Positions 1 to 64,000 of a stretch of DNA of 64,000 nucleotides are shown one piece after another. Every line of letters begins with the position of its first letter. The stretch's first letter is position 1. Below the pieces are notes generated by a model. That model was not told the origin of the DNA. It made no database searches and saw nothing but the letters and a program-made list of their open reading frames with translations. The stretch is from assembly GCF_006385175.1 (NCBI RefSeq), contig NZ_VFIY01000006.1:62001-126000 (forward strand). Direction: 5' to 3'. This DNA is from Emcibacter nanhaiensis. Lineage in GTDB: Bacteria; Pseudomonadota; Alphaproteobacteria; Sphingomonadales; Emcibacteraceae. The position numbers and the translations under genes are program-made.

Positions 1-689
1 CGCCTCGTCTCACCGCTTCCTATTACATGGCGGACAGCGGCACCAAGGTCTTTGCCAACTGGGGCGAAGGCTTCAAGGCGCCGAGCGTGTTCCAGCTCAC
101 TTATATCTGCACTTTCTGCGGGTTGTCCGAGCCGAACCTTGGACTGCAGCCGGAGGAATCCGAAGGCTGGGAAATCGGCATCGAACAGAATCTGCTTGAG
201 GACCGGCTGTTTGTGGCTGCCACCTGGTTCCACCAGGACATCGATAACATGATCGATTTCTCCTATACGGCCGGCTATGACAACATCGCCCGTGTGGAAA
301 CCCAAGGCCTGGAACTGCGCCTCGACGCCCAGGTTCTCGATACCCTGCGCCTCAGCGCCAACTACACCTGGACCGACGCCACCGACGGCGAGACCGGCGA
401 ACAGCTGGTCCGCGTACCGGAGCATATGATCTTCGGCCAGCTGGAATGGGAGGCCGTGGAAGGTCTGTATCTGGCCCTCAGCATTACCCATAACAGCGAA
501 GAGACTGATCCCTACGCACCGCCCGTTGACGCCTGGAGCCGGGTCGACTTCCGTGCCAAATACCAGGTGACCGACAGCATCGAGCTGTTCGGCCGGGTGG
601 ACAATGTGCTGGATGAGGAATATCAGCAGGTATCCGGTTACGGCACACCGGACCGTTCCTTCTACCTCGGTGTCCGGACAGGGTTCTGA
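1..689 (+). CDS. TonB-dependent outer-membrane receptor, BtuB-like, C-terminal part (5' end outside window)
   Basis: This is the last ~228 codons of an outer-membrane beta-barrel receptor; the frame is open from the left edge. The repeated amphipathic strand pattern, the segment GEGFKAPSVFQL, the NVLDEEYQ turn and the terminal aromatic (VRTGF) are those of TonB-dependent receptors. The substrate is inferred from context: a BtuF-like binding protein starts 2 nt after its stop, followed by cobalamin genes, so uptake of cobalamin or cobinamide is likely. The plug and TonB box lie outside the window, so the family assignment within TonB receptors cannot be verified. Confidence 0.85.
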   Translation, partial: PRLTASYYMADSGTKVFANWGEGFKAPSVFQLTYICTFCGLSEPNLGLQPEESEGWEIGIEQNLLEDRLFVAATWFHQDIDNMIDFSYTAGYDNIARVETQGLELRLDAQVLDTLRLSANYTWTDATDGETGEQLVRVPEHMIFGQLEWEAVEGLYLALSITHNSEETDPYAPPVDAWSRVDFRAKYQVTDSIELFGRVDNVLDEEYQQVSGYGTPDRSFYLGVRTGF

Positions 690-691
690 TC

Positions 692-1564
692 ATGAGACAT
701 GTCGCCCTGAAATGTCTGATCTGTTTCGGGGCGGCGCTTCTGTTGTCACAAAATCTTATCGCGGCGGAGGGCCAAAAGCCCACCGTCGTTTCCCTGGATT
801 ATTGTTCCGATCAGTATGTGCTGGCACTGGCGGATCGGGACCAGATCCTTGCCCTGTCCAATGAAGCCAGAGACGTGCACAGTTTCTACCGGGAACAGGC
901 TGAGGGGCTGCCGCAGTTTCGTTCCACGTTAGAGGAAATTCTGGCGCTTAAGCCCGACGTGGTTGCCCGCTACTGGGCAGGGTCGGGCTTTCGGGACTAT
1001 CTGGCCAGCAACGGTTATTATATTGCGTCCGCCGGTTTCGGCTATAGCCGGGAGGCTCTGCTGAATAACATTCGCCTGTTTGGCAGGGCCTTGGGACAGG
1101 AAATGCGTGCGGCAGAGAAAGTGGCGGAGCTTAACCGCCGGTTTGACAGACTGGAAAACCTGCCCAGGCGATCGGAACTTGTCCTTTACCTGACTCCCAG
1201 CGGTTTTACCGCCGGCAAGGGTACTTATGTCAATGAGTTGCTCAATTTGGCGGGCTTCCGGACCATGGCCGATGAATTCGGTTATTCCGGCTGGCAGCAG
1301 ACTCCGCTGGAGCTTTTGACCAGTCGAAAGCCAGACCTGATTATTGGCAGTTTTTTTGACATGCAGTCCAACCATAATTCCAGCTGGAGTATCTCAAGAC
1401 ATGGCATGGTCAGGCGCATGCTGTCTGATATACCCACCATTTATGTACCGGGCCGTTATCTGTCGTGCAATGGCATTTTCCTGCCGGAGGCCGCTGACTA
1501 TATCCTTGAGGAACTGCAAAAGCTGGAAACGGGGACAAAAGACGCGGCGGAGGCGTCCGAATGA
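692..1564 (+). CDS. periplasmic corrinoid-binding protein, BtuF-like
   Basis: A 290-residue exported protein with a hydrophobic N-terminal signal (about residues 1-25, ending LIAAEG). The mature part begins with PTVVSLDYCSDQYVLAL and carries LKPDVVARYW and KPDLIIGSFF, the two half-domain signatures of the BtuF/FecB-type class III solute-binding fold. It probably hands cobalamin or cobinamide from the upstream receptor to an ABC permease; no btuC or btuD gene is visible here. It overlaps cbiB by 4 nt, so the two are translationally coupled. A siderophore- or heme-binding role is possible from the fold alone; context favours corrinoids. Confidence 0.8.
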   Translation: MRHVALKCLICFGAALLLSQNLIAAEGQKPTVVSLDYCSDQYVLALADRDQILALSNEARDVHSFYREQAEGLPQFRSTLEEILALKPDVVARYWAGSGFRDYLASNGYYIASAGFGYSREALLNNIRLFGRALGQEMRAAEKVAELNRRFDRLENLPRRSELVLYLTPSGFTAGKGTYVNELLNLAGFRTMADEFGYSGWQQTPLELLTSRKPDLIIGSFFDMQSNHNSSWSISRHGMVRRMLSDIPTIYVPGRYLSCNGIFLPEAADYILEELQKLETGTKDAAEASE

Positions 1565-2523
1565 TCCCGGCGCAGGCGCTTTTCTTTATTTTGGCGCTGG
1601 ATGCCTTGACCGGCGACCCCGAATGGCTGTATCGGCGCATCCCCCATCCGGCGGTTCTGATGGGGCGTTCCCTGGCCGCTCTTGAGCGTGAGTTCAATCG
1701 TTGGGAGACGGCGGGGAAAAGGGAGAATTTCATTCGCGGACTATTTTCTCTGACGGTTTACCTGATGTTCTGGATTCTACTCGCCGTGGCTGTTGAGATT
1801 GTCGCCTTTACATTGCTGCCGGTCTGGGGGGGCTGGATCGTGACAGTAGTTCTGGCCAGCACATTGCTGGCGGCGCGCAGCCTGTATGACCATGTGCTGG
1901 CGGTGGCGGACAGTCCCGATACCGAAAGCGGCAGACAGACGGTTGCCCGGATTGTCGGCCGGGATGTGGCGCAACTGGATGAAGCCGGGGTGAACCGGGC
2001 AGCGGTGGAAAGCCTGGCGGAAAATTTCTCCGATGGTGTCATGGCGCCCGCTTTCTGGTTTCTTGTTGCCGGTTTGCCCGGGCTTGTGGGCTATAAGGCG
2101 ATCAATACAGCGGACAGCATGATCGGGCACCGATCACCCCGGTATGAAACTTTTGGCAAGGCCGCGGCCCGGCTCGATGACCTGGCGAATTTCCTGCCGG
2201 CGCGGCTGACAGCGGTTTTGTTTATAGTAGCGGGCAGGCTGACAAGGCGTTTCGGGCTCCTGGAGGTTTTTGTGAAGACGATGGAGCAGGCGGCAGGGCA
2301 TCTGTCCCTCAATGCGGGCTGGCCCGAAGCAGCCTTGGGCAATATTTTGTCTTTCCGGCTTGGTGGACCTAGACGTTATGGTGAGGAAGAGGTTGACGGG
2401 GCCTATATGGGCACTGGCCGGTATGATCTCATTCGGCAGGATATCAAAGAGGCGCTGAAACTAACCAAGGTCGCCTTTGGAGTGATGGCCGGCGTAGTCT
2501 TGAGCGTGGGAGTCTTGTTATGA
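1561..2523 (+). CDS. cbiB: adenosylcobinamide-phosphate synthase, CbiB (CobD of the aerobic nomenclature)
   Basis: Integral membrane enzyme that attaches the aminopropanol(-phosphate) arm to adenosylcobyric acid. The 320-residue length is normal. The N-terminus (ALDALTGDPEWLYRRIPHPAVLMG) and the internal VESLAENFSDGVMAPAFW and NTADSMIGHRSPRYETFG segments are hallmark CbiB motifs, and several hydrophobic stretches fit a polytopic protein. Its start overlaps the btuF-like stop (ATGA) and its stop overlaps the cobD start, placing it in a tight + operon. Confidence 0.95.
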   Translation: MIPAQALFFILALDALTGDPEWLYRRIPHPAVLMGRSLAALEREFNRWETAGKRENFIRGLFSLTVYLMFWILLAVAVEIVAFTLLPVWGGWIVTVVLASTLLAARSLYDHVLAVADSPDTESGRQTVARIVGRDVAQLDEAGVNRAAVESLAENFSDGVMAPAFWFLVAGLPGLVGYKAINTADSMIGHRSPRYETFGKAAARLDDLANFLPARLTAVLFIVAGRLTRRFGLLEVFVKTMEQAAGHLSLNAGWPEAALGNILSFRLGGPRRYGEEEVDGAYMGTGRYDLIRQDIKEALKLTKVAFGVMAGVVLSVGVLL

Positions 2524-3536
2524 ATCACAGAGTTCACGGCGGCGACCTGCAGCAGGTCCAAAAACACTATCCCGACGCCCCACAGCCCTGGATTGACCTG
2601 TCCACCGGGATCAATCCCCATTCCTGGCCATGGCGGGAAAAAATATCCTCCGCGGAACTTGAACAGGCTGTCCGGCGTCTGCCTGGTCAGGCTGACATGG
2701 TGTTCTGCCGGGATGCCTGCGCTGACTATCTCGGCGTCGGGGCGGAGAAGATCATTCTCACGCCCGGATCCCAGGCGGCCATAGAACTTTTGCCGCGCTG
2801 TTTTGAGACCAATCGGAAAGTGATTGTTCCCGGTCCCACCTACAGCGAGCATCTGCGGTCCTGGTCCGCTGCCGGATTTCAGGTGGAGACTAAGCCCTAT
2901 GACTGGGACGGTCTGACCGGTCTGCCGGGGGGATCAATTCTTGTCCTGACTCACCCCAATAACCCCGATGGCCAAACGTTCGACACGGAAAAGCTCTATC
3001 AGCTGTCCATGCGGCATATTGAGCGGGGTGGTATGGTCATTGTCGACGAAGCCTTTGCCGATATCGATCCCGCACTCAGCCTGCTGACCTTTCCGTTGTC
3101 GGACGGTCTGGTGGTTCTGCGTTCGGCTGGCAAATTTTCCGGACTTGCCGGCCTGCGCCTTGGCACGGTTGTGACGTCCGGAACTGTGAGCCAGAGACTG
3201 AACAATCTTTGTCAGCTGTGGGAGATTTCCACGCTGACTTTGCGGGTCTTCGGGCATTTCTACCGGGACCTGTCCTGGATTTCAGCAATGCGTGAACAGC
3301 TTGCGGGGGAGATGAGAAGGTTGCAGGAACTTCTTGAAAAATATGGGTATTCCATAACGGGCTCAACGTCTCTCTATTGTCTGACAGAGGCGGAGGATGC
3401 GGCCGGGAAAGCTGGTAAATTGGCGCAGGCGGGTATTTATGTCCGCACCTTTCCGGATCATCCATCCTGGCTTCGTTTCGGAGTGCCGGGAAGCGAGGAA
3501 GCCTGGAACAGGCTTGCACAACAGTTGAGAGGGTGA
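2520..3536 (+). CDS. cobD: L-threonine-O-3-phosphate decarboxylase, CobD (PLP enzyme)
   Basis: Fold-type I PLP enzyme of 338 residues that makes (R)-1-amino-2-propanol phosphate, the linker used by CbiB. It shows the aminotransferase class I/II pattern: STGINPHSWP near the N-terminus, LTHPNNPDG around residue 145, IVDEAFADI (PLP-contacting Asp) and SAGKFSGLAGLRLG with the Schiff-base lysine near residue 205. Histidinol-phosphate aminotransferase is the nearest paralogue, but the STGINP start and the position directly after cbiB favour CobD. The start overlaps the cbiB stop by 4 nt. Confidence 0.92.
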   Translation: MNHRVHGGDLQQVQKHYPDAPQPWIDLSTGINPHSWPWREKISSAELEQAVRRLPGQADMVFCRDACADYLGVGAEKIILTPGSQAAIELLPRCFETNRKVIVPGPTYSEHLRSWSAAGFQVETKPYDWDGLTGLPGGSILVLTHPNNPDGQTFDTEKLYQLSMRHIERGGMVIVDEAFADIDPALSLLTFPLSDGLVVLRSAGKFSGLAGLRLGTVVTSGTVSQRLNNLCQLWEISTLTLRVFGHFYRDLSWISAMREQLAGEMRRLQELLEKYGYSITGSTSLYCLTEAEDAAGKAGKLAQAGIYVRTFPDHPSWLRFGVPGSEEAWNRLAQQLRG

Positions 3537-3539
3537 AGA

Positions 3540-4151
3540 ATGACATCTCAGGATAAAAACGAACAGCACCGCGCAGAAATGAAAAAACAACAGGCCGCTC
3601 ATCGCAAAAAAATGGCGGGAAAAGAACAGCAGAAACGCGGCCTGCTGATGGTCAATACCGGCTCTGGCAAGGGCAAGACCACGGCCGCTTTCGGCACCAT
3701 CCTGCGTGCCTTGGGCTGGAGCAGAAAGGTAGGCGTGGTGCAGTTCATCAAGGGAAAATGGAAAACCGGGGAGCGTCTGTTTTTCAAACGCTTCGAGGAT
3801 ATGGTGGATTTCCGGGTGATGGGCGAAGGTTTTACCTGGGATACCCAGGACCGGGAACGGGATATTGCCGCAGCCCGCGCCGCCTGGGAAGTGGGGCTCG
3901 ACATGATGCGCAGCGGCGACTATGACCTGGTGGTGCTGGATGAACTGAATATTGTCCTGCGGAACGATTATCTGCCGGTTGAGGAAGTAATCAAGGGACT
4001 GTTATCCCGGCACAAAGACTGTTCCGTCTTTGTTACCGGCAGGGATGCGCCGCAGGAACTGATCGGGGTCGCTGACCTGGTGACGGAGATGACGAATGTC
4101 AAACATCCCTTTGACGCCGGGTTCCAGCCGGTGCGGGGCATTGATTTCTAG
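3540..4151 (+). CDS. cobO: corrinoid adenosyltransferase, CobO/CobA/BtuR type
   Basis: Transfers the 5'-deoxyadenosyl group of ATP to cob(I)alamin or cob(I)yrinic acid diamide. The 203-residue length is typical. The charged N-terminal helix is followed by a P-loop NTGSGKGKTTAAFG (about residues 39-52), then VVQFIKGKWKTGE and VVLDELNIVLRNDYL (Walker B-like), all diagnostic. It is the last gene of the + operon, 3 nt after cobD. Its TAG stop overlaps tail-to-tail with the stop of the opposite-strand cobC (shared CTAG), so no independent terminator fits between them. Confidence 0.95.
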   Translation: MTSQDKNEQHRAEMKKQQAAHRKKMAGKEQQKRGLLMVNTGSGKGKTTAAFGTILRALGWSRKVGVVQFIKGKWKTGERLFFKRFEDMVDFRVMGEGFTWDTQDRERDIAAARAAWEVGLDMMRSGDYDLVVLDELNIVLRNDYLPVEEVIKGLLSRHKDCSVFVTGRDAPQELIGVADLVTEMTNVKHPFDAGFQPVRGIDF

Positions 4152-4771
4152 ACCGCTCCGGTATGGTTGAGCCGCACCAGGCGCCAGTGCCCGCCGTGGA
4201 AATCTTTCGGGCTATATTGCAGGTGGGTCAGCGACAGGGTGTCGAGGGCGAAATTCAGGGCCAGGTCAGGCGACAGGCCAAGACAATATCCGAGGATCGC
4301 CCGGATGACCCCGGCATGGGTGATGATTACCCGTGGCGTTGACGATCCGGAACCAGTCTGGTCTTTCATAAAGTGGCTCGCCCGCTCACAAACGTCTGTG
4401 AAGGCTTCTCCGCCCGGCGGTAGGCTGTGTGCTGCCAACAGCGACCAGTTGTGGGGTGGGAGGCGCTTGATCTTTGGCCAAAGATGATCGAAATCCAGTC
4501 CGTACCAGTCGCCGAAATCCTGTTCTGTCAGCTGTGGCGACGAGGTCAGTTCTGCCGACCCGGGTTTTCGCTCCCTGAGCGCATCGGCCGTTTGCCGGGT
4601 CCGTTGCAACGGGCTTGAAAACCACTGCGCATGGTCGGGTAGTTGATCCGCCAGCCAGTCGAGAGAGACGGCATCGGACAGGTTCGCCGGTTCGTTACCG
4701 GACTTGTAGAGATGTTCCCGGGCGCCCGCAACCGGGGCATGGCGGACCAGATAATAATCGATGATACTCAT
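4148..4771 (-). CDS. cobC: alpha-ribazole phosphatase-like histidine phosphatase, CobC
   Basis: Histidine-phosphatase-family enzyme (207 residues from the chosen start) expected to remove phosphate from alpha-ribazole-5'-phosphate or adenosylcobalamin-5'-phosphate. The catalytic phosphohistidine motif is YLVRHAP at the N-terminus; SSPLQRTRQTADAL (second RHG-region arginine) and VIITHAGVIRAIL (second histidine) follow. I chose ATG 4771, which overlaps the cobS stop as ATGA; the frame is open further upstream but that would run deep into cobS and precede the conserved LVRH strand. Other phosphoglycerate-mutase-like activities cannot be excluded from sequence alone. Confidence 0.88.
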   Translation of the reverse strand: MSIIDYYLVRHAPVAGAREHLYKSGNEPANLSDAVSLDWLADQLPDHAQWFSSPLQRTRQTADALRERKPGSAELTSSPQLTEQDFGDWYGLDFDHLWPKIKRLPPHNWSLLAAHSLPPGGEAFTDVCERASHFMKDQTGSGSSTPRVIITHAGVIRAILGYCLGLSPDLALNFALDTLSLTHLQYSPKDFHGGHWRLVRLNHTGAV

Positions 4772-5568
4772 GACATGAAATGCCCGAAGGAGAGCAGGCC
4801 GAGCAATATGGCGATTTCGCTGATCTGCTGGATCGCGCCAAGGATGTCGCCGGTAATACCGCCCACCTGTTTGACGGCGAGTTTTCCCAGACTGTAGGCT
4901 ACAACAAGGGACAGCAGCAGGCACAGCAGGACGGCCGGCCACCGGAGCAGCAGCAAACCGGGCAGCAGGGCGATTCCGAGTGCCCCTGTGAGCCGGGCCG
5001 TTGTCGGCTTTTCCGTTTCGGCGGCGAGCCCGTCCTTGCGGGCGGGAGGGAATAAACGCAGGGCGAGCACAATCATCAGGCGGCTCATAGCACCGCTGAC
5101 CAGCAACGCTGCGATGGCGCCACTAACACTCATGGCAGCCAGGGCGACCGTCTTGAGGCCTATGGAAATCAGCAGGGCGAGGGCGCCGTATGTACCGACA
5201 CGGCTGTCGCGCATGATTTCCAGCTTGCGCTCCCGCGTCAGGCCGCCACCAAAACCGTCGGCCACATCGGCCAGCCCGTCTTCGTGAAAAGCGCCGGTGA
5301 ACGCCATCATGGCCGCCAGGGCCAGCAGGATAGAGACAAGGGGCGGCAGCAGAAGCATCTGGGCGCCCCAGTACATCAATCCGCCAACCGCGGAAACCAG
5401 CAAACCGACCAGCGGATAGGCCCAAAGGCTGCGGGAAATATCCGGCGGATGGTCTGATAATTTCTCCCATGATACAGGAAGGCGGGTCAGCACCATGAGG
5501 GCCGCCGCTATATCCCGGACCGGGGAGGGGCTTTTATGCTGCTTCTCTTCTTCCGTTGTTCCGGTCAT
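4768..5568 (-). CDS. cobS: adenosylcobinamide-GDP ribazoletransferase, CobS (cobalamin synthase)
   Basis: Polytopic membrane enzyme (266 residues) that joins adenosylcobinamide-GDP to alpha-ribazole(-phosphate). Diagnostic features are LTRLPVSWE near the N-terminus, the acidic metal-binding motif FHEDGLADVADGFGGG around residues 95-110, and RDSRVGTYGALAL. The rest is hydrophobic helices, ending with GGITGDILGAIQQISEI. It sits between cobT and cobC with 4-nt overlaps on both sides, giving one - operon cobU-cobT-cobS-cobC. Confidence 0.95.
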   Translation of the reverse strand: MTGTTEEEKQHKSPSPVRDIAAALMVLTRLPVSWEKLSDHPPDISRSLWAYPLVGLLVSAVGGLMYWGAQMLLLPPLVSILLALAAMMAFTGAFHEDGLADVADGFGGGLTRERKLEIMRDSRVGTYGALALLISIGLKTVALAAMSVSGAIAALLVSGAMSRLMIVLALRLFPPARKDGLAAETEKPTTARLTGALGIALLPGLLLLRWPAVLLCLLLSLVVAYSLGKLAVKQVGGITGDILGAIQQISEIAILLGLLSFGHFMS

Positions 5569-6590
5569 TGCAATGACCTCGACACATGGGCCTCTTCGAA
5601 ACTGGCCATGCCGTTATAGGTGGCGAGCGAGGCGCGTAGGATCATCAGGGCGACGGCGGCGCCGGACGCTTCCCCCAGCCGCATGTCCAGTTGCAGGATC
5701 GGTGATTTGCCGAGTGTCTCGATCAGATGGCGATGACCGGGCTCGACGGACAGATGGGACACCTGGCAGTGATCCAGTATATCCGGGGCGCTTATGGTCA
5801 GCGCGGCGGCCGCGGCGGTAGAGATAAACCCGTCCAGCAGGACCGGGGTCCGGTACTGGCGAGCGGCGATTACCGCGCCGGCAATCGCGGCCAGCTCGCG
5901 CCCGCCCAGGCAGCGCAGCAGCTCGAAGGAGTCACTGATTTCGGGACTGTGCCGGCGGACGGCTGTTTCCACAACCTCCGCCTTGTGGGCCAGTTTATCT
6001 TTCGCAAGCCCGGTGCCGCGGCCGGTCCATTGCCCACTGTCGCCGCCGAACAGCGCCAGCGACAGGGCTGCGGCGGCGGTGGTGTTGCCGATCCCCATTT
6101 CTCCCAGCAGCAGGCAATCACAGTCGTCCGGCACGGCGTCGGCACCGGTTTGCAGGGCCCGGCAAAGCTCTTCTTCGCTCATGGCCGGGGCTTTGGTGAA
6201 GTCAGCGGTCGGATGGTCGAGATCCAGGCTGATGACCCGCAGTTTTGCACCGGCGGCTATGCAGAGCTGATTGATGGCGGCGCCGCCATTCTCAAAATTC
6301 TGCACCATCTGTTTGGTGACTGCCGGCGGATAGGCAGAGATGCCCTGCGCCGTGACACCGTGGTTGCCGGCAAAGACCAGGCAGGATATCTGATTCAGTC
6401 GGGGGTGTTCTTTGCCCTGCCACCCGGCCATGAAAATGGAAAGTTCTTCCAGCTTGCCAAGGGATCCCTGCGGTTTGGTCAGACTGTCCTGACGGGTCCG
6501 GGCATAGTCCATGCATCTCCTGTCCGGTGCGGGCAGGTTGTCAAGGGCGCGGAAGAACTCTTCGCGGCTGTTGAGAGAAATCTTGCTCAC
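5565..6590 (-). CDS. cobT: nicotinate-nucleotide:dimethylbenzimidazole phosphoribosyltransferase, CobT
   Basis: Activates the lower ligand: transfers phosphoribose from nicotinate mononucleotide to dimethylbenzimidazole. About 341 residues from a GTG that overlaps the cobU stop (GTGA); an ATG 15 nt upstream (6605) is an alternative. Signatures include DSLTKPQGSLGKLEEL, FAGNHGVTAQGISAYP, GEMGIGNTTAAAAL and the C-terminal LDMRLGEASGAA, where the family's catalytic glutamate lies. It is flanked by cobU and cobS with translational overlaps. Confidence 0.95.
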   Translation of the reverse strand: MSKISLNSREEFFRALDNLPAPDRRCMDYARTRQDSLTKPQGSLGKLEELSIFMAGWQGKEHPRLNQISCLVFAGNHGVTAQGISAYPPAVTKQMVQNFENGGAAINQLCIAAGAKLRVISLDLDHPTADFTKAPAMSEEELCRALQTGADAVPDDCDCLLLGEMGIGNTTAAAALSLALFGGDSGQWTGRGTGLAKDKLAHKAEVVETAVRRHSPEISDSFELLRCLGGRELAAIAGAVIAARQYRTPVLLDGFISTAAAAALTISAPDILDHCQVSHLSVEPGHRHLIETLGKSPILQLDMRLGEASGAAVALMILRASLATYNGMASFEEAHVSRSLQ

Positions 6591-7159
6591 AGCCCTTCTC
6601 CCCAAGTGGGCCGGCCGTCCCGCTTCAGGACCATCGGCAGGCCGGCGGCCATGTAAAACACATGGTCCGCAGCCTGGGCTATATGCTGATTGAGGCGTCC
6701 GGCCTGGTCGCGGAAGCTCCGGGCCAGGGCATTGTCCGGTACGATGCCGAGCCCGACTTCGTTGCTGATCATGATGGCATTGCCCCGGTGGTGCTGAAGG
6801 ACCTCCACAAGCTTTTCTGTTTCATCGTCAATATCCAGTTGATGTTCCATCAGATTATTGAGCCACAGGGTCAGGCAGTCAATCAGGACGGTTTCCTGAC
6901 CTTTCAGCTGTTCGGCGATGGCCAGGGGTTCCTCTATGGTGATCCAGTGAGTGCCGCGATCGTTCTGGTGCTTTGCGATCCTGTCCCGCATTTCCTCGTC
7001 TCGAGATTCGGCGGTGGCGAGATAGGTTGGGCGATTGTCCAGAGCCAGCGCCAGCTGTTCGCCGAACCGGCTTTTGCCGGAGCGGGCGCCGCCGATGATG
7101 AGGCTGATACCGGAAAAGCGCTCAAGATTGTCGGAAATATTCTGTCTTGAATTGTTCAT
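6587..7159 (-). CDS. cobU: adenosylcobinamide kinase / adenosylcobinamide-phosphate guanylyltransferase, CobU (CobP)
   Basis: Bifunctional enzyme (190 residues) that phosphorylates adenosylcobinamide and then transfers GMP. The P-loop GGARSGKS spans residues 23-30; THWITIEEP carries the guanylylated-histidine region, and LIDCLTLWLNNLM and ISNEVGLGIVPDN are family signatures. It is the first gene of the - operon. No Shine-Dalgarno sequence precedes its ATG; a small frame with a perfect AGGAGG ends 19 nt upstream, so its translation may be coupled to that leader. Confidence 0.95.
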   Translation of the reverse strand: MNNSRQNISDNLERFSGISLIIGGARSGKSRFGEQLALALDNRPTYLATAESRDEEMRDRIAKHQNDRGTHWITIEEPLAIAEQLKGQETVLIDCLTLWLNNLMEHQLDIDDETEKLVEVLQHHRGNAIMISNEVGLGIVPDNALARSFRDQAGRLNQHIAQAADHVFYMAAGLPMVLKRDGRPTWGEGL

Positions 7160-7178
7160 GATTTGTGAATGGTATTTG

Positions 7179-7400
7179 TTATTCGTCCCGAGTTGTCCCC
7201 ACTATATCGGCGACATTATCTGCGGGTAACTGATTTCTTTGGCTTTTTAGAAAAAAAGCAGTCGACCGGATTGGCTGCTGCTTAGTTTCTGTGTGGTGGT
7301 CTGGAACTGGTAGCTGTAGTCTACATGCAGGATTCTGGGGGTGTCCGTCCGTCCATGACGCGCGGTCATAAAAACCGCGCACGGGAAGTGCATATTTCAT
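7179..7400 (-). CDS. putative 73-residue leader ORF upstream of cobU
   Basis: A small frame starting MKYALPVRGFYDRASW behind a perfect AGGAGG (7406-7411) five bases before the ATG, far stronger than any ribosome site near cobU. It ends 19 nt before cobU, which lacks its own site. I recognise no family; the product is hydrophilic, with no signal peptide and one cysteine. A stem GCGCGGT/ACCGCGC lies inside (7361-7381) and a weak stem followed by T7 lies at 7251-7279, so attenuation or coupled translation is conceivable. It could still be a chance frame in a 5' leader. Confidence 0.35.
   Translation of the reverse strand: MKYALPVRGFYDRASWTDGHPQNPACRLQLPVPDHHTETKQQPIRSTAFFLKSQRNQLPADNVADIVGTTRDE
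7251..7279 (-). terminator. possible intrinsic terminator/attenuator in the cobU leader
   Basis: On the - strand AGCAG, a 13-nt loop, CTGCT, then seven T. The stem is short (5 bp), so termination would be weak or conditional. It lies inside the small leader frame and about 90 nt before cobU. Confidence 0.3.
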
Positions 7401-7569
7401 TCTTTCCTCCTGACGCCCATCGCACCATTTCTCAAAAATCTGCTTAACTTTATTCCTTGCAAGGCAAGCCCCTGCAGGGTCCTGTTCCCGCTCGCGCAAG
7501 CCTTCCCATTACCGGCTAATCGAAAATAATTCGCAAAAACATCTTGCGCTGACCGGGCGAGTCATAATA

Positions 7570-7601
7570 TGTAACAACATAACAAATGTAACGTTATAAC
7601 A
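7570..7601. promoter_or_regulatory. two tandem Zur-like operator boxes
   Basis: TGTAACAACATAACA (7570-7584) and TGTAACGTTATAACA (7587-7601) are tandem copies 17 nt apart. Each matches 11 of 14 fixed positions of the proteobacterial Zur pattern TGTTATA-N-TATAACA, and the second has a perfect right half TATAACA. They sit 24-55 nt before the receptor start at 7625 in an AT-rich segment, where a repressor would block RNA polymerase. The match was made by eye against the remembered consensus. The boxes may also touch the divergent cobU promoter. Confidence 0.6.
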
Positions 7602-7624
7602 TATTATTTTATCAGGATTTACGC

Positions 7625-9553
7625 ATGTTTATGAATTTCAGGGGCGAGGGGCCATTCCCTTCCATTTTATTTTCTTCATTGTCAGTTTTTACCGCTCTTT
7701 CCGGCTCGGCCGCCGCAGAGGAAGCTGTGGAGGAGATTGTCGTCACTGCCACCAGCCACGAACAGTCTCTCCGTACGGCGCCGGCCAGTATATCCGTGGT
7801 AGACCGGCAGGATCTGGAACTGCGGTTCGTCGACGACCTGACCGATGCGCTTACAGCGGAGCAGGGGGTGACCGTGACGGCCGTCGGCCAGACCCGCAAG
7901 GGCATCAGCCTGCGCGGCATGCCGGTGGAGCATACCCTCTATCTTCTCGACGGTCGGCGCATCAGTTCAACCAACGGGGTGGTCGCCCATTCCGATTTCG
8001 AGCTAAGCTGGCTGCCGCCGAGCGCCATTGAACGGATCGAAGTGTTGCGCGGCCCCATGTCGTCGCTCTACGGCTCAGACGCGCTGGGCGGTGTGGTCAA
8101 TGTCATTACCCGGGTGCCGTCCAGCGAGTTTTCCGGCGAAGTGACCGCCGACGGCACCGTACTGGAACGCGGCGGCGATGGGTCTTCCTATAAATTCGGC
8201 GGTTATTTTGCAGGCCCGCTCATCCAGGACAAGCTGTCCTTTACCCTTGCCGGTCAGTTGTTTGACCGCGCCAACCTGCCGACTCCCGAGGATGACGCTG
8301 TTTCAGAAGTGGAAAGTCGGGAATCCCTGGCGGGCCGGGCGTCGCTGATCTGGACGCCGGTGGAAGGGCAGCGGGTAGACCTGGTCTACAGCCGCAGCGA
8401 GGATGACCGGGTGCGGGATACGGCACGCTATACCAATACGGACGATATTTCCCGGGAACAGATTGCGCTCAGCTACAATGGCAACTGGAGCTGGGGCGAT
8501 GTGAAATTCAATGCGTACCAGTCTTCCGCCAACCGGGACAACGAGCGCACCAACGGCAGTACGCCGACCCGGTCCCAGGGACTGGAGGATAATGTGGTTG
8601 ACGGCCACGTGTCCCTGAATGTTATTGACGGCAACCGTTTCACAGTCGGTGGCCAGCTTCGGGAAGAAAAGCTGTTCGATGATGTGGCGTCCGCCAGTGG
8701 AGTGACGACAGTTCAGCATAATTCTGTTTTTGTGCAGGATGAGGTTTCTGTGCTGGAAAAACTGTCGCTGGTCGGCGGCATCCGTTTCGATCATCATGAT
8801 GTCTACGGCTGGGAAAGCAGTCCCCGGCTCTATGCGGTCTATGAGGTAACGGACAATCTGGTCCTGAAGGGCGGTTACGGCGAAGGGTTCCGCGCCCCGT
8901 CCCTGACAGAGCTTTCTGCGGATTATCAGGTGCTCGCCGCCGGCGGCCGCTTCTGGGTCTTCGGCAATCCGGCGCTTGATCCCGAGCGCAGCAAAAGCTG
9001 GGAAATGAGTGTTCAGTATGACCGGGAAAGCTGGGCCGTCAGCGCCACCCTGTTCCAGAACGATCTGGAAAATCTGGTGCAGAGCGTCTGTGTTTCCGAT
9101 TGTGGTGTCCGGGGCCGGGAAATCCGCTATTACCAGAATGTGGACGAAGCCCGTATCAAAGGGATCGAACTGTCCCTGACGGTCCGGTTGACCGACGATC
9201 TGCAGCTGGACGGCAACTATACCTATCTGGATGCGGAAGATCGGGGAACTGGTAATCCGCTCGAATCCCGTCCGGAGCACAGCGGTAATATTTCCCTCAA
9301 CTGGCAGTTCATGGAGCAGGGCAACCTGAGGTTCCGTTCCGAATTTGTCGGCCGGCAATATGACAGTTCCGGGGAATATACGCCTACCTATAGCCTGCAT
9401 CACCTGGATTTTGTCATGCCGCTCAGGGATGGCCTGCTGGTCCGGGCCGGGATAGAGAATATTTTCGATGAACGGCTGGCGGAAAAATCAGATCTGTTCG
9501 GCCTGGCCGAACCCGGACGGCAATATCGTTTCGGCGTAACGGCGAGTTTCTGA
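7625..9553 (+). CDS. TonB-dependent receptor, probable metal or metal-chelate importer
   Basis: A 642-residue outer-membrane receptor: signal peptide to about residue 36 (SGSAAAEE), TonB-box-like EEIVVTAT, plug with KGISLRGMPVEHTLYLLDGRR and IERIEVLRGPMSSLYGSDALGG, then the beta-barrel ending VTASF. The plug is of the CirA/FepA/BtuB type. Downstream genes encode a CobN-like chelatase and an ExbB/ExbD-like pair, 3 nt and further on the same strand. The upstream Zur-like boxes suggest zinc-responsive expression, as for ZnuD-type receptors. Substrate (zinc chelate, metallophore, tetrapyrrole) is inferred only. Start ATG 7625 or ATG 7631. Confidence 0.88.
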   Translation: MFMNFRGEGPFPSILFSSLSVFTALSGSAAAEEAVEEIVVTATSHEQSLRTAPASISVVDRQDLELRFVDDLTDALTAEQGVTVTAVGQTRKGISLRGMPVEHTLYLLDGRRISSTNGVVAHSDFELSWLPPSAIERIEVLRGPMSSLYGSDALGGVVNVITRVPSSEFSGEVTADGTVLERGGDGSSYKFGGYFAGPLIQDKLSFTLAGQLFDRANLPTPEDDAVSEVESRESLAGRASLIWTPVEGQRVDLVYSRSEDDRVRDTARYTNTDDISREQIALSYNGNWSWGDVKFNAYQSSANRDNERTNGSTPTRSQGLEDNVVDGHVSLNVIDGNRFTVGGQLREEKLFDDVASASGVTTVQHNSVFVQDEVSVLEKLSLVGGIRFDHHDVYGWESSPRLYAVYEVTDNLVLKGGYGEGFRAPSLTELSADYQVLAAGGRFWVFGNPALDPERSKSWEMSVQYDRESWAVSATLFQNDLENLVQSVCVSDCGVRGREIRYYQNVDEARIKGIELSLTVRLTDDLQLDGNYTYLDAEDRGTGNPLESRPEHSGNISLNWQFMEQGNLRFRSEFVGRQYDSSGEYTPTYSLHHLDFVMPLRDGLLVRAGIENIFDERLAEKSDLFGLAEPGRQYRFGVTASF

Positions 9554-9556
9554 TCC

Positions 9557-12500
9557 ATGCGCGTCTTGTTGTTTTCCCTTTTGGGGCTGCTGGTCTGGGG
9601 CGTTTTTGCCCCGGACACGGCCTTTGCCGGCAACTCTAAGCCCGTTCATGTCACGGTGATCACTAATAACTTTGTCTTGCCGTCCAAGATCACGCGCCTC
9701 AGGGCCTGGGGACAGGACGCCGGGGTGCAGGTATCGGGCAAATATATCGAAACGGCAGAAGGGAAACCGCAGGACTGGCTCAGTGCCGATCTGGTGATCC
9801 TGGATACGCCGCGGGGCGGTGACCGGGCCCGGGTCATGGAGCATATGAAGGAGGCGCTTGAGGGCACAACCACGCCGTGGATTGTGGTAGGCGGGGGCAG
9901 GCCATTGTCCGGTAATCTGGACCGGGTGGTGGCCGGACGGTTATCTGCCTACTATGATGCGGGAGGCGAGGAAAATTTTGTCAATATGATGCGCTATATC
10001 TCCGCCTGGAAAGGGGGGGCGGATATGGCGTCGATTCCGGCCGCCGTGCCGCTGCCTGCGACCGGATTTTATCATCCGGACGCCCCGGTGCCTTTCGCTA
10101 CTTTGCAGGCCTATCTGGCCTGGGGCGAGAGGCGTTGGGAGGAGGATGCGCCGGTGATGGCGGTGGCCATTTCTTCCAGCTATCTATCCAATGCTCAGAC
10201 TAAGGTGCTTGAAGCCGTTGTGGACAAGGTGGAAGCGGCCGGCGGCATCCCCCTGCTGTTCTGGTTTAACTGGCGGCAGCCGGATGGGATTACTTCCATG
10301 ATTGCCGGGGCCAGTCCGGACATGCTCGTCAACATGACCCATATGCTGTCCGGCGACGCCCGCAAGAAAGAGTTTCTCGACCTTGATGTTCCGGTGGTGA
10401 TGGGCCTGACCCATCGGGCCGGTACCCCGGCGGACTGGCGTGAAGACCCCCAGGGAGTGGAGATGCGGACGGTGGCCTCCCTGATGGCGACGCCGGAAGG
10501 CTGGGGCATGAGCGATCCCCTGGTGCTGGGCGCCGTTGAAGACGGCGACCCGGTGCCGATAGAGGAGCAGCTCGACCTGTTGGTCGGACGGTTCATGAAG
10601 ATCGCAAGGCTTCGCCACTCCGATCCGCAGGAACGGAAGGTCGCGCTGTTGTTCTGGAACAGCCCCGGCGGCGAGAAGAACCTGTCTGCCTCCAATCTGA
10701 ATGTGCCGCAGAGTATCGAAAACATCATGTTCGACATGAAGAAAGCAGAATATGAACTTGATATACTTACGGAAAATGAGATTATTGAAAAGGCCCAAGC
10801 CATGCTGGGCGGCTACTACCGGCCGGAAACCCTGGACGAGCTGCTGATGAAAGGATGGGCGGTGTCCCTGCCGGTCAGCCGCTACCGGGAGTGGCTTGAC
10901 GGCCTGCCGGAAAAGATCTCCCGCGAGATGACAGACTACTGGGGGAAGCCGGAAGATCACTGGAGCGTGCGGAAGATTAACGGGGCGCAACAGTTCGTCA
11001 TTCCCATGGTGCAGACCGGAAAATTCCTGTTCACACCGCAGCCGCCGCGGGCGGACAAGGTCGGGGAAAGCACTCACGACCTGAAACAGCCGCCGGGACA
11101 TTTTTACATGGCCTTCTATCTCTATCTTCGAGAAATCTTTGGCAGCGATGCGATTATTCATCTCGGTACTCACGGCACCCAGGAATGGACGCCGGGCAAG
11201 GACCGCGGACTGTGGGCCCATGACTATCCCAACCTGGCGGTGGGCAATGTGCCGGTCCTTTACCCTTATATTCAGGACAATATCGGCGAGGCGATCCAGG
11301 CCAAGCGCCGGGGCCGGGCCGTGACCGTCAGTCACCAGACACCGGCCTTTGCGCCGTCCGGCTTTTATGACGAACTTCTGGATATGCATGACCTGATCCA
11401 TCAGTACCTACAGCTGGAGGAAGGGGCCGTGCAACAGGAGACGGCGGAGCGCCTGATCGGCTTGGTCAAAGAGTCTTCCCTGGACAAGGAGCTAGGCTGG
11501 AGCGAGGAAAAGATCCGGGAGGATTTCGAGGGTTTTATCCCCATTCTGCATGATCATTTGCACCAGCTGGCGCGGACCGCTGTGCCCATGGGCCTGCACA
11601 GCTTTGGCGAACCGGCCATCCCGGAACAGCGGATCACCACGGTGCTGCAACAGTCGGGCGACGACTATTACCGCGCCCTCGGCCTCGACCTCAAGGAAAT
11701 GTTCGGCGACAGTTTTGACGAACTTTACCAGAATGAAGCTTATCTGTTTCTGAAGAAATATGTGGACGGTGTGGCGGATTTCGCCGGGATCGCGGATCCG
11801 AACCTGCGCCAAATGATAGAGCAGGCGCTGGCGAACGAGCGGCACCTGGCCGAAGACGGGGAGATGGAGGCACTGCTCTCCGGTCTCAATGGCCGTTTTG
11901 TCCGCCCCGGCGTCGGCGGTGACCCGGTGCGTAATCCGCAATCCACCAGCGGCACCAATCTGTATGCCTTTGAGCCGGACAAGGTGCCGGCCAAGGCCGC
12001 CTACGAGGCTGCAGGTGAGGCCTTTGAGGAACTGGTGAAAAACTATCGGGCGGAACATGACGGCGCCTGGCCGGACAAGCTGGCCTTTTCACTGTGGTCG
12101 TCGGAAACCATCCGCACTCTCGGCATTATGGAGGGACAGGTGATGCATGCCCTTGGTGTGCGGCCGGTTTGGGATGCAGGCGGCCGGGTGGTCGATCTGG
12201 AGATCATTCCGGCGGAGGAGCTGGGCCGTCCCCGGGTCGATGCTGTGCTACAGGTGACCAGTGTTTACCGGGATCAGTTCGACGGTATCATGCGGTTGAT
12301 TGCCGGGGCGATTGAGGAGATTTCCGTGCTGGAGGAAAAGGACAATGCGGTAGCGGTGAACAGCAACAGGATTATCGCTCAGCTTAGAGAAGCGGGAGCA
12401 TCTGAAGCGGACGCCCGGCGTTACGCCGCCATTCGCATTTTCTCCAATCCTCCCGGCGACTACGGCAGCGGGGTCACGCAGGTGGCCATGGACCCCACAA

Positions 12501-13444
12501 GCTGGGACGACGACAGTATTCTGGCGGAAACCTTTTTCAACAGCCAGTCCCATGCCTATGGCACCAAAGACTGGGGTACACCGGTGCGGGGCATGGCTCT
12601 GTTTGAAAAGCAACTGAGTGGCGTTGATGCGGCGATCCTGTCCCGCTCCACCAACCTGCATGGGTTGTTGTCCACCGATCATCCCTTTGAGTATCTCGGC
12701 GGCTTGTCTGCCGCCTCCCGGGCGGTGAACGGGGAAAGTCCCGACCTGATCGTTTCCGATTATCGCGGCAAAAAGCCGAAAATGGCCAAGGCGTCGGCGT
12801 TCCTGTCCAATGAACTCCGCGTGCGCTACCAGAACCCGCAGTGGATCGGCGCCATGAAGGAAGAGGGCTATGCCGGCACGGTCAATATGCTGAAGGTGGT
12901 CAACAATCTGTTCGGCTGGCAGGTCATGGATGAGAGGATGGTGCGCGACGACCAGTGGCAGGCCATGCATGAAACCTATGTCATGGACAATCGGGACATG
13001 GGGCTCAATGAATGGTTCGAGGAGCACAATCCCACGGCCCAGGCCCAGATGATCGAGCGCATGGCCGAAGCCATCCGCAAGGGATACTGGGAGGCCAGCG
13101 AACAGACCCGCAGGGAACTGGCGGAACGCTGGCAGGATCTGGTGGCCAATCATCGGGCCGACCGGGGCGCGGACAAGACTGCGGCCTTCCTCGAGGAAAT
13201 GGCTGTGGGTTTCGGCCTCGGGGCTCCTACAACGGCGTCGGATACTGCACCGGATCAGCCGGCGGCGCAACAGCCCGCCGAGCCGGTGGAAAAGATACGC
13301 GGCCGGATCATGGAGCAGGTCCAGCCTGCCGAGCCGGATCCGTTGGCCTGGCTGTTCAATCTTGTGATCTGGCTGGGGCTTTTGTCCATCATTGGCGTAG
13401 GCGGTATTCATACCACCCGCCGCCACAAACAATACCAAGTGTAA
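9557..13444 (+). CDS. exported, membrane-anchored CobN-family chelatase-like protein
   Basis: A 1295-residue CobN/ChlH-superfamily protein. Family signatures include HLGTHGTQEWTPGKDRGLW (around residues 533-551), LYPYIQDNIGEAIQAKRRG and the C-terminal RSTNLHGLLSTDHPFEYLGG. Unlike the cytosolic cobaltochelatase subunit it has a signal peptide (residues 1-24, cleavage after AFA) and one C-terminal membrane helix (about 1264-1283) followed by a basic tail, so the body should be periplasmic. No CobS/CobT-type AAA+ partner is present; instead ExbB- and ExbD-like genes follow. This resembles what I recall of the Bacteroidetes HmuS dechelatase operons. A role in extracting or inserting a metal in the periplasm is inferred. 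Confidence 0.85.
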   Translation: MRVLLFSLLGLLVWGVFAPDTAFAGNSKPVHVTVITNNFVLPSKITRLRAWGQDAGVQVSGKYIETAEGKPQDWLSADLVILDTPRGGDRARVMEHMKEALEGTTTPWIVVGGGRPLSGNLDRVVAGRLSAYYDAGGEENFVNMMRYISAWKGGADMASIPAAVPLPATGFYHPDAPVPFATLQAYLAWGERRWEEDAPVMAVAISSSYLSNAQTKVLEAVVDKVEAAGGIPLLFWFNWRQPDGITSMIAGASPDMLVNMTHMLSGDARKKEFLDLDVPVVMGLTHRAGTPADWREDPQGVEMRTVASLMATPEGWGMSDPLVLGAVEDGDPVPIEEQLDLLVGRFMKIARLRHSDPQERKVALLFWNSPGGEKNLSASNLNVPQSIENIMFDMKKAEYELDILTENEIIEKAQAMLGGYYRPETLDELLMKGWAVSLPVSRYREWLDGLPEKISREMTDYWGKPEDHWSVRKINGAQQFVIPMVQTGKFLFTPQPPRADKVGESTHDLKQPPGHFYMAFYLYLREIFGSDAIIHLGTHGTQEWTPGKDRGLWAHDYPNLAVGNVPVLYPYIQDNIGEAIQAKRRGRAVTVSHQTPAFAPSGFYDELLDMHDLIHQYLQLEEGAVQQETAERLIGLVKESSLDKELGWSEEKIREDFEGFIPILHDHLHQLARTAVPMGLHSFGEPAIPEQRITTVLQQSGDDYYRALGLDLKEMFGDSFDELYQNEAYLFLKKYVDGVADFAGIADPNLRQMIEQALANERHLAEDGEMEALLSGLNGRFVRPGVGGDPVRNPQSTSGTNLYAFEPDKVPAKAAYEAAGEAFEELVKNYRAEHDGAWPDKLAFSLWSSETIRTLGIMEGQVMHALGVRPVWDAGGRVVDLEIIPAEELGRPRVDAVLQVTSVYRDQFDGIMRLIAGAIEEISVLEEKDNAVAVNSNRIIAQLREAGASEADARRYAAIRIFSNPPGDYGSGVTQVAMDPTSWDDDSILAETFFNSQSHAYGTKDWGTPVRGMALFEKQLSGVDAAILSRSTNLHGLLSTDHPFEYLGGLSAASRAVNGESPDLIVSDYRGKKPKMAKASAFLSNELRVRYQNPQWIGAMKEEGYAGTVNMLKVVNNLFGWQVMDERMVRDDQWQAMHETYVMDNRDMGLNEWFEEHNPTAQAQMIERMAEAIRKGYWEASEQTRRELAERWQDLVANHRADRGADKTAAFLEEMAVGFGLGAPTTASDTAPDQPAAQQPAEPVEKIRGRIMEQVQPAEPDPLAWLFNLVIWLGLLSIIGVGGIHTTRRHKQYQV

Positions 13445-13468
13445 GATTATTTTGAGTGAGTTTTCCCT

Positions 13469-13951
13469 ATGATGTTTTCCATTGATGCCTTTCTCTACAA
13501 CATCTCCAGTGTTTTCCTGATCCCGTCGTTGACGCTGATCCTGCTGGCGCTGGTCTATGCCCTTTATGCTTTGGGCAGCCTCATTTCCGAAGCGCTTCTG
13601 CGGCGCAAGGGAGCATTCAGGTCCGGTCTTTCCGGTTATGCCCGTGAGGCCGGGATCAACAGCGACGACCTGGAACTCTGGATCATGAAGCGGCTCGAGC
13701 TTTTGCGCCTGACGTCGCGGGTCTCACCGCTTCTTGGCCTGGTAGCGACCCTTATCCCCATGGGCCCGGCGTTGCTGGCGCTGACCGAAAATGATGCCTC
13801 CACGGTGGGGGAAAATATGGTGGTCGCTTTCGCCGGGGTGACCCTGGCCCTGATCGCCGCCAGCCTGACCTTCGCCGTACTCAATATCCGCCGCCGCTGG
13901 CTGCTGGAAGAGCTGCGCCTTATCGAGCGGGAAAGGGAAGGGGTAAACTGA
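13469..13951 (+). CDS. MotA/TolQ/ExbB-family proton-channel-like protein
   Basis: A 160-residue protein with three predicted membrane helices (about residues 15-38, 85-105, 114-137). The second contains RVSPLLGLVATLIPMGPAL, equivalent to the conserved glycine-rich helix of ExbB/TolQ/MotA; the loop between helices 1 and 2 and the C-terminal tail are charged and cytoplasmic. It overlaps the next gene at its stop. In this operon it would supply proton-motive force to the anchored CobN-like protein or the TonB receptor rather than serve as a general ExbB, which is an inference from gene order. Confidence 0.82.
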   Translation: MMFSIDAFLYNISSVFLIPSLTLILLALVYALYALGSLISEALLRRKGAFRSGLSGYAREAGINSDDLELWIMKRLELLRLTSRVSPLLGLVATLIPMGPALLALTENDASTVGENMVVAFAGVTLALIAASLTFAVLNIRRRWLLEELRLIEREREGVN

Positions 13952-14268
13952 TGGCAAACCGTTTCCTGGATATGGAGGATGACGACCCGATCCTGTCGGT
14001 GGTCAACCTGGTCGACATGTTTATTGTCATTATCGGTATCCTGATGGTGGTGCTTGTCAAGAACCCCTTCAATCCCTTTTCCAGCGACAACGCCATCCTG
14101 GTGGAAAACCCGGGCGAAGAGGACATGCGCATCACCATCAAAGACGGCAAGGAACTGACCCAGTATGAAAGCAGCGGCGAAATCGGTGAAGGTGAGGGGA
14201 TCAAGGCCGGCACCGCCTACCGCCTGCCGGACGGCCGCATGGTCTATGTGCCGGCGGCCGGCGAATGA
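13951..14268 (+). CDS. DUF2149-type protein, ExbD/TolR-like partner
   Basis: A 105-residue protein with one N-terminal membrane helix: DPILSVVNLVDMFIVIIGIL. The aspartate at position 22, just at the helix start, matches the essential aspartate of ExbD/TolR (LVDVMLVLL-type motif). The remainder is a small periplasmic domain (ITIKDGKELTQYES, YRLPDGRMVYVPA). It overlaps the ExbB-like gene and ends the operon before a terminator. DUF2149 assignment is from memory of the motif and of gene neighbourhoods with CobN homologues. Confidence 0.75.
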   Translation: MANRFLDMEDDDPILSVVNLVDMFIVIIGILMVVLVKNPFNPFSSDNAILVENPGEEDMRITIKDGKELTQYESSGEIGEGEGIKAGTAYRLPDGRMVYVPAAGE

Positions 14269-14314
14269 CTGGAGATCTACAGATTGTCCCGCAACAGTCC
14301 ACGCAATAGGAAAA

Positions 14315-14337
14315 GTGCGCAATGGTTGCGCATTTTT
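14315..14337 (+). terminator. intrinsic terminator after the CobN-like operon
   Basis: TGCGCAA, TGG loop, TTGCGCA, then TTTTT; preceded by AAAA. It lies 47 nt after the last stop of the operon. An identical stem reappears at 54118-54141 on the other strand. Confidence 0.8.
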
Positions 14338-14477
14338 CTACCTAAACTATTGTGGGGCGGGTGCGAAAATACGTTCGCATCTCTATGCCCCGGTCCTGTC
14401 TCGAAATAGATCTCTACTTCGAGGAGTGGTCAAACCATGCTTCAGGATTGGCGACGGATTAGGCTGGTAGAAACTTG

Positions 14478-14801
14478 TTACGCCTGTGTCTCAGGAATCC
14501 TGACCTGGATGCCGTCCAATTCGGGCGATAGTTTTATCTGGCAACCAAGGCGACTGTTGGGAAGGCGGGGAGAGGCGACGTTGTCAAGCAACTGGTCTTC
14601 TGTTTCAGACAGCGGCGGAAGCCTGTCAAGAAAAGAGCTGTCTATATAACAATGGCAGGTGGCGCAGGCGCATGCTCCCCCGCAATCGCCATCTATGCCG
14701 TTGATATCATTCTGGGTGGCTGCTTCCATGAGCGATACATCTTCAGCAGCTGAAATTTCCCGTTCAGGTCCCTCGAATTCAATATAAGTCACTTTGATCA
14801 T
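14478..14801 (-). CDS. [2Fe-2S] ferredoxin, adrenodoxin/putidaredoxin type
   Basis: A 107-residue ferredoxin. Cluster ligands follow the adrenodoxin spacing: Cys40-x5-Cys46-x2-Cys49 (DCGGACACATC) and Cys87 (RLGCQIK). VTYIEFEGPEREI forms the N-terminal strand pair. Such ferredoxins feed electrons to P450s or Rieske-type oxygenases; no P450 is visible here, but a di-iron hydroxylase gene is encoded nearby on the same strand and would be a plausible acceptor. It is the last gene of this - group. The 14338-14477 spacer holds only a small stem TGCGAA/TTCGCA. Confidence 0.92.
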   Translation of the reverse strand: MIKVTYIEFEGPEREISAAEDVSLMEAATQNDINGIDGDCGGACACATCHCYIDSSFLDRLPPLSETEDQLLDNVASPRLPNSRLGCQIKLSPELDGIQVRIPETQA

Positions 14802-14847
14802 TTTCTATAAAACTCCACTTAAACAATCGTACTAAAGGTTTTGGCGG

Positions 14848-15396
14848 TCAGGGGTACAGTTTTGACAGGGGAAGCTCGGGTGTTTCCTCGCACCAGGCGA
14901 GGGACGAGCATTTCCACGCCCCTTCATGCTTCACCAGCTGAAAAGCATTGATGCCCCGGGCAATATGTTCTCCGTCATTGAAGACGGCTTCGTAAACATC
15001 GAAAACCTGGGCGACGCTGCCAAACTCCAGGATGGTCATCTTCAGGGAACGTTCATGCAGGGAATAGATGCCGTCGTTCCGGAAGGCTTCGCCAAAGAGG
15101 TCGAGGAAGGTGTCGGTGTCGACCAGCCGGACATCCTCACCCTCATCCCAGGCAAAGGTGGCCTCTGGGTGCATAACGGAGCGCATAAGATCTTTATCGA
15201 ACCAGCCCCCCTTGTCGAACCAGATCGCCTGGTACATCCGTTCAATGAAGGCGTGTATCGCTGTTTCATTTTTCGGAGAACTGACAGCTGAAGCCGCAGC
15301 GAGAGTGGCCAGAGAGGCCATACCTGTTCCCAGGGAACCCGCCAGGAAAAACCGGCGGGATAGGGTGGGGAATAACTGAGGAATTGATTTTTTCAT
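14848..15396 (-). CDS. exported SnoaL/NTF2-like protein with Tat signal
   Basis: A 182-residue protein. The N-terminus has a twin-arginine motif SRRFFLAG (residues 13-20) followed by a hydrophobic stretch, so export in folded form is likely. The mature part (FIERMYQAIWFDK ... FDKDLMRSVMHPEATFAWDEGEDV ... FQLVKHEGAWKCSSLAWCEE) has the cone-shaped alpha+beta pattern of SnoaL/NTF2-like polyketide cyclases and small-molecule isomerases. Substrate unknown. It lies between the ferredoxin and the sterol-desaturase-family gene on the same strand. Confidence 0.65.
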   Translation of the reverse strand: MKKSIPQLFPTLSRRFFLAGSLGTGMASLATLAAASAVSSPKNETAIHAFIERMYQAIWFDKGGWFDKDLMRSVMHPEATFAWDEGEDVRLVDTDTFLDLFGEAFRNDGIYSLHERSLKMTILEFGSVAQVFDVYEAVFNDGEHIARGINAFQLVKHEGAWKCSSLAWCEETPELPLSKLYP

Positions 15397-15449
15397 TTTT
15401 CCATTCCGTTGTCAGAAGTCGGTCAATCCGGTTGAAATGTTTGTTAAAT

Positions 15450-16367
15450 TTATTCTTTATAACCGGTAAGGGGTTTAATCATTTGCCCCAGGATGGACTT
15501 GGGCACCGGCGTGTCGGTGCCGACGACGTGAATTTGACGGCCCGGGCGGAAATGGGTTCCGAGCAGCACATCATAGACCATCAGGTTTTCGCCATAGTTG
15601 GTATTGCCTTCTTCAATGACGGTGGAATGGTGCCAGCGATGGACCCCCGGGGTATTGAAGATCCAGTCCAGAATGCCGAAACGCATTTCGATGTTACAAT
15701 GCGACAGGACGCCAACGAACATGGTGAAACAGGTAAACAGGAACATCAGCTCCGCTGGTGCGCCCAGCAGCAAGGGTAGGGGCAGGGCAAGCACGACGGT
15801 TTCGATAACATCAATCGTGTGAAATCTTCCCGTATTCAGCCAGTACAGTGAGGTCGCACTGTGATGCACAGCATGGAATCTCCACAAGAAGGGCACTTCG
15901 TGAGAAATGCGGTGCGCGGTATAAGATCCGGCTTCCCCGACAAACAGCAACAAGATGAATTGTGCCCAGACCGGCCAGTCAACAGGCCAGATTGATGCGG
16001 ACGTCAGTGTGGTCGACAGCATGACCAGCTTTGCAATCAGTGCGACCACTGCCGCTTCGACGACGGCGCCAACGACGATATAATTTACGATCGTGTGAAA
16101 GATATCATTGCCGATCTGGCCGTCGTTTTTGTTCCAGGAAGGCTCATGGGGCATGACCCGCTCCAGGATGGCGATGCATACGATCAGGACGAAATAGACC
16201 GAGAAAAGTGTGAGCACGGGATCAAGGCCCCTGTTGAGACCGGTGATGACAGCGAACATGCAGGAGGCCAGCAGGCCGGGCCATAGAATCCAGGACAGGA
16301 GATAACGGATTCCGCTGGACTGGGGGTAGTCTGTAACACGCGCTTCGGTTTCGATAGTGCTGCTCAT
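15450..16367 (-). CDS. sterol desaturase/fatty-acid hydroxylase-family membrane oxygenase
   Basis: A 305-residue membrane protein with several helices and the full set of histidine clusters of integral-membrane di-iron hydroxylases: HRISH (HX3H), HAVHH (HX2HH) and HRWHH (HX2HH). GEAGSYTAHRISHEVPFLWR and GVHRWHHS are typical of the ERG3/C-5 desaturase-like branch. It would use O2 and electrons, perhaps from the co-directional ferredoxin, to hydroxylate or desaturate a lipid or terpenoid. Substrate not identifiable. Confidence 0.88.
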   Translation of the reverse strand: MSSTIETEARVTDYPQSSGIRYLLSWILWPGLLASCMFAVITGLNRGLDPVLTLFSVYFVLIVCIAILERVMPHEPSWNKNDGQIGNDIFHTIVNYIVVGAVVEAAVVALIAKLVMLSTTLTSASIWPVDWPVWAQFILLLFVGEAGSYTAHRISHEVPFLWRFHAVHHSATSLYWLNTGRFHTIDVIETVVLALPLPLLLGAPAELMFLFTCFTMFVGVLSHCNIEMRFGILDWIFNTPGVHRWHHSTVIEEGNTNYGENLMVYDVLLGTHFRPGRQIHVVGTDTPVPKSILGQMIKPLTGYKE

Positions 16368-16488
16368 TTCAGTTAATCCCTATACTAATTTACTTTATCA
16401 CATGAGGTGGCTGGTTTCCCGGCATCTGCTGTCAGGAAACCCGTCGAGCAAATGCCGGAAAATTTAATATTCGGCTATAAAGCAGCCC

Positions 16489-18819
16489 CTAGAAGCGGGC
16501 GCGCGCCTCGAGACCAATGGTCCGCGGACGGTTGGTCACCAGGCGCTGGCGGCCCGGGGTTTCCGCCGCCAGGGAGCGGCTGTCCGCCAGGTTGGCCCGT
16601 TCGTCTGTGACGTTGTCTACGAAGAGGGTCACCTCCCATTCTTCCGTCATGACGCCTGCCCGCAGGTTGAGAGCGGTCCAGGACGGACGAAGTCTCTGGG
16701 TGGCTGCGGAAGTTTCGTTGTTGGAGCTGAAGCTGCGGCCATAATAGTTGAAGTCATAGCGCAGCAACCCGTCATATCCGCCACCCACGGGGAAAATATA
16801 TTCCCCGGTGGAGGAAACGGTCCAGTTGGGCACGCCCTGGATCTTGTCACCCACGGAGACGCCGACGGCACCGGCGGCATCAGTAATTTTCGCGTCGGTA
16901 TAGCCGACGGCGAATGACATGGTCAGCCCTTCAGCGAGAAGTGCGGATGCTTCCAGTTCGAAGCCTGTGCTTTCCGCCTTGCCCGCATTACCAACATACT
17001 GGAAGCCGCAGGCGAGGCGGTTAAGCTGCTGGATATCGTTCCATTTGATGATATAACCGGCGGCATTCACTGATAGACGGTTATCAGCCAGTTTGGATTT
17101 TACACCGGCTTCATAGCTCCACAGGGAATCCGAATTAAAGGTTCTGGCATCCTGGGATGTAATGCCCAGGGCAGCGAGTTCGTCACCACAAAGGGCGTCC
17201 GAGAGGTTACCGTTGATGCCGCCGATGCGGTATCCTTTGGACGCGCTGGCGTATACATTGACATCCTCGCTGACATCGGCCTGAACGAGAACTTTCGGGT
17301 TAAAGCCGTTTTCGGATTGGTTCCCTTCGCTATAGCTAGGTCCGCCGTTGGCGAAACCGTCTGCATCGTTCTCGGCATATGTTTTGGTCTCGTACAAACG
17401 ACCGCCGGCTGTGACTGACAGCCAGTCATTGAAGTCCATGGTCGCTTCACCAAAGGCCGCATATTCCTCGGTGTTGAAAATATTCCGCGCATAATAGATG
17501 AGGTCGTCCGGCGAGATCTCGAAGCCAAGAGCATCGTTCATGCCGACCATATAGCTGTTGGGATAGAAGCGCGTATATTTGTTTTTCTGGTAAAAGACGC
17601 CCAGTGTGAACTGGAAGGGACCGTCGAATGACGAGGTATAGCGGGTTTCATGGGCAAATGACGTGAAGTCCTCGCTCTGGCTGATGTCGCTGTACAGTGG
17701 ATCAATAGGTACAATGGCATTGTTAAACAACCAGTGCAGGAAGCTTGTCATTTCCTCGGTTTCATCCAGGTAGCGGTCGAAATAGGAGGTGGTTGAAACG
17801 ATTGTCCCCTTGTCAAACTCCCAGTTAACTGTGCCGCTGGCAAGCCACCATTCCTCGTAACCCGGTTCGTCGATATCATAGAAACGATAACGATCCGTAT
17901 TGCTGGCTTCATAATCTGCAAAGGGCAGGCCGTCCGCATCAGTTTTCTGATACATGAACTTTGGGGTAAATGTCAGGTTGTCGGTGACCTGTGCAAGGCC
18001 GATAATCTGGAAACCACGGTAGGTTTCGTCGTCGATATTTTCCTTGGTTTCAAATGCCGGACCGATATTTTCGTGGACGGTCACGCCGTCGCCCGCATCG
18101 CCTTCCGTCCAGGTGGGAAGATAATGCTCGTCATAAATACCGGAATTCTCGCCGTAATAGGCGGTAATGCGTGCGGCGAATTTTTCCGGTGCCAGCGGGA
18201 TGTTGACTGTACCGTCGAGCGCCCAGTTGAGGTCGCCTTCCTTTACGGTCGACAATTTGGCGTGCACATTGCCCTCGGTTTCATCAAGGCTCGGCTGTTT
18301 GGTAATCAGCCGGATGGTACCCCCCATAGAACGGGCTCCGTAGAGGGACCCCTGCGGACCTCTCAGAACTTCGATCCGGGAAAGGTCAATGACCCGGGGC
18401 TGGATGGAGGCCGGGATTGGTGTATCGTCAATGTAGAAACCCGTTGTCCCGTCACCGAAGATCCCGCGAATGGCGGGGGAGTTGGCAGAGAAGCGGCCAT
18501 CGGATTCCGCCCCGAACCCCAGGTTCGGCACCCGGACGGCGAAATCCGTGAAGTTGTCTGCGCCCATGCGTTCCAGTTCTACACTTCCGATGGCCGTAAC
18601 GGAAAGGCCTGCTTCCTGCACCGACTGGGAACGTTTGGAAGCGGTCACGGTAATTTCTTCCAGCATCAGGGTGCTGTCTTCAGCTTCCTGGCCGTGAACT
18701 GTAGTTAAACCGCCGGCAGTGGCGATCATGGCTGTGCAGGCAAAAAGTTTGCGGCGCAGCCGTCGGGAGATGTTATATGTGATTGTATGCTTGGTTGAGC
18801 AGAATGTTTTTTCATTCAT
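16489..18819 (-). CDS. TonB-dependent receptor, sphingomonad-type
   Basis: A 776-residue receptor from ATG 18819, chosen because AGAGGA lies 8-9 nt upstream; the frame is open for 19 further codons with no ribosome site. Signal region RRKLFACTAMIATAGGLTTVHG, TonB box LEEITVTASKRSQSVQE, plug IRGIFGDGTTGFYIDDTPI and LSRIEVLRGPQGSLYGARSMGG, barrel ending LEARARF. Receptors of this type usually import organic catabolic substrates rather than siderophores. Its neighbours on the same strand are the hydroxylase, SnoaL-like protein and ferredoxin genes, suggesting a shared lipophilic substrate. The 18820-19011 stretch upstream is AT-rich with nothing else recognised. Confidence 0.92.
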   Translation of the reverse strand: MNEKTFCSTKHTITYNISRRLRRKLFACTAMIATAGGLTTVHGQEAEDSTLMLEEITVTASKRSQSVQEAGLSVTAIGSVELERMGADNFTDFAVRVPNLGFGAESDGRFSANSPAIRGIFGDGTTGFYIDDTPIPASIQPRVIDLSRIEVLRGPQGSLYGARSMGGTIRLITKQPSLDETEGNVHAKLSTVKEGDLNWALDGTVNIPLAPEKFAARITAYYGENSGIYDEHYLPTWTEGDAGDGVTVHENIGPAFETKENIDDETYRGFQIIGLAQVTDNLTFTPKFMYQKTDADGLPFADYEASNTDRYRFYDIDEPGYEEWWLASGTVNWEFDKGTIVSTTSYFDRYLDETEEMTSFLHWLFNNAIVPIDPLYSDISQSEDFTSFAHETRYTSSFDGPFQFTLGVFYQKNKYTRFYPNSYMVGMNDALGFEISPDDLIYYARNIFNTEEYAAFGEATMDFNDWLSVTAGGRLYETKTYAENDADGFANGGPSYSEGNQSENGFNPKVLVQADVSEDVNVYASASKGYRIGGINGNLSDALCGDELAALGITSQDARTFNSDSLWSYEAGVKSKLADNRLSVNAAGYIIKWNDIQQLNRLACGFQYVGNAGKAESTGFELEASALLAEGLTMSFAVGYTDAKITDAAGAVGVSVGDKIQGVPNWTVSSTGEYIFPVGGGYDGLLRYDFNYYGRSFSSNNETSAATQRLRPSWTALNLRAGVMTEEWEVTLFVDNVTDERANLADSRSLAAETPGRQRLVTNRPRTIGLEARARF

Positions 18820-19011
18820 GGACTGTTCCTCTTGTTTTGGCCCTTTATCCCTATGTTCCCGAATGTGTGCCGACATTCATAATTTCACTCGATCTTCATC
18901 CGGGTTCACAAATAGTAAATCAAAAATTTTCCTAAATGTCAAAAAATTTCTGAAAGGGAAAATATTTGGATGAGGTGTGAACTGAAACCTGACCTCCCGG
19001 TCTGCCGGAGT

Positions 19012-19047
19012 GGAAAAAACTGGCGGAACCTGTTGCTCTGCCAGTTT
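19012..19047 (-). terminator. intrinsic terminator after the PhyH gene
   Basis: On the - strand AAACTGGC, a 15-nt loop, GCCAGTTT followed by TTTCC. It lies 33 nt downstream of the PhyH stop and would end the permease-GATase-LuxR-PhyH transcript. Confidence 0.7.
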
Positions 19048-19079
19048 ACTCTGTCTGTGAAATTATGAAGCCATCCTGA

Positions 19080-19946
19080 TTAATTTTCCCTTGGCCAGAC
19101 CGGCGGGAATACTTCGCCTGAGAAGGGCTCGCCATCTTTCAGTTCAATCTGGGGCAGGGTTTCAAGAATGGAGCGATTCTCCATGAAGGTTCCCGGCCGG
19201 GCGTCAAAGACAGCGTCATCGCCCAGGTATCGAAGGGCGAGGCCACGCCGCCTTCCGGTTTTGGATCGGTTGCCGGAGGCATAGTGCAGGGTGAGGGGAT
19301 GATGGATCAGGACATCGCCCGGCTCCAGCGTCCAGCTGAGTATTTCATGCTGATCCCTTTCTGCCTCGATATCGGGAAGGGGCTCAAGCCCCGCTTTCTC
19401 ATAGATTTTTCCAAAATCCGAATCTTTTGAAAAAACATGTGGTGCATAGAGCTTGCCCCATTTGTGGGAGCCTTTTACATAGACCACAACGCCGCTTTCT
19501 TCATCCGCCCGGTCGAAGGGGACCCAGACGGACAAAATCTGGTTTCCGCGAACGGGCCAATAGGATAGATCCTGATGCCAGGGTGTGGGCTCCTCGGTAT
19601 TCGGTTCCTTGACCAGCAACTGGTCGTAAAAAAACTTCAGCGCGCCGGAATGCATGACCCGGGCGGCCAGTTCAGGCAGCGGAGAATCTTTCATAAAGGC
19701 TTTGAAAACAGGATCTCGCCACCAGATGAAAAAATCACCATAGTAGCGTCCGCGTTTTCCTTCTGGCGTATATTCCCGGGACGCAGGCCCGGGGCTTTCA
19801 AGGATGCGCTCAATGGCATCTCTCATCAATTCCACCCAGTCTTCCGGCAGGACGTTTCTGATCACTGCCGCCCCGTCTCGTTCATAGGCTTGAATTTCTT
19901 CGTCGCTGATGGCCCTGGGCAGACCGCTTGTTAATGTTCTGGTCAT
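19080..19946 (-). CDS. phytanoyl-CoA dioxygenase (PhyH)-family Fe(II)/2-oxoglutarate oxygenase
   Basis: A 288-residue protein with the PhyH facial triad: His and Asp in PWHQDLSYWPV and the distal His in LIHHPLTLHYASGNRS, followed by the 2-oxoglutarate-binding arginine. AISDEEIQAYERDGAAVIRNVL is the usual N-terminal helix. A paralogue lies at 28698 with the same HQDxSYWP motif. It is the last gene of the - operon, 75 nt after the LuxR gene, and could hydroxylate a substrate of the amine pathway; the substrate is unknown. Confidence 0.88.
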   Translation of the reverse strand: MTRTLTSGLPRAISDEEIQAYERDGAAVIRNVLPEDWVELMRDAIERILESPGPASREYTPEGKRGRYYGDFFIWWRDPVFKAFMKDSPLPELAARVMHSGALKFFYDQLLVKEPNTEEPTPWHQDLSYWPVRGNQILSVWVPFDRADEESGVVVYVKGSHKWGKLYAPHVFSKDSDFGKIYEKAGLEPLPDIEAERDQHEILSWTLEPGDVLIHHPLTLHYASGNRSKTGRRRGLALRYLGDDAVFDARPGTFMENRSILETLPQIELKDGEPFSGEVFPPVWPREN

Positions 19947-20020
19947 GAGTCTTGGTCCCTTTTATGATTTTCCCGTCATTTTAGGGCACGGCAACGGAAT
20001 ATGTCTGTCATTCGGTAGTA

Positions 20021-20827
20021 CTACAGGCCGCTGGAACCCATTTTTCCGAGGCAGAGGGCGAACAGTTCGTTGAGGCTGGATATATTAAGTTTGGCATAGG
20101 CCCTTTGCAGGAGCGTAGCGACAGTTGGGGTCTTGATCCCAAGGTCAAGGGCAACACCTTCCCGGGTCTGGCCCCGCAGGATTCTCGCACAAACTTCTAT
20201 CTCGCGTTTGCTGAGGGAGTGCCCCAGGCTTCCCACCAGCATTTCAAGCTGCTCAACGGGGGGAACTGTGGTGCTTTTCCAGGCCGCAGGCGGTCGAAGG
20301 TCCAGATGTTTCCGGATGAAGGAAAAAAGGAACCTGGATATCTGTCCAAGTCTGTCGACTTCATCAGGTTGGAAATAGCTGCTGGAAATATCTCGGTATA
20401 GATTGAATGTAAACCAGCCCTGGCTGCTGTGATCCAGAAGAGACAGGCGATCCAGCAAACCGTGCTTCTGGTATATCTCAGATCTGTAGGCCGGGTTTTC
20501 AATATCCTCGGCATGCGTCTGAACCAGCAGGGGTGAGGCGGGGTGTTCCTTCTTGCTGCCGAGCAGTTTCAAATTCGGATCATACTGGTAAAAATGGGAT
20601 TTCTCGTAAAGGGCGGCCAGTTTCGACGTTATCCCGCTGTTATTGCGACTGATGCCGTCAACCATTTGGGGCACCCAGCGGGCATCGAATATATAGAGGG
20701 TCAGGTGATCGGTGTGGACAATCTCCTCCAGCACTTTGCTCAGGCAGGAGAGGAAATTTTCCTGTCCCAGCGCGCTGACAAGCTGTCCGAGATCCAGCAT
20801 TTCCTTTTCTGACCAGAGCGGCTGCAT
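20021..20827 (-). CDS. LuxR-family transcriptional regulator
   Basis: A 268-residue regulator. The C-terminal LuxR helix-turn-helix starts near residue 205 (LSKREIEVCARILRGQTREGVALD) with the characteristic TPTVATLLQRAYAKLNISSLNEL recognition region. The ~200-residue N-terminal part is an unidentified sensor domain without an obvious receiver aspartate motif. It follows the GATase by 5 nt on the same strand and precedes PhyH, so it probably regulates this operon and its divergent partner, although it may act elsewhere. Confidence 0.85.
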   Translation of the reverse strand: MQPLWSEKEMLDLGQLVSALGQENFLSCLSKVLEEIVHTDHLTLYIFDARWVPQMVDGISRNNSGITSKLAALYEKSHFYQYDPNLKLLGSKKEHPASPLLVQTHAEDIENPAYRSEIYQKHGLLDRLSLLDHSSQGWFTFNLYRDISSSYFQPDEVDRLGQISRFLFSFIRKHLDLRPPAAWKSTTVPPVEQLEMLVGSLGHSLSKREIEVCARILRGQTREGVALDLGIKTPTVATLLQRAYAKLNISSLNELFALCLGKMGSSGL

Positions 20828-20832
20828 GGCTT

Positions 20833-21570
20833 CTATACTCGCCCGAAAGCGATGTCCCGGAACCTCTGCAGCAACGCCGGGCCTTCAGGTGTGTCCTGTA
20901 GGCCGGCCAGTATGCGGTCCGGTTCATAACCATTGGTGAGGAGATTTTCTTTGTCCGTCATCAATAGAGTCCTGATCAATTCCACCGAAATTTCCGGGTG
21001 AAACTGAATGCTCCAGGCCATGGGACCGAAACGGACGGCATGATAATTTTCATGGGCATTGCGGGCCAGGACTTCGGCGCCTTCGGGAAGCTCGAGAATC
21101 GATTCATAGTGATGAACCTGAAAAAGGGGTTCATCCGACAGCAAGCTGAACAGAGGATCGTCTTTCCTTGCGGCAGAAAATTCTACACTGACTGTTCCGG
21201 CTTCCAGCCCGTTGGGGTTCGGGCCGATTTTGCCGCCAAGCGCATGGGCAAGCAACTGATGACCGAAGCAGACCCCCAGTGTCGGGACCTTCTTTTTGAT
21301 AGCGTCCTGCAGCCAGGGACCGATATCGATCATCCAGGCACTCGGGCAGGACAGCATGAGCGGAGAACCGGTGATGAGAATGCCGGCGTAATCCTGCGGA
21401 TCCGTATTCGGCAATTCCCCCTCATGAAGGCGGAGGATCAGGGAATTCTGGTCGTCAAGGCCTGTCGGGGTGAGGAAGATATCTCCCATGTCACCGAACC
21501 TATCAAGGATCTCTGGCGTTGAATCCGGCAGTCCGCCGGTTTGCAGGATCAGCAGTTGTTTTTCCGTCAT
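20833..21570 (-). CDS. class I glutamine amidotransferase-like protein
   Basis: A 245-residue single-domain GATase. The nucleophile is Cys101 in LGVCFGHQLLAHALGG; the catalytic His-Glu is in SIQFHPEIS. It resembles the stand-alone GMP-synthase-like GATases seen in amine catabolic clusters, where they may hydrolyse gamma-glutamyl amides (the PuuD job, though this is not the PuuD C26 subfamily by motif). It overlaps the permease stop by 4 nt. True substrate not shown by sequence. Confidence 0.85.
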   Translation of the reverse strand: MTEKQLLILQTGGLPDSTPEILDRFGDMGDIFLTPTGLDDQNSLILRLHEGELPNTDPQDYAGILITGSPLMLSCPSAWMIDIGPWLQDAIKKKVPTLGVCFGHQLLAHALGGKIGPNPNGLEAGTVSVEFSAARKDDPLFSLLSDEPLFQVHHYESILELPEGAEVLARNAHENYHAVRFGPMAWSIQFHPEISVELIRTLLMTDKENLLTNGYEPDRILAGLQDTPEGPALLQRFRDIAFGRV

Positions 21571-23021
21571 CGCATCTCGCCCCCATCCAGTTCTGAAGTT
21601 GCGGCCCGCATGGTTTCAAATTCCTCCTCGGGGGCCTGGGCAACCAGATGGTGCCTGCTGTAAAACCAGAAATAAAGCATAAACGCGCCAAGGCAGAGAA
21701 GGGCGGTAATCGACCAGACAATACTCAGGGAGATGCAGACAATAAAGGCGAGGCAGGCCAGAAGGAAGCCGATGCCCGAGGTCACAAGGCCGCCGGGGGT
21801 TTTGTAAGGCCGCTTGAGATTCCGTTCCCTGAGGCGCAGGGAGATATGGGCCGCCAGCATCAGCAAATAGGATAGAGTGGCGCTGAAGACGACGATGACA
21901 ATAATCTGATCGGTCGCACGGGTCAGCGTCAGGCCGATGGCGATGGCGCCCGGGACAAGAATGGCCATATAGGGCGCTTTACGTTTGTTCGTGACCGAAA
22001 GGAAGCGCGGAAGATAGCCAGCCCGGGACAAGGCAAAAACCTGGCGCGAGTAGGCAAAGATGAGGGAGAAAAAGCTGGCCGTAATCCCGACCAGGGCAGA
22101 GATGTTGATTATATATCGCAACGGATGATCCGGGCCGTAGACCCGGGTGAACGCGATCATCAGCGGATCTGCCCCTTCGACCAGCGTGCCGGAACCGGCT
22201 GCGCCGGGGGCTGAGAGCAGGATCAAAACCGCAAAGGCCATCAGGATGGTGACCGCTGCGATCAGGCCTTTCGGGACGTCCTTCCTGGGGTTTTCGGCTT
22301 CTTCCGATGCAAGGGGTATTCCTTCGACGGCCAGAAACATGGCGATGGCAAAGGGAAAGCCGGCCCAGATCCCCAGATATCCCTGGGGAAGGAAATCAGA
22401 GGCGCCCCAGGCGTCGGCCACCGGCAGGTCGATAATATTCTGCCAGTCGAAACTGGGCAGCATCAGAATGATGAAGCTGACAAGCCCCAGTGTTGCCAGT
22501 GCCGCCAGCAGCATGAGCAGCCGCATTGATTCCTTGGCACCCGCCAGATGGACAAGGAAAAAGATGCCATAAAGCGGCAGCAGGACGACCAAACCGTCAA
22601 TGCCGGTCAGCGACGCGAAATAGCCTTCAAAGAAGAGCGCAACGCCGGCCGTGACAAAAGTATATTCAAAAACCACGGCCATACCGGTCAGAAAACCGAG
22701 GGACGGCCCGAAGGCCCGGCGTGCGAATCCGTATCCTCCACCGGCAGTGGGAATGATGGAAGACAGTTCAGCCAGCGAAAAAGTCAGGCAGAAATACATA
22801 AGCGCCATCAGGACAAGGGCGATGAAGAGCCCGCCCCAGCCGGCAAGGCCAATACCATAGTTCCAGGCTGCAAATTCGCCTGCGATCACACAGGAAACAC
22901 CAAGTGCTGCGAGTTGGACCCAACTTGCGCCACCTTTTGCAAGGGAGCGGTCATCCATATAGGTGGCGGGCGCCATTTCATAATCGGCGTCGTGCACATG
23001 TAGCGTTTTCTCCTGGGACAT
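21567..23021 (-). CDS. APC-superfamily amino acid/amine permease
   Basis: A 484-residue protein with about 12 membrane helices. GASWVQLAALGVSCVIAGEFAAWNYG near the N-terminus and AELSSIIPTAGGGYGFARRAFG match the ethanolamine/amino-acid permease branch of the APC superfamily. It is first in the - operon with the GATase and LuxR genes and divergent from the SDR/glutamine-synthetase operon, so uptake of an amine or amino acid feeding that pathway is likely. Confidence 0.9.
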   Translation of the reverse strand: MSQEKTLHVHDADYEMAPATYMDDRSLAKGGASWVQLAALGVSCVIAGEFAAWNYGIGLAGWGGLFIALVLMALMYFCLTFSLAELSSIIPTAGGGYGFARRAFGPSLGFLTGMAVVFEYTFVTAGVALFFEGYFASLTGIDGLVVLLPLYGIFFLVHLAGAKESMRLLMLLAALATLGLVSFIILMLPSFDWQNIIDLPVADAWGASDFLPQGYLGIWAGFPFAIAMFLAVEGIPLASEEAENPRKDVPKGLIAAVTILMAFAVLILLSAPGAAGSGTLVEGADPLMIAFTRVYGPDHPLRYIINISALVGITASFFSLIFAYSRQVFALSRAGYLPRFLSVTNKRKAPYMAILVPGAIAIGLTLTRATDQIIVIVVFSATLSYLLMLAAHISLRLRERNLKRPYKTPGGLVTSGIGFLLACLAFIVCISLSIVWSITALLCLGAFMLYFWFYSRHHLVAQAPEEEFETMRAATSELDGGEMR

Positions 23022-23105
23022 CTGGTTCTCCTGCAGATGGAAATATATTCAACCTATATAGCGAAGATTTTATAAAAAGTAAAAAGTTTCCGTAAAATAA
23101 AAAAG

Positions 23106-23134
23106 TTGACAAATAAGAAAATACGCCAAATAAT
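23106..23134 (+). promoter_or_regulatory. sigma70-type promoter for the SDR/glutamine-synthetase operon
   Basis: TTGACA (23106-23111), 17-nt spacer, AATAAT (23129-23134), in an AT-rich 180-nt region between the divergent permease and SDR genes. The SDR start is 70 nt downstream. Confidence 0.55.
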
Positions 23135-23204
23135 CTCCCCAATGATTTCGTCGAGCCGGGCAGATCGCACCGGTGGTTTTATAAATGGAAAAGGTATTGA
23201 CAAG

Positions 23205-23957
23205 ATGAGTGAATTCAAAGGCAAGGTGGCGTTTATCACTGGCGCAGGCGGTGGAATGGGACTGGCTATTTCCCGACAGTTTCTTAACCATGGCGGTCAG
23301 GCAATATTGATTGATGTAAAGGATGAACCCGCAGAGCTTGCCGAATTTTCCGGAAACTATGTTTATGTCCAGGGCGATCTGACTGATGAGGCGACTGTTG
23401 AGAAAGCCATGGGGCTTTCAGAAAGCACCTACGGCCGGCTGGATTATCTTGTCAATGTGGCCGGTGTTCTGTGGTTTGACCGGGATAAATCCGTATTGGA
23501 CATCGATATGGACGTCTGGGACCAGGTTTTTAACATCAACCTGCGATCCATGGCGCTGACCATTCGTCATGCCGTGCCGGTCATGCGCAAAAGCAATGGC
23601 GGGGCCATGGTCCATTTTTCCACGATCCAGTGTTTGCGTGGCGATTCCAGTCCCCAGGATGCCTATAGCGCCTCGAAGGCGGGTGTAGGCGCCCTGTCCA
23701 AATCAGCCGCGATGCAGTTTGCGGCGGACGGTATCCGGTCCAACGTTATTTATCCCGGCGTGGCCATGACTCCCATGCAGGCCCGCTGGGAAGGTAATGA
23801 TGAAATCCAGGAAGCCGTTGGCAACGCCATTCCGCTGGGACGTATGGGCGTGGCGGATGATATGGCGAATGCCTGTCTGTTCCTGCTGTCCGACAAGGCC
23901 TCCTACATCACCGGAACCGACCTGATTGTGGATGGCGGCATCTCGGCAAAACTCTAG
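23205..23957 (+). CDS. short-chain dehydrogenase/reductase (SDR)
   Basis: A 250-residue classical SDR from ATG 23205 (MSEFKGKVAFITG); the frame is open 33 codons upstream but that part is AT-rich and promoter-like. NAD-binding TGAGGGMG, LVNVAGVL, active-site Ser in VHFSTIQ and YSASK (Tyr-Lys), then VIYPGVAMTPM and the C-terminal IVDGGISAKL. It opens the + operon with the glutamine-synthetase-like and aldehyde dehydrogenase genes. Likely oxidises an alcohol or reduces a carbonyl in that pathway; substrate unknown. Confidence 0.9.
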   Translation: MSEFKGKVAFITGAGGGMGLAISRQFLNHGGQAILIDVKDEPAELAEFSGNYVYVQGDLTDEATVEKAMGLSESTYGRLDYLVNVAGVLWFDRDKSVLDIDMDVWDQVFNINLRSMALTIRHAVPVMRKSNGGAMVHFSTIQCLRGDSSPQDAYSASKAGVGALSKSAAMQFAADGIRSNVIYPGVAMTPMQARWEGNDEIQEAVGNAIPLGRMGVADDMANACLFLLSDKASYITGTDLIVDGGISAKL

Positions 23958-24116
23958 GGGAACTGATGATCGGGAATTTCTGAGGGACGGGATGGTTTAC
24001 GGCTATGATAGTATTGAAACATCCGGTCCTCAGAGCCTGCTGCAGGAATTGACAGCTGTCTACAGATTTAGGGCCGACGGGAAACGATGTCGTGCTTCTA
24101 ATGGAGAATTAATGTG

Positions 24117-25490
24117 ATGGTCGAATTGCCAAAAAATCCCACCGATGAACAGTTGTGTGCTTTTATCAAAGACAGCGATCTGGAATATGCAACGGTAGGC
24201 TTTGTGGATTTTCAGGGCGCCGTGCGGGCGAAATATGTGTCCCGCAAGAAACTCGAGAGCGCTCTGGAAGAGATGGCCTTTCCGCTGATCTCGCTGGTGC
24301 TTGATCCGACGGATGCCATTCTTTTCGCCCCCAACCTGGCTGATCCTGACTCAGGGTTCAGTGACCGTCCGGCACGGCTTGTTTCGCAGACGGCGTGCCT
24401 TTTGCCTTGGGAACGGGAGGGGCGGAACCTTTTCATCCTGGCCGAATTTACCGGCGAAGGCGAGCTATATTGCCCGCGGGGCCTGTATCGCCGGGTCTAT
24501 GACAAGTCGGTTTCGCTGGGTTTCCAGCCCTGTCATTCCCTGGAGTATGAATTTACCCTGTTCAACGAGACGTCCCAGTCTGCTTTCGATAAGGGATACC
24601 GGGATTTGCAGGTGGCAACGCCCCATAAATCCTACTATTCCCTGGTGCGTCAGGGGACCCAGTCGGAATTCTATAATCAACTCATGGACATGGCGGCCTT
24701 AACCGGTATTTCCCTGGAAAGCCTGCATGAAGAAATGGGGCCGGGATTCATGGAGGCGGCCCTGCAATATGGGGCCGGAGTGGATGTCGCCGATAGTGCG
24801 GTACTGTTTCGGACCTTCGCCAAGATTATTGCACAACGCAATGACATGCTGATGAGTTTCATGGCCCGCTGGTCCAACGATGCAGACGGGCAGAGCGGCC
24901 ATGTCCACATGTCGCTGGCAGACCTGGAGGGGCAGCCGCTTTTCCATGATGACGGCGATGCGGACAAAATGAGCCAGACCATGAAATATTTCATTGGCGG
25001 CCTGCAGGCGGCCATGGGGGATTTCCTGTTGATGTTTGCCCCGAATATCAACTCCTTCAAAAGGCTGGTGCCGGGAATCTTCGCGCCTATTTCGGCGGAG
25101 TGGGGAATTGAAAACAGAACCTGCGCCATTCGGGCAATCCCGGGCAAGCCGAAATCTTCCCGCATCGAGTGCCGTACCCCGGGGGCTGACTCTAACCCCT
25201 ATCTTTCCCTGGCCGGTGTTTTGGCAGCCGGGCTCTATGGCATTGAGAACAGGATCGAGCCCAGTCAACCGACTAAAGGGAATGCCTATGAGGCCGAGGT
25301 GCCGGAAGCGCTCAGGCTGCCGGGAAGTTTTGCCGAAGCGATTGAGAGATTTAGGGGGTCTTCCGTTGCCCGCAGCTATTTTGGCGACATGTTCGTGGAC
25401 GCTTATGCGGATACCCGTGCAGAGCAGTTGCACCAATTTGCCGCCATGGTGACGGACCGCGAATTGGAACGTTTTTTTGAATTAGTTTAA
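24117..25490 (+). CDS. glutamine synthetase-family gamma-glutamyl-amide ligase (PuuA/GlnT-like)
   Basis: A 457-residue GS-fold enzyme (from ATG 24117; a GTG lies one codon before). HSLEYEFTLF, SGHVHMSLADLEG, NINSFKRLVPGIFAPISAEWGIENRTCAIRAI and SRIECRTPGADSNPYL are the substrate and ATP-binding motifs. The N-terminal FVDFQGAVRAKYV and the sequence style match gamma-glutamylputrescine synthetases rather than housekeeping GlnA, and no adenylylation tyrosine loop is evident. It probably condenses glutamate with an amine. The 156-nt spacer from the SDR gene holds no recognised feature. Confidence 0.9.
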   Translation: MVELPKNPTDEQLCAFIKDSDLEYATVGFVDFQGAVRAKYVSRKKLESALEEMAFPLISLVLDPTDAILFAPNLADPDSGFSDRPARLVSQTACLLPWEREGRNLFILAEFTGEGELYCPRGLYRRVYDKSVSLGFQPCHSLEYEFTLFNETSQSAFDKGYRDLQVATPHKSYYSLVRQGTQSEFYNQLMDMAALTGISLESLHEEMGPGFMEAALQYGAGVDVADSAVLFRTFAKIIAQRNDMLMSFMARWSNDADGQSGHVHMSLADLEGQPLFHDDGDADKMSQTMKYFIGGLQAAMGDFLLMFAPNINSFKRLVPGIFAPISAEWGIENRTCAIRAIPGKPKSSRIECRTPGADSNPYLSLAGVLAAGLYGIENRIEPSQPTKGNAYEAEVPEALRLPGSFAEAIERFRGSSVARSYFGDMFVDAYADTRAEQLHQFAAMVTDRELERFFELV

Positions 25491-25502
25491 AGGAGAAATA
25501 AG

Positions 25503-26888
25503 TTGAGTGATTTTCAGATCGTATCTCCGGTAGACGGCAGTATTTATGCCAACTGCCGCTATGCGGAGCGTGGCGAGATTATGAAAGCCGTCGAGGCTGG
25601 AAAAGAGGCCTTTAAAAGCTGGAAGGTCACCCCCTTCGACGAGCGTGTCGACGTTATCCGCAACTTTGTCGCCGAGGTGGTGAAGCGCCGGGAGAAACTG
25701 GCCGAGCTGGTGACCTGGCAAATGGGGCGCCCTTTCTGGCAGGCGGATGAGGCCGGTCGTCTTGAAGTGGTCGCCGATGTGCTGGTGGAGAACGCGCGCG
25801 AGGTGCTGAAGCCGGTCAATGAAAAAAGCGACCCGGATGTCAAAAGGGTTATTGAGCCGGAACCGCTGGGTGTGTGTCTTTCCATTTGCGCCTGGAACTA
25901 TCCGGTGGCCATGACGGCCAGCCTGATCCTGGCACCGCTGCTCATGGGCAATGTGGTCATTTTCAAACATGCTCCCCAGACGGCGCTGATTGCCGATGTT
26001 TTCGGGGAAGCGGCGAAAGCTTCCGGCATGCCGGAAGGTATTTTCCAGACCATGCACATGGCCCATGCCGATGCCGAAGCACTGATCGGTTCAGGAGAAC
26101 TGGGCCTGGTGCAGTTCATCGGTTCAGCTCGCGGCGGTCATGCCGTCTATGATGCAGGCCGGGGCACATTTACCCAGTATGGACTGGAGCTTGGTGGCAA
26201 GGATCCGGTATATCTGCGCTCCGATGTACAGATCGACAGGATTATGGGAGACCTCCTCGAAGGTTGTTACGGCAACGCCGGTCAGTCCTGCTGTTCCGTG
26301 GAGCGCATCTATGTGCACAAGGATCTTTACGGCCGCTTTGTCGATGCGTTCACCGAGGCGACCGCCGGTGTTACACTTGGGCATCCGATTGAGGAAAAGA
26401 CCTTTATCGGACCGCTTGTTTCCGCGACTGCTGCGAACAGGGTCAAGGGACTCGTGAGTGAAGCTGTCGGCAAGGGAGCCAAGGCGCTTCTGCCGTCCGG
26501 AAAGTCTCCGCTGGTGGGAGATGGCACCGCCTATATGGAACCCCAGATCCTGGTCGATGTCGATCATTCCATGGCCATCATGAAAGAAGAAACCTTTGGT
26601 CCGGTGATGCCGGTGATGTCGGTGGAAAGTGATGAAGAGGCTGTGGCTCTGATGAATGACAGCCAGTACGGCCTTACGGCAGCGATCTGGTCCAATGATA
26701 TTGACCGGGCTGTTGCCCTTGGCCACCAGGTGGAAAGCGGTACCTTCTATGTCAACCGCTGCGACCATGCCGACCTCTATCTGCCGTTCGGCGGGGTAAA
26801 GGAATCCGGCATCGGCAGGTCCTACGGCCTGAAAGGTCTCGAGGAACTGGTAACCACCCGGTCATTCCACATCAGGACCCTTGGCTGA
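25503..26888 (+). CDS. NAD(P)-dependent aldehyde dehydrogenase
   Basis: A 461-residue ALDH. The start is TTG at 25503, supported by AAAGGAGA at the right distance; no ATG is available. Motifs: CAWNYPVAMTASLILAPLLMGN, LELGGKDPVY (general-base Glu), GNAGQSCCSVERIY with the catalytic Cys263, EETFGPVMPVM and LPFGGVKESGIGRSYG. It is shorter than the usual ~480-500 residues, as is common in succinate-semialdehyde-dehydrogenase-like enzymes. In this operon it would oxidise the aldehyde from a gamma-glutamyl amine. The stop overlaps the next start (TGATG). Confidence 0.92.
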   Translation: MSDFQIVSPVDGSIYANCRYAERGEIMKAVEAGKEAFKSWKVTPFDERVDVIRNFVAEVVKRREKLAELVTWQMGRPFWQADEAGRLEVVADVLVENAREVLKPVNEKSDPDVKRVIEPEPLGVCLSICAWNYPVAMTASLILAPLLMGNVVIFKHAPQTALIADVFGEAAKASGMPEGIFQTMHMAHADAEALIGSGELGLVQFIGSARGGHAVYDAGRGTFTQYGLELGGKDPVYLRSDVQIDRIMGDLLEGCYGNAGQSCCSVERIYVHKDLYGRFVDAFTEATAGVTLGHPIEEKTFIGPLVSATAANRVKGLVSEAVGKGAKALLPSGKSPLVGDGTAYMEPQILVDVDHSMAIMKEETFGPVMPVMSVESDEEAVALMNDSQYGLTAAIWSNDIDRAVALGHQVESGTFYVNRCDHADLYLPFGGVKESGIGRSYGLKGLEELVTTRSFHIRTLG

Positions 26889-27712
26889 TGCCATTTCGGA
26901 GCCTGACAGAAGAGCAAATCACGGAGTTTTCCTCGGCCGGGGTTCAGGCCCTGCCGGGGAAAAGAAACCCTGAGTTTGTCCTCGTCTGTGAACATGCCAG
27001 TTGCCATGTGCCCTATCCCTGGCAGTCCCTTGGGCTCGAGCAACACAGGCTGGAACAGCATATCGGCTGGGACATCGGGGCGGCAGCCGTCACGGAAAGG
27101 CTCTCTTCACTGCTTTCCGTGCCGGCCTTTCTTGCCGGCTATTCCCGATTGTTTGTGGAATGTAACCGTATGCCTCATGCGGATGATTTTGTCGCTCCCC
27201 ATTCCGACGGGATTGAAATTCCGGGGAATTCCAGGGTGTGCGACCACGAGAGGGTGGTGCGCCACAGGATTGCCTTTGAACCCTTCCGCAACGCGGTTAG
27301 CGGTTATCTGGACGGAGAGATGGACCCGCAGCATCGTCCGGTCATGGTGTCCGTGCATAGTTTTACGCCGTCCATGAACGGCGCGGATCGTCCCTGGCCG
27401 ATCGGTGTCCTGTGGAAAGGCTGCAATGGTTATGCTGAGCGGGTGGCCGACGAGTTCGCCCTGCGGGAAGTGGTGCCGGTGGGGCGAAACGAACCCTATG
27501 ATCCGGAAGGCTGTGAGAATCTGTTGATCGATCATTTTGCACAGCCAAGAAATCTGGACTATGTTGTCCTGGAAATCCGAAATGACTTGATTGTCAACGA
27601 TATTGATGCAAGTTATTGGGCGTCTCTTGCTGCAGAAGCGCTTGTTTCTGCACGATTAAAACACGCGAACCAAGCCACGGGACAGCCTGTGAATGTCATG
27701 AAAACGCAATAG
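26888..27712 (+). CDS. N-formylglutamate amidohydrolase (FGase)-family protein
   Basis: A 274-residue metal-dependent amidohydrolase. FVLVCEHASCHVPYPW, HIGWDIGAAAVTERLS, YSRLFVECNR and VSVHSFTPSMNG are FGase signatures; the histidines and glutamate there are the expected zinc ligands. It overlaps the aldehyde dehydrogenase stop. Here it may release glutamate from an N-acyl or gamma-glutamyl product instead of acting in histidine degradation, since no other hut gene is present. That reassignment is inference. Confidence 0.85.
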   Translation: MPFRSLTEEQITEFSSAGVQALPGKRNPEFVLVCEHASCHVPYPWQSLGLEQHRLEQHIGWDIGAAAVTERLSSLLSVPAFLAGYSRLFVECNRMPHADDFVAPHSDGIEIPGNSRVCDHERVVRHRIAFEPFRNAVSGYLDGEMDPQHRPVMVSVHSFTPSMNGADRPWPIGVLWKGCNGYAERVADEFALREVVPVGRNEPYDPEGCENLLIDHFAQPRNLDYVVLEIRNDLIVNDIDASYWASLAAEALVSARLKHANQATGQPVNVMKTQ

Positions 27713-27746
27713 GCGGAAATGCCGGAAAACCAATTTGGAATGACTG

Positions 27747-28331
27747 ATGAAGGATAAGGATACATCGACAGCTGCCGACATCACACTCGGGAAGCGCTTG
27801 CGGGAATATCGCAAGTCGCATGGACTTCGTCTTGCGGATCTGGGTAAAAAGCTGGGGATGAGCGTTTCTGCCATTTCAAAAATTGAAAACGGGAAAATGT
27901 CCCTCAATTTCAATTCCGTACTCAGGATTGCGGAAGAACTTTCTATTCCCATTGCCAGTCTGGTCGGACCTGAAACGGACAAGCTGCTGGGTGGCCGGCG
28001 GGCCATCACCCGGAACGGGGAAGGGCATTTGTTTAGCCATGACCGTTGGGATATGGAAACCCTGTGCGACGACATGACGCAAAAACAGAATGTCTTTTGG
28101 CGTATGCGTGTCAAATGCAGGAACCTGGAAGACTATGGTGAGTTTTCCACACATCCCGGTGAAGAGTTTCTGTATATTCTGGAAGGGGAAATGGATCTCT
28201 ATACAGAGCTCTACAAACCGGTTCGTCTGAAAGAAGGCGACAGCATCTGCTTTGACGGCATGACCCCGCATGCCTACATCGCGGTCAGTGACAAGGATCC
28301 TCTTGTTCTGATGTCCAATACGATCGGGTAA
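27747..28331 (+). CDS. XRE-family regulator with C-terminal cupin domain (PuuR-like)
   Basis: A 194-residue protein: helix-turn-helix at about residues 13-67 (LGKRLREYRKSHGLRLADLG, MSVSAISKIENGKMS) and a cupin fold at about 110-190 (HPGEEFLYILEGEMDLYTE, LKEGDSICFDGMTPHAYIA). This architecture is typical of repressors of amine and amino-acid catabolic operons such as PuuR. It is the last gene of the + operon, 34 nt after the amidohydrolase, and probably senses a pathway intermediate. Confidence 0.9.
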   Translation: MKDKDTSTAADITLGKRLREYRKSHGLRLADLGKKLGMSVSAISKIENGKMSLNFNSVLRIAEELSIPIASLVGPETDKLLGGRRAITRNGEGHLFSHDRWDMETLCDDMTQKQNVFWRMRVKCRNLEDYGEFSTHPGEEFLYILEGEMDLYTELYKPVRLKEGDSICFDGMTPHAYIAVSDKDPLVLMSNTIG

Positions 28332-28697
28332 CTGAGTTCCCTGTTGTCTTCTGTCAGATAGTTATTTCCCGAGCGCGTCAAGAACCTTCATCCCGATTTT
28401 CACGGCAATTATACCACGGCGTTTTCCAGCGGGGAGGCGCCGTCCTTTATCATTCCCATTTGCTGCGGCCACTCCTGCCTTCAGCTTGTTGACATTCCGC
28501 ATCGGAACAAACTTGAGTTTCGTCACAGCATTGACAGATTAAAAAATGTGTAGTAATGCTACACAAAATATTGAAACCCAATATAGCGCTGTCTGATGCC
28601 CGCTCAAGGGGAATGACAACGTTTTGTTAAATCGCCAGAACAAATGATCGTTTGCAGAGTGTGGACGTAGCAGAATAGATGAGGGAGTCAGGAGATA
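28332..28697. other. 366-nt intergenic region upstream of the PhyH/GST/GMC cluster
   Basis: The right half carries the TTGACA promoter and palindromic operator described separately. The left half (28362-28526) contains a 54-codon basic frame on the - strand with no ribosome site, which I do not call as a gene. Confidence 0.4.
28531..28565 (+). promoter_or_regulatory. promoter with overlapping MerR-type palindrome
   Basis: TTGACA (28531-28536), 17 nt, TAATGC (28554-28559), overlapped by the perfect inverted repeat TGTGTAG-TAATG-CTACACA (28547-28565). The same arrangement, 16 of 19 bases identical in the palindrome, occurs at 33090-33123 before another TonB receptor gene. The MerR regulator at 32179 is the natural candidate to bind both. 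Confidence 0.55.
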
Positions 28698-29534
28698 ATG
28701 ATGAAAGTCAGAAAAATTACCCGGGAGGAAATCGAGGCCTACCAGAGGGATGGAGCAGTTTATTTGCCGAACCTGCTGGACCAGGATGGGGTCAAAAAAC
28801 TTCTGGAAGCTACCGACGACCGTGAGCGCGCGGTTGGCGACTACAGAACCGAACTTGCCCCGGATAGTCGTTTCTTCGAAGAACGGTTCATTTATGACAA
28901 GGTGCCGGTGATGAAGGAATATGTGGAGGAATCCGGCCTTGCTGAACTGGCGGGCCTGGCCATGGGAGCGGAAAAGGCGCGTATCCTGTTTGACCACCTG
29001 TTTGTCTGCGAACCGAATACGCCGGTCGATTATTACTGGCATCAGGATATTTCCTACTGGCCGATCGACGGGGATCAGATCTGCTCGATCTGGCTTACGC
29101 TCACCGATTGCAATGTGGACAGCAGCAGCCTGCAGATTGTCAAGGGAAGTGATAAAGAAGGGGTTTACCCCATCCGCCAGTTCGGTGAAGGGGATCTTGG
29201 CGATGAAGCCCGGCAAAATTACAATCCGGAGGCCATTCCGGAGTATCACAAGCAGGCCGAGAAATATGATATCCTGGCGCCGGACATGAAGGCCGGGGAT
29301 GCGCTGCTGTTCAATGCTAAAGTGATGCACAGTTCTGCAGGCAACAGGACCCCGAACATGCGCCGGGCCGCCTATTCCATACGCTATATCGGCGACGATG
29401 TGGTCTGGTATCCACGGCCGGCCTTCCATCGCGAGGCGCTTACTCCCGAAGGGGATCTCAAGCCGGGTGACCCGTTTGTGGGCAAGAAATTTCCCGTACT
29501 CTGGGAACGGCCGCATGCGGATCAGGCCGAATAG
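28698..29534 (+). CDS. PhyH-family Fe(II)/2-oxoglutarate dioxygenase
   Basis: A 278-residue paralogue of the enzyme at 19080. Start ATG 28698 (or the adjacent ATG 28701) behind AGGAG. Iron ligands are His and Asp of YYWHQDISYWPIDGDQ and the distal His of LFNAKVMHSSAGNRT; the arginine of the latter region binds 2-oxoglutarate. ITREEIEAYQRDGAVYLPNLL is the family N-terminus. It heads a + cluster with GST, a small membrane protein, a GMC oxidoreductase and a MerR regulator. Substrate not recognisable. Confidence 0.9.
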   Translation: MMKVRKITREEIEAYQRDGAVYLPNLLDQDGVKKLLEATDDRERAVGDYRTELAPDSRFFEERFIYDKVPVMKEYVEESGLAELAGLAMGAEKARILFDHLFVCEPNTPVDYYWHQDISYWPIDGDQICSIWLTLTDCNVDSSSLQIVKGSDKEGVYPIRQFGEGDLGDEARQNYNPEAIPEYHKQAEKYDILAPDMKAGDALLFNAKVMHSSAGNRTPNMRRAAYSIRYIGDDVVWYPRPAFHREALTPEGDLKPGDPFVGKKFPVLWERPHADQAE

Positions 29535-29549
29535 GGGGTAAGCAGGACC

Positions 29550-30167
29550 ATGAAATTCTTTTCCTATAAAACTGCCCCCAATGTCAGGAAGGTCATGATT
29601 TATCTCCGCGAAAGAGGGATTGAACCTCCTTTCGAGACCGTTGAGGTGGATATCATGAACGGCGAGCAAAATACGCCTGAGTTCCGGGCGATCAATCCTC
29701 TTGGCAAAGTGCCTGCGCTCCAACTTGATGACGGCAGCTTCATTACTGAAAGCCTGCCGATTGTGGAATATTTGCAGGAAACCATTCCCGGTGGCCGACC
29801 TGTTCTTGGTGAAACGCCCGGGGAGAGAGCGAAAATCCGCTCTATCGAGCGTTATATCGAGATGGAAATCACCGGCACCATGGGCATCATGGCTCATAAC
29901 ATGATGCCGCTTTACACGGCGCGTTTCGGCGCAAGCCCGGAGGTGGTGGAATACGCCCGCCGCCGTCAGGCCATGGCGCTGGGGTTCCTCGATAACTATA
30001 TCGCGGACAGGTCCTTCGTCTATGGCGACGGTCCTACTCTGGCCGACATCAGCCTGTTTGTAACACTGGAATCCGCCTTTCTCGTTAATGCAGACGTCGA
30101 TCCCAAATATGAGAATATCATCCGCTGTTACGAGAACTTCAAAAACCGTCCGAGCGTGGCGCTGTAA
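29550..30167 (+). CDS. glutathione S-transferase-family protein
   Basis: A 205-residue GST: thioredoxin-like N-domain (MKFFSYKTAPNVRKVMIYLRERGI; cis-proline in NPLGKVPALQLDDGSFITES) and all-helical C-domain (LADISLFVTLESA). There is Ser/Thr rather than Cys at the N-terminal catalytic position, as in theta/zeta-like classes. It lies 15 nt after the PhyH gene and is presumably co-transcribed. It may process or detoxify a pathway electrophile or isomerise an intermediate. Confidence 0.88.
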   Translation: MKFFSYKTAPNVRKVMIYLRERGIEPPFETVEVDIMNGEQNTPEFRAINPLGKVPALQLDDGSFITESLPIVEYLQETIPGGRPVLGETPGERAKIRSIERYIEMEITGTMGIMAHNMMPLYTARFGASPEVVEYARRRQAMALGFLDNYIADRSFVYGDGPTLADISLFVTLESAFLVNADVDPKYENIIRCYENFKNRPSVAL

Positions 30168-30199
30168 CCGCCGATAACCATACAACAAGGGAGCATGTC

Positions 30200-30601
30200 A
30201 TGATACTTTACAACGGACCCGACAAACGCCTGCGCAGATATTCCATTTTCATGGTTGTCCTGGCGATCTTTTTCCTGGCGCCGCTCGTGGCGGAACACAC
30301 TTGGGAGGCCGGCATGGTGTGGCAGGATGGACGTACCAATGAATCTGTCCCGATGATGCTGAAGGCCATGTATCTCTCGCTCTCCATTTGTGTTTTTATG
30401 GGGGCGAAGGACCCGGTCCGGAACGCTATCATTATTGACTACAGCATGATTTCCAGCCTGATCCACGGTCTGGTGATGCTCTATTATTCTATTATTCTGG
30501 AATGGGAGCGGACGCATCTTTATGGCGACGTGCTGATGCTGCTGGTTCTGGCCGTGGTGCTGTTCTTCTACCATCCCCGGAAGATTGCCCGAAGCTCATG
30601 A
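30200..30601 (+). CDS. small four-helix membrane protein of unknown function
   Basis: A 133-residue protein with about four hydrophobic helices (residues 14-33, 52-70, 78-98, 106-125) and basic ends (GPDKRLRRYS; HPRKIARSS). I do not recognise the family with certainty; it resembles a domain-of-unknown-function group of short membrane proteins. Its stop overlaps the start of the GMC oxidoreductase (ATGA), implying co-translation and perhaps membrane tethering or electron transfer for that enzyme. Confidence 0.7.
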   Translation: MILYNGPDKRLRRYSIFMVVLAIFFLAPLVAEHTWEAGMVWQDGRTNESVPMMLKAMYLSLSICVFMGAKDPVRNAIIIDYSMISSLIHGLVMLYYSIILEWERTHLYGDVLMLLVLAVVLFFYHPRKIARSS

Positions 30602-32085
30602 GCGATCCCCATCCTGTTGTTGTCATCGGCAGCGGATTTGCCGGCAGCATTGTTGCCTCGCGACTGGTGAAAGCGGGGCAAAAGGTACTGCTGCTCGAGC
30701 GGGGACCCTGGCGCAATACGGCTGCTGTGCGCAGCGCCGGGATTTCTGACCCGGCGCCGCTGCCCCACGGGGCGCGGTTCTGCACCCATATTCTGCGACG
30801 CATCAATCGGGAGGGGCTGCCGGGCGGCGGCCTGACCCTCAACCGGCGCGGCATGTATGAAGTTTTCTCGGCAAAGCATATCGATGTCGCCTGCACGTCC
30901 CAGGTGGGCGGCAGCAGTCATGTCTATGGCGCCTTGCACAAGCGGCCGCAGGACCCCGCTTTTTGGGACGGTCATCATGACAAAATCAGTGCCGCACAGA
31001 TGGAAGGCTATTACCAGTCGGTGCTCGCGGAACTTGGCAGCGCGCCGGTGTCTGTTGATGCCGGTGGGCCTAACCTTTTTGCCAAACGTTTTGCGGATAA
31101 TCCCCATTTCATCACTGACCAGCAATCTCTCGATATTGACATGGGGCTGAGGGGTGGTCTGGGGACTATACCGGCAGAAGAACTGTCCGGGGAGGGGTTG
31201 CTCGGCTCCGCACGCGGGATCAAGCGGACGGCGGATGAAGCCTGGCTTCTGCCGGCACTCCGGAACGGGCTTGTTGTACGGGACATGTGTGAAGTCGAAA
31301 GCATATTCAGGCAGGAAGACGGGGAGGCGGTTTCCTATCGTCTTGACGTTCGAAACCATAAAGGGAAAAAACGGGACTCTATCGTTGCTTCCCGGGTGAT
31401 TCTGGCGGCGGGAACCCTTAACACCCTGAGGCTTCTGCTCCTGAGCCGGGACCGGTTCGGCGGTCTTGACCGCATGCCGCGACTAGGGTTCGGGTTTGGC
31501 GGCAATGGCGACTATTCCGCCTATTGGGGGCATGGGGCTGGTAATGCGGATTTGAGCGAGGGGCTGCCGACCCGCGGCAGGATCCTGCTCCGTGATGCTG
31601 GCCTGTGGCGTTCCTCCCGGCCGTGGCCGACGATTGTAGAGGGCGCGCTTCCATACAGCAGGCTTCTTCCCTGGCTTCCGCTGTTGAAGGCAAAGATCCG
31701 GCGGGGAACATTGCTGGCAGGTCTCGGACCTGATGACATGTCGGGGCGCATATTTCTGCACAAGGGAAAATTCAGAATTGACTTTGATCCCGCGGAAAGC
31801 CGGATTTACAAGGATCTCAGGCAGGCCTTCGACCTGATTGAAGACCTGAGTGGTCACAGACTGACCCACTTCCCGAAAGTTTCTACCGTGCATCCGATGG
31901 GTGGGGCTGCACTTGGTTCCTCACCGGAAAAAGGCGTTGTCGATGACGCCGGAGAAATCTACGGTCATCCCGGGGTGCATGTCGCAGATGCGTCGGTGAT
32001 GCCGGCCTCGCTGGGGGCCCCGCCGTCCATTTCCATCGCCGCTTGGGCCAATAATGTTGCAGACAAGATTATATCCCTGTGCTAG
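30598..32085 (+). CDS. GMC-family FAD-dependent oxidoreductase
   Basis: A 495-residue flavoprotein from ATG 30598, which overlaps the preceding stop by 4 nt. The Rossmann motif VVVIGSGFAGSIVASRLVKAG is at residues 6-26; QVGGSSHVYGALHKRP is the FAD-contact loop and VHPMGGAALGSSPEKGVVDD ... HVADASVMPASLGAPPSISIAAWANN the C-terminal FAD/substrate signature with the active-site His region. The layout resembles cholesterol-oxidase-like and gluconate-dehydrogenase-like GMC enzymes. It would oxidise an alcohol; a hydroxylated product of the PhyH enzyme is a reasonable but unproven substrate. Confidence 0.88.
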   Translation: MSDPHPVVVIGSGFAGSIVASRLVKAGQKVLLLERGPWRNTAAVRSAGISDPAPLPHGARFCTHILRRINREGLPGGGLTLNRRGMYEVFSAKHIDVACTSQVGGSSHVYGALHKRPQDPAFWDGHHDKISAAQMEGYYQSVLAELGSAPVSVDAGGPNLFAKRFADNPHFITDQQSLDIDMGLRGGLGTIPAEELSGEGLLGSARGIKRTADEAWLLPALRNGLVVRDMCEVESIFRQEDGEAVSYRLDVRNHKGKKRDSIVASRVILAAGTLNTLRLLLLSRDRFGGLDRMPRLGFGFGGNGDYSAYWGHGAGNADLSEGLPTRGRILLRDAGLWRSSRPWPTIVEGALPYSRLLPWLPLLKAKIRRGTLLAGLGPDDMSGRIFLHKGKFRIDFDPAESRIYKDLRQAFDLIEDLSGHRLTHFPKVSTVHPMGGAALGSSPEKGVVDDAGEIYGHPGVHVADASVMPASLGAPPSISIAAWANNVADKIISLC

Positions 32086-32178
32086 TTTTCCACAAGCCTT
32101 TGGCATAATTAAGGGAATTTATAGGTCCAGCCTGACGGCACCCTTTGCGGTTCAAAAAGCTGGCCTCGCGGAGAAGCT

Positions 32179-32958
32179 GTGAAAAAAGGGACTTCAAACC
32201 AGCCTGAGACTGACGACAAGCCGACATTGCGTATGCGCGACCTGATCCGGGATAGCGGCCTGCCCCGAGAAACCATTCATTATTACATCAATGAAGGTCT
32301 CCTGCCGCCTGCCTATAAGGTCAAGAAAAATTCCGCCTTTTATGGTCCCGAGCATCTGGAGCGGCTGCAACAAATCAGAATCCTGAGAGAAGAACGCTTT
32401 CTGCCCATCAAGGCGATCAAGGCGATCTATGCCCAGAAGCCGCAATCGAAATTCAGTGATGAACAGCTTGACTATTTCCGACACCTTCGACTCCGCTTTC
32501 CGGATTCTGTCAATCCCGGCGCAGAGAAATACATTCCCCTTTCAAGCCTGGCATCACAGAAGCTTTCCGACCAGGAACTGGCTGATTTTGTGAAACAGGG
32601 ACTGGTGGATGTTGTCGAGCAGGATGGCGAGCAGATGGTGACCAAAGAGGATGCGGTTGTGCTCGAAACCTGGGTACAGTTCAACAAGCTGGGTTTTACC
32701 CGGGAAAAAGGTTACAGCCCGAGCCTTCTCAATCTCTGGGATAAGGCGATCGAGGAAATGGTATCTGACGAATTCTCCTTCATCGCGCCGGTCATTCTGG
32801 ACCGGGAAGGGGAGGATGTGGTTGATTTCGGTGCCCGGGTGATCGATTCCATTGAGCGGCTGATCCAGGCGCTGCATGTCAAGAAGGCCCGTAAACTCTT
32901 TTCCACTCTAGAGTTTGATGAGAGTGGAATAGATGCTGAAGTGCGAAAAGACCAGTAG
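32179..32958 (+). CDS. MerR-family transcriptional regulator
   Basis: A 259-residue regulator starting at GTG 32179 behind GCGGAGA. The winged helix-turn-helix (residues ~14-82) reads RMRDLIRDSGLPRETIHYYINEGLLPPAY, with EHLERLQQIRILREERFLPIKAIKAIY as the second DNA-binding and dimer helix. The ~170-residue C-terminal part is an effector domain without the cysteines of metal-sensing MerR proteins. It closes the PhyH-GST-GMC cluster and probably controls it through the palindrome at 28547. Confidence 0.88.
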   Translation: MKKGTSNQPETDDKPTLRMRDLIRDSGLPRETIHYYINEGLLPPAYKVKKNSAFYGPEHLERLQQIRILREERFLPIKAIKAIYAQKPQSKFSDEQLDYFRHLRLRFPDSVNPGAEKYIPLSSLASQKLSDQELADFVKQGLVDVVEQDGEQMVTKEDAVVLETWVQFNKLGFTREKGYSPSLLNLWDKAIEEMVSDEFSFIAPVILDREGEDVVDFGARVIDSIERLIQALHVKKARKLFSTLEFDESGIDAEVRKDQ

Positions 32959-33089
32959 GTCTCCTGCCGGTTAATTTCCAAAGAACGTAACATAATCAAT
33001 GTGATAAGCCTCCGTCTGTTTCATGGGGAGGGCGCTGGCCTGTTGTCTGTACTGTATTTTCCGTTTGCCAATTTGATCACGCAAAATCA

Positions 33090-33123
33090 TTGACAAAGCA
33101 AAAATGAATAGTAATACTACACA
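33090..33123 (+). promoter_or_regulatory. promoter with MerR-type palindrome, TonB receptor/molybdoenzyme genes
   Basis: TTGACA (33090-33095), 16 nt, TAATAC (33112-33117), with TGAATAGTAATACTACACA (33105-33123) overlapping the -10. It matches the palindrome at 28547-28565 in 16 of 19 bases and has the same position relative to the -35. Confidence 0.5.
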
Positions 33124-33214
33124 TAATAATTGTTAGATGATTCAGGGCAACATGGTGTGGGTTCCATGTAGATTTCGAACCGGCGTAATAGCTGGATATT
33201 TTTCCGTCTATAAA

Positions 33215-33234
33215 TAGAACGAACGATCGATCGA
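33215..33234. promoter_or_regulatory. TetR-type operator copy
   Basis: TAGAACGAACGATCGATCGA contains the palindrome CGATCGATCG and matches the AACGATCGATC core of the two operators before the TetR gene at 40288. Confidence 0.5.
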
Positions 33235-33263
33235 AATATTTCCTGGGAAATCTAAAACCGTTT

Positions 33264-33303
33264 CACAATTTCGGCAGGCAGCCTTTATTGCTGAAATTTT
33301 GTG
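33264..33303 (+). other. imperfect inverted repeat in the leader
   Basis: CACAATTTCGGCA and TGCTGAAATTTTGTG pair with one wobble and a two-base bulge around a 12-nt loop; it would fold in the RNA leader. No T-run follows, so it is not an obvious terminator. Confidence 0.35.
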
Positions 33304-33389
33304 ATCGAAATGGGAATGGTTCTTGCCGCTGACTGTAGTGGCGAGATCAGTGTCCACCGCATGAAGGGCATCCTGTAGGGAGGAAAATC

Positions 33390-33431
33390 ATGCACGTGTT
33401 CCCTGTCGTCAAGAGCAGGGGCGCAATATAG
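33390..33431 (+). CDS. possible 13-residue leader peptide
   Basis: ATG at 33390 is preceded by AGGGAGGAAAATC, one of the best ribosome sites in the window, and opens a frame MHVFPVVKSRGAI that ends 23 nt before the receptor start. It could be a regulatory leader peptide; chance is not excluded. Confidence 0.3.
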   Translation: MHVFPVVKSRGAI

Positions 33432-33454
33432 GGAATATAATAAAGGAGACAGTC

Positions 33455-35833
33455 ATGAAACTGATGACCAAGGGACGCCGAAATGTGAATTTGAGTACGG
33501 CCATGGTGGCAGTGCTGCTGGGGCAGACGGCTTTTGCCGCCACGGAGGAAGAGACAAGTCAGGGGATCGTCACCCTTGAAGAAATAACGGTGACGGCGCG
33601 GAAACGGGAGGAAAGTCTGCAGGATACCCCATTGTCCGTCAGCGCTTTTACCACTGTGGGCCTTGAAAAGCGCGGCATGACCAATCTGGCTGACCTGTCC
33701 GCCTATACACCTAATATCAATATCAATAATGGCCTGGTTACCGGCGGCAGCACCAACGCAGCAGTGTTCGTGCGTGGCGTGGGGCAAAGGGACTTTATTT
33801 TTCCGACCGATCCGGGTGTGGGGATATATGTGGACGGTGTTTATATTGCCCGCAGTTTCGGGGGCATGCTGGACCTGGCCGATGTGGAGCGGATCGAGGT
33901 GTTGCGCGGGCCTCAGGGATCCCTGTACGGGAAGAACACTATCGGTGGCGCCATCAACGTGACGACGACACGCCCGCGGGGGGAGCTGGAGGGCCGGATC
34001 AAGGCAACCACTGGAAGCCGCAACCGGATTGACGTGGAAGGCAATATCAATTTCCCCATCGCTGAAGATAAACTGTACGGAAAAATCGCCGCTGCCACTA
34101 AAAACCAGGACGGTTATGATGTGCGTCAGACCGATGGACTGGATATGGGAAATACCAATCTGGATGCGATCCGGGGAGGTCTGAACTGGCTGGCCAGCGA
34201 CAATGTGGAAGTTTATCTGTCCGTTGACGCCACCAGGGTGCGCCAGAATGGCGCGCCGGGAACCATTCTTGAAACCTTTGATGATCCGACCGGACTTTAT
34301 GCGATTTACAATGCTTTGGCCGTGCCCATGTGGAATGCTATTCTGGGCCTCCCGTCCGACAGCCTCTTTGATGACCGCTGGGTGACGGATGATCCGCCGT
34401 CAGCCTCCAACGGCACGGGGCCGAGCGAAGACAATGTGGACACCTGGGGCGCAACCGCGACCGTCGACTGGGAGATTTCCGATAATCTTATGTTCAAGTC
34501 GATCACCGGTTATCGGGAAATGGATGCTATCATAAAAGTGGATATGGATTATACGCCCTATCCTGTTGTGCATACCGATGAAGAACAGCACCAGAAACAG
34601 TTCAGTCAGGAGTTTCAGTTGAGCGGGACTGCCGTTGACGGAAAGCTTGAGTGGCTTCTCGGGGGCTATTATTTCAATGAACAGGCGAATGATGTTAACC
34701 AGACCTATATGACGTCAGGACTTTTTGATGCGCTCGAAGCCCTGCCGGCGGCCCTTATTCCTCTGGCGGCGGGTGTCACCTGTCCGGCAGCTTTTCCGGC
34801 TCCCTGCGCCGGCGGGGTGGGTAATCCCTATAACACATTGTTCGATCTCGACGTGCATCCGACCACCTCTCTGGATACGGACAACTGGGCCGCTTTCCTG
34901 CATTTGACTTATGATCTGACCAGCAAGCTCAGCCTGACTCTCGGCGGTCGCTATTCCTATGAGAAAAAGGTTTATTTCATCGACTCCTATTATCCCAATT
35001 CCGGCAGGATCGCCAACCCGCCGACCACGGACAAGCAGACCTGGTCCAAATTTACACCCAAGGTGGGGCTTGACTATCACGTCAATGACGATGTGCTGCT
35101 CTATGCTTCCTTCTCCAAGGGCTTCAAGTCTGGCGGCTGGAACCCGCGTCCGCTGGACCCGCTGGAATTCAAACCCTATGGACAGGAAAACCTGACCGCC
35201 TATGAAATGGGGGTGAAATCCCGGCTGCTTGACAACCGCATGACCCTGAACGTGGCCGGTTTCTATAGCCAGTACAATGACCTGCAGCTGTCCATCAACT
35301 CGGTCAATCCGGCCAACGGCAGTCTGTTGTTGACCGTGGCCAACGCCGGTGATGTGGATATCTGGGGGATCGAGGCGGAAATCGTTGCCCGTCCAACGCC
35401 GGAACTGAACCTGAACCTGGGTCTCGGATATCTGGACAACAAATATACCTATCTGGCGGATTCCGTGGGCTATTCCAAGGATAATGAATTGCCGCTGTCT
35501 TCGAAATGGATGATCAACGCCGGAGCGGAATATGAAATCCCGCTGGGTGACGGGATGGGATCCCTGACCCTGCGCGGCGATCTCAATTATCGCAGCAAGT
35601 TCTTCCACAACCCGCAGAATACCCCGGAAATTGCCCAGGACGGTTATGTGCTGGTCAATGCCCGGCTGACCTGGCGGGATGAAGGGGAAAACTGGCAGGT
35701 TGCCGTATTCGGTACCAACATCACCGATGAGAAATATATCACATCGGCGGAAAATGTGCCGTCCTTCGGGTTCCGTAATGCGGTTTATGGCCGCCCTGCC
35801 GAATGGGGCCTGTCCGTATCCCGGAGCTTCTGA
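33455..35833 (+). CDS. TonB-dependent receptor (paralogue of the one at 51646)
   Basis: A 792-residue receptor behind AAGGAG. Signal region to about residue 29 (GQTAFA), TonB box LEEITVTARKREESLQDTPLSVSAF, plug VFVRGVGQRDFIFPTDPGVGI and ADVERIEVLRGPQGSLYGKN, barrel ending LSVSRSF. It is closely related to the receptor at 51646, which lies in the carboxylase cluster, including a 125-nt identical DNA block. It carries both MerR-type and TetR-type operator copies upstream, so it may import the substrates of both neighbouring clusters. Confidence 0.93.
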   Translation: MKLMTKGRRNVNLSTAMVAVLLGQTAFAATEEETSQGIVTLEEITVTARKREESLQDTPLSVSAFTTVGLEKRGMTNLADLSAYTPNININNGLVTGGSTNAAVFVRGVGQRDFIFPTDPGVGIYVDGVYIARSFGGMLDLADVERIEVLRGPQGSLYGKNTIGGAINVTTTRPRGELEGRIKATTGSRNRIDVEGNINFPIAEDKLYGKIAAATKNQDGYDVRQTDGLDMGNTNLDAIRGGLNWLASDNVEVYLSVDATRVRQNGAPGTILETFDDPTGLYAIYNALAVPMWNAILGLPSDSLFDDRWVTDDPPSASNGTGPSEDNVDTWGATATVDWEISDNLMFKSITGYREMDAIIKVDMDYTPYPVVHTDEEQHQKQFSQEFQLSGTAVDGKLEWLLGGYYFNEQANDVNQTYMTSGLFDALEALPAALIPLAAGVTCPAAFPAPCAGGVGNPYNTLFDLDVHPTTSLDTDNWAAFLHLTYDLTSKLSLTLGGRYSYEKKVYFIDSYYPNSGRIANPPTTDKQTWSKFTPKVGLDYHVNDDVLLYASFSKGFKSGGWNPRPLDPLEFKPYGQENLTAYEMGVKSRLLDNRMTLNVAGFYSQYNDLQLSINSVNPANGSLLLTVANAGDVDIWGIEAEIVARPTPELNLNLGLGYLDNKYTYLADSVGYSKDNELPLSSKWMINAGAEYEIPLGDGMGSLTLRGDLNYRSKFFHNPQNTPEIAQDGYVLVNARLTWRDEGENWQVAVFGTNITDEKYITSAENVPSFGFRNAVYGRPAEWGLSVSRSF
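35057..35181. repeat. 125-nt block identical to 53263-53387
   Basis: Perfect DNA identity over 125 nt (139 of 140 when extended by 15) between the two TonB receptor genes, while flanking coding sequence differs at many synonymous sites. It encodes the barrel segment around LLYASFSKGFKSGGWNPRPL. Confidence 0.9.
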
Positions 35834-35856
35834 GCCCCGGGGGGGGGGATCAAAAA

Positions 35857-35889
35857 GGGAGAGGTGCCGGTTTCCCGGCGTCTCTTCCC
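35857..35889 (+). other. strong hairpin between receptor and molybdoenzyme genes, after a G10 tract
   Basis: GGGAGAGGTGCCGG, loop TTTC, and a nearly complementary arm end 31 nt before the molybdoenzyme GTG; no T-run follows, so it may be an RNA stabiliser or processing site. A run of ten G (35839-35848) precedes it. Confidence 0.45.
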
Positions 35890-35920
35890 GTGTTACCTAT
35901 AATTATCAGAGGATCTGGAT

Positions 35921-38224
35921 GTGAAAACCTATCAGACGGCTACGCACTGGGGCGCTTACAGGATTGGGGTCGAGGACGGCAGGATCAGCCATGTGGAACC
36001 TGCATCATATGATCCGGACCCTTCCGCCATCGGCCGGTCACTGGCGGAGTCCTGCGGACACAGGGTCCGGATCGCTCAACCCATGGTCCGGGAAGGGTGG
36101 CTCAGGGATACCAGGGATCATTACCGCGAGGGCCGCGGGAAAGATGCCTTTATTCCCGTTTCCTGGGAACGGGCCCTTGACCTGGTGGCAGGCGAACTAA
36201 TCCGGGTCCGGGAGGATCATGGCAATGCCTCCATCTTTGCCGGTGCTTACGGCTGGGCGAGTGCGGGCAGGTTTCATCACGCCCAGAGCCAGATGCGCCG
36301 GTTTCTCAACATGTTTGGCGGTCATACCAATACTGTTAACACCTATTCCTTTGCCGCTGCGGAGGTGGTGGTGCCCCATATCGTCGGCTCCTTTTACGAG
36401 GTGCTGTTCGCCGGCACGACGGTCGACAATGTTGCCGGGCACGGTGAGCTGGTGGTTGCATTTGGTGGCTGGCCCCTGAAAAATTCTCAGGTCAACGCGG
36501 GCGGCGTCAGCCGCCATGAAGTCAGGGGCGCCCAGAAAAAATGCAAGGATGCCGGTGTGGAGTTCGTCTATGTCGGGCCAAACCGTGACGACATGGCAGA
36601 GTTTCTCGATGCGGAATGGGTGCAATTGAGACCGACCACCGACACAGCGGTCATGCTTGGCCTGGCCCATACCTTGCTGGTGGAGGGGCTTTATGACAGC
36701 AGTTTTGTCTACTCCCATTGCGTCGGGTTTGACAGGTTCAGGGACTATCTTCTCGGTGTCGAGGACGGGGAAGCCAAAACCGCGGAATGGGCGTCCGGGA
36801 TTTCCGGGGTTCCGGCGGGACAGATCATAAAACTCGCCCGGCGTATGGCGTCAAGCCGGACGCTGATTACCGCAAGCTGGTCCATGCAGCGCGCAGAACA
36901 TGGTGAGCAGCCATACTGGATGCTGATTGTTCTGGCTGCCATGCTCGGCCAGATCGGTCTGCCCGGCGCGGGTTTTGGTTTCGGCCATGCTGCGGCGGAA
37001 GGTATCGGCACCCGTTGGGATCATCCGATCCGCCCCGCCGCCCTGCCGGTGCCGGAGAACCCGGTGCGGGAAGTCTTTCCGGTGTCGCGTATTGCCGACC
37101 TTCTGCTCAACCCCGGCGGACGGTGCGATTATGACGGGAAGGCGCTGACTTTCCCGGATACCCGGCTGGTCTATTGGTGCGGCGGCAACCCGTTCCATCA
37201 TCACCAGGACCTGAATCGGCTACTTGAGGCATGGCGCCGGCCGGAAACCATAATCGTGCATGAGCCCTGGTGGACATCGACTGCGCGTCATTCTGATATT
37301 GTCCTGCCATGTACATCCACATTGGAGCGCAATGATTTTACTCTTGGTCATTGTGACTGGTCATTGCAGGCGATGCAGAAGGTGATTGATCCCGTCGCCC
37401 AGTCGCGGAACGAATATGATATCTTTGCCGATCTTGCGGACCGGCTGGGCTTCAGGGAACGTTTCACCGAAGGACGGGATGAAGACGCCTGGCTCAGATG
37501 GTTTTATGACCGGACTGTGGAAAGCGCCGCAGCCGTAGGTGTAAACATGCCTGGTTTTGAGGCGTTCTGGGAGCAGGGGTCATGTGATCTGCCGGCTTTT
37601 GAGAATCCTTCCGTGCTGTTTGCCGCCTTCCGAGCGGACCCGGATAAGCATCCCTTGGCGACACCCTCCGGCAAGATCGAGATTTATTCGGAAACCATCG
37701 CTTCCTTTGGTTATGATGATTGCCCGCCCCATCCCATGTGGATTGAACCGCAGGAATGGCTGGGCTCGGACATGACCCGCAAGTATCCCTGTCATCTGCT
37801 TACCAATCAGCCTAAAGACAAGCTGCACAGTCAGCTTGATTTTGCGGTCAACAGCCGGGATATCAAGATCAAGGGGCGCGCCCCGGTCTGGATCAACCCT
37901 GTGGATGCTGCAGCCCGGAATATCCGGAGCGGCGACATCGTCCGGGTTTATAACGACAGGGGAAGTTGCCTTGCCGGTGCGCTGGTCACCGAGGATGTGC
38001 AGGAAAGGGTTGTGATCATCCCGACCGGGGCCTGGTACGATCCTGAAACACCGGGGCAGGTGGGGGCCATGGATGTTCACGGCAACCCCAATATTCTGAC
38101 TCGTGATGCGGGAACCTCGAAACTGTCCCAGGGGCCGGTGGCCCAGAGCTGCCTTGTGGATCTGGAGCTTTTTGACGGCCCGTTGCCGGAGATCAGGGTG
38201 CACCAGCCCCCGGCGACGGTCTGA
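35921..38224 (+). CDS. molybdopterin-dependent oxidoreductase, DMSO reductase family (BisC/TorZ-like)
   Basis: A 767-residue molybdoenzyme starting at GTG 35921 behind AGAGGATC. The N-terminus lacks the Cys4 Fe-S motif and any Tat signal, as in biotin-sulfoxide-reductase-type enzymes, so a cytosolic location is likely. FAGAYGWASAGRFHHAQSQ holds the expected molybdenum-ligand serine (about Ser114). GGNPFHHHQDLNRL, VLPCTSTLERNDF and the C-terminal LTNQPKDKLHSQLD bind the cofactor. It may reduce an S- or N-oxide or hydroxylate a substrate. It sits between the TonB receptor and a strong terminator. Confidence 0.9.
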   Translation: MKTYQTATHWGAYRIGVEDGRISHVEPASYDPDPSAIGRSLAESCGHRVRIAQPMVREGWLRDTRDHYREGRGKDAFIPVSWERALDLVAGELIRVREDHGNASIFAGAYGWASAGRFHHAQSQMRRFLNMFGGHTNTVNTYSFAAAEVVVPHIVGSFYEVLFAGTTVDNVAGHGELVVAFGGWPLKNSQVNAGGVSRHEVRGAQKKCKDAGVEFVYVGPNRDDMAEFLDAEWVQLRPTTDTAVMLGLAHTLLVEGLYDSSFVYSHCVGFDRFRDYLLGVEDGEAKTAEWASGISGVPAGQIIKLARRMASSRTLITASWSMQRAEHGEQPYWMLIVLAAMLGQIGLPGAGFGFGHAAAEGIGTRWDHPIRPAALPVPENPVREVFPVSRIADLLLNPGGRCDYDGKALTFPDTRLVYWCGGNPFHHHQDLNRLLEAWRRPETIIVHEPWWTSTARHSDIVLPCTSTLERNDFTLGHCDWSLQAMQKVIDPVAQSRNEYDIFADLADRLGFRERFTEGRDEDAWLRWFYDRTVESAAAVGVNMPGFEAFWEQGSCDLPAFENPSVLFAAFRADPDKHPLATPSGKIEIYSETIASFGYDDCPPHPMWIEPQEWLGSDMTRKYPCHLLTNQPKDKLHSQLDFAVNSRDIKIKGRAPVWINPVDAAARNIRSGDIVRVYNDRGSCLAGALVTEDVQERVVIIPTGAWYDPETPGQVGAMDVHGNPNILTRDAGTSKLSQGPVAQSCLVDLELFDGPLPEIRVHQPPATV

Positions 38225-38270
38225 TCAGGTAATATCTCCCCAAAAGCAGTGATGATATGTCTGTAGACTG

Positions 38271-38318
38271 GGAGAGAAATCAGCAAACTCGACAAACTGG
38301 TTTCTCTCCTTTTTTTAT
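38271..38318 (+). terminator. intrinsic terminator after the molybdoenzyme gene
   Basis: GGAGAGAAATCAG, 13-nt loop, CTGGTTTCTCTCC (13-bp stem with one G-T pair) and then TTTTTTTATTTTT. It separates this + unit from the convergent - SDR gene. Confidence 0.92.
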
Positions 38319-38320
38319 TT

Positions 38321-39097
38321 TTAGATCGCAGTATAGCCGCCGTCGATGACGAATTCCGCGCCGGTGGCGAAACTGGATTCGTCGCTGGCCAGATAGAGCA
38401 CAGCCGTAGCGATTTCATAGGGATTGCCGATGCGACCGATGGGATGCAGGGCGGAAAAGGCGGCTTCTGCTTCTGCCGCGGTCATACCAGTGGCTTTTTC
38501 CGCCATCTCCATGCCGGAGGCTGTTTTGATCAGTCCGGGGTGCACGGTATTGATGCGGATGTTGTAGCCCTTCTGACCACAATGAACGGCCGCACTCTTG
38601 CTGAACAATTTGACCCCGGCCTTGGCTGCGGAATAGGCCACCAGATTGGGGGAGCCGACCAGGCCGCCGACGGACGACAGGTTGATGATCGAGCCGCCAC
38701 CGGTTTCCTTCATGCTTTTCACCGCCTTCTGGGTGCCGAGGAAGGTACTGTCCATGTTGAGGGAAATGATCTTGCGCCAGTCTTCCAGCGACAGCGTTTC
38801 CAGATCGTTATAGGTGCCGCCGCCGGCATTGTTGACCAGCACGTCCAGCCTGCCAAATTTATCGAGCAGGGTGTCAAAGACCTTGTTCCATTCTGCTTCG
38901 TCGGTGACATCATGCCTCATGAACAGGGCAGTCCTGCCTTCCAGGGTCAATTCAGTGGCCAGTTTTTCGCCACCGACTTCATCAATGTCGGTCAGGAAGA
39001 CCGTGGCCCCTTCTTCTGCCAGCAGGCGGACCATTGCTTCGCCGAGGCCATTGGCTCCGCCGGTGACAAGGCATATTTTCCCGTCTACGCGTCCCAT
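38321..39097 (-). CDS. short-chain dehydrogenase/reductase (SDR)
   Basis: A 258-residue classical SDR: CLVTGGANGLGEAM (cofactor loop), the Asp after VFLTD that favours NAD over NADP, VLVNNAGGGTYND, active-site INLSSVGG and YSAAKAGVK, and the C-terminal FVIDGGYTAI. It is downstream of the alpha/beta hydrolase gene on the - strand, divergent from the TetR gene. In a carboxylation-based ketone pathway it could oxidise a secondary alcohol to the ketone; this is inferred from context. Confidence 0.9.
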   Translation of the reverse strand: MGRVDGKICLVTGGANGLGEAMVRLLAEEGATVFLTDIDEVGGEKLATELTLEGRTALFMRHDVTDEAEWNKVFDTLLDKFGRLDVLVNNAGGGTYNDLETLSLEDWRKIISLNMDSTFLGTQKAVKSMKETGGGSIINLSSVGGLVGSPNLVAYSAAKAGVKLFSKSAAVHCGQKGYNIRINTVHPGLIKTASGMEMAEKATGMTAAEAEAAFSALHPIGRIGNPYEIATAVLYLASDESSFATGAEFVIDGGYTAI

Positions 39098-39110
39098 ATT
39101 TTCAACTCCT

Positions 39111-39953
39111 TCAGTTTTTCAAAAATTCGAGAATGACATCCTGTTCTACAAGTTTGTCCATCAGGCTGACATGACCTCCGGTTCTATCAAGCAGGCTACA
39201 TTTCGGTCCCCGTTCCGCCATCATGCGCGCTTCCTCATCAGGCACGATGGAATGGGCGCCGCGGATCAGAATGGTTTTCGCGGCGACCTGGTCGTAATAA
39301 TTCCAGAGATCGAAATCCTCGGGGTGTTCGGCGAACTGGACAGCCAGCCGGGGGTCGTAATGATAGGTAAACCGGCCGTCGTCGGTCCGGCGTGCATAAC
39401 TACGGATCAGGTCGTGCCATTTCTGTTCGGTGAGTTCAAGACCCATTTTGCTCAGGAAATTGCGGACTTTGCCAGCGAACTCCTGGAACCTGTCAAAAAC
39501 GGGAGGGGAGGAGAGCCCTTTGGCCAAGGCCTTGCGGAAATTTTCATCAAGTCCCACACCCACGTCATTCAGGACGAGATGGCTGATTTCGAGACCGTTG
39601 TCACGCGCCGCAAGGACAATGCCTAGCCCGCCGCCTTTCGACGAGCCGATCCAGCGCAGAGAGGATTTACCGAGCTGCCGGAACAGGTCTTCGGCGACAT
39701 CGGCATAAAAGCCGAGGCTGGTGTCGCGGTCTTCCTTGGCCCAGTCGGACAAGCCGCAACACAGCGAATCCGGACAGATGACGTGATAGGTATCCGACAG
39801 GCGGGCGGCCAGCTCCCGGTGATCTTCGCAGGTGCCGGTGACCCCGTGCCAGATGACGACGGTATCGCGACTGGAGTCGCCCCATTCCATAAAATGAATG
39901 TTTCTTTCCTGGCAGGTCAGGAAGCGTGATTCTGGAGAAGCCATTAGTTTCAT
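39111..39953 (-). CDS. alpha/beta hydrolase
   Basis: A 280-residue alpha/beta-hydrolase fold protein. VVIWHGVTGTCEDH gives the oxyanion-hole HG; the nucleophile is Ser105 in WIGSSKGGGLG; CPDSLCCGLSDW carries the usual strand-4 turn; the catalytic His is in TGGHVSLMDKL. GGGAGATA precedes the ATG. It is first in a two-gene - operon with the SDR, facing the TetR gene across a region with TetR-type operators, so it probably belongs to the same regulon. Substrate (ester, lactone or C-C bond) is unknown. Confidence 0.88.
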   Translation of the reverse strand: MKLMASPESRFLTCQERNIHFMEWGDSSRDTVVIWHGVTGTCEDHRELAARLSDTYHVICPDSLCCGLSDWAKEDRDTSLGFYADVAEDLFRQLGKSSLRWIGSSKGGGLGIVLAARDNGLEISHLVLNDVGVGLDENFRKALAKGLSSPPVFDRFQEFAGKVRNFLSKMGLELTEQKWHDLIRSYARRTDDGRFTYHYDPRLAVQFAEHPEDFDLWNYYDQVAAKTILIRGAHSIVPDEEARMMAERGPKCSLLDRTGGHVSLMDKLVEQDVILEFLKN

Positions 39954-40004
39954 TATCTCCCGGAAAAATAAGTGAAATTTTGCATTATCAGTTTTTGATT
40001 AAAA

Positions 40005-40020
40005 TAGAACAGTCGTTCCA
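40005..40020. promoter_or_regulatory. degenerate TetR-type operator before the hydrolase/SDR operon
   Basis: TAGAACAGTCGTTCCA matches 12 of 16 positions of TAGAACGATCGATCTA and keeps GAAC/GTTC half-sites. It is 52-67 nt upstream of the hydrolase ATG. Confidence 0.45.
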
Positions 40021-40128
40021 ATAATGTATGAAACATAGTGAAAAAAAATTCTTTATGCAAGAATAAATATTTTCAGGTAATTTTTTCAAAACCTTGAAAA
40101 CAAAAGGAAAAAATAAACAAAAATCAAC

Positions 40129-40200
40129 TAGAACGATCGATCTATTTTTCTGTTGACAGGCGTAGAATTTCATGTTCAATTAACTAGAACGATCGATCTA
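40129..40200. promoter_or_regulatory. twin TetR-type operators TAGAACGATCGATCTA
   Basis: Two identical 16-mers at 40129-40144 and 40185-40200, 56 nt apart start to start, each preceded by AAC. They lie 88-159 nt upstream of the TetR start; such palindromes next to a TetR gene normally mediate autoregulation. TTGACA at 40153-40158 follows the first site. Confidence 0.75.
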
Positions 40201-40287
40201 ATCATGTCGAACGTTCGTTATTTTTTATTTGCTCTGACCAAAGAGAAAAGCGTAAGGTTCCAGTTTGAGTGAACTTCAGGGGAGAGC

Positions 40288-40872
40288 ATGAAAATGTCAG
40301 AAAATACAAAACGTAGGGATGAGCTTTTGGAAACGGCTATCGACTTATTCTCCGAACGGGGATATGTGGGGACATCCATCCGCGACATTGCCAAGGCAAT
40401 TAACCGGAGCGTGTCCAACGTCTATCACTATTTCGAGAATAAAGAAGAATTGTGGCTGGCGATCCTGGAATATTCCGTAAAGGGACTTCCGGAAAAGCTG
40501 CGTGCCGTGGCCCATGGCGACGGTGAGCCTCTGGAACGGTTCGAGCGGATGCTCCGGACCCATCTGGCGGCATCAACGCTTCACCAGCGGGAATCCAAAA
40601 TCTTTTTCATCGATGAAGAACGGCTTTCTCCGCAAGGGAAGGAAATCAACCGGCGTATCCAGAAGGAAATCCTGGATATCTATGTTGAACAGCTTCGTCT
40701 TTTGCAGTCACACGGTGTGATCAAGACCAAACATCCCAAGATACTGGCATTCAACATGCTCGGCACAATCAACTGGTACCTGCGCTGGTACGACCCGGAA
40801 GGCGGCCTGAGCAAAGAAGAGATTCATGAAGAGATAATCAGGTTCGTCATGCACGGCATGTGCGGATCCTGA
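40288..40872 (+). CDS. TetR/AcrR-family transcriptional regulator
   Basis: A 194-residue regulator behind GGGGAGAG. The N-terminal helix-turn-helix is KRRDELLETAIDLFSERGYVGTSIRDIAKAI ... SVSNVYHYFENKEELWLAIL (residues ~8-55); the helical C-domain (SKIFFIDEERLSPQG, NWYLRWYDPEGGLSKEEI) resembles acyl-CoA- or lipid-responsive TetR proteins such as KstR-like and FadR-like members. It is likely the repressor of the divergent and downstream catabolic operons, binding the twin palindromes upstream. Confidence 0.92.
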   Translation: MKMSENTKRRDELLETAIDLFSERGYVGTSIRDIAKAINRSVSNVYHYFENKEELWLAILEYSVKGLPEKLRAVAHGDGEPLERFERMLRTHLAASTLHQRESKIFFIDEERLSPQGKEINRRIQKEILDIYVEQLRLLQSHGVIKTKHPKILAFNMLGTINWYLRWYDPEGGLSKEEIHEEIIRFVMHGMCGS

Positions 40873-40933
40873 CGGTAACACTTGGCGCAGTGCGCCCGCA
40901 AGCGGGAGCATTGTGGATTTAATGGGAGTACTC

Positions 40934-42967
40934 ATGGGGTATACAATAGATATTGATACCGGCGGTACCTTCACGGACGGATTTCTGGTTCGGGACGGGG
41001 ATGCAAGAACGGTCAAAGTACCGACAACGCCGCATGATCTGACGATCTGCTTTCTGGAGTGTATCGCGGCCGGGGCGAAGGCCTATGGCGTGTCCACCGA
41101 AGACCTGCTGTATGATACGGATATCATCCGTTTTTCCAACACCATCGGCACCAACTCCATCATCCAGCGGGACGGGGCCAAGATCGGCCTGATCGTCTCC
41201 GGCGGCATGGAAGAGCTGGCGCCGACAGAGGATGCGGAGGGAAAATCCCCGCTGGTGGCGCCCGACATGGTGCTGTCCCTGACAGAAGAAACGGATGCCG
41301 CCGGCAATGTGGTCAAGGCCCCGCGCGACGGAGAAATCCTGATGGCGGCCCAGGCCCTGATTGACCGGGGGGCGCGCGGACTGGTGGTCTCCTTCGCCAA
41401 CAGCGAACTGAACCCGGCTAATGAACAGCTGGTACGCAAGGTGATCAAGCGCGAGTATCCTCGCGACTACCTGGGCTCCGTTTCTGTTTTCCTGTCCTCC
41501 GACATTTCAACCCGGGCCGGGAAGACAGAGCGCCTGAACAGCGCCGTGCTCAACGCCTATATCCATTCCAAACTGGCGCGCCTGCTGTACAAGGCGGGTG
41601 AGGACCTGCGTCAGCGGCATTATCGCAAGACCCTGTTTATCGGGCATAACAATGCTTCGGTCGCCCGTGTTGCAAAGACCCGCGCCATCAATACCTATAA
41701 CTCCGGACCGGCGGCCGGTCTGCTTGGCGCTCGTGAAATCGGTGCGCTCTATGGCATTAACAACCTGATTTCCACCGATATGGGCGGCACGTCATTTGAT
41801 ATCGGTTATGTAAAAGACGGCCAGGCCAGTTACGCCCTGGAGCCCGATGTGGAGGGGTTTCCCTGTAACCTGCCGATGATGTCCATCCTGGCGCTGGGGA
41901 CCGGCGGCGGCTCCATTGCCCATATTGAAGACGGTGAACTGAAAGTGGGGCCGCAGTCTGCTGGCGCTCTGCCGGGACCAGCCTGTTTCAATCTCGGTGG
42001 TTCCAAACCGACCGTGACCGACGCCAACCTGATACTGGGCGTGCTGGACCCTGACTTTTTCCTCGGCGGTTCCATGAAACTGGATGTGGTAAAGGCCCGT
42101 GACGTCATCGGCCGTACTATTGCTGAGCCATTGGGAATTTCAGTTGAAGAAGCCGCCTGGCGGATCAAGCAGACTGTCGACCGGGCCATGGGGGCGGCCA
42201 TCTCCAAAGTGGCTGAAAATTTCGACGACGGCGTGGAGCCGGTCGTGGTGGCCTATGGCGGCGCCGGTGGGCTTCATGCCTGTGACATTGCGGCGGCTTC
42301 ATCTGTCAGGAAGATCATTATGACGCCTTTCTCGGCGGTATCTTCCGCTTATTCATCTTCGCTGATGGATGCGGGGCATCTCTACTACCGGCGCGCTGGT
42401 GTGACCTTGTCGCCTGACGCGGCCGGAGAGACAATTGACCGGGCTGTGGAGGCCATGTGGCAGGAGGCGGTAAAGGATATGCGCGGTGAGGGCTTCGATG
42501 AAAGCGAACTCTCTACCGAACTGCAGCTTTTTGTTCGGCCGGCTGGCGGCGACAGGGAAACCATGATTGCCGTAGAGGCAGGATTTTACAAGGATGCTGC
42601 TGGTTTTGACGACGTCATTACCCGGGCAATCCAGGCGTTGCAGGATGACGGGATTTCAGTTGACGGCGACATTGAACTGACCACTGTCGCTCTGATGGCC
42701 CAGGCGGAAGTGCCGCACTACCGGCTGCCGGAATTGCCGGAGATTGCCAACGATGTGGAAGCTGCGGTCAAGTCGAAACGCCAGCTTTATTCCGGTCAAT
42801 CCGGCGACTATGTGGACTGCCCGATCTACGACCGGGACCGGCTTGGGCGCGATGCCGTCATTGCCGGTCCGGGGCTGGTGGAATCCGAAAAGACCACCAT
42901 CCTGGTCCCGGAAGGCTGGAAAATGACGGTCGACAAATTCAACAACGCTATTCTCGAGGAGGTTTGA
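40934..42967 (+). CDS. hydantoinase/oxoprolinase HyuA-family subunit, acetophenone-carboxylase alpha'-like
   Basis: A 677-residue HyuA-type ATPase from ATG 40934, which has GGGAG at the right distance; in-frame ATG 40922 and GTG 40913 are less well placed. IDIDTGGTFTDGF (phosphate-binding loop), SNTIGTNSIIQR, TDMGGTSFDIGY and VVAYGGAGGLHACDIA are the ASKHA/HyuA motifs. It is first of five adjacent genes whose types and order resemble the subunits of acetophenone carboxylase (Apc1-5). An ATP-dependent kinase-like step that activates substrate or bicarbonate is the expected role. Confidence 0.88.
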   Translation: MGYTIDIDTGGTFTDGFLVRDGDARTVKVPTTPHDLTICFLECIAAGAKAYGVSTEDLLYDTDIIRFSNTIGTNSIIQRDGAKIGLIVSGGMEELAPTEDAEGKSPLVAPDMVLSLTEETDAAGNVVKAPRDGEILMAAQALIDRGARGLVVSFANSELNPANEQLVRKVIKREYPRDYLGSVSVFLSSDISTRAGKTERLNSAVLNAYIHSKLARLLYKAGEDLRQRHYRKTLFIGHNNASVARVAKTRAINTYNSGPAAGLLGAREIGALYGINNLISTDMGGTSFDIGYVKDGQASYALEPDVEGFPCNLPMMSILALGTGGGSIAHIEDGELKVGPQSAGALPGPACFNLGGSKPTVTDANLILGVLDPDFFLGGSMKLDVVKARDVIGRTIAEPLGISVEEAAWRIKQTVDRAMGAAISKVAENFDDGVEPVVVAYGGAGGLHACDIAAASSVRKIIMTPFSAVSSAYSSSLMDAGHLYYRRAGVTLSPDAAGETIDRAVEAMWQEAVKDMRGEGFDESELSTELQLFVRPAGGDRETMIAVEAGFYKDAAGFDDVITRAIQALQDDGISVDGDIELTTVALMAQAEVPHYRLPELPEIANDVEAAVKSKRQLYSGQSGDYVDCPIYDRDRLGRDAVIAGPGLVESEKTTILVPEGWKMTVDKFNNAILEEV

Positions 42968-42968
42968 A

Positions 42969-43307
42969 ATGGACAAGATACGTATCACGGAATGCCTCGA
43001 TATTGATCTGGAGAAGGAGCAATGGTGTTGCAACCGCTGCGGTCACGAACTTTATGCCGCGCGGGACAATTACAAAAAAGGCTGTTTGGTCGCCGAGCGG
43101 GACATGAAGGAAGTACATCCTCCCATGACCGACGATGCGACTTACAGCTTCATGCCTGATCCTGACTATTGCCGGCTGGTCGAGTTCTACTGCCCCAGTT
43201 GCGGGACCATGCTGGAAAACGAATATCTTCCGCCGGGACATCCGCTCACTCACGAGATCGAGCTGGATATCGACGCCCTGAAAGCCAAATACGCAAACGA
43301 AAGGTGA
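42969..43307 (+). CDS. zinc-ribbon small subunit, acetone/acetophenone carboxylase gamma-like
   Basis: A 112-residue protein with two Cys pairs, WCCNRCGHELY and FYCPSCGTML, forming a zinc ribbon, and a C-terminal PGHPLTHEIELDIDAL segment. This is the layout of the gamma subunit of acetone/acetophenone carboxylases. It begins 1 nt after the HyuA-like stop and ends 1 nt before the next gene, so the five genes are one transcription unit. Confidence 0.75.
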   Translation: MDKIRITECLDIDLEKEQWCCNRCGHELYAARDNYKKGCLVAERDMKEVHPPMTDDATYSFMPDPDYCRLVEFYCPSCGTMLENEYLPPGHPLTHEIELDIDALKAKYANER

Positions 43308-43308
43308 G

Positions 43309-44181
43309 ATGATGACAAAAGCTTATCTGTCAGCCTTTCTGGCCGGGCAGGTGTCGGATGGAAGAGCCCTTCTTTCTGCTGCCGAACTTTTGGCAGCCCG
43401 GGTCGGCGGTCTGAGTTACAGCGATATGACCGCCGATCCGGCCCTATGGGGCAGCAGCCTGGTCAAGGCCACGCGCCTGCTCGGGCTCAGTGGTCTGATC
43501 CTGGGGTTTGATCCCGCGCTTGCCGCCGCAGCGGCGGTAAAGGACGATCCGCTGGAAGGAACAGGTTTTGGAATAGCTGTGGAGGCCTTCAGCCGCCTGG
43601 TGCAGACGGAACAGGAGCATATCGGCTGCATTGCTGCCATGGCCGGACCGTTGTCGCTGGCGCAGGCGATCCATGGTGACGGCTTTCCTGATCATTTGGC
43701 CGACCTGAAACAAGTGACGGTGTCCATGGCGGAAGCTTTCTGCAAGTCCCGTCCCGATCTGCTGCTGTTCCGGGAAGGAGCAGCTCTGTTCGAGGGAGGG
43801 ATGGGAACGCCCCAACGCAAGGCCTTTAATACGCTCAAGAACATGGCGTCCTATTTCAGTGTGCCGGTCGGCATTTTTGTCGAAGGCTATGACAGCGCCG
43901 ATCTGCCGTCGCTGGCAAAGCTGAAAGTGCCGTTCATCCTGCTCGGCGCGGACAGGGATGGCAACGCGCCGGAGGTCGATGCCGTCAGGGATCTGGCGTT
44001 TGATGTGCAGGGGATCGGTGTGCCGCTGCCCTTCGAGCAGACGGACCGGGCGCGAGAGCTGGCCGGAGAATACGCCAGTCAGCTGGGTGATGTGAACTAT
44101 CTCTATACCGCAATGAATGAACTTACTCCGGAGACGGATCTGGAGGCCGTATTGGCCCTGGTCGGTGATCTCAACGGATAA
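43309..44181 (+). CDS. uncharacterised 290-residue protein, possible TIM-barrel (URO-D-like) fifth subunit
   Basis: I do not recognise this family firmly. The alternation of helices and strands (GLSGLILGFDPAL, IAAMAGPLSLAQAIHGDGF, RPDLLLFREGAALF, VPVGIFVEGYDS, LKVPFILLGADRD) suggests a TIM barrel; the GPLSLAQ segment and following pattern recall uroporphyrinogen-decarboxylase/MtaA-like proteins, but the usual N-terminal Arg-rich motif is missing. It occupies the middle of the carboxylase operon, in the place of an accessory or epsilon subunit such as Apc5, so it may bind the substrate or assist assembly. No signal peptide. Confidence 0.7.
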   Translation: MMTKAYLSAFLAGQVSDGRALLSAAELLAARVGGLSYSDMTADPALWGSSLVKATRLLGLSGLILGFDPALAAAAAVKDDPLEGTGFGIAVEAFSRLVQTEQEHIGCIAAMAGPLSLAQAIHGDGFPDHLADLKQVTVSMAEAFCKSRPDLLLFREGAALFEGGMGTPQRKAFNTLKNMASYFSVPVGIFVEGYDSADLPSLAKLKVPFILLGADRDGNAPEVDAVRDLAFDVQGIGVPLPFEQTDRARELAGEYASQLGDVNYLYTAMNELTPETDLEAVLALVGDLNG

Positions 44182-44198
44182 AATATCGGGAACATACA

Positions 44199-46364
44199 AT
44201 GGATAAAATGGTTTCAGACTCAGGGAAATACAGCGTCGGGATAGACGTCGGGGGGACCTTTACAGACTTTTTCTGTATCAGCAGGGACGGCGAAGCCCAT
44301 ACCTGCAAAACACCGACGACGCATTACGATTTGTCTGTCGGCTTCATGAAAGGCATGGGCCTGTTGGCGCGCCAGCAAAGACTGAAGATTGGTGACTTTC
44401 TCAGCGATGTGAATTCCGTGCGCTATTCCACCACGGTCGGTACCAATGCTTTGATCGAACGCACCGGGCCGAAACTCGGGCTGATCACCACGGCTGGATT
44501 TGAAGACACCATCTATGTCGGGCGTGCCCGCAGCTGGGCCGATGGCCTCGGCTGGCAGGAAGGCCGTGATCAGGCCCGGATCCAGAAGCCGGAGCCGCTG
44601 ATCAAGCACGATATGGTGGTCGGTGTTCGCGAACGTATTGACTATGCCGGCAAAGTGATTGCCCCGCTGAAGAAAGAAGAAATTCTGGAAAAACTTCAGC
44701 TGCTGGTGGATCGCGGCGCTCAGGGGTTTGTGGTCTCCTTGCTGTGGTCCTTCGTCAATCCGGAACATGAACGGTTGATCAAGGAAGTGATTGAGGAGGA
44801 ATATCCCGAGGACTACCTCGGCTCCATGCCCGTGATCCTGTCCTCCGATATCTCACCGACCGCCGGGGAATATACCCGCACCATGACCACGGTCGTGAAC
44901 GGTTATATCCACGGGGTGATGGCCGATGAGCTGAACAAGCTCGGTAATGAACTGCGCGACGGTGGCTACAAGAAGCCGCTGACCCTGGTGCACAACACCG
45001 GCGGTACCAAGAAAGCCTCCCGTACCCGGGCGGTGCTCACTCACAATGCGGGTCCGGTCGCCGGGCTGCACGGCTCAGCTGTATTGGGCCAGATGTCCGG
45101 GGATGAAAATATCGTCTTTACCGACATGGGCGGCACCTCCTTTGACATCGGCCTGATTGAGGATGGCGAAATCAAGGCCCATGACTTCATTCCGGTGATC
45201 GACCGCTGGCGGACCAATATTCCGGCCATTGAGGTCAAATCCATCGGCGCCGGTGGCGGCTCCATCGCCTGGATCAACGAACTGATGGACAACGCCCTGG
45301 AAATCGGCCCGCAGTCCGCCGGCTCCATGCCCGGACCGGTCTGTTACGATCAGGGCGGCACCGAGCCGACGGTGACCGACGCCGATCTGGTACTGGGACT
45401 GTATAATCCGGACAATTATCTCGGCGGGGAAATGTTCCTGGATGTGGATCTTGCCCGTGAGGCCATTCAGGAAAAGATCGCCGGCCCGCTCGGCATTTCC
45501 GTCGAGGAAGCCGCCTGGCGTATTCGCACCCTTGTGGATGCCCGTATGGGACAGGAAGTGTTCAACGAGGTGGCCCTCAAGGGGCATGACCCGCGCACTT
45601 TTGTGGTGCTGGCCTGTGGTGGCGCCGGCGGGGCGCACGCCTGTGGGTTCGGACCTTATATCGGGGCGAAAAAGATCATTGCGCCGCGTCAATCCTCCGT
45701 GTTCGGGGCGTATGGCGCCTCCACCATGCAGATCAAGGAAATCTGGGACAAGTCCCGGTCCCTGAAACTGTTCAACTGGGGCACACAGTCCTACTTGTCT
45801 GATCTTGATGCTTTCAACAGTGTGACCCGGGAACTCAAGGATCTGGCGACCCGGGACCTGAAACTGGAGGGCTATGGTGAGAGCCAGATGGAATTCCAGC
45901 TGGAACTGAACATGCGCTACGGCAGCCAGTATAACATGACCAAGGTGCGGACCGACAAGATCGAACTCACAAGCGTTGATGACGTACAGGCGATCTGTGA
46001 GGAATTCACCCGCCAGTATGGCGAGATCTACTCACCGGAAGCCACTTTTCCGTCCGGCGGCATCAATGTGGAAAATTTTGCACTGACCGCAGCCGTCAAA
46101 CCAACGGACAACCCCATTGCGCCGGGTGAGATGGCGAGTCCGGAGCCTGATGCAGGGGCATTAACCGAAAAACGGCCGGTCTACTGGTCGCCGGAGGACG
46201 GCTTTGTCGAAACTCCGGTTTATGACTATGCCGGCCTGATGCCGGGTAACGAGATCATGGGACCGGTCATTATTGAATCGCCGGAAACCACCTATGTGGT
46301 CGCCCCGGGCTGGCGCTTCAGTATGGACGCCTGGCGTAACTGCGTCATGGAACAAGTTTCTTAA
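44199..46364 (+). CDS. hydantoinase/oxoprolinase HyuA-family subunit, acetophenone-carboxylase alpha-like
   Basis: A 721-residue HyuA-type protein, homologous to the one at 40934. VGIDVGGTFTDFFCIS, RYSTTVGTNALIER, THNAGPVAGLHGSAVLG, FTDMGGTSFDIGLIE and VLACGGAGGAHACGF are the ASKHA motifs. Two different HyuA-type genes in one operon is the arrangement of acetophenone carboxylase (alpha and alpha') and differs from ordinary hydantoinases, which have one. It lies between the 290-residue protein and the HyuB-type subunit. Confidence 0.9.
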   Translation: MDKMVSDSGKYSVGIDVGGTFTDFFCISRDGEAHTCKTPTTHYDLSVGFMKGMGLLARQQRLKIGDFLSDVNSVRYSTTVGTNALIERTGPKLGLITTAGFEDTIYVGRARSWADGLGWQEGRDQARIQKPEPLIKHDMVVGVRERIDYAGKVIAPLKKEEILEKLQLLVDRGAQGFVVSLLWSFVNPEHERLIKEVIEEEYPEDYLGSMPVILSSDISPTAGEYTRTMTTVVNGYIHGVMADELNKLGNELRDGGYKKPLTLVHNTGGTKKASRTRAVLTHNAGPVAGLHGSAVLGQMSGDENIVFTDMGGTSFDIGLIEDGEIKAHDFIPVIDRWRTNIPAIEVKSIGAGGGSIAWINELMDNALEIGPQSAGSMPGPVCYDQGGTEPTVTDADLVLGLYNPDNYLGGEMFLDVDLAREAIQEKIAGPLGISVEEAAWRIRTLVDARMGQEVFNEVALKGHDPRTFVVLACGGAGGAHACGFGPYIGAKKIIAPRQSSVFGAYGASTMQIKEIWDKSRSLKLFNWGTQSYLSDLDAFNSVTRELKDLATRDLKLEGYGESQMEFQLELNMRYGSQYNMTKVRTDKIELTSVDDVQAICEEFTRQYGEIYSPEATFPSGGINVENFALTAAVKPTDNPIAPGEMASPEPDAGALTEKRPVYWSPEDGFVETPVYDYAGLMPGNEIMGPVIIESPETTYVVAPGWRFSMDAWRNCVMEQVS

Positions 46365-46383
46365 AATATCAGGGAGAATTACA

Positions 46384-48471
46384 ATGCTATCAATGTCATA
46401 CGGACGCGACACGGAAATCGTGCATCACCTTCGCCCTGAGCCGATGACGGCTGAGGAAGCCGCCGCCCAGAACCAAATCGACGATGTGGAGTTTGAGATT
46501 TTCAAACACAAGATGCATATGATCGGCTTGGAGGGCAAGGAAAACACCATGCGTCTCGGGGCTTCCAGCGCCATGCGTTTTGGTGATGTAGCTTTTGGAA
46601 TCTTTACCGCACAGGGCGACCTGTCCATTTGTGCCACGGGGATTTATCACCATGCCGTTCTTGGCCAGCTGCCGCTGAAATATATCGTCAAGCACTGGGT
46701 TAAGGAGCCCTCTGTTGGTGTCAGCGACGGAGACAGTTTCTTCTATAACGATCCCTTTTATGGCGGTGTGCATAACGCTGACATGGGACTGGCTGTACCG
46801 GTCTTCCATGAGGGAAAATTGCTGTGTTTTGTCGGCGCCGCGGTGCATACCGGTGAATGCGGCGGCTCGGAACCCGGTGGAACGGTGACGGCTGCCAAAA
46901 GCAAGTATGATGAGGGCCTGCTCTGTCCGCCGATCAAGATTGGCGAGAATTATCAGCTCAAGGAAGATCTGCTCAACATGTTCGCGGCCATGAACCGCGA
47001 CCCCCGCACCATGATCCTCGACATCAAGGCACGCCTGGCGGCAACCCGTATCGCCCAGCGCCGTATCCTGGAAGTGGTTGAGGAAAAGGGGGTCGACTTT
47101 TTCCTCGGTTCCCTGCGCAAGGTGCTGGCGGTGACCGGTGAGGCGGCAAAGAAAAAGGTCGCCAAGCTCAATGACGGTATCTATCGCCAGCCCCGTTTTC
47201 TGGATACGCTGGGGGAGGAAAACGGCCTTCTCAAGGTTGATCTGACCATCATCAAGAAGGGCGACAAGATTACCATGAATCTGGAACACAGCTCGCCGCT
47301 GGTGCCGGATACGCCCGCCAACAGTTATTTCCAGGGCATTATCGGTCTCTCGATGGTGTATTTCTGCGGCTGGCTGTTCCATGATTTACCCTCGAACAAT
47401 GGTCTGCTGGAAGCCATTGACTGGGAGTTTCCGGATAACAGCTTCATCAATGCCAAGGGCGATGTGGCGACCTCGATCGCGCCGCTGGTGCAGATCACCT
47501 TTACCCACGGCATGTTCCAGTGCGGCGCTCGTATGACCTATTCATCCGATCCGTCCCGGTCGGTGGCCTGCTGGTTCAGCGGCTTCTCCATTCCCATGTT
47601 CGCCGGGCTTAACCAGTTTGGTGAGCCGGTGGCTGACATCACGCCGGAAATCAACGCCACTGGCTGCGGCGCGCGCTTCGATATGGACGGGGTGAATGCC
47701 GCCGGCGCCTTCTTTGCCACCATGGCGGACTGTTCCGATGTGGAAACCACCGAGGCAGGCAATCCGATCATGTACAGCTTCCGCAATTATTTCAACAACA
47801 GCTACGGCCACGGGAAATTCCGTGGCGGCGCCGGCGTGGGCTATGGCCTGATCGTTCATGATACCCAGAATTTCATGCTGGGGTCCCATGGCGGTGGTTC
47901 CAAGTTCCCGACCACCCAGGGGCTGTTTGGCGGCTACGGCCTGCCGACCCTGTTCCTGCGCAAGGTCAAGGGCAGCAACTTCAAGGAGTTGTTGTCCCAC
48001 AGCGACCAGCGTTTGCCGCACAGCCTTGCCGATATTTTTGAGGACGGTAATCCGGAAGAGGGCGCCATGGAGCATGATAATATCAGCATGGTGGTCGAGC
48101 CGGCCTTTGACGGCGACACCATGTATGCCTATGCCGGTGGGGGCGCCGGGTATGGCGATGTGCTGGAGCGTGAACCGGAAGGCGTGCTGAAGGATCTGGC
48201 TGACGGCCTGGTGTCCCACTGGGCGGCCCGCAATGTTTATCATGTGGTTTATGATGAAGAGAGCCTGCGTCTCGATGAGGACGGTACCCGGAAAGCCCGG
48301 GATGAGGTGCGCCGAAACCGGATCAGGGGCGGCAAGAGTTATGATGACTTTATGACTGAATGGTCTAAACAGGCTCCGCCGCAGCATATCCTGAAATATT
48401 ACGGCGACTATCCAATCCCGAATACGACAATGACCGAAGCAAAACCGGTCCTGCAGAAGCTGGCAAGCTGA
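46384..48471 (+). CDS. hydantoinase HyuB-family subunit, acetophenone-carboxylase beta-like
   Basis: A 695-residue HyuB-type subunit from ATG 46384 (GGGAGAATTACA ahead). DDVEFEIFKHKMHMIGLEGKENTMRL, FYNDPFYGGVHNADMGL, AVHTGECGG and the C-terminal GGGAGYGDVLEREPE are family motifs; the histidines near AVHTGE and HNAD are candidate metal ligands as in acetone carboxylase. This would be the carboxylation-site subunit working with the two HyuA-type ATPases. Confidence 0.9.
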   Translation: MLSMSYGRDTEIVHHLRPEPMTAEEAAAQNQIDDVEFEIFKHKMHMIGLEGKENTMRLGASSAMRFGDVAFGIFTAQGDLSICATGIYHHAVLGQLPLKYIVKHWVKEPSVGVSDGDSFFYNDPFYGGVHNADMGLAVPVFHEGKLLCFVGAAVHTGECGGSEPGGTVTAAKSKYDEGLLCPPIKIGENYQLKEDLLNMFAAMNRDPRTMILDIKARLAATRIAQRRILEVVEEKGVDFFLGSLRKVLAVTGEAAKKKVAKLNDGIYRQPRFLDTLGEENGLLKVDLTIIKKGDKITMNLEHSSPLVPDTPANSYFQGIIGLSMVYFCGWLFHDLPSNNGLLEAIDWEFPDNSFINAKGDVATSIAPLVQITFTHGMFQCGARMTYSSDPSRSVACWFSGFSIPMFAGLNQFGEPVADITPEINATGCGARFDMDGVNAAGAFFATMADCSDVETTEAGNPIMYSFRNYFNNSYGHGKFRGGAGVGYGLIVHDTQNFMLGSHGGGSKFPTTQGLFGGYGLPTLFLRKVKGSNFKELLSHSDQRLPHSLADIFEDGNPEEGAMEHDNISMVVEPAFDGDTMYAYAGGGAGYGDVLEREPEGVLKDLADGLVSHWAARNVYHVVYDEESLRLDEDGTRKARDEVRRNRIRGGKSYDDFMTEWSKQAPPQHILKYYGDYPIPNTTMTEAKPVLQKLAS

Positions 48472-48474
48472 CCC

Positions 48475-50049
48475 ATGACGATCGAGTTTGAACATCGCAC
48501 CGTTCATGGTGTTGTCGAACAGCTTGCCCGGGAACGGGAAGGGGAAAGCTTTCTCTTCTTCGAGGACGACAGCTGGACTTACGGGGAGATCAACGCTGCC
48601 GCTGACCGGGTTGCGGCGGGGCTGTCCGGGCTGGGCATCGGAAAGAACACGAAGGTCGCCATCATGATGACCAACCGGCCGGAGTTTCTGTTCAGCTGGT
48701 TTGGCCTGTGCAAGCTGGGGGCTGTCGAGGTGCCGGTCAATACTGCGCACAAGGGTCAGCTATTGTCCTATATGATCAACCAGGCGGATTGCGAAGCGAT
48801 CATCATGGAAGCCTGTTTTGCCGATCAACTGCGCCCGGTGCTCGGGGAGCTCGAGACCGTAAAAAAGGTAATTGTCCTCGGCGGCCCGGTAGGCGACCTC
48901 GGCGATAATGTGCAGGACTATGATCGGCTGGTCGACAATGACGGGACGTTCGATGCGCCGCTTGTCCTGCCGTCTGATCCCTGCGCTATGATGTTTACCT
49001 CCGGTACCACAGGCCCGTCCAAGGGGGCGGTGGTGCCGCATAATTACCAGCTTGTCATGGCGGAAATTATCTGCGGTATGGGGGAGTATACTTCCCAAGA
49101 TCGGCTGTATAACGCCCTGCCGCTGTTTCACGGCAATGCCCAGACCCTGTCCACCATGCCGGCCCTGATTAGCGGCGCCAGTATGGTGCTGAAGAACCGT
49201 TTTTCCGCCAGTGCTTTCTGGGATGATGTGCGGAAGTATGGCTGCACCGAATTCAACTATATCGGCGGCATTCTTGCGATCCTGCTCAAGGCGGACCCGC
49301 GGCCGGATGATGCGGACAACCCGCTTCGGGTTCTGGTCGGGGCAGGGGCCAACAAGCAGGTGTTCGAGGAGTTTGAAAAACGCTTTAATGTCAAGCTTGT
49401 CGAAGGCTACGGCATGAGCGAGATCGGCGCGCCGCTCAACACCAGTCTCAAGGATCGCAGGCCCGGCAGTTGTGGCACAGTCAATCCTGGTTACCAGGTC
49501 AAGCTGGTGGACGATGACGGTAACGAAGTGGGGCCCGATGAACCGGGCGAGCTCCTGATCCGGCCGCTCCATTCCCACGCCATGATGCTGGAATATTACA
49601 GGATGCCGGAAAAGACCGTCGAAGCCTGGCAGGATCTGTGGTTCCATACCGGGGATTATCTGCAGCGGGACGAAGACGGCTACTATTATTTCGTGGATCG
49701 CAAGAAGGATGCGCTCCGGCGGCGGGGGGAGAATATTTCCTCCTTTGAAGTGGAGCGTACCATCAACAGTCATGAAAAGGTGATGGAATCCGCGGCCATT
49801 GCGGCCAAATCAGAACTCGGAGAAGACGAAGTCATGGTTTGCGTGGTTCTGAAACCGGGTCAATCACTGACTGCAGAAGAGCTGGTTTCCTACTGTGAGG
49901 AACAGATGGCGTATTTCATGGTGCCGCGTTATGTGAGGTTTATGGACAAGTTGCCCAAGACCCCCACCGAACGGGTGCAGAAGTTCCGTCTGCGTGATGA
50001 GGGCGTGACAGCTGATACATATGACCGGGAAAGGGAGAAAGTGGCATGA
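48475..50049 (+). CDS. AMP-forming acyl-CoA synthetase (candidate beta-keto acid CoA ligase)
   Basis: A 524-residue ANL-superfamily enzyme. The P-loop is AMMFTSGTTGPSKGAVV, followed by GYGMSEIGAPLNTS, the ribose-binding WFHTGDY and the hinge/C-domain DRKKDALRRRGENIS. The catalytic C-terminal lysine is in KTPTERVQKFRL. It starts 3 nt after the carboxylase beta gene and overlaps the DUF35 gene. In acetophenone degradation the next step after carboxylation is benzoylacetate-CoA ligase, which this gene would fit; substrate identity is inferred. Confidence 0.92.
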   Translation: MTIEFEHRTVHGVVEQLAREREGESFLFFEDDSWTYGEINAAADRVAAGLSGLGIGKNTKVAIMMTNRPEFLFSWFGLCKLGAVEVPVNTAHKGQLLSYMINQADCEAIIMEACFADQLRPVLGELETVKKVIVLGGPVGDLGDNVQDYDRLVDNDGTFDAPLVLPSDPCAMMFTSGTTGPSKGAVVPHNYQLVMAEIICGMGEYTSQDRLYNALPLFHGNAQTLSTMPALISGASMVLKNRFSASAFWDDVRKYGCTEFNYIGGILAILLKADPRPDDADNPLRVLVGAGANKQVFEEFEKRFNVKLVEGYGMSEIGAPLNTSLKDRRPGSCGTVNPGYQVKLVDDDGNEVGPDEPGELLIRPLHSHAMMLEYYRMPEKTVEAWQDLWFHTGDYLQRDEDGYYYFVDRKKDALRRRGENISSFEVERTINSHEKVMESAAIAAKSELGEDEVMVCVVLKPGQSLTAEELVSYCEEQMAYFMVPRYVRFMDKLPKTPTERVQKFRLRDEGVTADTYDREREKVA

Positions 50050-50462
50050 CCGAACAACATAATCTGCCGCCGGTCATGGAAGGTGTGTTTACCAACGATG
50101 TAAATCCCCAGTTGCTGGGCGGTCATTGCCCTGCCTGCGGCCATTTTCATTATCCTTTCCAGGATTACTGTCCGCAGTGTCTGCAAAAAATGGAGCGCAG
50201 GAAAATCGGATCGCAGGGTGCTATTCAGAGTGTCACTTCTGTGCGGACCAAGCCGCCGATGGGACTGCCGCAGCCCTATACCGTCGCCTGGGTCGACCTT
50301 GAGGAAACGCCGCTGCGGATTTTCGCCCTGATCGATCCCGCGACTGCGGATCGGGCTAAAATCGGTAGCCCGGTATCCCTGAAAATTCTGCCGCTCGGCG
50401 TCAATCTCGCCAAGGAACCCTGCCTCAGACCCTGTTTCAGCGTCATCGGACACGGGGAGTAA
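50046..50462 (+). CDS. DUF35 zinc-ribbon/OB-fold protein
   Basis: A 138-residue protein with a rubredoxin-like zinc ribbon (GHCPACGHFHYPFQDYCPQC) and an OB-fold C-terminus (GAIQSVTSVRTKPPMGLPQPYTVAWVDLEE). Such proteins partner with SCP2-type thiolases or HMG-CoA synthase-like enzymes and help bind acyl-CoA. It overlaps the ligase stop by 4 nt and precedes the thiolase by 4 nt. Confidence 0.9.
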   Translation: MTEQHNLPPVMEGVFTNDVNPQLLGGHCPACGHFHYPFQDYCPQCLQKMERRKIGSQGAIQSVTSVRTKPPMGLPQPYTVAWVDLEETPLRIFALIDPATADRAKIGSPVSLKILPLGVNLAKEPCLRPCFSVIGHGE

Positions 50463-50466
50463 TCAC

Positions 50467-51606
50467 ATGGTTTATGTAATCGGGACATCTACGACTTCTT
50501 TTGAGCAGCATCTAGAACGATCGATCGTTTCACTTGGTATGGAGGCGCTGATCGGGGCTCTCAAGGATGCCGGGATATCCAAGGACAGGATCGAGAGCTG
50601 TTATTTCGCCAATGCACTGGCGCCGATCCTGTTCGGCGATACCACGGTCGGCCAGAATGTCATGGCGGCCGCCGGGATTAACGAGATCCCGGTGGTGAAT
50701 GTGGAGAATGCCTGCACGTCCGGCTCGACGGCCTTCTATCTGGCGGTCAACGCGATAAAGGCGGGGGAATGCGATATTGCCCTTGTGATGGGCGCAGAAA
50801 AAATGTGTGTGCCGGGCTTTGGTCTGATCAACAGCGGGGCGACGGAACTGGATACCCTGCTCGGTATGGTAACGCCGGCAACCTTTGCTCTCAGGGCCAA
50901 GCGCCATATGCATGAATATGGCACCACCATGGAGCAGCTTGCAGCCGTGACCGTGAAAAATCGCGGGCACGCTGCGCTAAACCCCGGTGCGCGCTTGCGC
51001 AAACCGGAAACGGTGGAGCAGGTGCTGGCCTCGCCCATGATTGCCGATCCATTGACGCGCTCCCAATGCTGCCCCATCGCCGACGGGGCCTCTGCCCTGA
51101 TCCTGGCCAGTGACCGGGTGGCCGCCGAGTTTGACCGTACCATCAAGGTGGAGGCGGTAGTTCTTGCCTCGGGGATCTACGACGAGAAGCAGGATCTGGC
51201 CCGCTGGAAGACCGACTATCTGACAGCCGAGAAAGCCTATGCCAAAGCCGGGATCGGGCCGGAAGACATCGATCTCGTCGAGTGTCACGACGCCTTCAGC
51301 ATATCGGAAATTCTTCATTACGAGGCGCTCGGGCTCTGTGCGCCGGGAGAGGGCGGCCACTTTGTCGAAAGCGGTCAGGCCGGACTCGGCGGACGGGTGC
51401 CGGTGAATGTATCCGGCGGACTGCTCAGTCGCGGCCACCCCATTGCGGCCACCGGAGTCGCACAGATTTCGGAGCTTGTGACGCAATTGCGCCATGAAGC
51501 CGGAAAACGGCAGGTGGAGGACTGCCGGACAGCGCTGGCCCATTGCATGGGCGGCGACAAGGCAGGGGATACCAAGTCCTGCACCATAGTTCTTTTGTCC
51601 AGATGA
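50467..51606 (+). CDS. SCP2-type thiolase
   Basis: A 379-residue thiolase. The nucleophile is Cys83 in VENACTSGSTAFYLAV; VECHDAFSISEILHYEALGL and GGLLSRGHPIAATGVAQ supply the active-site histidines, and the C-terminal HCMGG carries the second cysteine (Cys360). With the neighbouring DUF35 protein it should cleave a beta-ketoacyl-CoA to acyl-CoA and acetyl-CoA, the last step of a ketone-carboxylation pathway. Codons 16-22 contain a copy of the TetR-type operator; the residues before it match normal thiolase N-termini, so the start at 50467 is retained. Confidence 0.92.
   Translation: MVYVIGTSTTSFEQHLERSIVSLGMEALIGALKDAGISKDRIESCYFANALAPILFGDTTVGQNVMAAAGINEIPVVNVENACTSGSTAFYLAVNAIKAGECDIALVMGAEKMCVPGFGLINSGATELDTLLGMVTPATFALRAKRHMHEYGTTMEQLAAVTVKNRGHAALNPGARLRKPETVEQVLASPMIADPLTRSQCCPIADGASALILASDRVAAEFDRTIKVEAVVLASGIYDEKQDLARWKTDYLTAEKAYAKAGIGPEDIDLVECHDAFSISEILHYEALGLCAPGEGGHFVESGQAGLGGRVPVNVSGGLLSRGHPIAATGVAQISELVTQLRHEAGKRQVEDCRTALAHCMGGDKAGDTKSCTIVLLSR
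50513..50529. promoter_or_regulatory. TetR-type operator inside the thiolase coding region
   Basis: TAGAACGATCGATCGTT matches 14 of 16 positions of the twin operators at 40129/40185 and contains a perfect 14-bp palindrome AACGATCGATCGTT (50516-50529). It encodes LERSIV using CTA and CGA codons that are uncommon in the neighbouring genes. Confidence 0.55.
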
Positions 51607-51645
51607 CAGGAACGAATTCGGGAAGACAAATTATAAGAGGAGACA

Positions 51646-54036
51646 ATGATGAAACAGACATATCGAGGAAACGCATTTAACAGAAGGGCCCGGCTGGCTC
51701 TAGGAACGGCACTGGTGGCGTTGAGCGTCGGACAGTATGCCGTGGCGCAGGATGACGTCGCTGCAGATGAGGAGATTGTGACCCTCGAGGAAATTACTGT
51801 GACTGCCCGGAAGCGGACGGAAAGCCTGCAGGATACGCCGATTTCGGTCACAGCCTTCAGCACAAGCAGCATGGAGGCCAGGTCGCTGGTCAATCTGCAG
51901 AGCCTGTCCAATGTAACGCCTAATGTGGATATCAACCACGGCCGTGGCGATGGTGGTAGCTCGAACGCTGCCGTCTTTATCCGCGGTGTGGGCCAGAATG
52001 ACTTTATCTTCCCGACAGATCCCGGTGTAGGTATCTATGTGGATGGGGTTTATGTTGCGCGCAGTGTCGGCGGCATGCTTGATCTTGCCGACATCGAGCG
52101 GGTTGAAATTCTGCGCGGCCCGCAGGGTACGCTCTATGGCAAGAACACCATTGGCGGCGCCATCAATGTGACCACCACGCGTCCGCGCGGCGACCTGGAA
52201 GGACGCATCAAGGCGACTACCGGCAGCCGTAACCGTATTGATGTGGAAGGAAATATCAACTTCCCCATCGCCGAGGACAAGCTCTACGGCAAGATCGCGG
52301 CGGCGACCAAAAACCAGGATGGTTACAGCAAGCGGGTCTCTGACGGGCTCGACCTGGGCGATACCAATCTGGATACTTTCCGGGCCGGCCTGAACTGGCT
52401 CGCCTCTGACGATGTGGAAGTCTATCTGTCGTTTGACGGCACCAAAATCCGCCAGAATGGTACTCCGGGAACCCTGCTGGGGACCTTTGATGATCCGAGC
52501 GGTCTCTATGCCCTGTACAATGGTGTGGCTGCGGCCATGGTGGCGGCGGAGCTCGGGCTTCCGGCCGGAAGCCTGTTTGATGATCGCTGGGTGACGGGCG
52601 ACCCCTATCTGTCCAACGGCACCGGTCCGACCCAGGACAGCGTCGATACCTGGGGCGGCACCCTGACCGTTGACTGGCAGGCCGGGGACAATCTGGCGGT
52701 TCGCTCCGTGACCGGCTACCGGGAGATGGATGCCACCATCCAGGTGGATATGGATTACACCCCGTTCCCGATTGTTCATACCGACGAGGAACAGCACCAG
52801 AAACAGTTCAGCCAGGAAATTCAGCTCAGCGGCACCGCCATGGACGGACGGCTGAACTGGCTGCTGGGGGGGTATTACTTCAACGAGGATATTAACGACG
52901 TCAACACCACCTATCTGGGCTCCGGTCTTTTTGATGCCCTGGAAGCATTGCCGGCGGCCCTTATTCCGCTGGTGCCGGGCTTTACTTGTCCGGCGGCATT
53001 CCCGGCGCCCTGTGCCGGCGGTGCCGGAAACCCCTATAACACTGTGTTTGACCTGGATGTTCACCCGATTACAGCGCTGGACACAGATAACTGGGCGGCC
53101 TTTGCCCATCTGACCTATGACCTGACCGACCAGTTGAGCCTGACCCTTGGCGGTCGCTATTCCTGGGAGAAGAAAGTCTATTTCATCGACTCCGTCTTCC
53201 CCAATTCCGGCAAGATCGCCACACCGCCGACAACCGACGAGCAGAGCTGGTCCAAATTCACTCCCAAGGTGGGGCTTGACTATCACGTCAATGACGATGT
53301 GCTGCTCTATGCTTCCTTCTCCAAGGGCTTCAAGTCTGGCGGCTGGAACCCGCGTCCGCTGGACCCGCTGGAATTCAAACCCTATGGTCAGGAAAACCTG
53401 ACAGCGTATGAGCTTGGCGTCAAATCCCGGCTGTTTGACAACCGGATGACCCTGAATGTGGCCACTTTCTTCAGTCAGTATAATGACCTGCAGCTGTCCT
53501 CCAACTCGGTCAATCCCAACACAGGCGGCCTGTTACTGACCGTGGATAATGCCGGCGATGTGGAAATCTGGGGAGTGGAAGCGGAAGTGGTCGCCCGTCC
53601 GACTGCCAATCTGGACCTTAACCTTGGTGTCGGTTATATGGACAATAAATACACCTATCTGGCAGAGTCTGTCGGCTACTCCTCCGACAATAAGCTGCCC
53701 CAGGCCCCGAAATGGACGCTCAATGCCGGTGCCCAGTATCGCTTTGACCTGGGTGACATGGGCAGCCTGACGCTACGCGGCGATCTGATGCATCGTGGCA
53801 GTTTCTATAACGATCCCTTTAACACGCCGGAGATCAAGCAGGATGCCTATACACTGCTGAACGCCCGGCTGACCTGGGAAGATGCCAGCGAACTGTGGCA
53901 GGTTGCCGCATTCGGCACAAATATTACCGACGAGGTCTATGTGACCAGCTCGGAATCTGTCCCCTCATTCGGTTTCCGCAACGCGGTTTACGGTCGTCCG
54001 GCAGAATGGGGTGTCTCTATCTCCCGTTCCTTCTAG
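51646..54036 (+). CDS. TonB-dependent receptor of the carboxylase cluster
   Basis: A 796-residue receptor behind AGAGGAGA. Signal region to about residue 34 (GQYAVAQD), TonB box LEEITVTARKRTESLQDTPISVTAF, plug VFIRGVGQNDFIFPTDPGVGI and ADIERVEILRGPQGTLYGKN, barrel ending VSISRSF. It is a close paralogue of the receptor at 33455. Position 40 nt after the thiolase and before a strong terminator indicates co-transcription, so it probably imports the pathway's substrate, which would then be too large or scarce for porins. Confidence 0.93.
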   Translation: MMKQTYRGNAFNRRARLALGTALVALSVGQYAVAQDDVAADEEIVTLEEITVTARKRTESLQDTPISVTAFSTSSMEARSLVNLQSLSNVTPNVDINHGRGDGGSSNAAVFIRGVGQNDFIFPTDPGVGIYVDGVYVARSVGGMLDLADIERVEILRGPQGTLYGKNTIGGAINVTTTRPRGDLEGRIKATTGSRNRIDVEGNINFPIAEDKLYGKIAAATKNQDGYSKRVSDGLDLGDTNLDTFRAGLNWLASDDVEVYLSFDGTKIRQNGTPGTLLGTFDDPSGLYALYNGVAAAMVAAELGLPAGSLFDDRWVTGDPYLSNGTGPTQDSVDTWGGTLTVDWQAGDNLAVRSVTGYREMDATIQVDMDYTPFPIVHTDEEQHQKQFSQEIQLSGTAMDGRLNWLLGGYYFNEDINDVNTTYLGSGLFDALEALPAALIPLVPGFTCPAAFPAPCAGGAGNPYNTVFDLDVHPITALDTDNWAAFAHLTYDLTDQLSLTLGGRYSWEKKVYFIDSVFPNSGKIATPPTTDEQSWSKFTPKVGLDYHVNDDVLLYASFSKGFKSGGWNPRPLDPLEFKPYGQENLTAYELGVKSRLFDNRMTLNVATFFSQYNDLQLSSNSVNPNTGGLLLTVDNAGDVEIWGVEAEVVARPTANLDLNLGVGYMDNKYTYLAESVGYSSDNKLPQAPKWTLNAGAQYRFDLGDMGSLTLRGDLMHRGSFYNDPFNTPEIKQDAYTLLNARLTWEDASELWQVAAFGTNITDEVYVTSSESVPSFGFRNAVYGRPAEWGVSISRSF
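53263..53387. repeat. 125-nt block identical to 35057-35181
   Basis: Second copy of the identical tract shared by the two receptor genes; flanking synonymous divergence makes recent gene conversion or selection on DNA sequence likely. Confidence 0.9.
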
Positions 54037-54061
54037 GAACCGGAAAGTCTTCCAACTTCAG

Positions 54062-54087
54062 GTGCGGCCTCGGCCGCACTTTTTTTT
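54062..54087 (+). terminator. intrinsic terminator of the carboxylase operon
   Basis: GTGCGGC, loop CTCG, GCCGCAC followed by eight T, 26 nt after the receptor stop. Confidence 0.95.
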
Positions 54088-54117
54088 GTGACCGGCAGGG
54101 ATAAAAATTTGAGCAGC

Positions 54118-54141
54118 GAAAAATGCGCAAAAGTTGCGCAC
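54118..54141 (-). terminator. orphan intrinsic terminator on the - strand
   Basis: Read on the - strand: TGCGCAA, CTT, TTGCGCA, then TTTTT. The stem and T-run are the same as in the + strand terminator at 14315-14337. No - strand gene is seen upstream of it. Confidence 0.5.
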
Positions 54142-54457
54142 TTCTTCCTTTATCCTGTTGAATTATAGGCAAGTACCAGTGCCTCTCGGCCGCACCAACA
54201 TTCCTAAAAACACTCCAGAGTTTTCCAGACTGTTCTTTCTCCGACAGGGAGTATCCGTCTATTCGTGTATCGGGTTCCCGCAGGGGGTAAATGGTGTTTG
54301 TTGTATAATTACTACATAAAATAGTGGGTATTACTCCGAATGCCAAATTTATAGAACCTACCGAAAATATCATAAAACCTACCTTTTTGATCCGTTGATG
54401 TAAGGGGCAAGTCTTTTAAAGAATAGAAAAAACGAGTTCAGGAAGGAAACAGACACA
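54142..54457. other. 316-nt region upstream of the HyuA/DUF917 genes
   Basis: AT-rich, with no convincing gene. It holds a possible weak copy of the MerR-type motif at 54302 and the ribosome site GGAAGGAA before 54458. Confidence 0.4.
54302..54318. promoter_or_regulatory. weak MerR-type motif
   Basis: On the - strand TATGTAGTAATTATACA shares GTAGTAAT and the TACA half with the palindromes at 28547 and 33105. The match is partial, so this site is doubtful. Confidence 0.25.
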
Positions 54458-56044
54458 ATGCGTATTGGTGTAGATGTGGGGGGGACCAACACAGATGCAG
54501 TGCTTCTGAAAGGAAAGGAAGTACTCGCCTGGTGCAAGATGCCGACGACTCTGGATGTCGGAGACGGTATCATTGCTGCGATCAGCAAGGTGATGGCAGA
54601 TGCGACAGTATCCGCAGATCAAATCCACTGCGTGATGATCGGCACGACCCATTTTACCAATGCCTTTGTCGAGCGGAAAAAGTTGCTGCCTGTCGGTGTG
54701 CTGCGCATCTGCCTGCCGGCGGCCCAGGCGCTGCCGCCCTTGCTCGACTGGCCGCAGGATATTGCCGAAACGGTCGGGGACAACATCAAGCTTATCCGGG
54801 GCGGTTATCAATACGATGGCCGGGTGAATGTGCCCCTGGATGAAGAGGCGGTGATTGCTGCGGCCGAGGACTTCAAGTCAAAAGGCATTCGCACTGTAGC
54901 CATTACGGCGCTCTTTTCCTCCGTTAACGGCGATATGGAAGAGCGGGCCGCAGAGCTCCTGAAAGAACATATGGGGGAGGTGAGCCTTTCCCTGTCTCAC
55001 ACCATCGGCCGGATCGGTATCCTGGAGCGGGAAAATGCCACCATCATGAATGCGTCGCTTGCCGAACTGGCGCGCGACGTGGTGGCGTCTTTCCACCAGG
55101 CCTTGGTTAAACTCAACATCAAGGCGCCTTTCTATGTCAGCCAGAACGATGGCACCCTGATGAACGCAGAGTTCGTCGAGAAATATCCGGTGATGACTTT
55201 TGCCTCCGGCCCCACCAACAGCATGCGCGGCGCAGCCTATCTGTCCGGGGTCAAGAACGCCATTGTCGCGGATATCGGCGGCACCACGACCGATGTGGGT
55301 ATGCTGATCAACGGGTATCCGCGGGAATCATCCGTGACCGCCGATATCGGCGGGGTGCGCACAAACTTTCGTATGCCTGACATCCTGGCGGTCGGACTGG
55401 GCGGCGGCAGTCTGGTGCGTGAGGAAGATGACGGAACGGTTCGGGTCGGGCCTCAGTCGGTCGGCTACCGCCTTCTCGAGGAAGGCCTGGTTTTTGGCGG
55501 GGACACCCTGACCAGCAGCGATATTGCCGTGGCGGCGGGATATGCGGAGATGGGCGATCCGGCGGGCATCAGGGGGCTGGATGCCGGTCTGGTGTCGAAG
55601 GCGGTGGATGAAATCCATCGCATTGTAGAAACTGCGGTGGACCGGATGAAAACCAGCGGCGAGCCGGTGCCTTTGATCCTTGTCGGGGGCGGTTCCGTAC
55701 TGATCAGTCGGGATATTCCCGGGACCAGCGATACCATTATCCCTGAAAATGCATCCGTGGCCAATGCGATCGGCGCGGCCATCGCCCAGATCGGCGGGGA
55801 AATCGACAAAGTCTTTTCCTATGAAAATCTTGGCCGGGACGCCACCATCGCCCGGGCACGGGAGGAGGCCACAGAACAGGCAGTCGCTGCCGGTGCCGAG
55901 CGGGAAACTGTTGAAATTGTGGATATCGAGGAGGTGCCGCTGGCTTATGTGCCGGGAGGCGCCGTCCGCCTGCGCGTCAAGGCGGTGGGCGAACTGGACC
56001 TTGAATTTCTGAACAAGTCGTCCGCAAAGGCGGAAAAGGAGTAA
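54458..56044 (+). CDS. hydantoinase/oxoprolinase-family protein (short HyuA-like)
   Basis: A 528-residue HyuA-family ATPase, shorter than the two carboxylase subunits. RIGVDVGGTNTDAVLL, TTHFTNAFVERKKL, IVADIGGTTTDVGML and LILVGGGSVLISRD are the ASKHA motifs. It belongs to the branch normally found next to DUF917 proteins, and the DUF917 gene indeed starts 7 nt downstream. Role probably ATP-dependent opening of a cyclic amide or a related activation; the substrate is unknown. Confidence 0.9.
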   Translation: MRIGVDVGGTNTDAVLLKGKEVLAWCKMPTTLDVGDGIIAAISKVMADATVSADQIHCVMIGTTHFTNAFVERKKLLPVGVLRICLPAAQALPPLLDWPQDIAETVGDNIKLIRGGYQYDGRVNVPLDEEAVIAAAEDFKSKGIRTVAITALFSSVNGDMEERAAELLKEHMGEVSLSLSHTIGRIGILERENATIMNASLAELARDVVASFHQALVKLNIKAPFYVSQNDGTLMNAEFVEKYPVMTFASGPTNSMRGAAYLSGVKNAIVADIGGTTTDVGMLINGYPRESSVTADIGGVRTNFRMPDILAVGLGGGSLVREEDDGTVRVGPQSVGYRLLEEGLVFGGDTLTSSDIAVAAGYAEMGDPAGIRGLDAGLVSKAVDEIHRIVETAVDRMKTSGEPVPLILVGGGSVLISRDIPGTSDTIIPENASVANAIGAAIAQIGGEIDKVFSYENLGRDATIARAREEATEQAVAAGAERETVEIVDIEEVPLAYVPGGAVRLRVKAVGELDLEFLNKSSAKAEKE

Positions 56045-56050
56045 CGGGCA

Positions 56051-57139
56051 ATGGAAATCAGACTCGAAGACATGGAAGACTTTGCCCGCGGCGCCGCTTT
56101 TCTGGGTACCGGCGGAGGAGGCGATCCCTATATCGGTCGGCTTCTCGCTGAAAATGCGATCAAACAGTATGGCGCGCCAAAAGTCATAACAGCAGATGAA
56201 CTGGATGATGACGCCAATGTGCTGACTGCGGCTATGCTGGGCTCGCCGCCGGTGCTGCTGGAAAAAGGATGCAGCGGGGAAGACCTGGATCTTGCCATCA
56301 ACCGGCTGGAAGAAAAGCTCGGGCGAAAGGCGGACGCCATTATGCCCATAGAAATTGGCGGTGTAAATTCCACCCTGCCGATCATGGCGGCGGCCCGTCT
56401 GGGACTTCCGCTTGTCGATGCGGATGGTATGGGGCGCGCTTTCCCGGAAATCCAGATGGTCACCTTCAGCGTATACGGCTGTTCGGCGACGCCGCTGGTG
56501 ATCACCGATGAGCATCTTAACAGCGTTGTGGTGGAAACCCATGATGCTAAGCGGGCAGAGGACTTTGTCCGCGCCGTGGCGATCCAGATGGGGCTCAGTG
56601 TGATGATTTCCGCCTATCCGCTGACCGGAAAGCAGGTCAAGGACTATGCCGTGCATGGGACCATGTCGCTGGCGCTCGGCATCGGGCAGGCAATCCGCGA
56701 GGGACGCCTGAAGGAAAATCCGGTGGATCGCCTGATCGATTATCTCAGGACGACGCCCTACTACAATCACGCCAAGGTTCTGTTCGACGGCAAGGTCACC
56801 GACCTGAAGCGGGAAACCACCCGCGGGTTCGCCATCGGCCACTGCCATCTCGAGGCGCTGGATAACTCCGGCAGGAAGATGGAAGTAACCTTCCAGAATG
56901 AACATCTTGTCGCCCGGGAAAACGGGGAAATCCGGGCCATTGTACCGGATCTGATCTGCATGATTGACCGGGAAACGGCAGAGCCGGTGCCGGTCGAACA
57001 TTTGCGCTACGGACAGCGACTGAAGGTAATCGGCACATCCGCCGCCCCGATCATGCGCACGCCGGAAGCGCTCGAAGTCTTCGGTCCGCACAAGTTCGGG
57101 CTGGATGCGGAATTTACCCCCATTGAAGAACTGAAATGA
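56051..57139 (+). CDS. DUF917-family protein
   Basis: A 362-residue protein beginning with ARGAAFLGTGGGGDPYIGR, the glycine-rich signature of DUF917, followed by IMPIEIGGVNSTLPIMAAARLGLPLVDADGMGRAFPE. DUF917 proteins pair with short HyuA-like ATPases and CodB-type permeases, exactly as here, and are presumed partners in cyclic-amide or nucleobase-like substrate metabolism; biochemical function is not established to my knowledge. Cytoplasmic by sequence. Confidence 0.9.
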   Translation: MEIRLEDMEDFARGAAFLGTGGGGDPYIGRLLAENAIKQYGAPKVITADELDDDANVLTAAMLGSPPVLLEKGCSGEDLDLAINRLEEKLGRKADAIMPIEIGGVNSTLPIMAAARLGLPLVDADGMGRAFPEIQMVTFSVYGCSATPLVITDEHLNSVVVETHDAKRAEDFVRAVAIQMGLSVMISAYPLTGKQVKDYAVHGTMSLALGIGQAIREGRLKENPVDRLIDYLRTTPYYNHAKVLFDGKVTDLKRETTRGFAIGHCHLEALDNSGRKMEVTFQNEHLVARENGEIRAIVPDLICMIDRETAEPVPVEHLRYGQRLKVIGTSAAPIMRTPEALEVFGPHKFGLDAEFTPIEELK

Positions 57140-57174
57140 GTATAAACAATCAAACCCAAAAGGGAGCATACACC

Positions 57175-59316
57175 ATGCTGAATAAAACTGTTCAAGGACT
57201 GATCGCCTCCACGGCGCTTTCAATGACTTTAATTGCGCCGAATGTTACTGCGGCACAGGAAAGTGCAGACACGATGGTTCTGGATGAAATCGTCGTCACG
57301 TCCCGTAAAAGGGAGGAAAATCTGCAGGCGGTGCCGGATTCCGTGACCGCCTTCAGTGCGGCGACCATTGAAGACGCCGGCATCGATACGGTCGAGGATT
57401 TCATCAACCTGACCCCGAACATTAACATTCGCGAGACCTTCCGCGCCGGGGTAACCTTTCTGACCATCCGCGGTATCACCACCGGTCAGCAGGGCTGGGC
57501 GCCGGTGACTTACGTGGTTGACGGGGTGCAGGCCGGATCGCTCGACGCCATCAACCAGGGCGCCCTGACCGATGTGGAGCGGATCGAGGTTCTGAAGGGA
57601 CCGCAGGGCGCGCTGTATGGTGCGGGCGCCATCGCCGGGGCCATCAACGTGGTGACCAAGAAGCCGACCAACGACATGGAATATTCCGCCAAGGCGTCCT
57701 ACGGTAATGGCAATGATGTGAAACTGTCCGGCGCCGTTTCCGGTCCGATTGTAGAGGACAAGGTTCTGTTCCGCATTGGCGGTTACTATCGCAACACTGA
57801 CGGCCTGATCGAGAGTACCGACGGGGTCGGTCTGGATTTTGAAGAGCAGGCTTCTATCAAAGGCCGCCTGATTTTTGACTTTGACAATCTGACCATTGAT
57901 CTGCGCGGGTCCTACTCCGACATCACTGCGGGGGCCGCCGACCAGGAACTGGTGTCCAGTGCCGACCTGATTGACGAATTCGACACTGCCGCCGCACCCG
58001 GCCCGGCACGCGGTATCGTTGGCGAGGAAAACCGGGATATGACGGAATTCTCCGCCAAGATCGACTGGGAGACCGAACTCGGTACTCTTACTTCCGTGAC
58101 CGGCTATAGCGATATCAACCAGAATCTCTTCGGCTCCACCAGCTTTGACAAGCCGCCGGCATTCTCCATCCTCGGCTTTCCCGTGGGCGGGGTCGGGGAT
58201 CCCTTTGCTGACGGCTATCAGTATCTGGAAGACAATATTGAAAGCTTTACCCAGGATGTCCGCTTTACCTCGGATTCCGATCAGCGGCTGCGCTGGATGG
58301 TTGGCGCTTCCTACCTGGATCGCCAGATTGTCAACGTGCTGGATATCGGGGCTGTGCTGGCAGGTGGCGGAGACATCCAGGACAATCTGCTGTCGTTCGC
58401 CTATATGCCCGACGTACGAAATGACGAGGCCTGGGGCGTCTACGGGCAGGTCAACTATGATATCACCGAAAAACTGGAGCTGACGGCGGCCCTGCGGTAT
58501 GACAAGGACAGCTTTGACACCACCCGCTACAGCGATGCAACGCTGGAAACGCCTGTCTCCCTGTCCGGCGACCCCGCCGATCTCACCCAGGAGGCCACTA
58601 ATGACAAGTGGCAGCCCAAAGTACAGCTGGCCTATAGCTGGACTGACGATATCATGACCTATGTGACTTATGCGGAAGGGTTCCGTTTCGGTTTCTACAA
58701 CACCGGCAACCTGACGGCGCCGGAAAGCACCAAAAACTATGAAGTCGGTTTCAAAACCACGCTTGCCGGTGGTCGGGTGCGCCTGAATGGGGCGATTTTC
58801 CATATCGACTATTCCAACCAGCAACTGACTACGGTGATCAACACGCCGCCGTTCCGTCAGACCACCAACATTCCGGAATCCAACATCAATGGCGGTGAAC
58901 TGGAGTTCGTGGCCCTGGTGGCCGAAGGCCTGGAACTGAGCGGTGGCCTCGGGATTACCGATGCCAAAATCAAGGATGCAGGTCGTTCACCGGGAACCCC
59001 GGATTATTCGGTAAACCTGTCAGCGAGCTACTCACGCCCGATCACTGACAAATGGGACGTCAACGCCCGTGTCGATTACCGGCGCCAGGGAAGCTATCTG
59101 ATCCTGGACGGCACCGGAACAACCAACGAAGTGGGCGAAAAGGACTATGTGAACGTCCGCCTGAAGTTCCAGACCGACAACTGGTCAATCGGGGCATTCG
59201 CCGACAACTTGTTTGACGAGCGCCAGGCCGAGGATTTCGGTTTTGTCGGGACCGGTTACGTCCGCTCCAACAGCCTGCCGAGATCCTACGGTGTTGAACT
59301 GACAGCAAGCTTCTGA
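57175..59316 (+). CDS. TonB-dependent receptor of the HyuA/DUF917 cluster
   Basis: A 713-residue receptor from ATG 57175, which has AGGGAG at the right spacing; an in-frame ATG at 57136 overlaps the DUF917 stop but lacks a signal-like start. Signal region LIASTALSMTLIAPNVTAAQ, TonB box LDEIVVTSRKREENLQAVPDSVTAF, plug TIRGITTGQQGWAPVTYVVD and VERIEVLKGPQGALYGAG, barrel ending VELTASF. A terminator follows. It likely imports the substrate processed by the two preceding gene products. Confidence 0.93.
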   Translation: MLNKTVQGLIASTALSMTLIAPNVTAAQESADTMVLDEIVVTSRKREENLQAVPDSVTAFSAATIEDAGIDTVEDFINLTPNINIRETFRAGVTFLTIRGITTGQQGWAPVTYVVDGVQAGSLDAINQGALTDVERIEVLKGPQGALYGAGAIAGAINVVTKKPTNDMEYSAKASYGNGNDVKLSGAVSGPIVEDKVLFRIGGYYRNTDGLIESTDGVGLDFEEQASIKGRLIFDFDNLTIDLRGSYSDITAGAADQELVSSADLIDEFDTAAAPGPARGIVGEENRDMTEFSAKIDWETELGTLTSVTGYSDINQNLFGSTSFDKPPAFSILGFPVGGVGDPFADGYQYLEDNIESFTQDVRFTSDSDQRLRWMVGASYLDRQIVNVLDIGAVLAGGGDIQDNLLSFAYMPDVRNDEAWGVYGQVNYDITEKLELTAALRYDKDSFDTTRYSDATLETPVSLSGDPADLTQEATNDKWQPKVQLAYSWTDDIMTYVTYAEGFRFGFYNTGNLTAPESTKNYEVGFKTTLAGGRVRLNGAIFHIDYSNQQLTTVINTPPFRQTTNIPESNINGGELEFVALVAEGLELSGGLGITDAKIKDAGRSPGTPDYSVNLSASYSRPITDKWDVNARVDYRRQGSYLILDGTGTTNEVGEKDYVNVRLKFQTDNWSIGAFADNLFDERQAEDFGFVGTGYVRSNSLPRSYGVELTASF

Positions 59317-59323
59317 CCCAAAT

Positions 59324-59357
59324 AACCCCGGTATCCCTTCCAGATGCCGGGGTTTTC
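59324..59357 (+). terminator. intrinsic terminator after the TonB receptor gene
   Basis: AACCCCGGTATC, loop CCTTCCA, GATGCCGGGGTT then TTC; a long GC-rich stem with a short T-run, so read-through into the permease gene is plausible. Confidence 0.7.
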
Positions 59358-59374
59358 GATTCCAGGAAAATCAT

Positions 59375-60655
59375 ATGAGTGAGAGTGACCTGCTGGATGC
59401 CCATGGCGCGGAAATAACCGTTGCCCGGAACCAGCTTGTAGACGGCTGGCATGTGGCGATGATCATCGTCGGAGTGACCATCACCCTGCCGGCTTTTCTT
59501 GTGGGCGCGAGCATAATGTCCTCTGTCGGCACACGGACCGGTCTGGCCGCTATTTTGACCGGGGATCTGATTATTTCCCTTGTCGGCATGGCGGCCATGT
59601 ATATTGCGGTGACCCGCAGGCAAAGCACCTATCAAATTCTGGACGCCTCCTTTGGACCGCTCGGCAGCCGGATTATCAGTTTTGTCATCGCGCTCACTCT
59701 GCTGGGGTGGTTTGGCGTTACCGTCGCCTTTTTCGCCGAGGCGGTTGCCAAGGCGTTTCTCGAACTGACGGGGATTTATCTGCCGGTACAATTGTGTATC
59801 GTTGCCGGATGTCTGCTGATGACGTCGACGACCATCTACGGTTTTCGCGCGATGGACCTGCTCAGCAAATTTACCGTGCCGCTGATGTTTGTCATTCTGC
59901 TGGGCGGTGTGGTCGCTATCGCTTCGGATTACAGTTTCCGGGATATCTGGTTCGCCGAACCGTCAGGTGCGCCGGCGGCATTCGGGGAAATGGTTTCAAT
60001 GGTTGTCGGCGCCCTTATGGTCGGCGTTACAATTGTGCCGGACCTCGCGCGGTTTATCCGTCGTCCCGGCCAGGTCGTCACCGCATCCGGGGGCGGATAT
60101 GGCATTGCCTCAAGCCTTGTGCTGGTGCTTGCGGGCCTTCCCGTGTTGATGACGGGTCAGGTCAGCCTGATCGACAACATGTTTGCCGTGGGCTTTGGCA
60201 TTCCGGCGCTGGTGATGATGATCTTTGCCAGCTGGACCACCAATGTCAGCAATCTTTATTCTAGCTGCCTTGGCCTCAGCCAGGCGATACCCGCTTTTAC
60301 CGGCAAACGGCTGGCAGTGGTGGCTGGTACAATAGGCGGCCTGTTCGCCCTGTCCGGTATTATGACGCATCTGATCGGTTTTCTGGTTTTCCTGGGGATT
60401 TTCATCCCGCCGGTCGCAGGAATTTATATATCCCAATTTTTGGTTCGGCTGCCCCGGACGGTAAAGAGCGTCTCCCCCGTTGCCATGCTGACATGGGGCT
60501 TGTCTGCCGGGATCAGTTTCTTCCTGGCCCGCGCGCAGATGTCGCTGACTTTCGTGCCGGCGCTGGATTCCCTGCTTCTCGCCATGTTGTTTTACGCGCT
60601 TATTTCAAAAGCAACTGGCGCTTTGCTTCGACAACGGCCAGACGCCGGTTTTTGA
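59375..60655 (+). CDS. NCS1-family permease (CodB/cytosine-permease-like)
   Basis: A 426-residue protein with about 12 membrane helices. DGWHVAMIIVGVTITLPAFLVGA and SVGTRTGLAAILTGDLIISLVG near the N-terminus, then the conserved SWTTNVSNLYSSCLGLSQAIP region of purine/cytosine permeases. AGGAAA precedes the ATG. CodB-like transporters accompany HyuA-DUF917 pairs, supporting import of a cyclic amide or nucleobase-like compound across the inner membrane after the TonB receptor. Its 3' end overlaps the opposite-strand LuxR gene by 56 nt. Confidence 0.92.
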   Translation: MSESDLLDAHGAEITVARNQLVDGWHVAMIIVGVTITLPAFLVGASIMSSVGTRTGLAAILTGDLIISLVGMAAMYIAVTRRQSTYQILDASFGPLGSRIISFVIALTLLGWFGVTVAFFAEAVAKAFLELTGIYLPVQLCIVAGCLLMTSTTIYGFRAMDLLSKFTVPLMFVILLGGVVAIASDYSFRDIWFAEPSGAPAAFGEMVSMVVGALMVGVTIVPDLARFIRRPGQVVTASGGGYGIASSLVLVLAGLPVLMTGQVSLIDNMFAVGFGIPALVMMIFASWTTNVSNLYSSCLGLSQAIPAFTGKRLAVVAGTIGGLFALSGIMTHLIGFLVFLGIFIPPVAGIYISQFLVRLPRTVKSVSPVAMLTWGLSAGISFFLARAQMSLTFVPALDSLLLAMLFYALISKATGALLRQRPDAGF

Positions 60656-63305
60656 CATCCAGTTTCTTGAACAGGTTTTTAAGGTGGAACCTCACCGTAT
60701 TCTCGGACACGTCGAGGTTGCGGGCGATGATTTTATCTGAATGGCCTTCGGCAATTTGTTCCAGCATCTGGTTTTCCCGGCGTGTCAGGATGATTTTGTC
60801 ATTGGCGGGAGCGGTTTCCTCAACGCAGGAAAGTATATATCTGGCGTGATCCCTTTCAGCGGCTTTGGCGTCTTCGCAATAGGCCGACAGCAGGGGCAGA
60901 ACAAAGGATGCTTCATCCAGCATGAACCTCAGCAGGCCCTTCTGGCGCACAAAGCTCAAAACCTTGTCCAGTTCCCGGAAGGCGGGCTGCTTCTGACCGC
61001 TTTCAAAACCGGCAATTGCGAGAAAAAGGCGGTACTTCTGTTCTGTCTGGGGGTGGCGGTCGCGACGGGCTTTCTGAATCAGTCGGCGCAGTTCCGGAAT
61101 GGCTTCGTCATAACGCTTCTCAGCGATCAGCAGGCGCACCAGGGCCTGGAGTACGCCATATTTTTCCCGTGCGGAAAATTCTTCGCCGTGGTTTCGGCGA
61201 TATTCCTCAAAGGTCAGATTGTTCTGCTGAATAAGTTTTCGTGCCTTGCTGACCAGGTCGGACCGGCACAGATATCCCGCTTTGTTGGCGACGACCAAAC
61301 GATTGAGGCGCTTCAGTCCTTCCCTTTTGATGTATTTTGATGACTCATCGGCCAGGCTGAGGCAAGCCTCCAGGCCTTTTGTCAGAAAGGCGAGGGCGGT
61401 GGATACAGTATAGCCGGAAGCATAGATTTCATACCAGGCTTCGCCGTTTTCCAACCGGTGATTGATATCCTTCAACAGCCGGGCGGCGCTGTTCAACTCG
61501 TTTCTTTCATAGTGTAATTCGGCCCGCAGAATGCTGGACACAAGGCGCATGTCCTTGTCGTCGATGAAATATTTTCTTTGGTTGTTCTGGACCTTGGTCA
61601 GGTAATCCTGTGCTTCGTCCAGTTCTCCCTCTGCCAGGGCCACGCTGGCCATGTGAATATAGATATAGACTTCTCCGAAGACGGAGTTGTATTTCTGGAA
61701 ATGGGCAACGGCTTGGGCGCCGACGGATTTTGCCGTTTCATAGTCCCCTTTCTGCAGGCTGGAAATACAGACGACGGTCTGTGCGAAGCCGATCTGGACC
61801 TTGTCGATCAGGTCTGAATTGTTGATATAGTCGCCGATCTGGTCGGTGACCTGTTCGGTCAGGGGGGTGCCGTCATAGACGGAGAGTGTGGAGGAAATTA
61901 CCACCAGGTCATAGGCCAGCTCGGTGGTGGGTGCGGTTCCGCTTTCCTCGATTTGTCGGGTGACCTGGTCAAAGATGTGGCGGCCGTCGTTCAGGTGGCC
62001 GTCTTTCAGGCAGACAAGGGCCTTGGCCAGATGCAGCCGGGGATGGTCTCGATAGACCTCTTCCGGCAGCAGGGCGACGGCTTGTCGGATACGGGACATA
62101 CCCTCCTTGTTCCACAACATGACCCCCCCGGCTTTTTCAACGGCTATGGCGCCGATTTCTGGTGTGCCGGCTTTCAGGGAATGTTTGATGGCCTGGATGA
62201 TGTCCCCGGTGTCGCTATACATCATCGCTGCCTTGCGGTGAATTTCCCTGAAATGTGCAGGGTTTGTCTCTTCAAGATGAGAGATCAGGGCCTCACGTAA
62301 TAAGGGGTGTATCCGATAACTATTTTCTGCTGGACCACTGATGTAAAGGAACTGGCCGTCAAGACTGTTCAACGTGCCCAATAGAGCCAGGACGTCGCCT
62401 TCCGGCCGCATGTCCTGCAGGATATCCCGATCAATATTTTCGAAGATACAGAAATCCAGCAAAAGGCCTTTTTGCAGGGAAGAAAGCGGTGAAAATACGG
62501 TTTCGATAATATAGTCGCGCGTGTTTTTCTCTGCCCCGCTATAGGATGTCAGGGCCTGGGACGGGTCGCTGTTTTCCGCAAGGATGTTTCTTACCAATTG
62601 AACTGCCGCGGGCCAGCCCTCCAGTTTTTCGGCAACCCGGGCGATATCCTTCCGTTCCAGGTAACCATCCAGGAATTCCTCGATTTCGAAGGGTGTGAAT
62701 TTGAGGTCGTTGCCGGAAATTTCCGTGACCTGCCCCTGAAGCTTGAGCCTGGATAATGGCAGGTCTCCACAGTGCCGGCCTGCGAGTACAAGATGCAGGT
62801 TGTCCGGCATATAAAGCAGAACAGGATCCAGTATCTGCTCTATGCATTGTTCCGGCAGGTTTTCCACGCCGTCGAGTATGAGCACAATCCGCTCGTCATA
62901 GTTTCTTATCGCGGAAAGAAGAACACCGATGGTGACGGTTGGTTTCGTGTTGTCGCTGAAGCCTTCCGGTTGAAGCCGGCTGATCTCTTCATACAAACCG
63001 GCCTCTGCCAGGGAATAGGCCAGGTAAAGGGCGAATAGGCCCGGGTCGCTATCCTGTTCGTCAAGATTCAGCCACCCTGCGGCAATTCCGTCTGCCTGAA
63101 GATCCCCGTACCAGTCCCCGAGAAGCGTTGACTTTCCATATCCGGCAGGCCCAATGACAAGGGAAAGTTTTTTATTCAATCCCTGATTCAGAATACGGCA
63201 GAGTTCCTTCCGATGCAGGACGGGTAAGGATTGCTGTGCAGCACAGGTTTTGGAGTGGAGCAGCCAGGCAGGGAAGAATGCGTTATCGGCTTGGGTTTCG
63301 GCCAT
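60600..63305 (-). CDS. MalT-like large ATP-binding LuxR regulator (LAL type)
   Basis: A 901-residue regulator. The N-terminal STAND-type ATPase has Walker A GPAGYGKSTLLGDW (about residues 53-66) and Walker B RIVLILDGVENL; a long helical TPR-like central region follows; the C-terminal LuxR helix-turn-helix is LTRRENQMLEQIAEGHSDKIIARNL ... SENTVRFHLKNLFKKL. This is the MalT/AlkS architecture of inducer-activated regulators of catabolic genes. It probably activates the adjacent HyuA/DUF917/TonB/permease genes. Its 3' end overlaps the permease gene tail-to-tail. Confidence 0.92.
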   Translation of the reverse strand: MAETQADNAFFPAWLLHSKTCAAQQSLPVLHRKELCRILNQGLNKKLSLVIGPAGYGKSTLLGDWYGDLQADGIAAGWLNLDEQDSDPGLFALYLAYSLAEAGLYEEISRLQPEGFSDNTKPTVTIGVLLSAIRNYDERIVLILDGVENLPEQCIEQILDPVLLYMPDNLHLVLAGRHCGDLPLSRLKLQGQVTEISGNDLKFTPFEIEEFLDGYLERKDIARVAEKLEGWPAAVQLVRNILAENSDPSQALTSYSGAEKNTRDYIIETVFSPLSSLQKGLLLDFCIFENIDRDILQDMRPEGDVLALLGTLNSLDGQFLYISGPAENSYRIHPLLREALISHLEETNPAHFREIHRKAAMMYSDTGDIIQAIKHSLKAGTPEIGAIAVEKAGGVMLWNKEGMSRIRQAVALLPEEVYRDHPRLHLAKALVCLKDGHLNDGRHIFDQVTRQIEESGTAPTTELAYDLVVISSTLSVYDGTPLTEQVTDQIGDYINNSDLIDKVQIGFAQTVVCISSLQKGDYETAKSVGAQAVAHFQKYNSVFGEVYIYIHMASVALAEGELDEAQDYLTKVQNNQRKYFIDDKDMRLVSSILRAELHYERNELNSAARLLKDINHRLENGEAWYEIYASGYTVSTALAFLTKGLEACLSLADESSKYIKREGLKRLNRLVVANKAGYLCRSDLVSKARKLIQQNNLTFEEYRRNHGEEFSAREKYGVLQALVRLLIAEKRYDEAIPELRRLIQKARRDRHPQTEQKYRLFLAIAGFESGQKQPAFRELDKVLSFVRQKGLLRFMLDEASFVLPLLSAYCEDAKAAERDHARYILSCVEETAPANDKIILTRRENQMLEQIAEGHSDKIIARNLDVSENTVRFHLKNLFKKLDVKNRRLAVVEAKRQLLLK

Positions 63306-63360
63306 TTGTGAATATGTTTTCTGTTACGGATACATGTAATGGAGCAGTATAGCAACAGAG

Positions 63361-63415
63361 CCCGTGGAAGGCGATACCCAAAGGCAGGCGGGATGTACTA
63401 CATCTGATCCACGGG
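63361..63415. other. inverted repeat between the LuxR and LysR genes
   Basis: CCCGTGGA (63361-63368) and TCCACGGG (63408-63415) are perfect 8-bp arms around 39 nt that contain ATGTACTACAT (63393-63403). It may be an operator or a transcript end; no T-run follows on either strand. Confidence 0.35.
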
Positions 63416-63420
63416 AAAGA

Positions 63421-64000
63421 CTATTTACGAATCGATTCCTGTAGGAGTCTCATCAATTCTTCCTCCATCGACGCATTTCTGCTTTTCGGCTTGAAAAGAG
63501 CGTACCAGGCGACCGGTTTTGGGTCACTCAGAATAGGGAGCAGGCGCAGCCCCAGTCGCCTTGCCTGGTTGCCAATAGCCAGTTCAGGTAAAATTGTCAC
63601 GGCTTCGCCTGTCAAAAGGATTTCGGTCAAGGCCTGCGTTCTGCCCGCGCTGATCACGCGTTTGGGCAACAGGTTTAATGGTCTGAAAATGGTCTCATAT
63701 TCCCTGCCTTTTTCAGGATAAGTATGATGGGTGACATAGGTATAGTTTATGATGTCCCTGGGATCGGCTACATTATTGTGAGTCAGGGGGTGGCCCGAAG
63801 CCATCACTGCGACAAGTCTGTCATCGGTCAGCTTGAGGCATTTGATGTCCGGCCGTTCAACGGGGGTCGCCGTCAGGACCATATCAGCGCTGTTGGTTGC
63901 GAGCAATGCGGCCGGATCTTCCGACGTCTCAGCCACGATTTCAGCCGTGCAGTTTGGGTGCCGTGCTTCCAGGGATTTCAGAAAACCTGGAAACCAACCA
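63421..64000 (-). CDS. LysR-family regulator, effector-binding domain only (5' end outside window)
   Basis: The last ~193 codons of a LysR-type regulator; the frame is open to the right edge. SLEARHPNCTAEIVAETSED, LATNSADMVLTATP, LVAVMASGHPLTHNNVADP and ILLTGEAVTILPELAIG follow the periplasmic-binding-protein-like LysR effector domain. The helix-turn-helix lies outside the window. An internal GTG at 63936 could be mistaken for a start, but the homology continues upstream of it. Target unknown. Confidence 0.85.
   Translation of the reverse strand, partial: GWFPGFLKSLEARHPNCTAEIVAETSEDPAALLATNSADMVLTATPVERPDIKCLKLTDDRLVAVMASGHPLTHNNVADPRDIINYTYVTHHTYPEKGREYETIFRPLNLLPKRVISAGRTQALTEILLTGEAVTILPELAIGNQARRLGLRLLPILSDPKPVAWYALFKPKSRNASMEEELMRLLQESIRK

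Follow-up and report, generated by a model that had tools for sequence, protein, structure and literature searches.

Analysis of a 64,000-nucleotide stretch of the Emcibacter nanhaiensis genome (the window) revealed a probably Zur-controlled operon in which a TonB-dependent receptor would import a metal chelate and an exported CobN-like enzyme would free the metal in the periplasm for uptake by ZnuABC, a reading on which we are evenly divided. Positions 7625-14268 (Table 1) encode the receptor and the CobN-like protein, the latter exported and anchored, followed by ExbB-like and DUF2149 proteins, and the ORF listing and Pfam recovered all four, including the TonB receptor beside the CobN-like gene, where the initial annotation had placed them. 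The receptor is CirA/BtuB-like, but fell below the cut-off in all 25 of the matches listed from the 34 NCBIfam models matched, and did not reach the BtuB model TIGR01779 (222.7 bits against a cut-off of 599.7). Promoter and terminator scans at the locus yielded nothing decisive. The NCBI model names such genes cobaltochelatase despite their signals for export and for control by zinc starvation.

Table 1. Features of the operon and its surroundings, in window coordinates.
Feature	Position	Strand	Basis
cobU, cobT, cobS and CobC-like phosphatase (context, divergent cobalamin assembly genes)	4148..7159	-	ORF listing, Pfam; phosphatase by eye
First Zur-type box ATGTAACAACATAACAA, 4 mismatches to ATGTTATANTATAACAT	7569..7585	+	mismatches counted by eye
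Second Zur-type box ATGTAACGTTATAACAT, 3 mismatches to ATGTTATANTATAACAT, abuts first	7586..7602	+	motif scan
TonB-dependent receptor, 642 aa	7625..9553	+	PF00593/PF07715
CobN-like exported class-I chelatase, 1295 aa	9557..13444	+	PF02514, NF004644
Putative signal peptide of CobN-like protein, residues 1-24	9557..9628	+	hydropathy; A-x-A by eye
His539 codon of CobN-like protein, in HLGTHG, equivalent to catalytic HmuS His538	11171..11173	+	alignment
His1042 codon of CobN-like protein, in STDHPFEYLGG, equivalent to HmuS His1209	12680..12682	+	alignment
C-terminal membrane anchor of CobN-like protein, residues 1263-1281	13343..13399	+	hydropathy
ExbB/TolQ/MotA-like protein, three hydrophobic segments, 160 aa	13469..13951	+	PF01618, hydropathy, alignment
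DUF2149 protein, 105 aa, one helix, invariant Asp22	13951..14268	+	PF09919, alignment

The CobN-like protein matched PF02514 at 974 bits (E 1.2e-292) and NF004644 at 1690 bits, above the cut-off. Its N-terminus is hydrophobic and ends in an A-x-A site read by eye (MRVLLFSLLGLLVWGVFAPDTAFA followed by G), and hydropathy places a hydrophobic helix at its C-terminus. The signal peptide and anchor first proposed for this protein were therefore upheld on hydropathy, and both are kept family-wide, with 82 of 87 CobN-like proteins passing the N-terminal threshold and likewise 82 of 87 the C-terminal one, each an ad hoc cut-off. Residues 25-1224 gave a predicted fold (pLDDT 85.7, pTM 0.82) to which Foldseek placed HmuS closest (9d26, TM 0.84), followed by CobN (7c6o, TM 0.77). 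VIA-align of the same model ranked CobN (Z 50.8) over HmuS (Z 41.0), an order that is unexplained, and because of this ranking the fold alone cannot decide between the two.

HmuS was also the best PDB match in sequence, and its operon in Bacteroidetes had been rightly named as the nearest precedent. At the active site, the CobN-like protein agrees with HmuS, a Bacteroidota heme de-chelatase, rather than with CobN. His538 of HmuS, in HFG(T/A)HG, corresponds to His539 here (H in 87/87 family members), His1209 to His1042 (H in 82/87, D in 5/87), Glu1212 to Glu1045 (E in 85/87) and the site-1 heme ligand His254 to His262 (H in 80/87), and in the alignment His/Glu stand at sites where M. tuberculosis CobN has Asp/Gln. 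The strict HmuS motif LSLDHxxEFMGG is absent from the protein, which reads LSTDHPFEYLGG. The class-I chelatases CobN and ChlH share its fold and HxGxHG loop, but differ in being cytosolic, in inserting metal and in having AAA+ partners, CobST or ChlID. Hydropathy, PF02514 and the HmuS-type residues thus support an exported, anchored class-I chelatase other than classical CobN. Of the two directions initially allowed, removal or insertion of a metal, these residues would favour removal.

Two tandem Zur-type boxes lie 22-56 nt upstream of the receptor gene, the second being the sole match with up to three mismatches in the window, where 0.05 were expected. The same motif is found in this genome upstream of znuA, zur-znuC, a znuD-like receptor and a TonB-TonB-ExbD cluster; the best NCBIfam match of the FUR-family gene before znuC was Zur (93 bits, below the cut-off of 167). 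Boxes were no more numerous genome-wide than matches to a reversed-motif control (14 against 15), and it is their placement, rather than their genome-wide number, that is telling. Among relatives, a box with up to four mismatches preceded 59 of 79 operons, as against 4 of 395 shuffles, which, like those of the Fur-box scan, preserve base composition and not dinucleotides, and 35 of the 676 regions lying before other ORFs, some of which may share a box with a neighbouring gene. This count used HMM-based starts. A recheck at corrected starts of all eleven loci with at least six mismatches added five (64/79) and left 15 of 79 operons without such a box, but 59/79 is kept as the headline because only failures were rechecked, nine loci with five mismatches staying at their original starts. 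The boxes point to control of the operon by zinc starvation through Zur, and so sharpen the initial annotation.

The arrangement itself is conserved. A same-strand receptor upstream of the CobN-like gene, with ExbB and DUF2149 downstream, was found in 62 of 80 relatives, so that the neighbourhood search suggested earlier for CobN, ExbB-like and DUF2149 genes in Proteobacteria returned a conserved set that includes the receptor. The apparently Zur-linked four-gene set is family-wide and spans alpha-, beta- and gammaproteobacteria. Apart from antisense frames and the operon genes themselves, the recurring neighbours that look meaningful are of just two kinds, a COG0523-type GTPase, at 13/84 loci, and a Zur-like gene, at 5/84 (both named by eye). 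No inner-membrane chelate importer was found among the recurring neighbours of the relatives' loci. A recurrent ABC ATPase cluster (17 loci) proved to be a mixture.

In P. aeruginosa, PA1922-PA1925, as far as the excerpted literature describes it, matches this operon in order (receptor, CobN-like, proton-channel-family and small protein) and in Zur control, the order being that of the published text and the PA proteins themselves standing outside our alignments. Both that gene order and a Zur-type box are found here. The same-order operon is up 45-147-fold in a P. aeruginosa znuA mutant (PMC4542158), and Zur binds its promoter by EMSA (PMC8531726). In those excerpts the set is discussed for P. 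aeruginosa alone and is annotated as cobaltochelatase and ExbD, without an assigned function, whereas here it appears as a family-wide Zur-linked set. Published P. aeruginosa work leans to import of free zinc or cobalt, not of a tetrapyrrole. Zur control of PA1922 has been printed as seemingly unique to P. aeruginosa (PMC10393844), a view that the conservation of the box in relatives contradicts. The present analysis extends the operon to three proteobacterial classes and gives the orphan P. aeruginosa Zur operon a testable function.

Under zinc starvation, we envisage that the repressor would leave both boxes and the four proteins would be made. The receptor would carry a metal chelate into the periplasm, most likely a zinc (possibly a cobalt) tetrapyrrole, and the anchored CobN-like protein would hold it between His539 and His1042, as HmuS is thought to hold heme, and protonate the ring, upon which the divalent metal would be released. 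In this scheme we infer the direction of the reaction, the metal and the chemistry of the chelate. ZnuABC, whose genes lie at another place in the genome, would then import the bare metal; in B. theta, freed iron is drawn as passing to a separate importer (PMC12583661). The weakest step concerns the ExbB-like/DUF2149 pair, which as a small proton channel may power conformational changes of the chelatase in place of a cytosolic AAA+ motor, the periplasm being a compartment without ATP. The scheme raises two questions: do bacteria in nature draw zinc from zinc tetrapyrroles, and can a chelatase run on a proton channel where ATP is lacking? The second is left open by a recent HmuS paper, in the part accessible (PMC13227078).

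The ExbB-like protein matched PF01618 (26.9 bits, cut-off 22.9) and has three hydrophobic segments by hydropathy, in keeping with the three helices first described. Its partner matched PF09919 (88 bits), and Asp22 of the partner, invariant in 16/16 sequences, lies about ten residues into a helix predicted at 13-37 (the model is poor outside it, pLDDT 57). The ExbD-style aspartate announced earlier is therefore conserved, but near the start of the helix rather than at it. The label of an ExbB/ExbD-like motor found no support for the DUF2149 half: Pfam gave PF09919 alone and no PF02472, and two hhalign comparisons with ExbD profiles, built on shallow alignments and in one case on a DUF2149 set that included some spurious frames, gave insignificant probabilities of 1.3% and 8%. 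A comparison of the ExbB-like protein with DUF2149 found no relation. Opposite what we take to be the pore glutamate position of ExbB, the alignment places an asparagine. The ExbB-ExbD, TolQ-TolR and MotA-MotB motors likewise join a PF01618 membrane protein to a one-helix partner with an Asp, but differ in that the partner here is DUF2149, with ExbD homology undetected.

It is plausible, as we infer, that this pair powers the chelatase. It could instead serve only the receptor, as an accessory TonB motor, with the CobN-like enzyme needing no proton energy, since purified HmuS is active with NADH; this is a credible competitor, though we hold it to be rather less probable. In most relatives the pair sits in the receptor operon, and HmuU/HmuV are drawn as powering HmuR (PMC12583661). 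However, the operon has no TonB protein, and the genome has the separate TonB-TonB-ExbD cluster behind Zur-type boxes. DUF2149 adjoins a CobN-like gene in 9/9 assessable above-cut-off loci, it is present in Methanosarcina acetivorans, which has no outer membrane, and on a Comamonadaceae plasmid ExbB-DUF2149-CobN occurs with no receptor found within 15.7 kb. In methanogens, DUF2149 has been linked to TolQ (PMC9425974). By tblastn, L036 has a full receptor and L131 keeps a 78-residue remnant, and therefore L130 alone counts as receptor-free. Two below-cut-off DUF2149 matches (G058 and G198), without a CobN-like, ExbB-like or DUF2149 tblastn match, were set aside as chance.

The chelate could also be a cobalt complex, with cobalt standing in for zinc under zinc starvation, which we think unlikely. 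P. aeruginosa has Zur-controlled pyochelin-cobalt import and cobalt rescue (PMC11481552; PMC13083405), its znuA mutant showed raised cobalt (PMC4542158), and cobalamin assembly genes adjoin the operon here. Loss of znuA was, however, also reported to leave cobalt content unaffected (PMC11481552), and when the six cob genes of the window were compared with 88 loci, BtuR alone matched a Zur-type relative, in L064, the rest matching L037 or L040. No cobalamin riboswitch was found within the window, and the riboswitch-linked L040 lies on a different branch.

A heme de-chelatase or heme-handling protein supplying iron would account for the HmuS-like catalytic residues, and Zur is no bar to it, as Neisseria ZnuD, in the available part of PMC8129501, is under Zur and Fur yet promotes heme uptake. 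The hmuYRSTUV operon of Bacteroidota (also BtuS, a name from Rodionov 2003 as quoted in the accessible portion of PMC6460266) likewise has an exported, anchored CobN-like protein, a receptor, ExbB-like and DUF2149 proteins and a bis-histidine site. Unlike the present operon, it handles iron and heme and is iron- rather than zinc-linked, with HmuY, HmuT, Met79 and a methionine-rich insertion. The column of Met79, a site-1 heme ligand of HmuS, holds Pro85 here, and Met occurs in 0/22 Zur-type rows (so named by descent in the tree and not by box, L045, L049, L090 and L115 being without one at up to four mismatches), in 2/3 Bacteroidota rows and in 2/2 BchH rows, the last perhaps by chance. The long insertion, compared by length and not by Met content, is also absent: the flanking columns enclose 66 residues here, 129-318 in three rows from Bacteroidota and 109-111 in three classical CobN. 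With Met79 and the long insertion missing, the CobN-like protein is therefore no HmuS. The boxes are of Zur type, and because no Fur-type box stands out upstream of this operon and Met79 is lost, heme is the less likely metal source of this copy; it is the other CobN-like copy in the genome that is linked to a heme/hemoglobin receptor, with a Fur-like box. We judge the heme reading quite improbable.

A cobaltochelatase for B12 synthesis, as in the NCBI annotation, is hardly tenable in spite of the NF004644 match and an orphan CobST in the genome: the protein is exported by hydropathy and hence not cytosolic, its His/Glu replace the Asp/Gln of M. tuberculosis CobN, the genome's other CobN homologue is exported as well, and CbiC/CobH (PF02570), one marker for corrin-ring synthesis, was not found in that genome (0/1, 98.7% complete). 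The initial claim that CobS and CobT are absent holds for the operon but not for the genome, where CobT scores above its Pfam cut-off beside an AAA gene read as CobS.

Tentatively, and with some doubt, the periplasmic de-chelatase proposed here may exemplify a PMF-driven class in which a CobN-type enzyme has an ExbB-like/DUF2149 channel for its AAA+ motor and has diversified by metal, into Zur-boxed zinc, Fur-boxed, heme-receptor-linked iron and cobalamin-riboswitch-linked cobalt/corrinoid forms, the first two of which would coexist in this genome. The third, distant subtype (L040) sits behind its riboswitch on a separate branch, with other motifs.

Four genes with little space between them form the operon, preceded by a pair of boxes of the zinc-starvation repressor (Zur) type. 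The initial annotation had described the CobN-like protein as exported and membrane-anchored, and this was borne out by hydropathy analysis, which revealed an N-terminal signal peptide of typical form (cleavage site placed by eye) and a membrane helix at the C-terminal end. The N-terminal and C-terminal thresholds were each passed by 82 of the 87 CobN-like proteins compared, some of the failures being sequences cut by contig ends, and export is hardly in doubt. The structure predicted for residues 25-1224 (pLDDT 85.7, pTM 0.82) had as best Foldseek matches HmuS, the heme de-chelatase of Bacteroidota (9d26, TM 0.84), and CobN (7c6o, TM 0.77), whereas VIA-align placed CobN first (Z 50.8) and HmuS below it (Z 41.0). 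The predicted fold is therefore that of a class-I chelatase and offers no choice between the two; HmuS, earlier put forward as the nearest precedent, keeps the top Foldseek match and yields to CobN in VIA-align.

Features of the operon, its surroundings and the related loci
Feature	Position	Strand	Length	Remark
Two abutting Zur-type boxes	window 7569-7602
TonB-dependent receptor	window 7625-14268 (operon)	+	642 aa	first gene
CobN-like protein	window 7625-14268 (operon)	+	1295 aa	second gene
ExbB-like protein	window 7625-14268 (operon)	+	160 aa	third gene
DUF2149 protein	window 7625-14268 (operon)	+	105 aa	fourth gene
2Fe-2S ferredoxin	window 14478-18876	-		adjoins operon
Sterol-desaturase-like protein	window 14478-18876	-		named by eye
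Large TonB-dependent receptor	window 14478-18876	-		another; receptor-profile match
TonB-TonB-ExbD cluster (L143)	G000:C5 344430-345979			host genome
Orphan CobST (L005)	G000:C5 ~498 kb			host genome
Second system, contig C14	L003:9094-17739			host genome
Riboswitch-flanked gene sets	L040:3596-9340			divergent
CobN-like gene	L132 4156-8358			Marinobacter plasmid
Receptor remnant	L131:4685-4918		78 residues	Azospirillum brasilense Sp7 plasmid

NCBIfam assigns the protein, above cut-off, to cobaltochelatase subunit CobN. It is not a B12 enzyme, because both PF02514 proteins of the host genome carry export signals and precorrin-8X methylmutase was not found there (0/1) by a search that was positive in 7 of 14 control genomes. 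The cob genes adjoining the operon are those of late assembly (aminotransferase, adenosyltransferase, CobS, CobT, CobU). The AAA+ partners CobS/CobT had been called absent, which holds for the operon only, since CobT with an adjacent AAA gene, read as CobS, lies elsewhere in the genome. This orphan CobST occurs in a genome without a cytosolic CobN, in which no CbiC/CobH was found.

The second box is the sole match at ≤3 mismatches in 64 kb, where 0.05 would be expected; genome-wide, Zur-type matches showed no excess over the reversed motif (14 versus 15 places). Zur-type boxes also lie upstream of a ZnuA gene and of a FUR-family gene (best NCBIfam match Zur, under its cut-off), whose downstream neighbours are an ABC ATPase, taken to be znuC, and an ORF taken to be znuB; two boxes each precede a histidine-rich znuD-like receptor (named by eye) and, 2 nt apart, the TonB-TonB-ExbD cluster. 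This cluster, in which a pair of TonB genes is accompanied by an ExbD gene, is possibly a zinc-responsive TonB motor.

Upstream regions of the relatives' operons (the best 80 of 384 relatives, with four further loci, the host's own among them, added and five too-short ones dropped) contained a box at ≤4 mismatches in 59 of 79 cases, as against 4/395 shuffles and 35/676 upstream regions of other ORFs from the same loci; correction of the start in all eleven loci with ≥6 mismatches raised this to 64/79. A COG0523-type GTPase and a Zur-like gene, both named by eye, were present in 13 and 5 of 84 loci, respectively. Zur control of the operon is thus very likely. According to the accessible parts of the published work, the P. 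aeruginosa operon of the same gene order, PA1922-PA1925, is up 45-147-fold in a znuA mutant (PMC4542158), Zur binds the PA1922 promoter in shift assays (PMC8531726), and PA1922 is more abundant under zinc depletion (PMC11761036); in the text seen, the Zur-linked operon is treated in P. aeruginosa and given no assigned function. In P. plecoglossicida, said to lack Zur, cobN and exbD did not respond (PMC8129501, in part). The portion consulted of PMC10393844, which searched 150 bp, holds Zur control of PA1922 to be seemingly unique to P. aeruginosa; the box found 376-512 nt upstream of the receptor start in 7/8 Stutzerimonas loci (starts chosen by script) falls outside that range. The portions of the open-access literature searched held no paper joining Zur, CobN-like chelatases and DUF2149 as one family.

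The receptor would bring in a metal chelate, from which the CobN-like protein would strip the metal in the periplasm for uptake by ZnuABC. We lean towards de-chelation rather than insertion, and zinc rather than cobalt is the probable metal. In HmuS, the available text of PMC12583661 describes His538 as essential and as meeting His1209 in a cavity with Glu1212; His539, His1042 and Glu1045 of the CobN-like protein align with these residues; at the latter two positions M. tuberculosis CobN carries Asp and Gln instead. All 87 sequences have His at position 539, whereas at 1042 a His is found in 82 of them and an Asp in the other five, namely the three heme-receptor-linked copies, the riboswitch-linked L040 and L115, a locus also without a Zur box. 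His262, the counterpart of HmuS His254, is conserved in 80/87. In contrast, the long insertion of HmuS is missing, and its Met79 is replaced, with Met in 0/22 Zur-type rows (labelled by descent), 2/3 Bacteroidota rows and 2/2 BchH rows. Zinc being redox-inert, an enzyme that strips zinc from its chelate could presumably do without the reduced heme of site 1, which Met79 helps to keep in place. Heme as substrate of the operon's protein, made slightly more likely by a Zur-Fur passage in the part seen of PMC8129501, is improbable.

The proposed conserved neighbourhood was recovered, with the receptor upstream and the ExbB-like and DUF2149 genes downstream on the same strand in at least 62 of the best 80 of 384 relatives. 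In a tree of 38 rows, 28 of the 29 pair-linked Pseudomonadota rows formed one clade (100/100), within which the Zur-type rows and an Azospirillum plasmid copy were nested (100/100); HmuS adjoins this clade with weak support (84/76). Within the host's class PF02514 occurs in 153/372 genomes and DUF2149 in 9/385 (seven over cut-off). A CobN-like gene lies beside all nine assessable above-cut-off DUF2149 loci (the host's two and those of G266, G227, G135, G183, G287, G386 and G387), a tenth, G127, being left out as its contig ends there.

That the ExbB-like/DUF2149 pair drives the chelatase, as initially suggested, is rather doubtful. No ExbD homology of DUF2149 was detected by Pfam or profile comparisons, and in the alignment an asparagine lies opposite what we take to be the pore glutamate of ExbB. 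In favour of a motor for the chelatase, DUF2149 keeps to the vicinity of CobN, the operon has no TonB, and the host has a TonB/ExbD cluster elsewhere behind Zur-type boxes of its own. In addition, the triad occurs on a Comamonadaceae plasmid with no receptor found within 15.7 kb, and DUF2149 is present in Methanosarcina acetivorans, methanogen DUF2149 being linked to TolQ in the text seen of PMC9425974. Against it, the authors of the HmuS study regard HmuU/HmuV as serving the receptor (PMC12583661, in part). The accessible part of PMC13227078 leaves room for an influence of HmuT, HmuU and HmuV on the activity of HmuS.

Other versions of the system were also observed. On host contig C14, ExbB-DUF2149-CobN diverges from a receptor gene whose product passes the NCBIfam cut-off of the heme/hemoglobin receptor family; the upstream scan gave no Zur box and a Fur-like box with 5 mismatches, equalled in 1% of shuffles. 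The related loci L041 and L042 show the same pattern (Fur, 1% and 2.5% of shuffles). The second active-site His of the C14 protein is Asp, and the system includes two small proteins that are hydrophobic at the N-terminus and matched no family. At L040, a cobalamin riboswitch lies directly 5' of CobN-ExbB-DUF2149; riboswitches stand on both sides, one arm holding a receptor and a cobyrinate-synthase-like gene (by eye) and the other the exported CobN-ExbB-DUF2149. As L040 falls outside the clade, grouped with a Marinobacter B12-cluster protein, the riboswitch version appears distant and may have joined with the pair separately. The L132 CobN-like protein on the L040 branch has a signal-peptide-like N-terminus and is encoded within a cobalamin uptake and synthesis cluster. 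At L131, the matched receptor is a remnant only, and the CobN-ExbB-DUF2149 set that follows it is otherwise complete.
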